From: Nitzschia sp. pyKryTriq1
Taxonomy: Eukaryota > Bacillariophyta > Bacillariophyceae > Bacillariales > Bacillariaceae
DNA length: 48,000 bases
NCBI GenBank assembly: GCA_956465555.1
Contig: OY101133.1
Span: forward strand, 32,001 to 80,000
Direction of reading: 5' to 3'
Positions 1-48,000 of this stretch are shown here, in pieces (positions within the stretch are counted from its first letter, which is position 1; every line of letters starts with the position of its first letter). Both the position numbers and the translations under genes were made by a program. A model generated the notes under the pieces. It saw only the letters and a program-made list of their open reading frames with translations. It did not search any database and was not told the DNA's origin.

Positions 1-322
1 GATAAGCAAGAGCGAACCTAGGGAACTGAAACATCTTAGTACCTAGAGGAAAAGAAAGTAAAAAACGATTCCCTTAGTAGCGGCGAGCGAAACGGGAAAA
101 GCCTAAACTTAGTATTAACTAAGGGTAGCGGGACAATTGTTAATCGATTAGGACAATTAGACGAAGAAGTTGGAATGCTTCACCAAAGAGAGTGATAGTC
201 TCGTAGTCGAAAGTTGAAATAATCAAATTGAATCCCAAGTAGCATGGAGCACGTGAAATTCCGTGTGAATCAGCGAGGACCACCTCGTAAGGCTAAATAT
301 TCCTGAATGACCGATAGTGAAA

Positions 323-354
<32 letters not shown>

Positions 355-918
355 GGGAGGGGAGTGAAAAGAACATGAAACCATAAACTTACAATCAGTA
401 GGAGGACGACTAAAACGTCTGACTGCGTGCCTGTTGAAGAATGAGCCGGCGACTTATAGGTAGTGGCAGGTTAAAGCAGAGAATGCTGAAGCCATAGTGA
501 AAGCGAGCCTGAATAGGGCATATGTCACTGGTTATAGACCCGAACCCGGATGATCTAACCATGGTCAGGTTGAAGCTTAGGTAATACTAAGTGGAGGACC
601 GAACCGACTGATGTTGAAAAATCAGCGGATGAATTGTGGTTAGGGGTGAAATGCCAATCGAATTCGGAGCTAGCTGGTTCTCCCCGAAATGCGTTTTGGC
701 GCAGCGATAAATGTTATAACTTAGGGGTAAAGCACTGTTACGTATGCGGGCTGGTAATTCGGTACCAAATCGTTGCAAACTAAGAATACTAAGTGGAAAG
801 TTTATCAGTGAGACTGTGGGGGATAAGCTCCATTGTCAAGAGGGAAACAGCCCAGAGCACCAGTTAAGGCCCCTAAATAATTGCTAAGTGATAAAGGAGG
901 TGGGAGTGCGAAGACAAT

Positions 919-954
<36 letters not shown>

Positions 955-1723
955 GTGCGTAATAGCTCACTGATCGAGTAAACCTGCGCCGAAAATGTAC
1001 GGGACTAAGTAATTTGCCGAAACTGTGCGATATATTTGAAATATATCGGTAGGGGAGCGTTCTGTTGTAGGTTGAAGTATTAGCGGAAGCGGATATGGAC
1101 GAAGCAGAAGTGAGAATGTCGGCTTGAGTAACGAAAATATAGGTGAGAATCCTATACCCCGAAAACCCAAGGTTTCCTCCGGAAGGCTCGTCCGCGGAGG
1201 GTAAGTCAGGACCTAAGGCGAGGCTGAAAAGCGTAGTCGATGGACAACGGGTTAATATTCCCGTACCATTATTTGTTGATATCGAGGGACGGAGAAGGCT
1301 AAGCTGGCCGAATTTTGGTTATCGGTTTAAGCGTTCGAGATGTTGAGAAACGGAGAAAACGTTTTGAGTTGAGGCGTGAGTACGAGATGCTACGGCATTG
1401 AAGCAGTGTATGTCAGACTTCCAAGAAAAGCTCGCAATGTCATAAATAAATAATGCCTGTACCATAACCGACACAGGTGGGTAGGTAGAGTATACTAAGG
1501 GGCGCGAGATAACTCTCTCTAAGGAACTCGGCAAAATGACTCCGTAACTTCGGGAGAAGGAGTGCCCTATTTATAGGGTTGCAATAACAAGATCCAAGCA
1601 ACTGTTTACCAAAAACACAGGTCTCCGCTAAGTCGTAAGACGATGTATGGGGGCTGACGCCTGCCCAGTGCCAGAAGGTTAAAGAAGTTGGTTAGCATTT
1701 GCGAAGCTGATAACTGAAGCCCT

Positions 1724-1806
<83 letters not shown>

Positions 1807-2058
1807 TGATTTGGATACTGTCTCAGAGAGGGACTCGGTGAAATAGACTTGTCTGTGAAGATGCGGACTACCTGCACCAGGACAGAAAGACCCTATGAAG
1901 CTTTACTGTAACTTGAAATTGAAATTGGACTTTATTTGCGCAGTATAGGTGGGAGGCGTTGAGTTTATTCTTGCGGGAATTTAGGAGCCATCAGTGAGAT
2001 ACCACTCTGGTAATGTTAGATTTCTAACTTTGTATCATAATCTGGTCAAAGGACAGTT

Positions 2059-2092
<34 letters not shown>

Positions 2093-2286
2093 CAAATGGT
2101 AACGGAGGCGTACAAAGGTTTCCTCTGAACGTGTAGAAATCGTATCTAGAGTGTAAAGGCATAAGGAAGCTTGACTGTGAGACTTACAAGTCGAGCAGGG
2201 ACGAAAGTCGGTCTTAGTGATCTGACGGTGCTGAGTGGAAAGGCCGTCACTCAACGGATAAAAGTTACTCTAGGGATAACAGGCTG

Positions 2287-2355
<69 letters not shown>

Positions 2356-2391
2356 GGTAGTACGTCCCAAGGGTTGGGCTGTTCGCCCATG

Positions 2392-2439
<48 letters not shown>

Positions 2440-2563
2440 ATATCCGGTGTAGGCGTTAGAATATTGAGAGGAGCCTTCTTTAGTACGAGAGGACCGAGAA
2501 GGACATACCTCTGGTGTACCAGTTATCGTGCCAACGGTAAACGCTGGGTAGCTATGTATGGAG

Positions 2564-2597
<34 letters not shown>

Positions 2598-2722
2598 CAC
2601 CTCAAGATAAGTATTCTCATCATGTAAGTGAGTAAGGTCACGGGAAGACTACCCGTTTGATAGGCATTAAGTGTAAATGTAGTAATATATGAGCTGAGAT
2701 GTGCTAACAGACCGAGGACTTG
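1..2722 (+). rRNA. rrl: 23S ribosomal RNA (5' end outside window)
   Basis: This is the plastid large-subunit rRNA, read on the plus strand. The window opens inside domain I: the 'AGTAGCGGCGAGCGAA' block is at about 77-92. Landmark conserved stretches follow in order, including 'TAACTATAACGGTCC' near 1739, the peptidyl-transferase region 'GGGATAACAGGCTGAT' near 2273, and the sarcin-ricin loop AGTACGAGAGGACC at 2482-2495. By comparison with bacterial 23S, roughly 130-170 bases are missing upstream of the window. The 3' end near 2722 is set by the end of conserved sequence and by the hairpin that follows. No intron or homing-endonuclease insertion is seen, and the small ORFs inside are not genes. 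Confidence 0.97.
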
Positions 2723-2732
2723 AATTTTTTCT

Positions 2733-2761
2733 AGTTACTAGTGAGGAAACTCCTAGTAACT
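2733..2761 (+). promoter_or_regulatory. 23S-5S spacer hairpin
   Basis: A 9-bp perfect stem (AGTTACTAG with CTAGTAACT) is capped by a GAG-GAAA-CTC inner hairpin. It sits in the short spacer between 23S and 5S rRNA and is probably an RNA-processing signal for the precursor. The function is inferred from position. Confidence 0.6.
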
Positions 2762-2766
2762 TTTTG

Positions 2767-2890
2767 CTTTGGTGTTTCTAGTGTACTTAGCGGAACCACA
2801 CTGATCCATCTCGAACTCAGTTGTGAAACGTTATAAATCGACGACGATACTTGGAGGGGGACCTCCTGGGAAAATAGTTCAATGCCAAAG
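2767..2890 (+). rRNA. rrf: 5S ribosomal RNA
   Basis: This is the 5S rRNA of the large ribosomal subunit, about 45 bases after the 23S gene. The ends pair as helix I (CTTTGGTG with the ATGCCAAAG end), and the internal 'GATCCATCTCGAACTCAG' stretch is the hallmark of bacterial-type 5S. The exact ends may be off by one or two bases. Confidence 0.9.
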
Positions 2891-2927
2891 TTTTTAAAAA
2901 AATAATTTAAAAAACTAAGAAAATTTG

Positions 2928-2957
2928 TTGACATATAAATATTTCTATTTCTATAAT
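2928..2957 (+). promoter_or_regulatory. Sigma70-type promoter for ORF471
   Basis: TTGACA at 2928-2933 and TATAAT at 2952-2957 are both exact consensus hexamers, separated by 18 bases. A start of transcription near 2964 would give an 88-base leader before the GTG at 3052. This is the best promoter match I saw in the window. Confidence 0.7.
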
Positions 2958-2969
2958 TTAGTTTAAGAT

Positions 2970-3046
2970 AGAGTCGAGTAATATTATAATATTAACAAAA
3001 GGAGTATGTCTTATTACTCTCTACATTAAAACGGCAAACCGACTCT
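2970..3046 (+). promoter_or_regulatory. Structured 5' leader of ORF471
   Basis: Nested complementary segments are visible: AGAGTC (2970-2975) with GACTCT (3041-3046), and GAGTAATA (2976-2983) with TATTACTC (3012-3019). The inner loop holds AAAAGGAG (2997-3004), an excellent ribosome-binding sequence, followed by ATG at 3006. That ATG opens only a seven-codon frame ending at 3029. The fold could control access to the downstream GTG at 3052. The pairing is seen; the regulatory role is inference. Confidence 0.45.
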
Positions 3047-3051
3047 TTATC

Positions 3052-4467
3052 GTGAACGAGCTGTGGGTTTTCATACCACTCTTTTCATCCATCAGCATTC
3101 TTTTGATGGTTTGGTATTTTAAGAATTTGCTCAAATCGATTGAGCACACGGATGAGAATGCGGTCAATAAATTTGATGATCCGCACCACCCACCGTTTCA
3201 GAAACCCAAAAAGTTTCGGAACCAAAAAGTGAGAAATAATTCTTATAACTTATCGTCAGCTCGTAATAATAGAACAGCGTCAAAAATTTACCATGGGGCT
3301 GTAGGAAATAACCTAACTCTATTATCATTACGAGCAGGTGACCAGATTTTTACGATGGCACTTGAAAAAGATCAAGTTGAAATTGCAAAGGTAGCAGTTA
3401 AGAAGTTGAGAAAACTTATAATTGCCTTCTTCAAAAAAATTTTAGGGATAACTGTTCCAAAAGGACGTCTTCCCCTAAACTTAACCGCAGAATACTATGA
3501 CTGCATAGTGTCTGGAGGGAAGAATAATTTTCGGTTATTGGAGCATAAAGTTTTACGTGAGACGGTAACAAATTTATACAAAAAATTTGAAACAAACAAG
3601 GGGCTCATATTTATTACCGAATTTGCCCTTTGTCAGATAGCCCGAGAGAAGGGCCTGATCCAGCCCGTAAGACAATTATTCAAAGTATTTACGGTGAGTG
3701 TAGAAACTAACAGTATCGTCGTTACACTTGGCAGAGCAATTATCTCGTTGCTCATAGTTGGTGCTAGCTCGGGGTTAATTATAACACTTGGGACACTTCT
3801 AATAACGGGAGTTCTGAGCTATGTAAGCTTAGTCACGAGTGGTCTAAACTTATTTATAGGCTTGCTAGGGGCGTTCAAGAACGCAGAAATCGTTATGGAT
3901 ATTCCGCATATTTCAACCGTTGCAATCCCGCAACAGTCAATTAGGGATATTCGGCCACGTATCTCGGATATTACCGAAGTCGTGATAGTTCCGAGCCAGT
4001 TTGCCAAAAAAACAATTTTAATCGAGAAACCCAAGGCTTATGAGGATAGCTACTGCATGTTACCGGATCAACGTCTAGGGAATCCCAACTGTAAAAAAAC
4101 TTTTATTACAGTTGAAGCCAAGAGTGATATGCATATGCAAGACGATTTCTGTAACGTGGGTGTGGATGTCGTGACATTGATAAACGTCGTCAAATTCGAA
4201 ACGGTTGACTTGGGTGATGAGCCTAAACACCTTTGTAGTATTAGATTAAAATCATCCGAGCCAAGTCAACCAAAGCTCAACCCGCAAACTAAACCAACAA
4301 CAACCCTTGGCCGACCGAAAATGAAAGGAACTAAGGTTCGACCAAACGCAAAACAAGTCAACATGTTGACGAAATTCAAAGATAGTGATACTTTGAATGT
4401 TCCCAAAATTACGGGGGATCACGAATACCCTAGTAATCAGGAAACTAAAAACAGTCTCAAAAACTAA
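3052..4467 (+). CDS. Unrecognised 471-aa membrane protein (family A, copy 1)
   Basis: I do not recognise this protein. The frame opens with GTG; an in-frame ATG at 3106 is an alternative. From the GTG there is a hydrophobic N-terminal segment (about residues 5-21), a basic polar stretch (30-80), a conserved block GNNLTLLSLRAG (85-96), then CIVSGGKNN (151-159) and ITEFALCQIA (188-197). Two long membrane segments follow (about 229-275), then IRPRISDITEVVIVP (300-314), SYCMLPDQ (333-340) with a further Cys at 347, and a polar, Lys/Pro-rich tail. It is homologous to the ORF at 46870-48000. Two 60-base samples gave 22 and 28 G+C, against 12 in ccsA next door, which suggests transfer. No catalytic motif is evident. 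It lies directly after the rRNA operon with its own promoter and terminator. Confidence 0.75.
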   Translation: MNELWVFIPLFSSISILLMVWYFKNLLKSIEHTDENAVNKFDDPHHPPFQKPKKFRNQKVRNNSYNLSSARNNRTASKIYHGAVGNNLTLLSLRAGDQIFTMALEKDQVEIAKVAVKKLRKLIIAFFKKILGITVPKGRLPLNLTAEYYDCIVSGGKNNFRLLEHKVLRETVTNLYKKFETNKGLIFITEFALCQIAREKGLIQPVRQLFKVFTVSVETNSIVVTLGRAIISLLIVGASSGLIITLGTLLITGVLSYVSLVTSGLNLFIGLLGAFKNAEIVMDIPHISTVAIPQQSIRDIRPRISDITEVVIVPSQFAKKTILIEKPKAYEDSYCMLPDQRLGNPNCKKTFITVEAKSDMHMQDDFCNVGVDVVTLINVVKFETVDLGDEPKHLCSIRLKSSEPSQPKLNPQTKPTTTLGRPKMKGTKVRPNAKQVNMLTKFKDSDTLNVPKITGDHEYPSNQETKNSLKN

Positions 4468-4495
4468 AAATATCAAGCTACTCCGCTTGATATTT
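4468..4495 (+). terminator. Hairpin terminator after ORF471
   Basis: A perfect 10-bp stem AAATATCAAG / CTTGATATTT with an 8-base loop begins right after the ORF471 stop codon. It lies between two convergent genes (ORF471 and ccsA) and may serve either. Confidence 0.7.
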
Positions 4496-4573
4496 TCGTT
4501 AAACTAAAGACCAGAAAAGAAGTTCTAAGATCTGATCAATTGATATTAGATCGTCCACTATTATAAAGTTGTA

Positions 4574-5512
4574 CTATGAAATCCAACCATAACTATGCAA
4601 ACCTTTTCCTAAGAAGTTAACACCTAAATAACAAATCCAAATAACGAAAAATCCTAAACCGCCTAAAATAGCAGTTCTTTTTCCTTCCCATCCTTTAGTA
4701 AGACGAGCATGTAAATAGGTAGCAAAGACTAACCAAGTTATTAAAGCCCAAGTTTCTTTCGGATCCCAACTCCAATAAGAACCCCATGCTTCATTAGCCC
4801 ATACCCCGCCTGAAATAATACCAATTGTTAAAAATGGAAAACCTAAACCAATGATTCGGTAACTCCAATTATCTAAACTTTGCAACAATTTTAATTTTCC
4901 TAATTCGGAAATTTCATTTGAAGATGATATTACTTTGGCTTCGTAATAATCCAACATTACATTATATAAAGGTAATGAAGAGTTATCAACTAATTTTAAA
5001 TCAATATCTTTATAACGAGAGATAACTAAAAATAATATGCACAATAATGAACCCATTATTAATGTAGCATAACTTAATAACATCATACTTACATGCATCA
5101 TTAACCAATTTGACTGTAAAGCTGGAACTAAAGGACTTGATTTTTGCATTTCGGGTGAAAGTGTTAAATTTGCAAATCCGTTAATTAACAAAGTAATTGG
5201 AATCAAAATTGCCCCAATTAATCTGCTATTTGTCTTAGTTTCAAGATATAAGTAAATTGTTAAAAGTGTCCAGGTTAAAAATAGTAATGATTCATATAAG
5301 TTACTTAATGGAAAATAACCTGCGATAATCCATCTTGAACAAAGAATAAAAAAAAGTAATAAATTAGCTACTATCGTACTAGTACGGCCAATGGTAGATA
5401 TGAACAATTTTTCTCGAAAAAAGAATAAATTAACCCAATAAATTACCATTGCAAATAGTAGAACTCCAAAAACGATATTTGATAAAAAATTTTGAATTTC
5501 ATTCCAATCCAT
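4574..5512 (-). CDS. ccsA: Cytochrome c biogenesis protein CcsA
   Basis: CcsA exports or holds haem and, with Ccs1, attaches it to c-type cytochromes on the lumen side of the thylakoid (System II). The 312-residue protein is largely membrane segments. It carries the haem-binding tryptophan-rich motif WGSYWSWD at 243-250, with His140, His268 and His306 near membrane edges as likely haem ligands (family knowledge). The length is normal for plastid CcsA. It is convergent with ORF471 and divergent from rps6. The partner gene ccs1 lies about 9 kb away at 14687. Confidence 0.95.
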   Translation of the reverse strand: MDWNEIQNFLSNIVFGVLLFAMVIYWVNLFFFREKLFISTIGRTSTIVANLLLFFILCSRWIIAGYFPLSNLYESLLFLTWTLLTIYLYLETKTNSRLIGAILIPITLLINGFANLTLSPEMQKSSPLVPALQSNWLMMHVSMMLLSYATLIMGSLLCILFLVISRYKDIDLKLVDNSSLPLYNVMLDYYEAKVISSSNEISELGKLKLLQSLDNWSYRIIGLGFPFLTIGIISGGVWANEAWGSYWSWDPKETWALITWLVFATYLHARLTKGWEGKRTAILGGLGFFVIWICYLGVNFLGKGLHSYGWIS

Positions 5513-5641
5513 GAAATTTCTCCAATAAAGAATTTCTATATAAATTATATAATATTATTGTACTAAAAAATCACGTGATTATAAAGTATTCTAAAACCTT
5601 TTATTTGAAATTCAGAATCTAAATAATTTTTAAAATTTCAA

Positions 5642-5671
5642 TTGACATTAAATTATATGTGCAAGTATGAT
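5642..5671 (+). promoter_or_regulatory. Promoter upstream of rps6
   Basis: TTGACA (5642-5647) and TATGAT (5666-5671) are separated by 18 bases, about 30 bases upstream of the rps6 start, in the divergent ccsA-rps6 spacer. Confidence 0.6.
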
Positions 5672-5700
5672 AGCCTTAATTTAAATAAAATTACAATATT

Positions 5701-5994
5701 ATGTCAATATTACGAAAATATGAAATAATGATTCTGTTAACAGAAGAATTTAATGATAGTGAATTAAAAACATGGGTATTTAATTATGCAAAGAATTTAC
5801 GAAAATTTAATGTTTGTGATATTTCCGTAATTTCTCGTGGAAAACATAATTTATCTTATCAAATCAATAATCGAGCTAAGGGAAATTATATTCAATTAAA
5901 TTTTTCTAGCATGCCCAAATATATCAATAATTTTTCAAACGTTTTAAAAATGGATTCAAATGTTATCCGATTCTTAGTCTTCAACAAACAATAA
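5701..5994 (+). CDS. rps6: Ribosomal protein bS6
   Basis: Small-subunit protein that binds the platform of 16S rRNA together with bS18. The 97-residue product starts with the characteristic 'RKYEIMILLTEEF' strand and ends with 'VIRFLVF', the usual bS6 core. It is short but complete for a plastid S6. A consensus-like promoter lies just upstream and a hairpin follows the stop. Confidence 0.85.
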   Translation: MSILRKYEIMILLTEEFNDSELKTWVFNYAKNLRKFNVCDISVISRGKHNLSYQINNRAKGNYIQLNFSSMPKYINNFSNVLKMDSNVIRFLVFNKQ

Positions 5995-5999
5995 AACAT

Positions 6000-6043
6000 A
6001 ATTGAGTCATTATAACAATTTTATCGTTATATGACTCTCAATT
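6000..6043 (+). terminator. Hairpin after rps6
   Basis: AATTGAG...ATAAC pairs with GTTAT...CTCAATT through an imperfect stem of about 16 bp with small bulges, starting 5 bases after the rps6 stop and ahead of trnN. Confidence 0.5.
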
Positions 6044-6099
6044 ATTAAGAAAAGTTTTGCAATTGATAAAGAAATATGGTAACATTTACCTATAATAGG

Positions 6100-6171
6100 T
6101 CCTCAGTAGCTCAGTGGTAGAGCAATCGGCTGTTAACCGATTGGCCGTAGGTTCAAGTCCTACCTGGGGAG
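6100..6171 (+). tRNA. trnN(guu): tRNA-Asn(GUU)
   Basis: A full cloverleaf can be drawn: acceptor TCCTCAG with CTGGGGA, D-loop AGCTCAGTGGTAGAGC, anticodon loop CTGTTAA with anticodon GUU, and T-arm GTAGGTTCAAGTCCTAC. The CCA end is not encoded. A TATAAT at 6091-6096 just upstream may be its -10 element. Confidence 0.96.
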
Positions 6172-6192
6172 TACAAATCAAACTAAAATTTC

Positions 6193-7002
6193 ATGAATAA
6201 TAATAATATTGATAAATTAAGAATTGGTAATAAAGTTTTTAATTCTCGCTTAATGTTAGGAACTGGAAAATATAAAACACCCCAGAATGCGAATGATAGT
6301 ATCCAAGCGAGTGAATGTGAGATTGTCACCGTTGCAATTAGACGTCTTCCAATTAATTTAAAAAATGATAACTCAAGTTTTTTAAATCGTTTAGATTGGG
6401 ATAAATTATGGTTATTACCAAATACAGCAGGTTCCCAAACGGCCGATGAGGCAATTCGAATGGCATTTTTAGGTCATGAATTAGCTTGTCAAATTGGTCA
6501 AGAAGAAAACTTCTTTGTTAAATTAGAAGTAATATCCGATCCTAAGTATTTACTACCGGATCCAATTGGGACATTAAAAGCAGCGAAGTTTTTGATAAAA
6601 AAGGGATTTACCGTTTTACCCTATATAAATGCAGATCCTATGTTAGCATTACATTTAGAAGACTTAGGTTGTGCAACAGTTATGCCTTTAGGTTCACCGA
6701 TTGGCTCTGGACAAGGATTAAACAATTTAGCAAACATTAAAATTATTATTGAAAATGCACGGGTTCCAGTTATTGTTGATGCGGGGATTGGGGCTCCAAG
6801 TGAAGCGACAGCTGCAATGGAATTAGGAGCAGAGGGTATTTTACTAAATACAGCTGTAGCACAATCCAAAAATCCTGCTCAAATGGCTTTAGCGATGAAT
6901 CTCGGCGTTAAAGCAGGGAGATTAGCTTATTTGGCTGGTCGGATGGAAAAAAAACACTACGCAACATCAAGTTCTCCTTTAAATCAAATTAGTAAATTTT
7001 AA
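6193..7002 (+). CDS. thiG: Thiazole synthase ThiG
   Basis: ThiG makes the thiazole ring of thiamine in the stroma from deoxyxylulose phosphate, dehydroglycine and ThiS thiocarboxylate. The 269-residue TIM-barrel protein shows the family's LMLGTGKY near residue 20, [12 protein letters not shown] (76-87), and VKLEVISD, in which Lys110 is the likely Schiff-base lysine. The phosphate-binding glycine region [11 protein letters not shown] and [11 protein letters not shown] follow. The length is normal. Its sulfur-carrier partner thiS is encoded at 19186. Confidence 0.96.
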
Positions 7003-7071
7003 CAAAATCAAAAATTTTCCTCTAAACTTCTATGTAATTAATTTTTAACATATTCAAAAGATTTTAGTTAA

Positions 7072-7121
7072 TATAATATTCTATAAGCGATTTTTAAAAA
7101 TAATTCATATAGAATATTATA
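7072..7121 (+). terminator. 14-bp inverted repeat after thiG
   Basis: TATAATATTCTATA (7072-7085) is the exact reverse complement of 7108-7121, with a 22-base loop. It lies 70 bases past the thiG stop and is a plausible terminator or RNA 3'-end stabiliser. Confidence 0.5.
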
Positions 7122-7171
7122 AAACAGATAAGTTAACTCAACAGGATAGAAATTTTAAGATAAAATATGTA

Positions 7172-7339
7172 ATGCCCAAAAAAAGAATAGTGAATCCTTT
7201 GGATAAAGTAGAAATGGAGATGCTTGTAGTTATTTTTATGTTACCAGTAAAAGAAGATACCTCTGCAATAGATTCTTTATTGTTTACCGGTAAGTTCGTG
7301 CCTATTGAGTGTACATATAATCGAGTTAAGGAAGATTAG
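7172..7339 (+). CDS. Small hypothetical ORF, 55 aa
   Basis: An ATG-initiated frame of 55 codons lies in the long thiG-psbY spacer. The product begins MPKKRIVNPLDKVEME, has a short hydrophobic run (LVVIFMLP) and ends in VKED. I do not recognise it. The same frame is open upstream back to 7049, so the real coding stretch, if any, may be longer or be the remnant of a larger gene. Part of it (7261-7320) has 21 G+C in 60 bases, richer than the surrounding spacer. No good ribosome-binding site is seen. It may be spurious. Confidence 0.3.
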   Translation: MPKKRIVNPLDKVEMEMLVVIFMLPVKEDTSAIDSLLFTGKFVPIECTYNRVKED

Positions 7340-7391
7340 ATATTTTAAATATTTAAAAAATAAATTTTTTTAGTTTTTATAGAAAGACAAT

Positions 7392-7448
7392 TTATATTAT
7401 ATTATTGTAATTTCATATATAATATTGAATTATAATAATATAATATAA
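7392..7448. repeat. AT-only 15-bp inverted repeat before psbY
   Basis: TTATATTATATTATT (7392-7406) is the exact reverse complement of 7434-7448. It lies 50 bases upstream of psbY. Both arms are pure A/T, so chance is not excluded. Confidence 0.4.
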
Positions 7449-7497
7449 AAATATTATTTTTCAAACTTAAATACTTATATATAAAGGATTTTCATTT

Positions 7498-7611
7498 ATG
7501 GATACTCGTTTATTTGTAATTGCTGTACCATTATTAATTGCAGCATCATGGGCATTATACAATATTGGCCGTTTAGCTATTCAACAAGTTCAACGTTTAT
7601 CACGTAGTTAA
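7498..7611 (+). CDS. psbY: Photosystem II protein PsbY
   Basis: PsbY is a small single-span thylakoid protein at the edge of photosystem II near cytochrome b559. The 37-residue product [13 protein letters not shown]... has one hydrophobic segment (about residues 5-20), the conserved [11 protein letters not shown], and a basic C-terminus. AAGGA at 7484-7488 is a suitable ribosome-binding site. A hairpin follows at 7639-7670, so it is probably its own transcription unit. Confidence 0.9.
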
Positions 7612-7638
7612 TGTCTAAAATGTGAAATCAAAGAATAA

Positions 7639-7670
7639 ATTTCAATAAATAACTTTATTTTTATTGAAAT
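7639..7670 (+). terminator. Hairpin after psbY
   Basis: ATTTCAATAAA (7639-7649) pairs exactly with TTTATTGAAAT (7660-7670), an 11-bp stem with a 10-base loop, 27 bases after the psbY stop. Confidence 0.55.
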
Positions 7671-7707
7671 AAATTATAATCTAAGATAACAAATATTAAA
7701 ATTATAA

Positions 7708-7959
<252 letters not shown>

Positions 7960-7966
7960 ATACGAA

Positions 7967-8013
7967 AATTCTCATATTAAATTTAAAATATAACGAATAT
8001 TAATATGAGAATT
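7967..8013 (+). terminator. Hairpin after psaC
   Basis: AATTCTCATATTAA (7967-7980) is the exact reverse complement of 8000-8013, a 14-bp stem starting 8 bases after the psaC stop. Confidence 0.65.
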
Positions 8014-8067
8014 ATAACTATCAAATTTTTTATTTATAATTTTTACTAATTTCTAATCATTAAGAAA

Positions 8068-8096
8068 TTGACTTTTTAATAAATTTTTTATATTAT
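8068..8096 (+). promoter_or_regulatory. Promoter upstream of rpl32
   Basis: TTGACT (8068-8073), a 17-base spacer and TATTAT (8091-8096) lie 30 bases before the rpl32 start. Confidence 0.45.
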
Positions 8097-8126
8097 ACTT
8101 AAAAACTTATTTATACAGATTAAAAA

Positions 8127-8297
8127 ATGGCTGTCCCTAAGAAACGAACGTCAAAATCGAAAAAAAATTCTCGTAAAGCCAATTGGAAAAGAAAAGGTTA
8201 CCAAGCTGCTCAAAAATCTTTATCTTTAGCTAAATCGATGTTACGAGGTAAAACAACAAGTTTTGTATATAGTATGTATGTCGAAGAAAATGAATAA
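8127..8297 (+). CDS. rpl32: Ribosomal protein bL32
   Basis: Large-subunit protein bL32, 56 residues. The N-terminus [16 protein letters not shown] is diagnostic. The product is strongly basic and has no cysteines, so it is the zinc-free form. It is followed by a 13-bp hairpin and then trnL(UAG). Confidence 0.93.
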
Positions 8298-8324
8298 ATC
8301 TTTAAAAGTTTTTTAAAGATTTAT
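8294..8324 (+). terminator. Hairpin after rpl32
   Basis: ATAAATCTTTAAA (8294-8306) pairs exactly with TTTAAAGATTTAT (8312-8324). The left arm includes the rpl32 stop codon, and a T-rich tail follows. Confidence 0.65.
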
Positions 8325-8361
8325 TTTAGAAATCATGAATGATAATTAGTTTTAAAACTTT

Positions 8362-8443
8362 GCAGATGTGGCGGAATTGGTAGACGCGCTAGGTTTAGGT
8401 TCTAGTAACTTTGGTTGTGAGAGTTCGAGTCTCTCCATCTGTA
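8362..8443 (+). tRNA. trnL(uag): tRNA-Leu(UAG)
   Basis: Class II tRNA with a variable arm. Acceptor GCAGATG pairs with CATCTGT, the anticodon stem is CTAGG/TCTAG around loop TTTAGGT (anticodon UAG), and the T-arm contains GTTCGAGTC. The 82-base length fits tRNA-Leu. Confidence 0.95.
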
Positions 8444-8501
8444 ATTTCTAAGTATTAAATAGTTTTTATTAATTTTTAATTTAAATAATTATTTCTAACA
8501 A

Positions 8502-9425
8502 ATGCTTCCTTTTACTCTTCAACAACTTCGAATTTTAAAAGCAGTCGCAACAGAAAAAAATTTGACTAAAGCCGCGGCTGTTTTATATATTTCACAACCT
8601 TCATTAAGTAAACAGATTAAAATTCTGGAAAAAAATCTTGATACTTTATTAATTAATCGTGAACGAAATAAATTATCTTTAACTGAAAATGGCCAAGTGT
8701 TTTTACAATATTCAGAAAGAATTTTAGCCTTGTGTGAAGAAAGTTGTCGTGCTTTAATTGATTTAAAAAATGGTGAGCGGGGAAATTTAACGGTTGGTGC
8801 TAGTCAAACAATTGGAACCTATTTAATGCCTCGAATACTTGCTTTGTTTGCTCAAAACTATCCTCAAATTGATTTAAAAGTTCAGGTAAATTCTAGTCGT
8901 ATAATTGCAAAAAACGTAATAAATCGAGAAATTGATATCGCGGTTGTTGGCGGGGAAATATCTGACGATTTACAACGAAACCTTACAATTCAACCCTTTG
9001 TTTATGATGAACTTAGTTTGATTATTTCCAAATCTCATCCATTTGCCAAGAAAAAACAAATAAACAAAGAAGATCTTTATTGTCTAGATTTTATAACTCT
9101 AAATTCAAATTCAACCATCAAAAAATTTATTGATAACATTCTGATTCATAACCAAATTGAAACGAATCAATTAAAAACTATTTTACAATTAAACTCAATT
9201 GAAGGTATTAAAACAGCTGTCAGTCTAGGATTAGGAGCAGCTTTTGTTTCTTCTTCAGCCATTGAAAAAGAAATTCAGTTACAAACAATTGAAATTATTA
9301 AAATTGATAATATTACAATTAATAGAAAGTTATCTATAATTAGTAATCCAGAATGTTATAAATCCAAAGCTTTTGAATTTTTCTATCTCGAATTAAATCG
9401 GTTAAAAAATAAAATTGAAAGTTAA
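8502..9425 (+). CDS. rbcR: LysR-type transcription regulator RbcR (Ycf30)
   Basis: This LysR-family DNA-binding regulator is plastid-encoded in red-lineage algae, where it is linked to control of the RuBisCO operon. Of its 307 residues, about 1-65 form the winged helix-turn-helix (LTKAAAVLYISQPSLSKQI as the recognition core). About 90-300 form the periplasmic-binding-like effector domain (GERGNLTVGASQTIGTYLMP at its start). The length is normal for LysR proteins. The rbcL/rbcS targets are not in this window. It may be co-transcribed with the upstream trnL, while rpl21 downstream has its own promoter. Confidence 0.92.
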   Translation: MLPFTLQQLRILKAVATEKNLTKAAAVLYISQPSLSKQIKILEKNLDTLLINRERNKLSLTENGQVFLQYSERILALCEESCRALIDLKNGERGNLTVGASQTIGTYLMPRILALFAQNYPQIDLKVQVNSSRIIAKNVINREIDIAVVGGEISDDLQRNLTIQPFVYDELSLIISKSHPFAKKKQINKEDLYCLDFITLNSNSTIKKFIDNILIHNQIETNQLKTILQLNSIEGIKTAVSLGLGAAFVSSSAIEKEIQLQTIEIIKIDNITINRKLSIISNPECYKSKAFEFFYLELNRLKNKIES

Positions 9426-9443
9426 ACGAGATTGTTAAAAAAG

Positions 9444-9473
9444 TTGACGGTTTAAAAATTTTTTTAGTATGAT
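9444..9473 (+). promoter_or_regulatory. Promoter for the rpl21-rpl27-secA-rpl34 cluster
   Basis: TTGACG (9444-9449) and TATGAT (9468-9473) are separated by 18 bases. The -10 element overlaps an in-frame ATG at 9469, which argues that the real rpl21 start is the downstream ATG at 9505. Confidence 0.55.
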
Positions 9474-9504
9474 AAGAATAAATAAAAATAAATTAATTTA
9501 TATT

Positions 9505-9822
9505 ATGAAATATGCAATTGTCGAAATAAGTGGAAGACAATTTTGGATTGAAACTGGAAAATATTATGATTTTAATAGAATTCCAACTGAATTGGGAAAA
9601 CAAATTACATTCAATCGCGTTTTATTATTAAATGATGAAGGTAATCTTTTAATTGGAAAACCATATGTAGAAAGTGTAAAAATTAAAGGGAAAATTCTAG
9701 AACATTTACGTGGTAGAAAAACGATTGTTTATAAGATGCGTCCAAAGAAAAAAACTCGTAAGAAACAGGGCCATCGTCAAGAATTAACAAGAGTTTTTAT
9801 TGAAGATATTGTTATTAATTAA
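9505..9822 (+). CDS. rpl21: Ribosomal protein bL21
   Basis: Large-subunit protein bL21, 105 residues from the chosen start MKYAIVEISGRQFWIE, which matches the family N-terminus. An earlier in-frame ATG at 9469 would add 12 residues but overlaps the -10 box. The C-terminal RPKKKTRKKQGHRQ is the conserved rRNA-binding loop. It is followed closely by rpl27, the standard bacterial pairing. Confidence 0.93.
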   Translation: MKYAIVEISGRQFWIETGKYYDFNRIPTELGKQITFNRVLLLNDEGNLLIGKPYVESVKIKGKILEHLRGRKTIVYKMRPKKKTRKKQGHRQELTRVFIEDIVIN

Positions 9823-9849
9823 ATTATAAATTATTAGGAGCTAAATTAT

Positions 9850-10101
9850 ATGGCACATAAAAAAGGTGCGGGAAGTACAAAAAATGGTCGTGATTCAAAT
9901 GCACAACGGTTAGGAGTAAAACGATTCGGTGGTGAAAAGGTTCGTGCAGGAAATATTTTAATTCGTCAACGTGGAATGAAATTCAAACCTGGGTCAAATG
10001 TAGGGTGTGGAAAAGATTTTACATTATTTGCTTTAACAGATGGAACTATTAAATTTGATTATCAAGAAGGAAAGCAAAAACGCGTTAATGTAATTGGATA
10101 A
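9850..10101 (+). CDS. rpl27: Ribosomal protein bL27
   Basis: bL27, whose flexible N-terminal tail reaches the peptidyl-transferase centre. The 83-residue product begins [16 protein letters not shown], the family signature, with no cleaved N-terminal extension. TTAGGAG at 9834-9840 is the ribosome-binding site. It is co-directional with rpl21 and secA. Confidence 0.96.
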
Positions 10102-10124
10102 AAAATATTATAAAAAATTTTTAG

Positions 10125-12785
10125 ATGCGAAACCCCCTATTTCAAACTAATTCCTTTAGAAATAAATATCAAAATTTAATTAATGAAATAAATCTTCTTG
10201 AAGATCACGTAAAAACTTTAAGCGATAGTGAATTACGAGCTAAAAATTTTAAATTAAAATTACAGTATACAGAAAACCAAGATCTAAATGGATTAATTGC
10301 TGAATCATTTGCCATTACACGTGAAGCAAGTCGGCGTACACTCGGATTAAGACATTTTGACGTTCAATTAATTGGCGGTCTTGTTTTAAATAATCAAAAA
10401 ATTGCGGAAATGAAAACGGGTGAAGGAAAAACGTTAGTGGCAACTTTACCCGCTTGTCTAAATGCTTTAACAGATAAGGGAGTTCATATTGTAACCGTAA
10501 ATGATTATTTAGCAAGTCGAGATCAAGTATCGATGGGTCAAATTTATCGCTTTCTCGGTTTTAATACCGGATTAATTCAAAATGATATGACATCATTAGA
10601 ACGTAAAAAAAATTATAATGCAGATATTACATACGTAACAAACTATGAATTAACGTTTGATTTTTTACGTGATAATATGGCATTGAATTTAACAGATGTT
10701 GTTTTAAGACCCTTTAATTATTGTATTATTGATGAAGTTGATTCGATTCTAATTGATGAAGCTCAAACGCCCCTAATTATTTCGAATAATATTGAAACTC
10801 CTGTCGATAAATATATTATTGCTGCTGAAATTACAAATTATCTCGAATTAAACATTCATTACAAAGTTGATGAAAAGAATAAAAATGTAATTTTAACTGA
10901 TCAAGGTAGTAAACAAATTGAACAAATATTACGTATTCAAGATTTATATGATCTTCGCGATCCTTGGATTCCTTATGTTATTAATGCAATTAAAGCAAAT
11001 GCATTATTTTTTAATAATGTTCACTATATTGTTCAAAATGATCGAATTATTATTGTTGATGAATTTACTGGTCGAATTATGCCAGATCGACGATGGGGTG
11101 ATGGACTGCATCAAGCAATTGAAGCAAAAGAAAAACTTTCAATTCGCCAAAAAACAGAGACAGTTGCAGCTATAACTTATCAAAATTTCTTTTTATTATA
11201 TCCAAAATTATCAGGAATGACAGGAACTGGTAAAACGGCTGAAATTGAATTTGAAAAAATTTATAATTTATCTGTGGAAGAAATTCCAACCGCACGCCCA
11301 GTCTTACGACAAGATCTTCCCGATTTTATTTATAAAGATCAATTTTTAAAATGGAGTTCGATTGCACAAACGTGTAATAAGATTTCTTATGCTGGTCAAC
11401 CAATTTTAATTGGAACTACAACAGTCGAAAAATCAGAGATGTTAGCTCAGTTATTAAATGAGTATAAATTAGCTTATCAAATATTAAATGCTAAACCGGA
11501 GAATGTTAGACGAGAATCAGAAATTGTTGCTCAAGCGGGTAAAAAAGGTGCAATTACCATTGCGACAAATATGGCCGGTCGAGGAACAGATATTATTCTA
11601 GGTGGAAATATTAATTTCAAAATTCAAAAAGAATTATATGATATTCTAACAGTAACGCGAAATTATATTTTATCGAAAAAAATCAATATTCTTCAGTCTC
11701 CTTTAAAAAATAGATTTAATTGTACTTCTCAAAAGTTTTTAAGTGTTTTAGTTTCTTTACTCTCTGATGAAAATTTTTTAAAACTTTCAGATATTGAGAT
11801 TTTAAAAATTTTAAGGGAAAATGATAAAGTTTCTATTCCAACTTACTCTTATACATGTTCAATTAAATTTTTAATTAATGAATTTGTAGTTTATTATACG
11901 AAACATCAAAGACAAGAAAATAAAATTGTTAAAAACTTAGGTGGACTATATATTATTGGAACTGAAAGAAATGATTCACGACGAGTAGATAATCAATTAC
12001 GAGGTCGTTGTGGTCGACAAGGAGATCCTGGAACTTCAAGATTCTTTTTAAGTTTAGACGATAATTTATTACGTCTTTTTGGTGGACCTAAAATTCAAGA
12101 TTTTATGCAGAATCAAATGGTAGATGATTTACCATTAGAATCAAAATTCTTGACCCGTAGTTTAGACTCAGCTCAAGAACGAGTTGAAGAGCGAGCTTAT
12201 CAACAACGAAAAAATTTATTCGATTATGATGAGATTTTAAACAAACAACGGAATATTATTTATTTTGAACGTCGTCAAATTTTGGACAATGTTTCAAATC
12301 AAAAAAATATTTTAGCTTATGGTGAACAAATTATTACGGATGCATTACTAGAATCAAAAAAAGAAAAAATTTCAAATTCAAAAATTCTACGATTATTTGG
12401 AGACTTATTCGGAAAAGATTTATCACTAATCTATAATAAAACTTCTAAACCACTCATTGACGAATTCAGTTTGATTGAATTAAAAATCTATTTATTTAAT
12501 AAATTTTGGTTAATTTATGAATCCAAAATCAATGAACTCAGTGTATATGGCGACACTATTTGTCAAAATTTAGAGCGTAGTCTTATTTTAATCAGCATTG
12601 ATAAAATTTGGCGGGAACATTTACAAAAAATGACGTTACTAAGAGAAGCCGTTGGATGGAGAGGTTATGGACAAAAAAATCCATTATATGAGTACAAGAG
12701 AGAAGCATTTTCTTTATTTGAAGAGCGTAAAAAGACTTTACGTCAATTAGTTATTTATGATTTGTTACGATCTTCAATTTTATAA
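10125..12785 (+). CDS. secA: Preprotein translocase ATPase SecA
   Basis: SecA drives lumenal proteins such as plastocyanin or cytochrome c6 across the thylakoid SecY channel by ATP hydrolysis. The 886-residue protein carries Walker A MKTGEGKT at 96-103, YCIIDEVDSILIDEA (Walker B) near 203-217, a preprotein cross-linking region, the second nucleotide-binding fold with ATNMAGRGTDI, and the helical scaffold and wing domains. It ends at LLRSSIL without the C-terminal zinc-binding SecB tail, as in other plastid forms. SecY is encoded at 34865. Confidence 0.97.
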   Translation: MRNPLFQTNSFRNKYQNLINEINLLEDHVKTLSDSELRAKNFKLKLQYTENQDLNGLIAESFAITREASRRTLGLRHFDVQLIGGLVLNNQKIAEMKTGEGKTLVATLPACLNALTDKGVHIVTVNDYLASRDQVSMGQIYRFLGFNTGLIQNDMTSLERKKNYNADITYVTNYELTFDFLRDNMALNLTDVVLRPFNYCIIDEVDSILIDEAQTPLIISNNIETPVDKYIIAAEITNYLELNIHYKVDEKNKNVILTDQGSKQIEQILRIQDLYDLRDPWIPYVINAIKANALFFNNVHYIVQNDRIIIVDEFTGRIMPDRRWGDGLHQAIEAKEKLSIRQKTETVAAITYQNFFLLYPKLSGMTGTGKTAEIEFEKIYNLSVEEIPTARPVLRQDLPDFIYKDQFLKWSSIAQTCNKISYAGQPILIGTTTVEKSEMLAQLLNEYKLAYQILNAKPENVRRESEIVAQAGKKGAITIATNMAGRGTDIILGGNINFKIQKELYDILTVTRNYILSKKINILQSPLKNRFNCTSQKFLSVLVSLLSDENFLKLSDIEILKILRENDKVSIPTYSYTCSIKFLINEFVVYYTKHQRQENKIVKNLGGLYIIGTERNDSRRVDNQLRGRCGRQGDPGTSRFFLSLDDNLLRLFGGPKIQDFMQNQMVDDLPLESKFLTRSLDSAQERVEERAYQQRKNLFDYDEILNKQRNIIYFERRQILDNVSNQKNILAYGEQIITDALLESKKEKISNSKILRLFGDLFGKDLSLIYNKTSKPLIDEFSLIELKIYLFNKFWLIYESKINELSVYGDTICQNLERSLILISIDKIWREHLQKMTLLREAVGWRGYGQKNPLYEYKREAFSLFEERKKTLRQLVIYDLLRSSIL

Positions 12786-12814
12786 AAAAAATTTAATATT
12801 AATTTACTTTACAT

Positions 12815-12961
12815 ATGTCAAAAAAAACACTTTCAAATAAAAGTCGCTATTCTGTTTTAAAATTATCAGGTTTTAGAGCACGAATGTCAACAGCTCAAGG
12901 TCGTCAAACAATTCGTGCACGTCGAAAAAAAGGTCGTAAAACATTAGCTATTCGTGGATAA
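12815..12961 (+). CDS. rpl34: Ribosomal protein bL34
   Basis: 48-residue, very basic large-subunit protein. [20 protein letters not shown] is the bL34 signature. It is last in the rpl21-rpl27-secA run and is followed by a hairpin. Confidence 0.95.
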
Positions 12962-13021
12962 TTTTAATTCAATTAAACTTTAGAGTTAAAATGAACCTAC
13001 TTAAAAATTAATAAAAACAAA

Positions 13022-13064
13022 GATCAATAGAATTTTAAATAAATTAACCTCTATTCTATTGATC
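13022..13064 (+). terminator. Hairpin after rpl34
   Basis: GATCAATAGAAT (13022-13033) pairs exactly with ATTCTATTGATC (13053-13064), a 12-bp stem. A second 11-bp inverted repeat (13069-13079 with 13094-13104) follows at once. Confidence 0.6.
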
Positions 13065-13170
13065 ATTAATTATTAGAATTATCTATTTTCGTTATTCTAA
13101 TAATAAATAATTTTTTATTTAAAATTAATATAATATTAATTTAATAAACTAATCTTTGAATAAGTCTAAT

Positions 13171-14661
13171 ATGAAATTTACAAGTGAATTAGCTCTTTTT
13201 TTAAAAGCTCGCTATCCAATAATTTATATTCATACAATTGAAGAAGATCGAGTAGAGTATGTAATTCGAAAAAATGTCAAGATGAACTTGAATAGAAGTA
13301 TTTATAGTTGGGATTTTGTAGATGGTTATACAAATAATCCTAATAATCAAGGATTTGGAAAACGAAATCCATTACAAGCATTAGAACTAGTAGAACGATT
13401 AAACGCGGAAACACCAGCTCTTTTTCTATTAAAAGATTTTAATCGTTTTTTAACTGATTTATCAATTTCACGTAAACTTCGAAATATTAGTCGAATTTTA
13501 AAATTACAACCAAAAACAATCATTATTATTGGTTCCGATTTAAATATACCTAAAGAATTACAAGAATTAATTACCGTTTTACAATTTCAATTACCGTTAG
13601 AAGATGAAATTAGTCAGGAATTAAATCGTTTAATTGATTCTTTAAATATTAAAGTTGAACCCGAACTATTTGAGAGCTTGACTCGAGCTTGTCAAGGATT
13701 ATCGTTAGAACGAATTCGAAGAGTTTTATCAAAAATTATTGCAACGTATAAGACAATTGATCACAATAGTATTTCTGTTTTACTAAGTGAAAAAAAACAA
13801 ATTATAAGTCAAACAGAAATTCTAGAATATTGTTCAGTAAATGAAAAAATTTCAAATCTTGGCGGATTAAATAATTTAAAAGATTGGCTAAATAAACGCA
13901 AAACTGCTTTTAGTATTCAAGCATCAAATTATGGATTACCAACTCCTCGGGGATTGTTATTAATTGGAATCCAAGGAACCGGAAAATCATTAACGGCAAA
14001 AGCAATTGCAAATGATTGGCAACTACCCTTATTAAAATTAGATGTTGGAAAATTATTTGGTGGAATTGTTGGGGAATCTGAATCACGATTACGCCAAATG
14101 ATCAATGTTGCAGAAACGATCTCACCTTGTATATTATGGATTGATGAAATAGATAAAGCTTTTACAAACACAGAAAGTCGAGGAGATAGTGGAACAAGTA
14201 ATCGAGTTCTAGCGACATTTATCAGTTGGTTATCTGAAAAAACAAAACCAGTTTTTGTAATCTCGACCGCAAATAACATTGAGTTACTACCTTTGGAAAT
14301 TCTTCGAAAAGGTCGATTTGACGAAATCTTTTTTTTAGATCTACCTAAAAAAGAAGAACGAGAAGAAATCTTTAAAATTCATCTGCAAGAATTTCGACCT
14401 AATAATTGGCAATCGTTTGATTATGCAAAATTAAGTCAATTATCAGAGTTATTCTCTGGAGCAGAAATTCGACAAAGTATTATTGAAGGAATGTACTTGG
14501 CTTTTTATGAAAAACGTGAAGTTACAACAGATGATATTTGTCTTGCATTAAAAGAATTAATTCCATTAGCGAATTTAGAAAGTAATCAAATGAAAATACT
14601 TCAAAATTGGGCTTCATCAGGACAAATACGTTTGGCATCTTCTAAAAACATATACATATAA
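13171..14661 (+). CDS. ycf46: AAA-type ATPase Ycf46
   Basis: Ycf46 is a conserved AAA ATPase of red-lineage plastids and cyanobacteria. Its role is not firmly known; a link to photosynthetic regulation has been suggested for the cyanobacterial form. I chose the ATG at 13171 (MKFTSELALFLKARYP, 496 residues) over a TTG five codons earlier. From that start, Walker A GIQGTGKS is at 266-273 and Walker B WIDEIDKA at 323-330. ISTANNIELLPLEILRKGRF with its arginine finger follows. The N-terminal 230 residues are the family-specific domain. ccs1 follows within 26 bases, so the two may be co-transcribed. Confidence 0.92.
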   Translation: MKFTSELALFLKARYPIIYIHTIEEDRVEYVIRKNVKMNLNRSIYSWDFVDGYTNNPNNQGFGKRNPLQALELVERLNAETPALFLLKDFNRFLTDLSISRKLRNISRILKLQPKTIIIIGSDLNIPKELQELITVLQFQLPLEDEISQELNRLIDSLNIKVEPELFESLTRACQGLSLERIRRVLSKIIATYKTIDHNSISVLLSEKKQIISQTEILEYCSVNEKISNLGGLNNLKDWLNKRKTAFSIQASNYGLPTPRGLLLIGIQGTGKSLTAKAIANDWQLPLLKLDVGKLFGGIVGESESRLRQMINVAETISPCILWIDEIDKAFTNTESRGDSGTSNRVLATFISWLSEKTKPVFVISTANNIELLPLEILRKGRFDEIFFLDLPKKEEREEIFKIHLQEFRPNNWQSFDYAKLSQLSELFSGAEIRQSIIEGMYLAFYEKREVTTDDICLALKELIPLANLESNQMKILQNWASSGQIRLASSKNIYI

Positions 14662-14686
14662 GTTATTATTATTGCTATAAAAATTA

Positions 14687-15952
14687 ATGAAACAAAAGGT
14701 TTTTCGAACATTAGCAGATTTGCGATTTTCTATTTTTATTTTATTATTGATCAGTGGTTGTAGTATTATAGGAACAATTATTGAACAAGATCAATCAATT
14801 GAAACCTATAAAATGAATTATCCATTAACTAATCCAGTTTTTGGATTTTTATCATGGGACTTAATCTTTAAATTTGGTTTCGATCATGTCTATAAAACGT
14901 GGTGGTTTCTTGGGCTTATATTTTTATTTGGTTGTAGTTTAACTTTATGTAGTATTTTACAACAATTACCATCCGTGAAAATTGCCCGACGATGCCAGTT
15001 TTTTAGAACCACTAATGCATTTTATCGGTTAAAAATTTTTACAATTTTAAATCAATTTTCATTTAATAAGATTGTTAGTCGTCTAAAAAATGAGCAATAT
15101 TCTATTTTTCATCAGAAAAATATGGTCTATTGTTACAAAGGTTTAATTGGAAGGATTGCACCTATTATTGTTCATTTTAGTATGATTTTAATTTTACTTG
15201 GTACAATTATTGGTTCATTATTTGGGTTTAAAGCACAAGAAATTGTGCCAAAAACTGAAAATTTTCATATCCAGAACATTTTAGCTACAGGTCCTTTAAC
15301 TATTATTTCACAATCATCTGCTCGAGTTAATGATTTTTGGATAACATATACACCAACAAAAACAATATCACAATTTTATTCGGATATTTCTATTTTAGAT
15401 TCTCAAGGAAATGAAACAAATAGAAAAACAATCTATGTGAATTATCCGTTAGTTCAAAAAGGTGTTTATTATTATCAAACTGATTGGAATCTGATTGGAC
15501 TACGAATTGCAAATTCAAAGCAACAGATCATAGAATATCCATTAATAAATATCTTTGGAAATTCAAATAAGATTTGGTTCACATGGATTTCAAATAATAA
15601 AACACCACAAAACGGTAGTATAGCTATCATTGATAATTTGGAAGGTTATTGTTCACTTTATAACAGTAAAGGACAATTTTTAGGTAATCTCGAATTAAAT
15701 GAATCTAATAATTTATCACAGTCCCTTACATTATTTGAAATTATAAGTTCAACTGGTTTACAAATTAAAATAGATCCAGGAATTCCAATGATTTATTCAG
15801 GTTTTTTCTTTTTAATGATAAGTACATTAATTAGTTATATTACTTATTCGCAAGTTTGGTTAGTTCGACGAAATAACAAATTATTTATTGGGGGGACTAC
15901 AAATAGAGCCGGCTTTGAATTTGAATTAGAATTTTTTAAAATTATAAAATAA
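14687..15952 (+). CDS. ccs1: Cytochrome c biogenesis protein Ccs1
   Basis: Ccs1 (ResB-type) receives haem from CcsA and joins it to apocytochromes f and c6 in the thylakoid lumen. The 421-residue product starts with LADLRFSIFILLLISGCSIIGT, a typical first membrane segment. A second segment lies near 75-92 and a third near 152-172 (IVHFSMILILLGTIIGSLFG). A large lumenal domain follows, and the last membrane segment is near 364-384. The length is normal. The partner ccsA is at 4574 on the minus strand. Confidence 0.93.
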   Translation: MKQKVFRTLADLRFSIFILLLISGCSIIGTIIEQDQSIETYKMNYPLTNPVFGFLSWDLIFKFGFDHVYKTWWFLGLIFLFGCSLTLCSILQQLPSVKIARRCQFFRTTNAFYRLKIFTILNQFSFNKIVSRLKNEQYSIFHQKNMVYCYKGLIGRIAPIIVHFSMILILLGTIIGSLFGFKAQEIVPKTENFHIQNILATGPLTIISQSSARVNDFWITYTPTKTISQFYSDISILDSQGNETNRKTIYVNYPLVQKGVYYYQTDWNLIGLRIANSKQQIIEYPLINIFGNSNKIWFTWISNNKTPQNGSIAIIDNLEGYCSLYNSKGQFLGNLELNESNNLSQSLTLFEIISSTGLQIKIDPGIPMIYSGFFFLMISTLISYITYSQVWLVRRNNKLFIGGTTNRAGFEFELEFFKIIK

Positions 15953-16039
15953 AAAGTAGTGATGAAATTTTCATTATGGTTTTATAATTCTATATAACAA
16001 GTTTAAAACTTGGGAAGAATTATAATAATAAAAATTTTT

Positions 16040-17122
16040 ATGACAGCAACTTTAGAAAGACGTGAAAGCGTTTCTGTATGGGAACGTTTCTCTGCATGGA
16101 TTACTAGTACTGAAAACCGTTTATACATCGGTTGGTTTGGTTGTTTAATGTTCCCAACATTATTAACAGCAACTTCTTGTTACATCATTGCGTTCATCGC
16201 AGCTCCTCCAGTTGATATCGATGGTATCCGTGAGCCAGTAGCAGGTTCTTTATTATACGGTAACAACATCATCTCTGGTGCGGTTATTCCTAGTTCTAAC
16301 GCTATCGGTATGCACTTCTACCCAATCTGGGAAGCAGCTTCAATCGATGAGTGGTTATACAATGGTGGTCCTTACCAATTAATCGTATTACACTTCTTAT
16401 TAGGTGTAGCTTCTTACATGGGTCGTGAATGGGAATTATCTTACCGTTTAGGTATGCGTCCTTGGATCTTCGTAGCATTCTCTGCTCCAGTAGCAGCTGC
16501 TTCTGCTGTATTCTTAGTATACCCAATTGGTCAAGGTTCATTCTCTGACGGTATGCCTTTAGGTATTTCTGGTACTTTCAACTTCATGTTAGTATTCCAA
16601 GCTGAGCACAACATTTTAATGCACCCATTCCACATGGCTGGTGTTGCTGGTGTATTTGGTGGTTCTTTATTCTCAGCTATGCACGGTTCATTAGTAACAT
16701 CTTCTTTAATTCGTGAAACAACTGAAAACGAATCTACTAACTACGGTTACAAATTCGGTCAAGAAGAAGAAACTTACAACATCGTTGCAGCACACGGTTA
16801 CTTCGGTCGTTTAATTTTCCAATACGCTTCGTTCAACAACTCTCGTGCTTTACACTTCTTCTTAGCTTTATGGCCAGTTTTAGGTATCTGGTTAACTGCT
16901 ATGGGTGTTAGTACAATGGCGTTCAACTTAAACGGTTTTAACTTCAACCAATCAGTAGTTGATTCTCAAGGTCGTGTTATCAACACATGGGCTGACATCA
17001 TCAACCGTGCTGATTTAGGTATGGAAGTAATGCACGAACGTAACGCTCACAACTTCCCATTAGATTTAGCTTCAGGTGAAGTATTACCAGTTGCTTTAAC
17101 AGCTCCAGCTGTTAACGGTTAA
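16040..17122 (+). CDS. psbA: Photosystem II reaction-centre protein D1
   Basis: D1 binds the primary electron donor, pheophytin, QB and the oxygen-evolving Mn cluster. The start is ATG 16040 ([17 protein letters not shown], 360 residues); a TTG ten codons upstream in the same frame is rejected. All key residues sit at standard positions: Tyr161 (YZ), Asp170, Glu189, His190, His198 (P680), His215 and His272 (iron), Ser264 (QB pocket). Asp342-Leu-Ala344 precedes a 16-residue C-terminal extension that CtpA would remove. Codon use is distinct from neighbours (many C-ending codons such as TAC, TTC, AAC), as expected for a highly translated gene. No intron. A 17-bp hairpin follows. Confidence 0.99.
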
Positions 17123-17138
17123 TTTGCTAACTTCTAAG

Positions 17139-17174
17139 ATTTCTAAACTTTTATATTTATAAAAGTTTAGAAAT
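17139..17174 (+). terminator. psbA terminator hairpin
   Basis: ATTTCTAAACTTTTATA (17139-17155) pairs exactly with 17158-17174 across a 2-base spacer: a 17-bp inverted repeat starting 16 bases after the psbA stop. It is likely the stabilising 3' end of the psbA mRNA. Confidence 0.75.
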
Positions 17175-17598
17175 TACTATTTATTTTTTAACTTTTCAAA
17201 AACTTTGTTTCAAGATTAATTTAAATAGTTTTCATTATATTATATTGCCATGAATTATGAGATCATTTTGAAAAACTTGGTTTGTAGAAAAGATTTTCTC
17301 TATTGCAATGAAATAAAAATAAGACGAAAGATAAAATATTTATAAATTTTAAGATCGTAAAAATTCGGATATATCATCAAATACTTAGAATTAGAATTTA
17401 CAGTAGTCGTGGTTTTTGAGCATTGTTTGATATGTTTTAATAAGGCGCAACTTATCTAAATCTTTGCTCTCTGGAGATTTAGATAAGTTACAATAACTTG
17501 GTTTAAATTTATCAACATATACATTTAATAGACGCGGAAAATTTATTCGTTATCATTAGAATGTAGATTTGTTACTTCCTTATTTACTTAACCTCTTG
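17175..17598. other. Gene-free spacer psbA-ycf35
   Basis: I see no protein gene, tRNA or known small RNA in these 424 bases; the signatures of RNase P RNA, SRP RNA and tmRNA were looked for and not found. A perfect 14-bp inverted repeat at 17449-17489 is the main structure. It could be the end of an unannotated transcript. Confidence 0.55.
17449..17489. repeat. 14-bp hairpin in psbA-ycf35 spacer
   Basis: AACTTATCTAAATC (17449-17462) is the exact reverse complement of 17476-17489, with a 13-base loop. It is about 110 bases from the ycf35 stop, so it may end ycf35 transcripts on the minus strand or an unknown plus-strand RNA. Confidence 0.5.
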
Positions 17599-17982
17599 TT
17601 AAGCATTTTTCCATCTTTCTAAAGTTATTGTATTTGACCCATCCGAATTTTGGTGATATTTTACTGGTTGGAAACCGATTTTTTGACTTTCGCCAATAAC
17701 AACTTCACCTGCATATTGCTGTGCAATACGATCAATAAAGTTTTCAGTTGGATATGGTTGTTCCCAAAAGCTAATATCGGCAACTAAATCATACTCTTGG
17801 CCATTCCAACAAAAGCTAATATCATAGCCATTAGACTGAGGGATCACTAATTTAATAGAAGAAGAATTTGAATTTGGAACTGACTCTTCCTGTTGTTTAT
17901 GTACAATATTTAATCTATTTAACGCTTTTTCTAAATAAAATAAATTTTGAAAACGAGTCTTGATATGTGTAAAATGTGACAT
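17599..17982 (-). CDS. ycf35: Conserved plastid protein Ycf35
   Basis: 127-residue protein of the Ycf35 family, shared by cyanobacteria and red-lineage plastids and without a known function. It begins [14 protein letters not shown] and contains [21 protein letters not shown] and a QQYAGEVV segment near the end. No membrane segment is seen. It is first in a minus-strand reading block with rps16 and rps4 upstream. Confidence 0.88.
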
Positions 17983-18063
17983 AAAATTTTAATAGTAAAT
18001 AACTTTACCTATAATTATATCACTTTTAAACGTTATATTGTAGTATATATTTAAACTTTTAAT

Positions 18064-18297
18064 TTAAACTATATCTGCCTTCTTTAATAAATTTAAAACT
18101 GTTTCAGTTGGTTTTACACCATACTTTAACCATTTTTTAATTTTTTCAGAATCGAATTTATAATTTTTTGAAATTGGATCGTAGTAACCAACTTCTTCAA
18201 TAGGTCGCCCATCGCGTCTTGTTGTATTTTCCATAATAACTAATCGATAAGAGGGAGAACGTTTTCTACCAATCCGTTTTAATCGTAATTTTAACAT
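18064..18297 (-). CDS. rps16: Ribosomal protein bS16
   Basis: Small-subunit assembly protein, 77 residues. MLKLRLKRIGRKRSPSYRLV and EEVGYYDPISK are diagnostic, and the KPTETVLNLLKK end is typical. It follows rps4 on the minus strand with a 64-base gap, likely co-transcribed. There is no intron, unlike the land-plant gene. Confidence 0.96.
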   Translation of the reverse strand: MLKLRLKRIGRKRSPSYRLVIMENTTRRDGRPIEEVGYYDPISKNYKFDSEKIKKWLKYGVKPTETVLNLLKKADIV

Positions 18298-18361
18298 AAA
18301 TGTAATATATAGAAATTAATGATTTATTTAGTTGAGACTTTAATAAAATTGTAAGTTTAAA

Positions 18362-18976
18362 TTATCGACGTGAATAATACTCAATAACTAGTAATTCATC
18401 TAATTGTAATTGAATATCATCTCTATTGCAATAATCTAATACTGTTGCTTTCAATGAGCTTGCATCAAATTTTAAATTAGACGGAACTTCACTTCGTGGA
18501 TTATTTTTTAAATTGGCACTAACCAAATTTTTCGAAGTAGATCTTTCTTTTACACTAATAATATCATTAAGACGACATTGAAAACTTGGAATATCAATAA
18601 CTTTATTATTTATAGTAATATGGCCGTGGTTTACTAATTGACGAGCTTGCGCGATAGTACTTGCAAATCCTAACGTAAAACAAAGAGTATCCAAGCGCAT
18701 TTCTAATAACTGAAGTAAAATTAGACCGGTAACACCTTTTCGTCTTCGAGCTTCTTTTACATATCTGAATAATTGACTTTCACTTAAGCCATAATTAAAT
18801 TTTAGTTTTTGTTTTTCTTCTAAACGAATACCGTATTCTGTTAACTTTTTACCAGTATCCGGAGAATTTCCATCTTTTCCTGGACGATTTAATTTTTTTG
18901 ATTTTTTTGTTGTTAAACCTGGTAATGAGCCTAATCGTCGACTAATTTTTAATTTAGGTCCTCGATAACGTGACAT
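18362..18976 (-). CDS. rps4: Ribosomal protein uS4
   Basis: uS4 is a primary 16S-binding protein at the 5' domain. The 204-residue product begins [16 protein letters not shown]. The S4 RNA-binding domain ([20 protein letters not shown], then [14 protein letters not shown]) lies at about 87-150. The length is normal. It heads the rps4-rps16 pair, and trnH lies just upstream on the same strand. Confidence 0.97.
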
Positions 18977-19038
18977 AAAAATAGATTTAATGTATAAACA
19001 ATTTTTTATAAATACTTAAGATAGAAAATATCAACAAG

Positions 19039-19112
19039 GGCGAGTGACCGGACTTGAACCGGCGAATGGTGGAATCACAACCCACTGCCTTAACCACTTG
19101 GCCACACCCGCC
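19039..19112 (-). tRNA. trnH(gug): tRNA-His(GUG)
   Basis: On the minus strand, acceptor GCGGGTG pairs with CACTCGC and the anticodon loop TTGTGAT carries GUG. The extra G(-1) typical of tRNA-His is encoded (G opposite the discriminator C). The T-arm is CCGGTTCAAGTCCGG. Confidence 0.95.
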
Positions 19113-19185
19113 ATATTGTCTTGATTAATATTCTATCAGTTTTCATTATTAATCGTCTAGGTTATTTTTCAAAAAGTTACAAAAT

Positions 19186-19398
19186 ATGACAAAATTTAAA
19201 AATTTTTCTGTAAATGGTCAGTCTTATTGTGTCGAAGCAAGTATTACACTTTTCGATCTAATTAATTATTTGAATTTTAATGATTCATTATTAGTTTTAG
19301 AATATAACAATTTAATATGTGATAAAAAAAATTGGGGAAAAAATTTCATTAAAGATCAAGATAAAATTGAAATTGTAACAATTGTAGGAGGAGGATAA
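19186..19398 (+). CDS. thiS: Thiamine sulfur-carrier protein ThiS
   Basis: Ubiquitin-like carrier whose C-terminal glycine is converted to a thiocarboxylate and delivers sulfur to ThiG. The 70-residue product shows the beta-grasp pattern and ends in VTIVGGG, containing the required Gly-Gly end. It is encoded alone between trnH and pheT on the opposite strand, and a hairpin overlaps its stop codon. The activating enzyme ThiF is not in this window. Confidence 0.92.
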   Translation: MTKFKNFSVNGQSYCVEASITLFDLINYLNFNDSLLVLEYNNLICDKKNWGKNFIKDQDKIEIVTIVGGG

Positions 19399-19422
19399 TT
19401 CTATAAAATTTATAGAATTATC
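19394..19422. terminator. Bidirectional hairpin thiS/pheT
   Basis: GATAATTCTATAAA (19394-19407) is the exact reverse complement of 19409-19422. It overlaps the thiS stop codon, is followed by TTTT on the plus strand, and lies between the convergent thiS and pheT genes. Confidence 0.65.
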
Positions 19423-19433
19423 TTTTATAAAAT

Positions 19434-21554
19434 TTAAACTCGAATCGTTGCATCAAATTTTTTCATTAGTAAATTGGTTAGATTATTAACTATCATTTCT
19501 ACTTTTTCAGTTTGTAAAGTTTCAAAATTTGACTGAAAAACAAGCTGTAGACATAAACTTATATGTTGTGGTGGAATTGATTTACCACGATACTCATCTA
19601 ATATATTGACTTCTTTTAAAAAATGACTTCCATTTAGATATAATAATTCTTTAATCTTACTAAATAAAATATTATCTTTAACAATAAAAGATAAATCTTT
19701 AATAATTTTTGGATATAGTGAATATTCTTGGTATACACTTAATTTATTTTGTTGAATTTGATGTTTAAGGACATCAAAATTAAATTCAAATAAATAGATA
19801 TCTATTGGAATATTTAATTTGTTGGCTAAAATTGGAGAAATTTGTCCAAATAGCCCTACTTTTGTCCCATTTGATAAAAAGATTTCAGCAGTACAATAGA
19901 CATGAAATATATTTTTTTCTTTAATGGGTTTATAAGATTTCCAGTAAGTAATAATATTTAATTTTTTAAAGACCGTTTCAATTTTTCCTTTTGCTCCAAA
20001 CCAACCCAATGTAGTAGATGATGTTGACCAATCAGATTTCGTTTTTAATCCGCCTAAAATTCCAGCTACTAATTCAATTTCACTAATAGTTGAGGATGAA
20101 TTTAAAGAAAAAGCATGTCCATATTCAAATCCCTCAAGAATTGAATTACCTTTTTTTACATTTTCTTCTACGGCTTTAAGCAAATTTGGTAATAAACTTG
20201 AACGTAAATTTGAATAATCTTGAACTAATGGATTAATTAATTTTATATCATTTTTTAAGTAGGTTTCTTTCGTAACTAATGAATATTGAATTAATTCATT
20301 TAAACCTAAATTAACAAGACACGAAGTCAATTTTTTACGAGTTTGATAATCAAAATCTTCTTTTCCAATATTATTAATTTTTGGTAATCTGGTTAAAAAT
20401 TTATTAAACCCATAAATTCGCCCAATTTCTTCAATTACATCAATTTCACGAACAATATCATCACTTCGTAACGAGGGAATTGTAATATTCCATTTTAAAC
20501 TAATACTATCATAATCTACCTTAAATTTTAATCGTTCTAAGGCATCTGTAATAATTTGAGCTGAAAGATAGTTTTCTTCCATATTTTCTGTATTTTGAAT
20601 TGGGCCTAAAACTTGTTTCACCCGTTCATAGTTCAGTTCAATTTTTTTAACGGGCTCATTCATAAGCTGAGCAACACTATGAAGTTTACAAGTTAACTTA
20701 GGATTTGCAATTCTTAATAACGAAATAAAACGATACGTCGATTCTAGCAAAGTTGTATTTTTAAGTGATTTTTCATAGCGAGAAGACCTATCTGTTCGTA
20801 GCCCTAACATTCTCGATTCTTGTCGAATTTTTGCAGCATTAAAAATACTAGCTTCAACTAATAAAGTTTTTGTAGTAGAGGAATATTTAGTCTCGTCACT
20901 TGAAATAATTCCAGCTATACTAATTAGTAGATCATTAGCTTGAATAACTAAAATTGATTCGTCTAATGGATAAGTAACTCCGTTGCTTGCTAAAAAATTT
21001 AATGAGTTCTTTACAGGAGTCAAAAATAATTGAACTTGAGCCTGATTTAATTTAGAATAAATTTTATCAAAATCATAAAATTCAAGGGGATAACCTGTTT
21101 CGATTAAAATATAGTTTTGAAAATCAACTAGATTATTATTTACTGGAAATCCAGAAGCAATTAGTTTTTGCTGTAACCATTTAGGCGATGTGAAATCACT
21201 TAAATTTTCAATACTTAAAGCAATAAATCCCGAGCAGTCATTTTGAATTGCCAAATTTGAATGAAACTTTTCAAATTGTTGGGACCATGGGTAAATCTTC
21301 GTTGAATAATTTAATTTTTTAGGAATAGAATTTAATAAGGCTGCAATTTCTAATGAAAGACCTTGAATCGATAAACTATCTGAGCGATTTGCTGTTGCCG
21401 AAATTTCGAATGCCGTTGTTTTTGCATTTGAGATTTCAATTTCTAAAACTTCTTCAACTTCAAATCCACCAAGCGTCAATTTGTTAATTAAATCATCTAT
21501 GTCTACTGTTTCAAGATTTACTAATTCGTTAATCCATCTTAATGATATTTGCAT
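19434..21554 (-). CDS. pheT: Phenylalanyl-tRNA synthetase beta subunit
   Basis: PheRS beta works with an alpha subunit (not in this window) to charge plastid tRNA-Phe. The 706-residue product has the N-terminal helix domain, FEISATANRSDSLSIQG at about 48-64, B3/B4 editing, B5 domains (VREIDVIEEIGRIYGFNKF), the catalytic-like core, and a C-terminal FDX-ACB domain (YPKIIKDLSFIVKD). Bacterial PheT is near 800 residues. Here the EMAP/OB-fold tRNA-binding insert that normally separates GGFEVEEV from the ANRSDSLS region is absent. psb28 lies 29 bases upstream on the same strand. Confidence 0.94.
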   Translation of the reverse strand: MQISLRWINELVNLETVDIDDLINKLTLGGFEVEEVLEIEISNAKTTAFEISATANRSDSLSIQGLSLEIAALLNSIPKKLNYSTKIYPWSQQFEKFHSNLAIQNDCSGFIALSIENLSDFTSPKWLQQKLIASGFPVNNNLVDFQNYILIETGYPLEFYDFDKIYSKLNQAQVQLFLTPVKNSLNFLASNGVTYPLDESILVIQANDLLISIAGIISSDETKYSSTTKTLLVEASIFNAAKIRQESRMLGLRTDRSSRYEKSLKNTTLLESTYRFISLLRIANPKLTCKLHSVAQLMNEPVKKIELNYERVKQVLGPIQNTENMEENYLSAQIITDALERLKFKVDYDSISLKWNITIPSLRSDDIVREIDVIEEIGRIYGFNKFLTRLPKINNIGKEDFDYQTRKKLTSCLVNLGLNELIQYSLVTKETYLKNDIKLINPLVQDYSNLRSSLLPNLLKAVEENVKKGNSILEGFEYGHAFSLNSSSTISEIELVAGILGGLKTKSDWSTSSTTLGWFGAKGKIETVFKKLNIITYWKSYKPIKEKNIFHVYCTAEIFLSNGTKVGLFGQISPILANKLNIPIDIYLFEFNFDVLKHQIQQNKLSVYQEYSLYPKIIKDLSFIVKDNILFSKIKELLYLNGSHFLKEVNILDEYRGKSIPPQHISLCLQLVFQSNFETLQTEKVEMIVNNLTNLLMKKFDATIRV

Positions 21555-21583
21555 TTTTGAATTTTTATAATTTTTTTAGTTAA

Positions 21584-21931
21584 TTAACTAGCTTTAGTAA
21601 ATACTAACCCATTTGTATCGCCATATCGTTCCATAAATCTCATAAATCTATCCCATGCTTTAGGACTTTTCATAATATAAATAGATTCAATAGTTTCAGG
21701 TTTTCCATTAATAAAGCGAGCATTCACGTCTCGAGTCTCTAAAATTCCTTCTTCATCAATTAAATACATTCCCGTAATCTCCCCTTCTTTGGCTGTACTT
21801 TTATCTAATATATTTGGATTTTTAAAACGAAAAGTTGCTGTTCCTGTACTTCCATCTCTCGATCGTGTTAAACGAACATCGGGTAAAACTTTTTCATCTA
21901 ACCCTTTAATAAACTGAATTTTAGCTTCCAT
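21584..21931 (-). CDS. psb28: Photosystem II assembly factor Psb28
   Basis: Psb28 binds early photosystem II intermediates (around the CP47/RC47 complex) on the stromal face and protects them during assembly. The 115-residue product begins [21 protein letters not shown], followed by [11 protein letters not shown] and a C-terminal [14 protein letters not shown], all family features. There are no membrane segments. It sits upstream of pheT on the minus strand and is probably co-transcribed. Confidence 0.95.
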
Positions 21932-22043
21932 AATTTTCTAATTATTTTAGATTAATAATCTATAATAAGTATTTTCATTATGCAATTTCCATAAATTTAA
22001 AACAACCCTTTTGTTTGTAAAAATTTTTAAAGTAATGTGAAAA

Positions 22044-22115
22044 CTGGGGTGGCAGGATTCGAACCTGCGAATGGCGGAGTCAAAGTCCACAGCCTTACCA
22101 CTTGGCGACACCCCA
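22044..22115 (-). tRNA. trnQ(uug): tRNA-Gln(UUG)
   Basis: On the minus strand, acceptor TGGGGTG pairs with CACCCCA, and the anticodon arm GTGGA-CTTTGAC-TCCGC gives UUG. The T-arm is GCAGGTTCGAATCCTGC. Like bacterial tRNA-Gln it starts with U1. Confidence 0.95.
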
Positions 22116-22158
22116 AAATCTTATTATAAATAAGATTCAATCATAATAATAACAGTAT

Positions 22159-22232
22159 TGGGCAAGAAGGGATTCGAACCCCTGACACCGTAGTTCGTAG
22201 CCACGTGCTCTAGTCCACTGAGCTACAAGCCC
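22159..22232 (-). tRNA. trnR(acg): tRNA-Arg(ACG)
   Basis: On the minus strand the anticodon arm CGTGG-CTACGAA-CTACG gives ACG, whose first base is presumably edited to inosine. The acceptor GGGCTTG against CTTGCCC leaves two adjacent U-U mismatches at pairs 5-68 and 6-67. Plant plastid trnR(ACG) has a comparably imperfect acceptor, so this does not make it a pseudogene. Confidence 0.93.
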
Positions 22233-22382
22233 AAAACATGATTCTAATTTTTAATTATACTAGAAATATTATAAATTAGTAAAGTTAAAAAAAAGTAAAG
22301 AAATTGAATTTTAAGCTTGTAAAATTTATACTTTTTTGGTTAGAGTAATTTTTTAAATATTATAAATATAATTGCGAAAAAG

Positions 22383-23978
22383 ATGGCAAAAAAAATTTTA
22401 TATCAAGATAATGCTCGTCGCGCTTTAGAGCGTGGTATGGAAATTATGGTAGAAGCCGTTTCAGTTACATTAGGACCAAAAGGTAGAAATGTAGTACTTG
22501 AAAAAACATATGGTTCTCCTCAAATTGTTAATGATGGAGTTACGATTGCAAAAGAAATTAATCTTACAGATCATATTGAAAACACAGGTGTTTCGTTAAT
22601 TCGTCAAGCTGCTTCAAAAACAAATGATGTTGCAGGAGATGGAACAACAACAGCGACTGTGTTAGCTTATGCGATGGTAAAAGAAGGGTTAAAGAATGTT
22701 GCAGCAGGAGCAAATCCAATTTCCATTAAATTAGGAATGGAAAAAGCTACGCAATATTTAGTAACACAAATTAACGAATTTGCTCAACCAGTTGAAGATA
22801 TTAAAGCAATTCAACATGTCGCTTCTATTTCGGCAGGTAATGATGATATAATTGGTTCATTAATTGCGGATGCATTAGCAAAAGTTGGAAAAGAAGGTGT
22901 TATCTCATTAGAAGAAGGAAAAGGAATTGAAACGGAATTAGAAATTACCGAAGGAATGAAACTAGAAAAAGGATTTATTTCTCCATATTTTATTACAAAT
23001 ACGGATAAGATGGAAGTTTCTTATGATAATCCTTATATATTATTAACGGATAAACGAATTACTCTTGTTCAACAAGATTTATTACCAATTTTAGAGCAAA
23101 TCACTAAAACAAAACGTCCACTTCTTATTATTGCAGAAGACGTTGAAAAAGAAGCGTTAGCTACATTAATTCTAAATAAATTACGTGGAATTGTAAATGT
23201 TGTTGCCATTCGCGCACCAGGATTTGGCGAATTGCGAAAACAAATGTTAGCAGATATTGCTATCTTAACTGGTGGAACCGTTATTACTCAAGATGCTGGA
23301 TTAAGTTTAGATAATATTCAATTAAATCTATTAGGCCAAGCTCGTAGAATTATTGTTAATAAAGATACAACTACAATTGTTGCAGATGGACAAACCTTAG
23401 AAGAGATTAAAGTTCGATGTGAACAGTTACGAAAACAAGCTAGCGTTGCAGATACAGCTTATGAAAAAGAAAAACTACAAGATCGAATTGCAAAATTATC
23501 TGGTGGAATTGCGGTTATTAAAGTTGGAGCTGTAACTGAAACAGAAATGAAAGATAAAAAATTACGGTTAGAAGATGCGATTAATGCAACTCGAGCGGCT
23601 GTGGAAGAAGGAATTGTTCCAGGTGGAGGAGCAACTTTAGCTCATTTATCAGAAAATTTAGTTACTTGGTCTAAAAATAATTTGAAAGAAGATGAATTTA
23701 TTGGAGCAATGATTATTTCTCGTGCTATTCTAGCACCATTAAAACGAATTGCCGAAAACGCTGGAATTAATGGTCCTGTAATTATTGAAGAAGTTCAACA
23801 ACAAGAATTTGAGATTGGTTATAATGCGGCAACAAATACATTTGGAAATATGTATGAAGAAGGAGTTGTAGATCCAGCAAAAGTTACACGTTCTGGTTTA
23901 CAAAATGCAACTTCAATTGCAAGTATGATTTTAACAACTGAATGTATTATTGTTGATGATAATTTAACTTCCAATTAA
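22383..23978 (+). CDS. groEL: Chaperonin GroEL (Cpn60)
   Basis: Ring-forming chaperonin that folds stromal proteins such as RuBisCO. The 531-residue product carries LGPKGRNV at 30-37 and the nucleotide loop GDGTTT at 85-90. The apical domain ([13 protein letters not shown]) and the equatorial return [15 protein letters not shown] follow. The C-terminus ends LTSN without the GGM tail of bacterial GroEL. No groES is adjacent. It is convergent with dnaK. Confidence 0.98.
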
Positions 23979-23990
23979 TATTAATTGGAA
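23969..23990. repeat. 22-bp perfect palindrome at groEL stop
   Basis: The sequence at 23969-23990 (TTCCAATTAAT and its reverse complement) is self-complementary and spans the groEL stop codon. It may act with the following hairpin as a 3'-end signal. Confidence 0.5.
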
Positions 23991-24003
23991 ATTAAATTGA
24001 ATT

Positions 24004-24041
24004 TCTACTTTAAATGATTTTTATAAGTCATTTAAAGTAGA
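24004..24041. terminator. Bidirectional terminator groEL/dnaK
   Basis: TCTACTTTAAATGA (24004-24017) pairs exactly with 24028-24041 around a 10-base loop. It lies between the convergent groEL and dnaK genes and overlaps the last codons of dnaK. Confidence 0.7.
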
Positions 24042-25862
24042 CATTGGATCCGAATTCGATTCTGAGTCAGCTTTTGAAGCAATCATTTCTTTCATAGCTA
24101 CTTTTAAATTTTCTAAAGAAGATTTTAAACTGTCAATTTGGTCACTTTGACTGTTTTGTCGAATCGTTTCAATTAATTTGGAAATATTTTCTTGTTTTTC
24201 AGCACTAATACTATCTTTCAATAAAGATAATTCTTTTTCCGCTTCAAAACATAATGTCTCTGCTTGATTCTTTAACTCAATATTTTCTCGTTTCTCTTTA
24301 TCTGCAGAAGCATATTTTTCGGCATCTTCTAACATACTTTCAACTTCACTTTCATTTAACGTTGAAGCACCTTGAATAGTTACCGATTGTTCAACTCCTG
24401 TTTCTTTTTCTTTTGCTTTTACTGATAATATACCATCTACATCGATATCAAAAGTAACTTCAATTTGTGGTACGCCTCGATTAGCCGCTGGAATTCCATC
24501 TAATCTAAAGTTTCCTAGACTTTTATTACCTCCAACAAGTTCCCGTTCTCCTTGTAAAATATGAATTTCTACATTTGTTTGATTATCTACGGCTGTTGAA
24601 AACATTTCTGACTTTTTCACTGGAATTGTTGTATTTCGCGCAATGATTTTTGTCATAACACCACCAAGTGTTTCAACACCTAATGATAATGGAGTAACAT
24701 CTAATAATAGAATATCTTTGATCTCGCCAGCTAAAATCCCAGCTTGAATTGCTGCTCCAATCGCAACAACTTCATCCGGATTCACCGATTGGTTTGGTTT
24801 TTTACCAGTTAAAGATTCAACTAATTGTTGAATAGCTGGAATTCGTGTAGAACCACCTACTAATACTACTTCATTAATATCTGATTTGTCTAATCGAGCA
24901 TCATTTAATGCTTTTTCAACAGGAATTCGACAACGAGCAATCAAGTTTTCACATAATTTTTCAAAAGTTTCTCGAGTTAATTCTTTATCAATATGTTTTG
25001 GTCCTGATGCATCTGCAGTAATAAATGGTAATGAAATGTTTGTTTTATCAACAGTTGATAATTCCATTTTTGCTTTTTCGGCAGCTTCTGTTAATCTTTG
25101 TAAAGCTTGAATATCAGTTGATAAATCAATTCCTTCTTTTTCTTTAAAATCATTCATTAACCATGTTACTAAAACTTTGTCAAAATCATCTCCACCTAAA
25201 TTAGTATCACCAGCCGTTGCTAAAACTTCAAAAATCCCATCACCTACTTCTAAAATTGAAACATCAAATGTTCCACCCCCTAAATCAAAAACTAAAATTG
25301 TTTCATTTTGTTTTTTGTCTAATCCATAAGCTAACGAAGCTGCTGTTGGTTCATTAATGATTCGTAGAACTTCTACTCCAGCAATTTTACCAGCATCCAT
25401 TGTTGCTTGTCTTTGTGAATCATTAAAATAAGCGGGAACTGTAATTACAGCTTGAGTTACATCTTGACTTAAATAAGTTTTTGCATCGCTAATCAATTTA
25501 CGTAAAACCTGAGCTGAAATTTCCTCTGGGCTAAATTCTTTATTTAACGCTGGACATTTAATTTTAATATTATCATTTGAATCACTTACTACTTTATAAG
25601 GTAATTGTTTAGCTTCAGCTGAAATTTCACTTTCTTTTGATCCAATAAATCGTTTCACTGAAAAGAATGTATTTTCGGGATTAATAACTGCTTGTCGTTT
25701 TGCAATTTGTCCAACTAATAATTCTTGTTTTTTTGTATATGCAACAATAGAAGGCGTTGTTCGTAAACCTTCTGCGTTAATAATTACACTTGGTTGACCC
25801 CCTTCGATCGCTGCTACTACCGAATTTGTCGTACCTAAATCAATTCCTACAACTTTTGCCAT
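24021..25862 (-). CDS. dnaK: Hsp70 chaperone DnaK
   Basis: Plastid Hsp70, folding and translocating proteins in the stroma. The 613-residue product has GIDLGTTNS at 6-14 (phosphate loop 1), [21 protein letters not shown], and the second phosphate loop VGGSTRIPA. The substrate-binding domain contains [13 protein letters not shown]. An acidic lid ends DPMSTLNDL. The length is normal. It is divergent from the ribosomal operon beginning with rpl3, with a 244-base shared upstream region. Confidence 0.98.
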
Positions 25863-26106
25863 ATTTTTTTAATTATATTATTCTTGTTTTTAGTAATAAT
25901 TATAAGATATTAGTTTAAGATTTAAGGAGTTTGAAAGTCCGTAATAAGCCAAATATAAACAATAGTTTACAATTGGCTTATATAGACAAAATTAACTCTG
26001 TCATTTATAGTGTTAAGTATGATTTACTAATTTTAATTTGTTTATCTTATTCTTTAAATTTAAAAAGTAATGTTAATTAGGTATAAAAAACATTTGGAGG
26101 ACTACC

Positions 26107-26730
26107 GTGAGTGTAGGTTTATTAGGTAATAAAATTGGCATGACACAAATTTTTGATGAAGCTGGAAATATTATCCCAGTTACCATTTTAAAAGTTGGTC
26201 CATGTGTTGTAACACAAGTAAAAACAGAAGCAAAAGATGGTTATAATGCCATTCAAGTTGGCTATACTAATGTTTCTAGTAAAAAATTGACTCAGCCGGA
26301 ATTAGGTCATTTACAAAAATCAAATATTCAACCTTTAAAATATCTTAAAGAATTTCGGATCAATAGTGATCATGAATTTGAAGTGGGTCAAACTTTAACC
26401 GTTGATTTACTATCATCGTGTCAATTAGTTGATATAAAAGGGAAAACGGTTGGTAAAGGGTTTACTGGATTACAAAAACGTCATAACTTTACACGAGGAC
26501 CAATGACACACGGTTCTAAAAATCATCGTGCACCTGGATCTATTGGTATGGGTACAACACCAGGTCGTGTTTTACCAGGTAAAAAAATGTCAGGTCAATT
26601 AGGAAATACAATTACAACTGTTCAAAAGCTTAAAGTTATTCAATTAAATTTAGAAGAAAATATTTTAGTAATTAAAGGTTCCGTTCCAGGTAAGCCTGGA
26701 AATTTATTAAGTATTGTTCCTTCTAATTAA
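26107..26730 (+). CDS. rpl3: Ribosomal protein uL3
   Basis: First gene of the long plastid ribosomal operon. The start is GTG, chosen because GGAGG (26096-26100) sits at proper spacing and the product then begins [16 protein letters not shown], as in the family. The 207 residues include [20 protein letters not shown] and [12 protein letters not shown], which line the peptidyl-transferase region. Confidence 0.97.
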
Positions 26731-26770
26731 TACAAGTTAAAGTAAAACCTTACTATTATTAAAATCAAGT

Positions 26771-27418
26771 ATGACCGTTCAAAAATTTATAAAATATACT
26801 CCCTTAGATTTAACAGGGAAACCATTAGATTCTACTCAAGAATTACAATTAAGTGTTCTGGAAAAATCCGGAAATTATTTATTGCATAAAGATCTTCTAC
26901 GTCATTATAATTCTCAGCGTCAGGGAACTGTTTCAACAAAAACTCGAAGTGAAGTTCGAGGTGGTGGTCGTAAACCATGGCGTCAAAAAGGAACTGGCCG
27001 TGCACGAGCAGGTTCTAATCGCTCGCCTTTATGGAAAGGTGGTGGTGTTATTTTTGGGCCAAAACCAAAAACTGTTTCAATCAAGTTAAATAAAAAAGAA
27101 CGTCGTTTAGCGTTACAGACTTTGTTATATAACAAAAAAAATAATATTTTGGTGATTGAAAATTTAGAGAATGGATTAACAGATTCAAAAACAAAAAGTT
27201 TTTTAGAGATTTGTACGAAATGTTCTGTAAATTTAGATCAAAAAGTATTAGTAGTTGTATCTCAAAAAACACTTCCTTTAAAATTAGCAACACAGAATAT
27301 TCAAAATGTTGAGTTAATTTTAGCATCGAATTTAAATACTTTTAGTTTATTAAAAGCAAAACAAATTCTCTTAACACCATTAGCCTTAAATACTATAAAG
27401 GAGATTTATTGTGATTAA
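26771..27418 (+). CDS. rpl4: Ribosomal protein uL4
   Basis: 215-residue large-subunit protein lining the exit tunnel. [19 protein letters not shown] and [15 protein letters not shown] are the conserved extended loop. The stop codon overlaps the start of rpl23, which suggests translational coupling. Confidence 0.96.
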
Positions 27419-27710
27419 TTCGTCAGACTCTAATACACAAATTATCAAATATCCTATTATTACAGATAAAGCTACAAGACTTCTAGAAAATAATCAATAT
27501 AGTTTTATCGTAGACCGTTACTCAGATAAGATTACAATCAAAGCTGCAATTGAATATTTATTTAATGTAAAAGTGATTAAAGTTAATACATGCCGTCTTC
27601 CTCGTAAAAAAAAACGTGTCGGTAAATATCTTGGCTGGAAACCACAATATAAAAAAGCAATTGTAAGTTTACAAGAGGGTGACGTAATAAACTTATTTAC
27701 TGAAAATTAA
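27411..27710 (+). CDS. rpl23: Ribosomal protein uL23
   Basis: 99-residue protein at the tunnel exit, a docking site for targeting factors. It starts at GTG, overlapping the end of rpl4 by 8 bases, with AAGGAG upstream. [22 protein letters not shown] is split across the N-terminus, and [17 protein letters not shown] is the rRNA-binding loop. Confidence 0.95.
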
Positions 27711-27733
27711 AAAATAAAAAAATAATAACGTTT

Positions 27734-28561
27734 ATGAGTATTCGTCTTTATAAATCATATACACCAGGTACACGAAATCGAGCACTTTCTAGTTTTACGG
27801 AAATTACAAAGTCAAAACCTGAAAAAAGTTTAATCCAAAAAAATCATCGAAATAAAGGGCGAAATAATCGTGGTATAATTACAATTCGTCACCGTGGTGG
27901 CGGACACAAACGACGTTATCGTCTTATTGATTTTAAACGTAATAAATACGGTATTGAAGGGAATGTAGCAGCAATTGAATACGATCCCAATAGAAATGCA
28001 CGAATCGCTTTAATTCATTACACAGATGGTGAAAAACGTTATATTTTACATAGTAAAAATTTACAAGTTGGCGATAAAATTTTATCAGGTTTAGATGCTC
28101 CATTCCAAATCGGTAATACTTTACCATTAACAAGCATTCCTTTAGGGACTTCAATTCATAATATTGAATTAATTCCAAATAGAGGTGGTCAACTTGTTCG
28201 AGCTGCCGGAACATCGGCAAAAATCCTTGCTAAAGAAGGAGACTATGTAACATTACGTTTACCATCAAAAGAAATTCGCTTAATCCGAAAAGAATGTTTT
28301 GCTACTATTGGAGAAGTAAGCAATAATGAGGCATTTTTAGTACAAAGTGGAAAAGCTGGTAGAACAAGATGGTTAGGAAAACGTCCAACTGTCCGTGGTT
28401 CAGTAATGAATCCTTGTGACCATCCACATGGGGGAGGGGAAGGTAGAGCACCTATTGGTCGAACTCGTCCACTAACGCCATGGGGTAAACCAGCATTAGG
28501 TATGAAAACACGAAAAAGAAAAAAATTAAGTGATGCTTATATTCTTCGTCGACGTGTCTAA
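27734..28561 (+). CDS. rpl2: Ribosomal protein uL2
   Basis: 275-residue central large-subunit protein. It shows [20 protein letters not shown], the C-terminal globular domain with [18 protein letters not shown] (including the conserved His), and a basic [15 protein letters not shown] end. No intron. Confidence 0.98.
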
Positions 28562-28598
28562 CTATTCCTTTTATATATATAAGTAAAAATATTTTAAA

Positions 28599-28877
28599 AT
28601 GACAAGATCGTTAAAGAAAAGTCCGTTTGTTGCTTATCATCTTTTAAAAAAAATTAATAAAATGAATGAAGTAGGCAAAAAAGATACAATTACAACTTGG
28701 TCTCGATCATCGACTATTTTACCAAGTATGATTGGATTCACAATTGCCGTTTATAACGGTAAACAACATGTTCCAGTATTTATTTCGGATCAATATGTTG
28801 GACATAAATTAGGTGAATTTGTATCAACAAGAAATTTTAAAACTCATATCAAAGCTGATAGAAAAGGAAAACGTTAA
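28599..28877 (+). CDS. rps19: Ribosomal protein uS19
   Basis: 92-residue small-subunit head protein. [19 protein letters not shown] and [18 protein letters not shown] are diagnostic, followed by the polar C-terminus [11 protein letters not shown]. Confidence 0.97.
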
Positions 28878-28890
28878 TTAAACGAATATC

Positions 28891-29379
28891 ATGACTCGAA
28901 TTTTATATGAAATCCGATGTAAATGTAATGAAGAAATTTCGGTTACCAAAAAACGAAAGTCAACAAGTCGAAGTGAAGGTAAACCCTTTTTCTATCCTAA
29001 TTCTACAGAACTTACATCTAAAACTTTCCAGATAAAATACGAAAAACAATTGTCTTCAGTTGCAAAGTTTTTATTAAATAGCTTTCAAAATAAATATCTT
29101 TATTATGCAATTGATGATATCTTATACTTATTGAACTCAAATTCAAGTGAACGAGATAATCTCTTAGCACTTTTATATTCACCCGTTCTTTCATTACAAA
29201 ATAACCTTTCTGTTAATTTTTTTGATATCTGGATTCAAGAAGTTTATATTAATGAAGTGTCGAAAACAAATAAATTTTTAAACACTAATTATCATAATTT
29301 TGAGTCATTTAATTATATAACAATCAAGCTTTTATATCGAACTAAAATTCCAGTTAAAAAACAAGAATCTTTATGGTAA
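28891..29379 (+). CDS. ycf88: Diatom plastid protein Ycf88
   Basis: 162-residue product of unknown function. I assign it mainly by position: diatom plastids carry ycf88 between rps19 and rpl22. It begins MTRILYEIRCKCNEEISV with two cysteines two residues apart (CKC), then a basic stretch KKRKSTSRSEGK, and a longer region rich in Leu and Asn. No membrane segment or known domain is seen. It is 13 bases after rps19 in the same operon. Confidence 0.7.
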   Translation: MTRILYEIRCKCNEEISVTKKRKSTSRSEGKPFFYPNSTELTSKTFQIKYEKQLSSVAKFLLNSFQNKYLYYAIDDILYLLNSNSSERDNLLALLYSPVLSLQNNLSVNFFDIWIQEVYINEVSKTNKFLNTNYHNFESFNYITIKLLYRTKIPVKKQESLW

Positions 29380-29457
29380 ATTTTTAATTTCCTTAAAAGC
29401 TTTTAAAAGAAAGTTATTTTTTATTAATTTAAGAATACATATTAAACAGAATTACAT

Positions 29458-29805
29458 ATGACAAATTCGCAATCAGTAAAAGCAGTAGCGAAATATATTC
29501 GAATGTCTCCGCACAAAATAAGACGAGTAATCGATCAAATTCGAGGTCGTTCTTACCAAGAAGCATTAATGATTTTGGAATTTTTACCTTATCAAGCAGG
29601 TGGTCCCATTTGGCAGGTAGTTCATTCTGCTGCCGCAAATGCAAAACATAATTATGGATTAGATAAAAAGAAATTAGTAATTAATGAAATATTTGCCGAT
29701 GAAGGACCAAAATTAAAAAGACTTAGACCACGAGCTCAAGGACGCGGGTATAAAATTTTAAAACCGACCTGTCATATCACAGTAATTATGACAGAAACTA
29801 ACTAA
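29458..29805 (+). CDS. rpl22: Ribosomal protein uL22
   Basis: 115-residue exit-tunnel protein. [20 protein letters not shown] and the tunnel loop [19 protein letters not shown] are conserved. Confidence 0.96.
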
Positions 29806-29836
29806 CTTATCATTTTAAATTAAAAGGACTAATTCT

Positions 29837-30481
29837 ATGGGGCAAAAGACACATCCTTTAGGATTCAGATTAGGTATTACACAAGATCACAAATCAACGT
29901 GGTACGCTAATTTTAATCAATATGCAAATGTGTTAGAAGAAGATGATAAAATTCGAACATATATAAAGAGTATTGCAAAAATAAATAATATTTCAAATGT
30001 CAATATTTATCGAAATGGTTTGAATGATCAAATTCAGTTAAATATTGAAACTGGAAAGCCTGGAATTCTAGTTGGCGAATTAGGCTCTGGACTTGAAAAT
30101 TTATTAACTAATCTAAAAAAAATTTTACCATCAACGCGTAACGTTACAATTAAAGTTTTTGAAGTTGAAAAAGTTGATTTAGATGCTAATCTTTTAGCAG
30201 ATTTAGTTGCGGAACAATTAGAAAAACGAATCGCTTTTAGACGAGCAATTCGGGAGGCTTTACAACGAGCTCAAAAACAAAATGTTAATGGTATCAAAAT
30301 TCAAGTATCTGGACGTTTAAATGGTGCTGAAATTGCCCGAAGTGAATGGATCCGCGAAGGACGAGTTCCATTACAAACATTACGAGCAGATATTGATTAT
30401 GCTACAACTGAAGCTAATACAATTTATGGAGTATTAGGGATTAAAGTATGGCTATTTAGAAGTGAAATATTATCTAAATAG
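29837..30481 (+). CDS. rps3: Ribosomal protein uS3
   Basis: 214-residue small-subunit protein with an N-terminal KH domain ([20 protein letters not shown]) and the C-terminal half [16 protein letters not shown]. It has a normal length without the large insertion seen in some green plastids. Confidence 0.97.
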
Positions 30482-30528
30482 ACAATTAATTATTAAGAAA
30501 ATTTATAGTTTTAGTAAATAAATTTGTT

Positions 30529-30945
30529 ATGTTAAGTCCGAAAAGAACAAAATATCGAAAATATCATCGTGGGCATATGCGTGGTAAAGCAACTCGTGGA
30601 AATGAAATTTGCTTTGGCAAATTTGGTTTACAAGCGCTTGAACCAAATTGGATCACATCACGTCAAATTGAAGCAGCTCGTCGAACAATCACTAGATATA
30701 CAAAACGTGGTGCAAAATTATGGATTCGAATTTTTCCAGATAAAACGGTTACGGCTCGAGCAGCAGAATCAAGAATGGGATCTGGTAAAGGGGCCGTTGA
30801 TTACTGGGTAGCTGTCGTAAAACCAGGAACTATTATCTTTGAAATTAGCTCAGTTCCAGAAGAAGTCGCAAAAGCTGCATTAAATTTAGCCGCTTATAAA
30901 TTACCATTGAAAACAAAATTTATTAATAAAGATAGTATTAAATAA
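30529..30945 (+). CDS. rpl16: Ribosomal protein uL16
   Basis: 138-residue protein near the A and P sites. [19 protein letters not shown] and [19 protein letters not shown] are diagnostic. No intron. Confidence 0.97.
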
Positions 30946-30948
30946 AAC

Positions 30949-31176
30949 ATGAGTCTACCTCAATTTACTGATATTATTTCACTTTCAAATACAGAGATTT
31001 CTGAAGCAATTATTGAAACTGAAAATCAATTATTTAATTTGCGTTTTAAAAAAGCTACACGTCAAACTTTTAAAGCTCATGAGATAAAATCTAACAAACG
31101 TCGCTTAGCACAACTAAAAACACTTTTAACCTTACGTTTAGAAAGCTTAGAGCAAAAAGAAGAAATTAATAAGTAA
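30949..31176 (+). CDS. rpl29: Ribosomal protein uL29
   Basis: 75-residue two-helix protein at the exit tunnel. The FNLRFKKATRQ segment and the final RLAQLKTLLTLR are typical. It starts 3 bases after the rpl16 stop. Confidence 0.9.
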   Translation: MSLPQFTDIISLSNTEISEAIIETENQLFNLRFKKATRQTFKAHEIKSNKRRLAQLKTLLTLRLESLEQKEEINK

Positions 31177-31203
31177 TTTAAATTATAAATTAAGGAGTTT
31201 TAA

Positions 31204-31458
31204 ATGCCAGTTAAGCAACAAGTTGGTATCGTAATTAGCACTAAGATGCAGAAAACGATTGTTGTAAAAATCGAAAATCGATATCCACATCCGATATATT
31301 CAAAAACTTTAGTGAAAACTAAAAAATATTTAGCTCATGATGAGCAAGAACAATGTAATATCGGTGATCAAGTATTAGTTCAAGAATGTCGCCCATTAAG
31401 TAAAAGAAAACGTTGGAAGTTAATTGAAATTCTTTCAAAATCATCGTTAATAAGTTAA
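31204..31458 (+). CDS. rps17: Ribosomal protein uS17
   Basis: 84-residue OB-fold protein. [18 protein letters not shown] and the [12 protein letters not shown] end identify it. AAGGAG lies upstream at 31192-31197. Confidence 0.96.
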
Positions 31459-31468
31459 ATATTATTTT

Positions 31469-31834
31469 ATGATTTATCCTCAAACAATTCTAACAGTAGC
31501 CGATAATAGCGGTGCTAAAAAAGTAATGTGTATTAGAGTCTTAGGTGGTAATAAAAAATACGCAAGCATTGGTGACACCATAATTGCAGTAGTTAAAGAA
31601 GCTATTCCAAATATGCCAGTTAAGCGTTCGGATGTAATAAAAGCAATTGTAGTAAGAACTAAAAAAACAATTCGTCGATCGGATGGAATGTATATTAGAT
31701 TTGATGACAATGCAGCTGTAATTGTTAATGCTGATAACAATCCACGTGGTACACGTGTATTTGGCCCTGTCGCACGTGAGATTCGAGATAAGAATTTTGC
31801 AAAAATTGTATCATTAGCGCCGGAGGTTTTATAA
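31469..31834 (+). CDS. rpl14: Ribosomal protein uL14
   Basis: 121-residue protein at the subunit interface. [20 protein letters not shown] and [17 protein letters not shown] are conserved. Confidence 0.98.
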
Positions 31835-31835
31835 A

Positions 31836-32078
31836 ATGTCAAAAGAACAAAAAGTACATGTTAAGGTAGGTGACCAGGTAGTAATTATTTCAGGTTTTTA
31901 TAAAAATGAGACTGGAGAAGTTCTTAGAATTAATAAAAAAACAGGAAAAATTATTGTCCAAGGAATTAATTTTAAGTTTAAACATGTTAAACCAAATACT
32001 GTCAATGAAATTGGTGAAATTAAACAAATGGAAGCACCTATTCATCATTCAAATGTTAAATTAAATTTAAAAGATTAA
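31836..32078 (+). CDS. rpl24: Ribosomal protein uL24
   Basis: 80-residue KOW-motif protein: HVKVGDQVVIISGFYKNETGEV is the KOW region. It begins 1 base after rpl14 and ends 1 base before rpl5, a tight coupling. CGGAGG at 31821-31826 serves as ribosome-binding site. Confidence 0.93.
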   Translation: MSKEQKVHVKVGDQVVIISGFYKNETGEVLRINKKTGKIIVQGINFKFKHVKPNTVNEIGEIKQMEAPIHHSNVKLNLKD

Positions 32079-32079
32079 T

Positions 32080-32796
32080 ATGCTAAATCAACATTCATTG
32101 GAAGAAATTGCGGATATCCATAATTTACTTGAAAATATAAAAAAAGAATATGAAGAAGGAATTAAACCTATTTTAATAAAAAATAGTCCTTCACGATTCA
32201 GAAATCCACATACTGTTCCAAAATTAAAAAAAATTCAGATTAATCGTGGATTAGGATTATCTGCTCAAAATACTAATATTTTAAAAAAAAATATTGAAGA
32301 GTTTGAAAATATTGCTGGTCAAAAGCCTATTATTACACGATCAAAAAAAGCAATTGCTGGATTTAAAATTCGTGAAGATATGGAATTAGGACTAAGTGTA
32401 ACATTACGAGGCGAAAAAATGTATGCTTTTTTAACTAAGTTACTATTTTTTACCTTTGCCCAAATTCGTGATTTTCGTGGCTTATCGTTACGAAGCTTCG
32501 ATAAAGCAGGGAATTATAGTTTTGGTCTAAAAGAGCAACTAATTTTTCCTGAAATCGACTATGATGATGTCGATAGAGTAGAAGGTTTTACAATTAATAT
32601 TGTTCTAGAACAATCGTCTCCGAAATATCAATCTAAATCAATTGATAAAATCTTAAATGGTATGATTTTATTTAAATTTTTACGATTCCCATTAAATGAT
32701 TGTGGGTATTATGAAAAATATTCTTCTTTTTCGGAAGTTAGCCAAGTCTGGGATCGAAAACGACACTTAAAACGTAAACGTTGGTCACAAGAATAA
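32080..32796 (+). CDS. rpl5: Ribosomal protein uL5
   Basis: uL5 binds 5S rRNA at the central protuberance. The 238-residue product has the family core IAGQKPIITRSKKAIAGFKI and KEQLIFPEIDYDDVDRVEGF. The core ends near residue 202 (MILFKFLRFPL), and about 35 more residues follow, ending in a very basic KRHLKRKRWSQE. Bacterial uL5 is near 180 residues, so both ends are longer here. Confidence 0.95.
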   Translation: MLNQHSLEEIADIHNLLENIKKEYEEGIKPILIKNSPSRFRNPHTVPKLKKIQINRGLGLSAQNTNILKKNIEEFENIAGQKPIITRSKKAIAGFKIREDMELGLSVTLRGEKMYAFLTKLLFFTFAQIRDFRGLSLRSFDKAGNYSFGLKEQLIFPEIDYDDVDRVEGFTINIVLEQSSPKYQSKSIDKILNGMILFKFLRFPLNDCGYYEKYSSFSEVSQVWDRKRHLKRKRWSQE

Positions 32797-32830
32797 TTAA
32801 ATAATAATTAAATTTAAGAAGGAGATAAAT

Positions 32831-33229
32831 GTGGTAACTGATACTATTTCAGATATGTTAACACGAATTCGAAATGCGACAATGGTAAAACACCAAATTG
32901 TCCAAATTCCTGTTACAAAAATGTCGCTAGCGATTGCGACTATTTTAAAAGAAGAAGGGTTTATTGAAGATTTTGAACGTTATCAAGAAGATAAATGGGA
33001 ATATTTATTACTTTCATTAAAATATACTGGAAAGTCACGAAATTCCGTTATCAGTGAAATTAAACGAATAAGTAAACCAGGTTTAAGAGTTTATAAAAAT
33101 TCAAAAGAACTACCAAAAGTTTTAGATGATTTAGGGATTGCAATTATGTCCACTTCCAAAGGTGTTATGACGAATGTGAAAGCTAAAGATTTAGGGATTG
33201 GTGGTGAAATATTATGTCATATTTGGTAG
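32831..33229 (+). CDS. rps8: Ribosomal protein uS8
   Basis: 132-residue central-domain 16S binder. It starts at GTG after AGAAGGAG; the overlapping ATG at 32829 is out of frame and hits a stop at once. [18 protein letters not shown] and the C-terminal [10 protein letters not shown]...GGEILCHIW are diagnostic. Confidence 0.96.
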
Positions 33230-33246
33230 ATTAAGGAGTTTTAAAG

Positions 33247-33783
33247 ATGTCACGTATAGGAAAATTACCCATCACTATCCCCGATAATGTTACTGTTAAT
33301 TACAGTGATTCTCAGATTACTGTTCAAGGAAAATTTGGAACTTTACAAACAATTGTTCCAGAAACAATTGGAATTCAACAAGATGATGGAATTTTAAAAG
33401 TAAGTTTAAAAAGTGAGTCGCGAAATCTTCGAGCATTACATGGCCTATATCGTACATTAATTAATAATATGGTTGTGGGAGTTTCAGAACAATTCCAGTT
33501 AACGCTAATTTTAAAAGGGGTAGGATACAGAGCAGCCGTGCAAGGAAAAGAAATTACTTTAAGTTTAGGTTATAGTCATCCTGTTAAGATTGATATTCCG
33601 GAAAATATCTCCGTTGAAGTTGTTCAAAATACAACTATTAATTTAAAATCGTGTGATAAAGAAAATCTAGGTTTATTTGCTTCTAATATTCGAGCTTGGC
33701 GTCGTCCCGAACCATATAAAGGTAAAGGGATATTATATAAAGATGAACAAATTATTCGTAAAGCTGGAAAAGCGGGTAAATAA
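33247..33783 (+). CDS. rpl6: Ribosomal protein uL6
   Basis: 178-residue protein near the factor-binding site. MSRIGKLPITIPDNV and the end RRPEPYKGKGILYKDE are signatures. TAAGGAG lies 8 bases upstream. Confidence 0.97.
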   Translation: MSRIGKLPITIPDNVTVNYSDSQITVQGKFGTLQTIVPETIGIQQDDGILKVSLKSESRNLRALHGLYRTLINNMVVGVSEQFQLTLILKGVGYRAAVQGKEITLSLGYSHPVKIDIPENISVEVVQNTTINLKSCDKENLGLFASNIRAWRRPEPYKGKGILYKDEQIIRKAGKAGK

Positions 33784-33856
33784 TTTATTATAAAATTCTG
33801 GATTACCAGGTTGAGTTTAATACTTTTATATTGTTAAAAAATTAAAAATTACAGTT

Positions 33857-34264
33857 ATGAAATTGTCAAAACGAACTCTATTAAAACTAAAAAATAAAAA
33901 TAAGAAATTAAAACCTAATAAGTATAACAAACTAAAACGTGAAGCGTTACGTGGTAATGTGAAAGGAACTATGGATCGTCCAAGATTATCAGTATATCGT
34001 TCCAATGAGCATATCTATGCGCAAATTATTGATGATACTAATTCAAAAACGTTATTAGCTTGTTCGACATTAGACCGATCAATTAAACTTAGTTTATCTA
34101 CTGGACGTACTTGCGATGCTTCGAGACTTATGGGAGAAAAGCTAGCAGAATTAAGTTTAAAAAAAAATGTTACGAAAATTGTTTTTGATCGTGGTCCCTA
34201 TTTATATCATGGTCGCATAAAAGCATTGGCCGATGGCGCTAGAGCCGGTGGTTTACAATTTTAA
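33857..34264 (+). CDS. rpl18: Ribosomal protein uL18
   Basis: 135-residue 5S-binding protein. The N-terminus is an extended lysine-rich tail (residues 1-35). The core [20 protein letters not shown] and [20 protein letters not shown] is typical. Confidence 0.95.
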
Positions 34265-34306
34265 ATTAAAATTTGTAAAAAATTAGACACAAATTAAATA
34301 TATTTT

Positions 34307-34837
34307 ATGAGTAGTAGTTTAAAAAAAATAAATAAAAAGAATTCTCGACGCAATAATAATGACCAAGAAGCGAAATTTGTAGAACGATTAATTAAAATTA
34401 GTCGAGTTTCCAAAGTAACTAAAGGTGGTAAAAAATTAAGCTTTAGAGCAGTTGTTGTAGTTGGAGATGAAAATGGGAAAGTTGGTGTTGGTGTCGCGAA
34501 AGCAGACGACGTTGTAAATGCTTTTAAAAAGGCAAAGACGGATGGCCGGAAAAATTTAATTGAATTTCCCCTTACAAAATCATTAAGTATTCCACATTCT
34601 ATTATTGGGAATTTTGGAGCTTGTGAAGTTTTTATGAAACCTTCTATTGAAGGTTCAGGTGTAATTGCTGGTGGAGCCGTTCGAATTGTACTAGAAGTCG
34701 CAGGTGTAAAAAACGTAATTGCTAAACAGCTTGGTTCGAATAATTTATTAAATAATGCACGTGCTTCAGTGTGTGCACTTAATAATTTAACAACCAAGTC
34801 TCAAGTTGCAAAGAAACGTAATTTAAACTTAGACTAA
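34307..34837 (+). CDS. rps5: Ribosomal protein uS5
   Basis: 176-residue decoding-fidelity protein. FVERLIKISRVSKVTKGGKK and GDENGKVGVGVAKADDV are the S5 N-domain, followed by the C-domain with EGSGVIAGGAVRIVLEVAGV. Confidence 0.97.
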   Translation: MSSSLKKINKKNSRRNNNDQEAKFVERLIKISRVSKVTKGGKKLSFRAVVVVGDENGKVGVGVAKADDVVNAFKKAKTDGRKNLIEFPLTKSLSIPHSIIGNFGACEVFMKPSIEGSGVIAGGAVRIVLEVAGVKNVIAKQLGSNNLLNNARASVCALNNLTTKSQVAKKRNLNLD

Positions 34838-34864
34838 ATTAATAAATATTAGACAAGTAAACCA

Positions 34865-36103
34865 ATGAAAATTAATAAAGAACTAAAAGATATTTTATTA
34901 AATCGCATATTGTTTAGTTTGGGAATTCTATTATTAATTCGATTTGGAACATTTCTTCCAGTTCCGGGTATTAATCATAGTGATTTAGCATTTTATCTTG
35001 AAAGACATTCGGTTGCTAAAAATTTAATTAGTACATTCTCAGGAGAAAACACTTTTGTAATTGGAGTATTTACTTTAAATATTTTTCCATATATTAATGC
35101 AACTATTTTTATCCAATTACTTGTAGGATTTTCTCCAAAACTTGCAAAATTACAAAAAGAAGGTGACTTTGAAGGACGTCGATCAATTAGTCGTTTAACT
35201 CGATTGATCACACTTATTTGGGCGATTATCCAAAGTGTTGGTGTTACACTATATTTAAGACAAATTTTATTTGATTGGAATTTTGTTTTAGCAGCTGAGA
35301 CCATTTTGTGGTTAACGACAGGTGCTATGATAGTATTATGGTTAAGTGAACTGATTACTGATTATGGTTTAGGAAATGGTACATCATTATTAGTTTATAC
35401 AAATATTATTTCCAATTTACCAAATATTTTTAAAAAGCTCATTCTTGAAAATAGTGAGAATTTTACTCTTTTCTCAGTGATAGTAATTAGTTTACTAATT
35501 TTTAGTTCTTTATATGGCATTGTCTTTTTACAACAAGGAATTAGAAAAATTCCATTAATTTCATCGAAACAATTAAATCAAGTATCAGTACAAGATGATA
35601 CTAATACGTATTTACCATTAAGGTTGAATCAAGCTGGTGTCATGCCAATTATTTTAACAACCGCATTTTTGGTAATTCCAAATTATATCGTGAATCTAGG
35701 AATTTTTCAATGGTTAAACTTTTTAACCTCATTTAAAATCTTTTATTGGATTGGCTATGTTGTTCTAATTTTAACATTTAGTTCTTTCTATTCCTCTGTT
35801 GTTTTAAAGCCAAAAGATCTTTCGGATCAACTTCAAAGAATGGCCGTTACAATCCCTGGAATAAGACCAGGGTTACAAACTACATTTTATTTAAAACAAG
35901 TTATAAAACGAATAACCTTATTAGGAGCAACAATATTAGCTATTATTGTAGTTGTACCAAATTTTATTGAATCCACATTAAATATTAGTGGCTTAAGTAA
36001 TCTTAGTTCAACTTCATTATTAATTTTAGCTGGTGTAGTTTTAGATTTAGTTCGTGAAATCGAGAATATTTATTACTCGACTATTTATGACGATATGTAT
36101 TAA
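34865..36103 (+). CDS. secY: Protein translocase channel SecY
   Basis: SecY forms the thylakoid protein-conducting channel driven by SecA. The 412-residue product has about ten hydrophobic membrane segments. It includes RFGTFLPVPGI near residue 21, FPYINATIFIQLL, the LNQAGVMPIILT region, and the cytoplasmic loop GIRPG near 335. As in bacteria it sits in the spc operon before rpl36. It is slightly shorter than E. coli SecY, as usual for plastids. Confidence 0.97.
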   Translation: MKINKELKDILLNRILFSLGILLLIRFGTFLPVPGINHSDLAFYLERHSVAKNLISTFSGENTFVIGVFTLNIFPYINATIFIQLLVGFSPKLAKLQKEGDFEGRRSISRLTRLITLIWAIIQSVGVTLYLRQILFDWNFVLAAETILWLTTGAMIVLWLSELITDYGLGNGTSLLVYTNIISNLPNIFKKLILENSENFTLFSVIVISLLIFSSLYGIVFLQQGIRKIPLISSKQLNQVSVQDDTNTYLPLRLNQAGVMPIILTTAFLVIPNYIVNLGIFQWLNFLTSFKIFYWIGYVVLILTFSSFYSSVVLKPKDLSDQLQRMAVTIPGIRPGLQTTFYLKQVIKRITLLGATILAIIVVVPNFIESTLNISGLSNLSSTSLLILAGVVLDLVREIENIYYSTIYDDMY

Positions 36104-36142
36104 TAAATCAAAAAATATTATTTAAACTACTAAACATTAAGT

Positions 36143-36256
36143 ATGAAAGTTCGTCCTTCAGTAAAGAAAATGTGTGATAAATGTCGTTTAATTAAGCGAC
36201 ATGGAAAAGTTATGGTAATTTGTTCAAATCCAAAACATAAACAACGTCAAGGATAA
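36143..36256 (+). CDS. rpl36: Ribosomal protein bL36
   Basis: 37-residue zinc-ribbon protein, [17 protein letters not shown]..., with CxxC at residues 11 and 14, a third Cys at 27 and His at 32. It lies between secY and rps13, the standard place. Confidence 0.96.
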
Positions 36257-36276
36257 TTTTTTAAAGGAGTTTAACA

Positions 36277-36648
36277 ATGGTAAGATTAGTTGGTGTTGAT
36301 TTGCCAAGAAATAAAAAAATTGCATATGCCCTTACTTATATTCATGGAATTGGTCTTACAAGTGCAAAAAAAATTATTGAAATAGCAGATATTGATTCAG
36401 ACATAAGGGTTTATGATTTAACAACTGAACAAGCAGTAGCCTTACGTCAAACTATAGAAGAAAGTGATTTAAAATTAGAAGGAGACTTAAGAAGGTTTAA
36501 TGGTTTAAATATAAAACGATTAAACGAGATTAATTGTCATCGCGGTAAACGTCATCGAAATAGTTTACCAGTTCGAGGTCAACGAACTCGAACAAATGCA
36601 CGAAGTCGACGAGGAGCTAAAAAAACGGTTACGGGTAAGAAAAAATAA
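36277..36648 (+). CDS. rps13: Ribosomal protein uS13
   Basis: 123-residue small-subunit head protein that contacts the large subunit and P-site t[23 protein letters not shown] and [20 protein letters not shown] are diagnostic. AAAGGAG lies upstream. Confidence 0.97.
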
Positions 36649-36684
36649 CTGTATTTGTAACAAAAATTATTTGAAAATTTTTAT

Positions 36685-37077
36685 ATGGCACAAACAAATA
36701 GAAAATCAACTACGAAAAAAGATAGAAGTAGTTTTGCAAGTGGTACTGTTCATATTCAATCAACATTTAATAATACTATCGTAACAATTACCAATTTAAC
36801 AGGAGACACTGTTTCTTGGGCATCTGCGGGAAGTTCTGGATTTAAAGGCGCTCGCAAAAGTACACCTTTTGCCGCTCAGACAGCTGCAGAAAAAGCCGCA
36901 TTGATTGCGTTAAGTACAGGTATGAAAAATGTTGAAATTTTAGTCAAAGGACAAGGATCAGGCCGTGAAACAGCGATTCGAGCAATTGAAGGTGCCGGAT
37001 TTGAGATTACGTCAATTCAAGATATAACATCTGTTCCACATAATGGATGTCGACCACCCAAACGTCGTCGAGTTTAG
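36685..37077 (+). CDS. rps11: Ribosomal protein uS11
   Basis: 130-residue platform protein. [20 protein letters not shown] and [10 protein letters not shown] at the C-terminus are signatures. Confidence 0.98.
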
Positions 37078-37103
37078 AATTCTTATTCCTATTAGATAAA
37101 ACT

Positions 37104-38039
37104 ATGAGTAACCTTTCTATTAAATGTCTTAAATCGGAAAAAATTGAATCTGGTGCATGCCATGGACAATTTCTCATTAACTCTTTAAGACCGGGACAAG
37201 GTATTACAATTGGAAATCAATTACGAAGAGTACTTCTTAACGATTTAGGAGGTGTTGCAATTTCAGCAGTTCGAATTGCTGGTATAAGTCATGAATTTTC
37301 AACAATTCCAGGCGTTCGAGAAGATATCTTAGAAATTTTATTAAATCTAAAAGAGATTGTTGTAAAAAGTAAGGTACAAACTCCACAGTTTGGTCGCTTA
37401 AAAATTCAAGGGCCAGCTGTTATAACAGCAGACTTAATTCAATTACCATCAACTGTTGAAATTGTAAATTCCCATCAATATATTATGACAATTTCAACTT
37501 CCAATATTCTTGAGATTGAATTTAAATTTGAATATGGGACTGGTTATAAATTAGCTTCACAAAGCTTTTTAGAAGAAAATGAAAATTATTTGCAACTTGA
37601 TGCAATTTTTATGCCTATTCAAAAAGTTGATTTTAAAATAGAAAATGTCTATGACAATGCTAATAATATAACCGAACGATTATTTTTAGATATTTGGACA
37701 GATGGGAGTATTTCACCAAGTGAAGCAATTAAATCGGCCGCGGAACTTACAATCGATTTATTTACGTCCTTAATTGAAAATAAGAATACGAATCCAGAAA
37801 ATGAATTCCAATCAAAAACTTCTTCGATAAATATTGAACCATATACTAATATTGCAATTGAAGAATTGCAATTATCAGTACGAGCTTATAATTGTTTGAA
37901 AAAAGCGCAAATTAATACAGTTGGTGATTTACTTCACTATTCTCCGGAAAGATTACAAGAACTTAAAAACTTTGGGCGAAAATCAGCCGATGAAGTTTTT
38001 TCCACATTAAAAAATAAATTAGGTATTATTTTAAAATAA
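37104..38039 (+). CDS. rpoA: RNA polymerase alpha subunit
   Basis: The alpha subunit assembles the plastid-encoded polymerase. The start is ATG 37104 (MSNLSIKCLKSEKIE, 311 residues); a longer frame back to 37047 overlaps rps11 and is rejected. The N-terminal domain has GQGITIGNQLRRVLLNDLGG and DIWTDGSISPSEAIKSAAEL. The C-terminal domain has the two helix-hairpin-helices around LSVRAYNCLKKAQINTVGDL and NFGRKSADEV. It is in the alpha operon between rps11 and rpl13. Confidence 0.97.
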   Translation: MSNLSIKCLKSEKIESGACHGQFLINSLRPGQGITIGNQLRRVLLNDLGGVAISAVRIAGISHEFSTIPGVREDILEILLNLKEIVVKSKVQTPQFGRLKIQGPAVITADLIQLPSTVEIVNSHQYIMTISTSNILEIEFKFEYGTGYKLASQSFLEENENYLQLDAIFMPIQKVDFKIENVYDNANNITERLFLDIWTDGSISPSEAIKSAAELTIDLFTSLIENKNTNPENEFQSKTSSINIEPYTNIAIEELQLSVRAYNCLKKAQINTVGDLLHYSPERLQELKNFGRKSADEVFSTLKNKLGIILK

Positions 38040-38077
38040 ATAAGCATCTTATTTTTTTATTTTCAACAAAAATAATT

Positions 38078-38527
38078 ATGAATTCATTAAATAAAACATT
38101 TTTACCAATTCAAGATTACAAAAATCGTAATTGGTATCTTATTGATTGTAAAGGTCAAACATTAGGCCGACTTGCAACAATTATTACAAGTTTATTAAAA
38201 GGTAAAGTAAAATCTCAATATCATCCGTCTGTCGATACCGGAGATTATGTTATTTTGATAAATGCTGATTCAATTATTATTAATGAAACTAGTAAGCATT
38301 ATCTTGTTTATAATCCAGGTAGACCTGGTCATTCATTAAAAATTAAAAATGTTTCTGATTGTCTTCCACAATTAACAATTAAAAGAGCTGTTAAAAGAAT
38401 GTTAGCCGAAACCGAAGCGAAACGATTAATGACACGTTTAAGAATTTATAACGATCAAAATCATCAGCATCAAGCACAAAATCCAATCGAAATTGATATT
38501 TCAAATTTATACGCAAGTATCAAATAA
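38078..38527 (+). CDS. rpl13: Ribosomal protein uL13
   Basis: 149-residue early-assembly large-subunit protein: NWYLIDCKGQTLGRLATIIT and YNPGRPGHSLKIKNV identify it. It pairs with rps9 downstream. Confidence 0.96.
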   Translation: MNSLNKTFLPIQDYKNRNWYLIDCKGQTLGRLATIITSLLKGKVKSQYHPSVDTGDYVILINADSIIINETSKHYLVYNPGRPGHSLKIKNVSDCLPQLTIKRAVKRMLAETEAKRLMTRLRIYNDQNHQHQAQNPIEIDISNLYASIK

Positions 38528-38556
38528 AAATTCGAAAAATTAAAATAGTTAGAATT

Positions 38557-38964
38557 ATGTCAGAATTAATTTATCAAAAAAATAATATTGGGCTTGGAAA
38601 ACGAAAACAAGCCGTTGCACGTGTTTTTATTATTCCAGGAAATGGAAATTTAATAATCAATAAAATTTCGGGAAATAAATATTTACAATATAACGACACA
38701 TATTTAAATACTGTTTGGGCTCCATTAAAAGTATTAAATTTAGATAAACAATTTGATATTATCGCCATTGTAAAAGGTGGTGGTCTTACAGGTCAAGCAA
38801 ACTCTATTCAATTAGGTGTTGCAAGACAATTATGTAAAATGGATGCTCAACATAGATTAGTCTTAAAACCATTTGGATTTTTAACGCGTGATTCACGAAT
38901 TAAAGAGCGTAAAAAATATGGTTTACGAAAAGCTCGAAAAGCGCCACAATATTCAAAACGTTAA
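38557..38964 (+). CDS. rps9: Ribosomal protein uS9
   Basis: 135-residue protein whose C-terminal tail reaches the P-site anticodon. GLGKRKQAVARVFIIPGNG and the end ERKKYGLRKARKAPQYSKR are diagnostic. Confidence 0.97.
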   Translation: MSELIYQKNNIGLGKRKQAVARVFIIPGNGNLIINKISGNKYLQYNDTYLNTVWAPLKVLNLDKQFDIIAIVKGGGLTGQANSIQLGVARQLCKMDAQHRLVLKPFGFLTRDSRIKERKKYGLRKARKAPQYSKR

Positions 38965-38985
38965 TCTTAATAATTATTCTAAAAT

Positions 38986-39204
38986 ATGCCAAAATCAGAT
39001 ATACATCCTACATGGTCCAAAGAGACGCCTGTTTTATGTGATGGAAAACCACTTTGTTTAATTGGTTCAACAAAAAAAGAATTACAAGTTGATATGTGGT
39101 TAGCCAATCACCCATTTTACTCAAAATCACAAGTTGTGGTTGATAGTGAAGGTCGAGTTGAAAGATTCATGAAAAAATATGGACTAAATTCAACAGATCA
39201 ATAA
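38986..39204 (+). CDS. rpl31: Ribosomal protein bL31
   Basis: 72-residue subunit-bridge protein. MPKSDIHPTW and NHPFYSKSQVVVDSEGRVERF are family features. There is no paired CxxC, so it is the zinc-free form. Confidence 0.93.
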   Translation: MPKSDIHPTWSKETPVLCDGKPLCLIGSTKKELQVDMWLANHPFYSKSQVVVDSEGRVERFMKKYGLNSTDQ

Positions 39205-39226
39205 TTTAAAAATATTTTAAAAATTT

Positions 39227-39601
39227 ATGCCAACTATACAACAATTAGTTCGTTCAAGACGTATACAAATTAAAAAGAAAACAAAATCACCTGCGCTTGT
39301 AAATTGTCCTCAACGTCGAGGTGTATGTACTCGAGTTTATACAACAACACCAAAAAAACCCAATTCGGCAATTCGAAAAGTTGCCCGAGTACGACTTACT
39401 TCTGGATTTGAAGTAACAGCATATATTCCCGGAATTGGACATAATTTACAAGAACACTCAGTAGTTTTAATCCGTGGTGGTCGAGTAAAAGATTTACCAG
39501 GGGTTCGATATCATATTATTCGTGGAGCCTTAGATACTGGTGGAGTAAAAGATAGAACTCAGGGTAGATCGAAATATGGTGTTAAAAGACCAAAAAAATA
39601 A
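39227..39601 (+). CDS. rps12: Ribosomal protein uS12
   Basis: 124-residue decoding-site protein. The conserved [18 protein letters not shown] and [19 protein letters not shown] loops are intact. It is a single continuous gene, unlike the trans-spliced land-plant version. Confidence 0.98.
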
Positions 39602-39678
39602 TAATTATTAATCATAAAATAAAAGTTATTGAATCTAATTTTTGTTTTATCAAATAAAAAATATTTAGTAAATACATT

Positions 39679-40149
39679 ATGTCACGTAGAAATATTTCAA
39701 AAAAACGTTTTCCAGAAACAGATTCTATTTATAATAGCTATTTAGTTAGTTTACTTATTTCTCGAATTTTAAAATCGGGGAAAAAGACTACTGCTAAAAA
39801 TATTGTATATGAAGCGTTTGAGATTATTAAACAAAAAACAAACGAAGATCCGTTACAAGTGTTTGAAAAAGCAATCCGAAAAGCAAGTCCAATTGTTGAG
39901 GTTAAGGCTCGAAGAATTGGTGGTTCAACATACCAAGTTCCTATTGAAGTTAGTGGCTTTAGAGCAACAAATTTATCTTTAAGATGGATTCTTCAATATT
40001 CAAAACAACGTGTTGGAAGAAGTATGTCAATTAAATTAGCAAATGAAATTATTGACACAGCTAATGAAATTGGTAATACTATTAAAAAAAAGGAAGAAAC
40101 ACATAAAATGGCCGAAGCAAACAAAGCTTTCGCACATTTTAGATATTAA
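39679..40149 (+). CDS. rps7: Ribosomal protein uS7
   Basis: 156-residue head protein that starts 16S 3'-domain assembly. The [19 protein letters not shown] stretch and the final [12 protein letters not shown] are typical. Confidence 0.98.
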
Positions 40150-40227
40150 TTCTTTACTTAATTTTTATTTGCTCTCGCTAAAAGCTTAACACTTAATCAT
40201 AAATTTAAATTTTAAAGGATTTTTATA

Positions 40228-41457
40228 ATGGCACGTGAAAAATTTGAACGTACAAAACCGCATGTTAATATTGGTACTATTGGTCACGTAGATCATGGTA
40301 AAACAACTTTAACAGCTGCAATTACTGCGACATTAGCCTTAGAAAGTGGTGGAGCTGTGAAAGCTTATGCCGATATCGATGGTGCTCCAGAAGAAAGAGC
40401 ACGTGGTATTACAATCAATACTGCGCATGTTGAATATGAAACAGCAAATCGACACTATGCACACGTAGATTGTCCAGGTCACGCAGATTATGTAAAAAAT
40501 ATGATTACAGGTGCAGCACAAATGGATGGGGCTATCCTAGTAGTTTCAGCTGCTGATGGCCCAATGCCACAAACTCGTGAACATATCTTATTATCAAAAC
40601 AAGTAGGTGTTCCAGATGTAGTTGTGTTCTTAAATAAACAAGATCAAGTGGATGATGACGAATTATTAGAGTTAGTAGAATTAGAAGTTCGTGAGTTATT
40701 ATCTGCATATGATTTCCCAGGTGATGATATTCCAATTTGCCCAGGATCAGCTCTACAAGCAATCGAAGCAATTTCATCTAATCCAGATATTAAACGAGGT
40801 GATAATCCATGGGTAGACAAAATTTTTGCATTAATGGATGCAGTTGATGAGTATATTCCAACACCTGAACGTGATACTGAAAAAACATTCTTAATGGCAA
40901 TTGAAGATGTTTTCTCAATTACAGGTCGTGGTACGGTTGCAACAGGTCGTATTGAACGTGGAATTGTAAAAGTTGGTGACAACGTTGAAATTGTTGGTAT
41001 TGGCGATACTCAAACGACAATTATTACTGGTATTGAAATGTTCCAAAAAACATTAGATGAAGGTTTTGCCGGTGATAATGTTGGTATTTTATTACGTGGT
41101 GTTACCCGTGAAAATATCGAACGTGGTATGGTATTAGCTAAACCAGGCACAATCACTCCACATACAAACTTCGAATCAGAAGTATATGTATTAACAAATG
41201 ATGAAGGTGGTCGTCGTACACCATTCTTTACAGGTTATAGACCACAATTTTACGTGCGAACAACAGATGTAACTGGTGCAATCACTGAATTTACAGCTGA
41301 TGATGGTTCAAGTGTTGAAATGGTAATGCCGGGGGACCGTATTAAAATGACTGCCGAATTAATTTATCCTGTTGCAATTGAAGAAGGTATGCGATTCGCG
41401 ATTCGTGAAGGTGGCCGTACAATTGGAGCTGGTGTAGTTTCGAAAATTGTTAAATAA
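40228..41457 (+). CDS. tufA: Elongation factor Tu
   Basis: EF-Tu delivers aminoacyl-tRNA to the plastid ribosome. The 409-residue product has GHVDHGKT at 19-26, RGITINT (switch I) at 59-65, DCPGH at 81-85 and NKQD at 136-139, so the GTPase is complete. Domains 2 and 3 follow. AAAGGAT lies upstream of the ATG. It sits in the str-type segment rps12-rps7-tufA-rps10 with no fusA, as in other red-lineage plastids. Confidence 0.99.
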
Positions 41458-41469
41458 TCAAAAATTTTT

Positions 41470-41793
41470 ATGGAAATCAAAACGAATGCTAAAATTCGTG
41501 TACGATTAGAATCATTTAATCACGAACTTTTAGTTGCTTCATGTCAAAAAATAAAAGACACTCTAACTAATGCATCTTTAAATTCCATTGGTCTTGTAAC
41601 TTTACCAACATCAAAACGAATTTATTGTGTCTTACGATCGCCACATGTTGATAAAGATTCGCGTGAACATTTTGAAGTTCGCGTTCATAAAAGAATTTTA
41701 GAAATCTATTATGATGCTGAAGTACCTATCTTTGATTTATTAACTGAGATTGATTTAGCTCCAGGAATCTTTTATCGTATTTGTTTATCTTAA
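41470..41793 (+). CDS. rps10: Ribosomal protein uS10
   Basis: 107-residue head protein and last gene of the array. KIRVRLESFNHELLVASCQK, LPTSKRIYCVLRSPHVDKDS and the EHFEVRVHKR segment identify it. It begins 12 bases after tufA. A 19-bp inverted repeat overlaps the 3' end. Confidence 0.97.
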   Translation: MEIKTNAKIRVRLESFNHELLVASCQKIKDTLTNASLNSIGLVTLPTSKRIYCVLRSPHVDKDSREHFEVRVHKRILEIYYDAEVPIFDLLTEIDLAPGIFYRICLS

Positions 41794-41818
41794 GTAAATT
41801 TTACTTAAGATAAACAAA
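41780..41818 (+). terminator. 19-bp hairpin ending the ribosomal operon
   Basis: TTTGTTTATCTTAAGTAAA (41780-41798) is the exact reverse complement of 41800-41818, with a single-base centre. It starts inside the last rps10 codons, and an A-rich run follows. It is the longest perfect hairpin seen in the window. Confidence 0.75.
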
Positions 41819-41884
41819 AAATAACCTATAAATAATATATTATAGCTCGAAGAATAAGATTACAATTGTTTTCAAATTTAAGAG

Positions 41885-41910
41885 GTCACATTTCATCAGT
41901 GTTATGTGAC
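41885..41910 (+). terminator. Second hairpin with T-run after rps10
   Basis: GTCACAT (41885-41891) pairs with ATGTGAC (41904-41910), followed by GTTATTTTTT. It has the shape of an intrinsic terminator, about 90 bases after rps10, and could be a backup terminator or the 3' end of a small RNA. The rest of the 41819-42062 spacer shows no gene. Confidence 0.45.
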
Positions 41911-42062
41911 GTTATTTTTTAATACTAACGAAAATTGTTTATCTCTAATAATGAATCTTAGAATTGCTGTAACGCTTACTTATTGTTAGTTTATTAGAAC
42001 AAAAAATAGTTTAATTTCTTAAAAAATATAGATTATACTCATTTTAGGCTGTAGATATAGTT

Positions 42063-42133
42063 GGCGGTATGGCCAAGTGGTAAGGCAGTGGATTGCAAAT
42101 TCTCTATCCCCAGTTCGAATCTGGGTGCCGCCT
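42063..42133 (+). tRNA. trnC(gca): tRNA-Cys(GCA)
   Basis: Acceptor GGCGGTA pairs with TGCCGCC. The anticodon loop TTGCAAA gives GCA, with one mismatch in the stem, and the T-arm is CCAGTTCGAATCTGG. The discriminator is U, as expected for tRNA-Cys. Confidence 0.94.
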
Positions 42134-42197
42134 TGATAACTATAACTATACTCTTGCATTTAGTTGTAGTCTCATATACTATAACCTTATTAGAGAG

Positions 42198-42283
42198 GGG
42201 AATGTGGTGGAATTGGTAGACACGACGGACTTAAAATCCGTTGCCTAGTGATAGGCGTGAGGGTTCAAGTCCCTCCGTTCCCA
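42198..42283 (+). tRNA. trnL(uaa): tRNA-Leu(UAA)
   Basis: Class II tRNA of 86 bases: acceptor GGGAATG with CGTTCCC, anticodon loop CTTAAAA (UAA), a variable arm TGCCTAGTGATAGGCG, and T-arm GAGGGTTCAAGTCCCTC. The group I intron found in this gene in cyanobacteria and plants is absent. Confidence 0.96.
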
Positions 42284-42396
42284 TTTAATTATTTTGTTGT
42301 TCAAATAAAAAGATTTTATTAAATTAATTATAAAATTATGTATAATACTAATTAAAGTGAATAGATTTTAGAAAAACTTACGACTCATTTCTTTAT

Positions 42397-45141
42397 ATGT
42401 TTGAAAAATTTACCGAAGGGGCAATCAAAGTTATTATGTTGTCTCAAGAAGAAGCTCGACGAATGGGACATAATTTTGTCGGAACAGAACAACTTCTATT
42501 AGGTGTCATTGGTCAACGACATGGAATTGGTGCTCGAGCATTGAAAAAACTTAAAGTGACATTGAAAAAAGCTCGAAAAGAAATTGAATTATATATCGGC
42601 CGAGGAACAGGATTTGTTGCTTCAGAAATTCCATTTACTCCAAGAGCAAAACGAGTTTTAGAAATGGCTGTTCACGAAGGAAAAGATTTAGGTCAAAATT
42701 TTGTTGGAACAGAACATATTCTATTAGCTTTAATTGCAGAGTCAGATGGTGTTGCAATGAGAACATTAGATAAATTAAATGTCGATATTCAAAAGTTACG
42801 CAATTTAATTCTAACTTATATTGAAGAAACACAAGAAGAAATTTTACGACCTTTAACGCAAGCAGAAAAATTCTTATTAGAACGAGAGAAAAAAGGTAGT
42901 CCAACACCTACTTTAGATGAATATGCAGAAAATATTACTAAAGAAGCGATTGATGGAAATTTAGATCCTGTAATTGGTCGTGAAAAAGAAATTGATGACG
43001 TTATTGCGGTATTAGCACGTCGAACAAAAAATAATCCGGTTCTTATTGGTGAACCTGGTGTAGGTAAAACTGCAGTTGCAGAAGGTTTAGCACAATTGAT
43101 TCTAACAGAAAAAGTTCCTGATTTTTTAGATGGTAGCTTAATCATGGCGTTAGATCTTGGTTCAATTTTAGCAGGTACTAAATATCGTGGTGAATTTGAA
43201 GAACGATTAAAACGGATTGTGGAAGAAGCACAAAATGATTCAGCAGTTATTATTGTTATTGATGAAATTCATACATTAGTAGGCGCTGGTGCCGCTGAAG
43301 GTGCAGTTGATGCTGCTAACATTTTAAAGCCAGCGTTAGCGCGAGGAAAATTCCGTTGTATTGGAGCAACTACAAATGATGAATACCGAAAATATATTGA
43401 ACGTGATCCAGCATTAGAACGTCGATTCCAACCAGTACATGTAGAAGAACCTAGTGTTGGAACAACAATTGAAATTTTACGCGGATTAAGATCAAAATTT
43501 GAACAACACCACACTCTAAGTTATCATGATAAAGCTTTAGAGCAAGCTGCCATTCTTTCGGATAAATATGTTGCAGATCGTTATTTACCAGATAAAGCGA
43601 TTGATGTATTAGATGAAGCGGGCGCACGAGTAAGATTAGAAAATCGACGTTTACCATTAGGTTTACGAAGTCTAATGCATGAATTACAAGAGACAATTAA
43701 AGACAAAGAAGAATGTATTAAAGAACATGATTTTGAAGCTGCAAAACAGCTGTTAGATCATGAAATGGAAGTGCGAACTCATATTCGTATTATGAAACAA
43801 TCTGCTTTAACTAATGAAGCTCGTGGATTTAGTCGTCGTGATGTAGATATGGTAACCGAAACAGATGTATCAGATGTAATTTCTAATTGGACTGGAATTC
43901 CGGTTACAAAAATTACAGGGTCTGAGTCGGAACGTTTATTAAGAATGGAAGATACAATTCATGAACGTATCATTGGACAAAAACATGCAGTTGTTTCTGT
44001 CTCTAAAGCAATTCGTCGAGCACGTGTAGGATTACGAAATCCAAATCGTCCAATTGCAAGTTTTATTTTTGCAGGTCCAACTGGGGTTGGAAAAACTGAA
44101 TTAACAAAAGCACTATCAGAATACATGTTTAGTACTGAAGATAGTATGATTCGATTAGACATGTCAGAGTATATGGAGAAACATACTGTGGCAAAATTAA
44201 TTGGTTCACCTCCAGGATACGTTGGGTACAATGAAGGAGGGCAATTAACCGAAGCTGTTCGTTCAAAACCTTATTCTGTTGTATTACTTGATGAGGTAGA
44301 AAAAGCCCACCCAGATGTCTTTAATTTATTATTACAAATTTTAGATGATGGCCGATTAACTGATTCAAAAGGTCGTGTAATTGATTTTACAAATACGTTA
44401 ATTATTATGACGACGAATTTAGGATCAAAAATTATTGAACGTGAGAGTGGAATTAAATCAAAATCAGATCAAGGTGATCGTGGGTTTAAAATTACTCCTG
44501 ATGCTGTTCTTGGTTGGGAACCTGTTCCAGAACCGATTAAAGATCCTGAACTTTTTGAGCGTGTTGCAAAACTTGTAAATGAAGAACTTAAAAACTTCTT
44601 CCGTCCAGAGTTTTTAAATCGTATTGATGAGATTATTGTTTTTAATCATTTAACACGTATTGATATTTGGGAAATTTGTGAACTACAAATCAAATCAGTA
44701 CAAAAACGATTAAAAGAAAAAGGTATTAACCTAATTGTGGATTTAGCGGTACAGGCATTTTTAACTGATGAAGGTTATGATCCAATTTATGGAGCTCGTC
44801 CACTACGTCGAGCAATTATGAAATATTTAGAAGATACCCTTGCAGAACAATGTTTATCAAAAACATTATATCCAAATACAAAAATTATTGTCACTCGAAA
44901 AAAGGTTGAAGGAACTCTATTAACTTATACAAATGAATTAGAAGTTGAAATTGATTTCAGTGATGTTGATCCAAGTTTAAGAGAAAATATAATTGAGGAT
45001 GAACCACAAAAATCAATGGTTACTGTTAGTCAATCATCATCTAATGATAATTTAGATAATAATAGTTTAAATGATGATCCATCAAAAGCTAATATTAGTG
45101 GGAAGGCTTCAAAATTTTTCCGTAAACCAAAAGAAGCGTAA
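42397..45141 (+). CDS. clpC: Clp protease ATPase ClpC (Hsp100)
   Basis: Hsp100 unfoldase that feeds proteins to stromal ClpP and also takes part in protein import. The 914-residue product has a double Clp-N domain (about 1-145), first AAA module with Walker A GEPGVGKT at 218-225 and Walker B IDEIH at 288-292, a UVR-like middle region ([14 protein letters not shown], about 444-457), and a second AAA module with GPTGVGKT at 560-567. The last 60 residues form a Ser/Asn-rich acidic tail. The length is normal or slightly long. A 13-bp hairpin follows. Confidence 0.98.
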
Positions 45142-45177
45142 ATATCTTATTGAGAAAGATTTGAAATAAGATATTTA
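45139..45177 (+). terminator. clpC terminator hairpin
   Basis: TAAATATCTTATT (45139-45151) pairs exactly with AATAAGATATTTA (45165-45177). The left arm begins with the clpC stop codon. Confidence 0.7.
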
Positions 45178-45246
45178 TATTTCTTTCTGAATTTCCATTC
45201 GATAAAAATTTTATTTGGTGTATCGATAGGGATCAAATTCTCCAAC

Positions 45247-45296
45247 TTATAATTACTTTTTTCTTTCACCTTTTGATTGAAAAAAAGTAATTATAA
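45247..45296. repeat. 16-bp perfect inverted repeat
   Basis: TTATAATTACTTTTTT (45247-45262) is the exact reverse complement of 45281-45296, with an 18-base loop. It lies 70 bases beyond the clpC terminator and at the edge of the accessory island. It could be a terminator for a minus-strand transcript or a trace of an insertion. Confidence 0.5.
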
Positions 45297-45363
45297 ATTG
45301 TAAAATCTTTTTAGTACTTCAAACGATCTAAACTTTAGTAGGAAGGAAACAAAGTATATAAGA

Positions 45364-45588
45364 TTAACTGATCATTACAATAGTACTAAACAATAAAGCG
45401 TAATATTTGGTCTTTACCTTTGTAGATAGTGGTGCAGTAAACCCTTTCAATAGGAAAAATGAGTAGAATCTATCGTTAAAGGTAATAGTTTCTAAAGTTA
45501 TTAAGAGTTGTAAATCGATACTCTTCGCAGATCTAATAATATTTTGTTTATCAATTTTCACAATCTGTTCCAGTACTCTTAAAAAATT
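45364..45588 (-). pseudogene. Possible remnant ORF, unrecognised
   Basis: The minus strand is open for 75 codons; a GTG start would give 65 residues. The translation looks protein-like (RVLEQIVKIDKQNIIR, then a Leu-rich stretch LLITLETITFNDRFYSF), and the same register seems to continue past a stop at 45589-45591 with AVEWIY. I do not recognise it. It may be the remains of a longer acquired gene or chance in AT-rich DNA. Confidence 0.3.
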
Positions 45589-45690
45589 TCAATATATCCA
45601 TTCTACAGCATTAATAAAAAATAAAAAACCTTATAATGATTACATACAACTTTATTGTAGGGGTTTTTATGATTAATTATTTATTTTGGC

Positions 45691-46777
45691 TCTTATCGCA
45701 AGACTCGTGCAAAAAATAAAATTAAAAATCTGCCGCCTGAACAATTTTAGTTCGAGGTGGAGATAATAGTGATATTGCATTACGAAAATTCATTAAAGAA
45801 GAAGAGCTCTATATTCTTAATGATCCTAATGGGACAATTATTGCAAAATGCTTGCAAGACGGACACGCTCTATGAGATCGTGTTAGACCCATTGAAGAAG
45901 GTTTTACGAATGCTTTATAAGGCAACTAATGCTGAAAGACCTTTGCTTATGCCGCGCCAAGCAGTAGTTCTTACTTCGACATTAATCCTTATCCATTTCT
46001 AAAGCGGGTTACAATAATGGTTATTTTTTGTGCACTCGGAATGGGCGAAGTCGGAAACATTTTATTAGGGATAATAGAACGATTTTATGCAACACACTCT
46101 ATCTATTCGTCTATTGCAAAATTTCAAACTCTATGTGGTAAGCACATCAACTCTTGGTATTTTTGGAACATTGTTACTCCGCATAAAAACTCAAAAATGC
46201 TATCAATTACTTGAAGCTCAACCTTGTTATTTATTAGAGGGTGAAAGAATATGGATTACTAATTGCCGGAAACTGTCGATGAGGTTTATGTATTGCCCAG
46301 TCGTTACACCGACACCACAGGTATTACGCCTCTTTATAGGAATTTAAATATAGAATTAAAACAGAAATTAGTAATGGAAAACCCTCTGTTATCGGGCGCT
46401 GCTAAATGTCGTGATATTGAAACTTTAAACAATATTAAGCTTACTAAATTCTAAATTAGAGAAAGTTAGTAATAAACTCAGTAAGGGAGTTACGAAGGCT
46501 AAGTCTCGAATGAAAACCCGAGCCAGATTCGCAAGTAGAACAAAGACTTTTAGTGAACTTGCTAACGAAAATCTTGAACATATTGATCCGGACGTTTGGG
46601 AAAACGCTCAACCGGGTTTACAAAACATTCAAGAATATGTAGAAAAAATTAAAGACTAAGTTAGGAAAATTAAAATTGTTGCACAGTTTATCTCATAAGT
46701 TTTCTAAACTTGAAGAAGCGACTAATGTTCCCCACAAACACTCTCCAATTCACATCTATTCTAACTTGTCCCAATAA
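45691..46777 (+). pseudogene. Broken ORF, probable third copy of family A
   Basis: Protein-like stretches alternate between frames with stops and shifts between them. In order: GSYRKTRAKNKIKNLPPEQ (stop at about 45750); LVRGGDNSDIALRKF...LYILNDPNGTIIAK; FAYAAPSSSSYFDINPYPFL and a membrane-like run (about 45951-46080); LLQNFKLYVVSTSTLGIFGT; LPETVDEVYVLPSRYTDTTG to LTKF (46263-46454); a basic segment KAKSRMKTRARFASRTKTF to EYVEKIKD (46429-46659); and KLGKLKLLHSLSHKFSKLEE ending at 46775-46777. VRGGDNS and TVDEVYVLP resemble VSGGKNN and DITEVVIVP of the ORF at 3052. The last half may be an unrelated tail. G+C is 26 of 60 at 46561-46620. No frame joining is proposed. Confidence 0.5.
46429..46659 (+). 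pseudogene. Longest C-terminal piece of the broken ORF
   Basis: This open stretch has no convincing start codon: the frame opens after a stop at 46426-46428 and runs 76 codons. The translation is basic (KGVTKAKSRMKTRARFASR) and then acidic (ELANENLEHIDPDVWENAQ), probably helical. It follows the LPETVDEVYVLP piece after a one-base frame change and is followed in another frame by the final basic helix ending at 46777. It is a fragment, not an independent gene. Confidence 0.4.
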
Positions 46778-46811
46778 CTAAACAAAACAATATATCTATA
46801 GTGAATACTCT

Positions 46812-46848
46812 AATAGGAATTGATAGGATCTTATAATTTTTTCCTATT
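46812..46848 (+). terminator. Hairpin between broken ORF and ORF370
   Basis: AATAGGAA (46812-46819) pairs with TTCCTATT (46841-46848), followed by a run of T. It would terminate transcripts of the broken plus-strand ORF just before the convergent ORF370. Confidence 0.5.
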
Positions 46849-46858
46849 TTTTTTCACG

Positions 46859-46894
46859 AAAACTTCCCACTAATCAAAATTAGTAGGAAGTTTT
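46859..46894 (-). terminator. Hairpin overlapping the ORF370 3' end
   Basis: The 16-base arms at 46859-46874 and 46879-46894 match at 15 positions; the odd pair is a G-U in minus-strand RNA. The stem includes the last codons and stop of ORF370 with a 4-base loop. Confidence 0.6.
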
Positions 46895-48000
46895 TCAGCT
46901 TTTTGAGGCGATGAAACTGGTTGAGCTTCATATTCACGATCAAAATACTCCTTTTTATGAGCATTTTTAGAATTCCGATCAATTTTCGGAGAAGTTGCCA
47001 TTCTCGCTGTGGGCCGTTTTACCTCATACTTTGGACCATCTTTGAAGTCTGTTTGGTCAAAGATCTCTAGTTTTTCCATGGTAAGGATTTTTTGCTTACG
47101 AAAATCGTAGGCAACATGAGTTACAATTTTAACAATTTGTTCTTGTTCTTGGCATGTTGGAGTCCAAATTTGACCTGGTAACATGCATATGTAACTATGG
47201 TGAGCGTCCTTTTTGGTAACCGGCATTTCGATTTTATCCTTTCGAGGCATTGGCAGTACGATTAATTCTGCCATATCGGGCCTACGCGGTTCGATTTGCT
47301 CAATTGAAATCTCACTTATTGGACTAGTTGCGATAGGTGTAAAAGCGCTTCTCATAAGAGGGTCGCCCGTAAAATAAACCAACATAATACCAATAAAAAT
47401 TTGTATATACTGAAGCAGTGCAGCATATCTAATAATTAATATCGTATGAAGGCTTATAGTTGTAAGAACAAAGCCAGCACCGACTCCAGTCCATAGACCG
47501 AGTTTAATTAGAAACGTCCTCGGGTCAACAATCGAGAAATTCACAAGTCCAGATAGAATATTGAAACCTACTATACTTCGGTTCGCTTTTGCAAGATAAC
47601 AGAGGGCATGGGGTGTGATATACAGTAACTTTTTGTTATTTAACAAATTTTTGTACTGACCAAGAATAAGGTCTGATAACTTTTTATCGTCAACAAATTT
47701 TACCTTATTTTCATCACCTTGGATATGACAAGTATTAAACAACTTCTCGTCCAGACTCTTTTTTGTTAAGAGAATCTGCTCCTCCGGGTCAGGTGCTGCA
47801 TCAGGTAGAGCAAACCTTTTTTGACTCGCTACCTCTTGTTCATATAAATCCGTATTGACATACAGATATTGAACAAAGCGTTCGTAGGGATATTTTAGAA
47901 AGCGATAGACTTTCCTTAAACTATCCCGGAATGTTGTATTTTCAGCATTTTCGAGAATGCTTTCACCCGCTCTTAATCTCAAGAGCGCGAAATTATTTCC
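46870..48000 (-). CDS. Unrecognised membrane protein (family A, copy 2), 5' end outside window
   Basis: I do not recognise this protein. The minus-strand frame runs from the window edge to a stop at 46870, giving 376 residues with no start inside the window; a TTG at 47982 is not a convincing start because homology continues upstream of it. Read from the edge it opens GNNFALLRLRAG, aligning with GNNLTLLSLRAG of the ORF at 3052. Further shared blocks are YITPHALCYLAK, two central membrane segments, RRPDMAELIVLP and SYICMLPGQ with a following Cys. The tail is polar and basic. A 60-base sample (47221-47280) has 27 G+C, well above plastid genes nearby. It is probably missing about 85 N-terminal residues by comparison with the other copy. 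Confidence 0.72.
   Translation of the reverse strand, partial: GNNFALLRLRAGESILENAENTTFRDSLRKVYRFLKYPYERFVQYLYVNTDLYEQEVASQKRFALPDAAPDPEEQILLTKKSLDEKLFNTCHIQGDENKVKFVDDKKLSDLILGQYKNLLNNKKLLYITPHALCYLAKANRSIVGFNILSGLVNFSIVDPRTFLIKLGLWTGVGAGFVLTTISLHTILIIRYAALLQYIQIFIGIMLVYFTGDPLMRSAFTPIATSPISEISIEQIEPRRPDMAELIVLPMPRKDKIEMPVTKKDAHHSYICMLPGQIWTPTCQEQEQIVKIVTHVAYDFRKQKILTMEKLEIFDQTDFKDGPKYEVKRPTARMATSPKIDRNSKNAHKKEYFDREYEAQPVSSPQKAEKLPTNFD

Follow-up and report, generated by a model that had tools for sequence, protein, structure and literature searches.

Two open reading frames (ORFs) of a diatom plastid genome, ORF 1 and ORF 2, encode a pair of distantly related, predicted membrane proteins and are foreign, probably plasmid-borne genes. 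We favour, at a little better than even, the reading that both derive by integration from two plasmids, related but already divergent and of a kind reported to enter diatom plastids, and persist as remnants with open frames. Plasmids would be the source of both remnants, each of which would consist of one membrane-protein gene and a conserved DNA site just past its stop codon. Small plasmids are a documented route of foreign DNA into diatom plastids, and these two divergent genes, which have cysteines, membrane segments and a 3′ element in common, offer a test object for the key residues of such proteins and for the DNA site that an element of this kind uses.

The window analysed here is the whole stretch of 48,000 nucleotides, bases 32,001-80,000 of a 123,508-base plastid contig in a 40.65-Mb assembly of 20 contigs. 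Its gene names are presumptive, being assigned from gene order, except for families named by searches. Genome searches covered bases 1-8,000, 16,001-24,000 and 32,001-80,000 of the plastid contig, and "the covered genome" below is meant in this sense. The window is diatom plastid DNA, as judged from its gene content and from the Pfam family YCF90, a diatom marker found in it at E 2e-70; Triparma laevis, of the sister group, is described as having no ycf88-ycf90 (PMC10307964), and on this ground a host from the Parmales was rejected.

A distant two-member protein family

Both ORFs are present where the initial annotation had placed them (Table 1), and from base composition an open frame of 471 codons, the length of ORF 1, has a chance probability of 7e-15. 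Their homology had been proposed by eye, and alignment bears it out: BLASTP matches the two proteins at E 4e-18 with 86 of 362 positions identical (24%), and their Smith-Waterman score of 214 lies far above those of 1000 full shuffles (mean 37.3, sd 4.9, maximum 62) and of 1000 shuffles within 10-residue blocks that keep the hydropathy order (mean 47.6, sd 10.1, maximum 93), while a reversed-protein control scores 34. Conservation spans about 310 aligned residues, over which the motifs named in the annotation recur in the same order: GNNxxLLxLRAG, a cysteine followed by a G/N-rich segment, NKxLxxITxxALCxxA, the hydrophobic stretch, PRxxDxxE, and CMLPxQ followed by PxC. Only the longer form SYxCMLPxQ had to be corrected; CMLPxQ occurs in both proteins, SYxC in ORF 2 only, and ORF 1 reads SYC. 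By these alignments ORF 1 and ORF 2 are homologous and form a distant two-member family. Searches of the covered part of the 40.65-Mb genome matched just these two loci at E up to 10, and no third.

Table 1 Features of the window discussed in the text
Feature	Position	Strand	Remark
23S and 5S rRNA	1..2890	+	Directly upstream of ORF 1
Promoter-like site TTGACA-18-TATAAT, sigma70-like, 12 of 12	2928..2957	+	Between rrf and ORF 1
Shine-Dalgarno-like AAAAGGAG	2997..3004	+	Read directly from the sequence
ORF 1 (P0001)	3052..4467	+	471 codons from GTG
Hairpin, 11-bp stem, 6-nt loop	4468..4495		Directly past the ORF 1 stop
Shared non-coding element, copy 1	4493..4561	+	Starts 25 nt past the ORF 1 stop
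Decayed ORF, about 300 codons	45750..46659	+	Convergent with ORF 2, between clpC and ORF 2
Shared non-coding element, copy 2	46798..46862	-	Starts 7 nt past the ORF 2 stop
ORF 2 (P0002)	46870..48000	-	At least 376 codons; 5′ end beyond the window edge, N-terminus outside the covered sequence

The ORF 1 protein opens with a hydrophobic N-terminus (residues 1-24) and a basic linker, followed by the GNN...LRAG domain with C151 and C194, a hydrophobic stretch at 217-275 that is long enough for two helices, an acidic C-domain (pI 5.3) that holds CMLPxQ...PxC with C335 and C347, and a basic tail (398-471); linker and tail each have a pI of 10.2. ORF 2 repeats this order from GNN onward, with its hydrophobic stretch at 164-212 and a less basic tail (10 K+R against 7 D+E). 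The CM motif lies about 60 residues past the hydrophobic stretch. The annotated picture of a membrane protein with conserved cysteines agrees with the presence of this stretch in both proteins and with the alignment of all four ORF 2 cysteines (C91, C134, C272, C283) to ORF 1 C151, C194, C335 and C347; ORF 1 has two more, at 367 and 395. Basic residues that flank a membrane helix mark its inner side (the positive-inside rule). Because basic residues follow the first helix, the sequence suggests that the ORF 1 linker would lie on the stromal side, as would the tail if the hydrophobic stretch forms a hairpin of two helices. AlphaFold models from two runs on two-row alignments came out without confidence (mean pLDDT 30.5 and 33.3).

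No known family in the libraries searched fits the pair, in keeping with the initial annotation, which had recognised none. With both proteins as queries, Pfam returned no match up to E 1, PADLOC none and PHROG a single one at 0.11; in NCBIfam ORF 1 had only two matches, 0.051 and 0.079, far under the cut-offs, and in the PDB, where ORF 1 was the sole query, the two matches both had E above 1. A tblastn search of PLSDB plasmid records was empty for both proteins, as was a search of phage records with ORF 2 only, and scans of viral contigs and genome contigs for related loci confirmed none. Motif patterns did pick out 4, 3, 6 and 2 viral stretches and 23 genome stretches, numbers that we judged to be at chance level without a computed expectation. 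When both proteins were compared by tblastn with 34 loci (L016-L049) the best E was 0.33, and with 13 loci (L050-L062) it was 0.037, for L057, at the same motif that had picked that locus. No relative came to light in the plasmid and phage records or in the searches of IMG/VR and GTDB, and diatom plasmids probably lie outside those sets.

A shared non-coding element past both stop codons

The most useful new fact relative to the initial annotation is an element of 65-69 nt shared by the two 3′ flanks. It was first detected by blastn (E 3.9e-4, with 71% identity across 69 columns), and its copies agree in 51 of the 65 positions that align (78%). None of 2000 shuffles that preserve dinucleotides came up to the alignment score of 43 (shuffle mean 16.6, sd 2.6, maximum 30). 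Among 9,539 110-nt windows on both strands, the best match to the ORF 1 flank was the ORF 2 flank, with the next unrelated one at 35; the reverse search, among 9,535 such windows, returned the ORF 1 flank as best, with the next unrelated one at 30. A core derived by comparing both copies, AAGATCNNATCAATTNNTATTAGA, was found nowhere in the viral contigs, and copy 1 had no match in PLSDB. A DNA search of the covered genome with copy 1 returned copy 1 alone; it missed copy 2 and is therefore no proof against further copies.

The element could be a transcription or RNA-processing signal under selection on both mRNAs, a reading that concerns the element alone, does not compete with those on the origin of the genes, and seems to us possible though on the doubtful side. 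In its favour, the copies start only 25 and 7 nt past the stops, the 11-bp hairpin stands behind the ORF 1 stop, and the whole 106-nt ORF 1 3′ flank folds better than its shuffles (z -2.42). However, prediction gives the two copies different folds, neither of them clearly better than those of shuffles on the gene strand (z -0.37 and -1.50), a terminator scan lists the hairpin on the minus strand only, and the core has no third site in the window within 3 mismatches. The ORF 1 3′ flank drew a single Rfam hit, to GibS, which at 20.9 of 115 bits is sub-threshold and was read as chance. The difference between the folds speaks, short of proof, for a DNA site, perhaps one of recombination or replication, over an RNA structure. 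That the element is 78% kept while four-fold sites have been randomised suggests function or recent sharing.

Foreign codon usage and old divergence

GC3 is 0.403 in ORF 1 and 0.316 in ORF 2, against 0.16 (sd 0.039) in the 38 other genes of the window, which ranks ORF 1 above all 38 and ORF 2 above all but psbA, the maximum at 0.328. Codon adaptation, measured against these same 38 genes, is 0.385 for ORF 1 and 0.433 for ORF 2, whereas the 38 genes have a mean of 0.69 and a minimum of 0.58. ORFs of contig C19 (n=26, from 40 kb), taken as mitochondrial from an rRNA match and its size, have a GC3 of 0.185; the two genes differ from both the plastid and the C19 value and therefore match neither organelle. 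Because their codon usage is unlike that of resident genes, the data suggest that both genes are foreign and arrived recently in the plastid.

The divergence between them is old. At four-fold sites in identical residues, 9 of 34 are equal against 9.5 expected, which means that these sites are saturated, and dN/dS between the copies is for that reason inestimable. Residues conserved in spite of this saturation support past selection on both proteins, and dN/dS would have been low over most of the history of both copies. The initial annotation had read a real, selected function from the conserved cysteine-bearing part; past selection stands, while present use in the plastid does not follow, as codon usage suggests a recent arrival. 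Since foreign codon usage goes together with old, saturated divergence, both facts are most simply reconciled if the relatives had diverged before they entered the plastid, each in an event of its own.

Transfer from the nucleus or from bacteria without a plasmid as carrier is another conceivable origin of the genes, which we consider very unlikely. Their GC3 is indeed intermediate, above the organelle values and below that of long ORFs in two 10-kb samples of contigs taken as nuclear, C1 (0.571, n=5) and C5 (0.511, n=3). Against this, the covered genome holds no further match, six genomes picked via pattern loci had none at E 0.01, and a narrow sample, 391 genomes of one bacterial class, gave only five weak matches at E<=0.01 (4.8e-4 to 0.0095), all in model columns 229-312, the membrane part. 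Moreover, non-coding DNA held in common past the stops rather resembles the site of a mobile element.

Genomic neighbourhood

ORF 1 sits downstream of rrf and upstream of ccsA. Between positions 2700 and 4700 there are 6 promoter-like sites where 4.8 are expected, and the site between rrf and ORF 1 alone scores 12 of 12. An in-frame ATT at 3013, at a suitable distance of 8 nt past AAAAGGAG, would extend ORF 1 to 484 aa, and an ATG at 3006 opens just 7 codons in another frame; translation may start at the ATT or the GTG, or involve a frame change.

ORF 1 and ORF 2 could belong to a resident, fast-evolving diatom plastid family with an envelope or thylakoid role, for example as a carrier accessory or assembly factor, and diatom-specific like ycf89 and ycf90. 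We regard this as distinctly unlikely. Both frames are open over their covered length, cysteines and a hydrophobic hairpin are conserved, and the 12-of-12 site precedes ORF 1, but the codon usage of the pair is unlike that of the 38 other genes. The diatom plastid genes ycf88, ycf89 and ycf90 have no known function, and being plastid-encoded in diatoms they resemble the pair; YCF90, in contrast, is present separately in the window. To our knowledge none of ten listed diatom ycf genes lies at the place of ORF 1. An identification of ORF 1 as ycf89 itself was rejected: in the diatoms described, the inverted repeat carries trnP and ycf89 and then rns-trnI-trnA-rnl-rrf, so that ycf89 lies beside trnP and upstream of rns, whereas ORF 1 is downstream of rrf (PMC8268801, PMC10307964). 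Unconserved ORFs or tyrC are described after rrf in diatoms (PMC8268801, PMC11584902).

ORF 2 is found on the far side of clpC and is oriented toward that gene. The covered sequence holds one copy of the plastid rRNA, that of the window. If a second rRNA operon stands beside ORF 2, as seems probable, the two genes would flank the small single-copy region at its mirror ends. Such a placement could have arisen if both were once a single inverted-repeat gene in two identical copies, the repeat then shrinking and the copies diverging in place while their flank stayed similar; among the origins weighed here we hold this one to be the least probable. It would account for the apparent mirror arrangement, in which ORF 1, next to rrf, looks into the single-copy region and ORF 2 does so from the opposite end, past clpC, as well as for the similar 3′ flank, and diatom inverted repeats are described as varying in extent (PMC8268801, PMC10307964). 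Yet genes resident for long enough to reach saturated divergence would not be expected to keep a GC3 away from the plastid value, and where the proteins have dropped to 24% amino-acid identity, a neutral flank would not be expected to remain 78% identical.

Between clpC and ORF 2 we found a decayed ORF. Its frame carries 6 disruptions (stops and frame changes) against 11.8 (sd 1.9) in shuffles, none of 300 of which reach 6, with limits that were set after reading the frames. GC is 0.35 at 45,700-46,780, which includes the decayed ORF, and 0.25 in the adjoining spacer at 45,150-45,640. Although alike by eye, it was rejected as a third family member: frameshift-tolerant alignment on the plus strand scored 36 with ORF 1 and 34 with ORF 2 against shuffle means of 33.8 (scores reached by 16 of 60 and 29 of 60 shuffles), and on the minus strand 32 and 33 (47 of 60 and 37 of 60), whereas a positive control of the ORF 1 protein against ORF 2 DNA scored 201. 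Pfam searches with six pieces of it yielded only Fiber_head_BAdV-4 (E 0.22, 12.5 of 27 bits), which is sub-threshold and was read as chance. The spacer behind clpC (45150-45749, minus strand) has 6 disruptions against 9.4, with 6 of 300 shuffles as low, and is possibly another decayed ORF.

Relation to diatom plasmids

The initial annotation had raised a possible link to ORFs of pennate-diatom plasmids. Plasmids pCf1 and pCf2 of Cylindrotheca fusiformis carry ORF482 and ORF484, 54% identical to each other (PMC2873285), and plastids have been reported to contain decayed or partial copies of them, among these orf141 of K. foliaceum and a partial ORF484 in Halamphora calidilacuna (PMC2873285, PMC6608930). 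The Haslea silbo plasmids pHSC1-3, of 3.5-4.4 kb, each carry serC together with orf480, orf513 or orf515, and two of them also orf361 or orf350 (PMC8070900). Relatives of various diatom-plasmid ORFs are described from raphidophyte, dinotom, haptophyte and green algal plastids (PMC9235467). Haslea orf480, orf513 and orf515 and Fibrocapsa ORF513 may belong to the ORF482/ORF484 group. The cited descriptions state no function for ORF482/ORF484 or the Haslea ORFs and assign a role to the recombinases alone.

Set beside these descriptions, membership of ORF 1 and ORF 2 in the ORF482/ORF484 family is plausible, and this relation decides how new the present family is. The length of ORF 1, 471 aa from the GTG or 484 from the ATT, resembles that of ORF482 and ORF484 (482-484, taking the ORF names as lengths) and is near the 480-515 aa class of plasmid ORFs; ORF 2 is incomplete. 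Further likenesses are the diatom plastid location, the foreign origin, a decayed ORF nearby and the occurrence of two divergent versions, here at 24% identity against 54%. The decayed ORF matches Haslea orf350 and orf361 in length and could correspond to them. The link to plasmids is circumstantial: it draws on the foreign codon usage, on the length class of the ORFs, on an insertion next to rrf, on the shared 3′ element and on the decayed neighbour.

Weighing against a plasmid source are the lack of relatives among plasmid and phage records and in IMG/VR and GTDB and, unlike in the diatom plasmids, the absence of a recombinase gene from the covered sequence next to ORF 1 or ORF 2. The covered genome, including bases 1-8,000, 16,001-24,000 and 32,001-80,000 of the plastid contig, contains no serine recombinase (PF00239). 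As a separate observation, the single tyrosine recombinase match (PF00589, 32.3 bits) lies in an open frame of 197 aa on contig C1, at C1:1809428-1809730 (L019).

Under the preferred reading, remnants of two plasmids, a role can be sketched for the protein. It would reside in a plastid membrane, turn its basic linker and tail toward the stroma and tether plasmid DNA to the membrane for keeping or segregation; after integration that role would be idle and the gene drifting. This DNA-tether role is proposed because of charge and topology alone, and we hold it rather unlikely. A broader proposal, to which we give similarly low credence, is that the pair and the 3′ element stand for plastid mobile elements of a family yet to be described. 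Each unit would combine a membrane-tethered maintenance protein with a conserved DNA site, and two divergent lineages would have used that site to enter both borders between inverted repeat and small single-copy region in the same plastid genome. Points against the preferred reading and the role sketched under it are the less basic ORF 2 tail and the low-confidence models and, for the shared element, unrelated windows that reach 35 against its 43 and a genome search in which copy 1 failed to bring up copy 2.

Among other organelle-encoded proteins, the H-TM-CM family, encoded on the plasmid pLPM from Leucomyxa plasmidifera mitochondria (PMC11528492), is likewise described as a paralogous ochrophyte organelle plasmid family with a predicted membrane helix, a conserved cysteine and no outside relatives found. 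Its shared domain comprises about 40 aa (His, membrane helix, CysMet), however, as opposed to the 310 or so aligned residues of ORF 1 and ORF 2, and ORF 1 departs from the pattern in having no His before its N-terminal hydrophobic stretch and its first Cys at 151. A 456-aa membrane protein of Heterosigma akashiwo (PMC2410131) is similar in being plastid-encoded in an ochrophyte, of comparable length and of unknown role; by description it has seven predicted membrane segments, whereas ORF 1 has about three.
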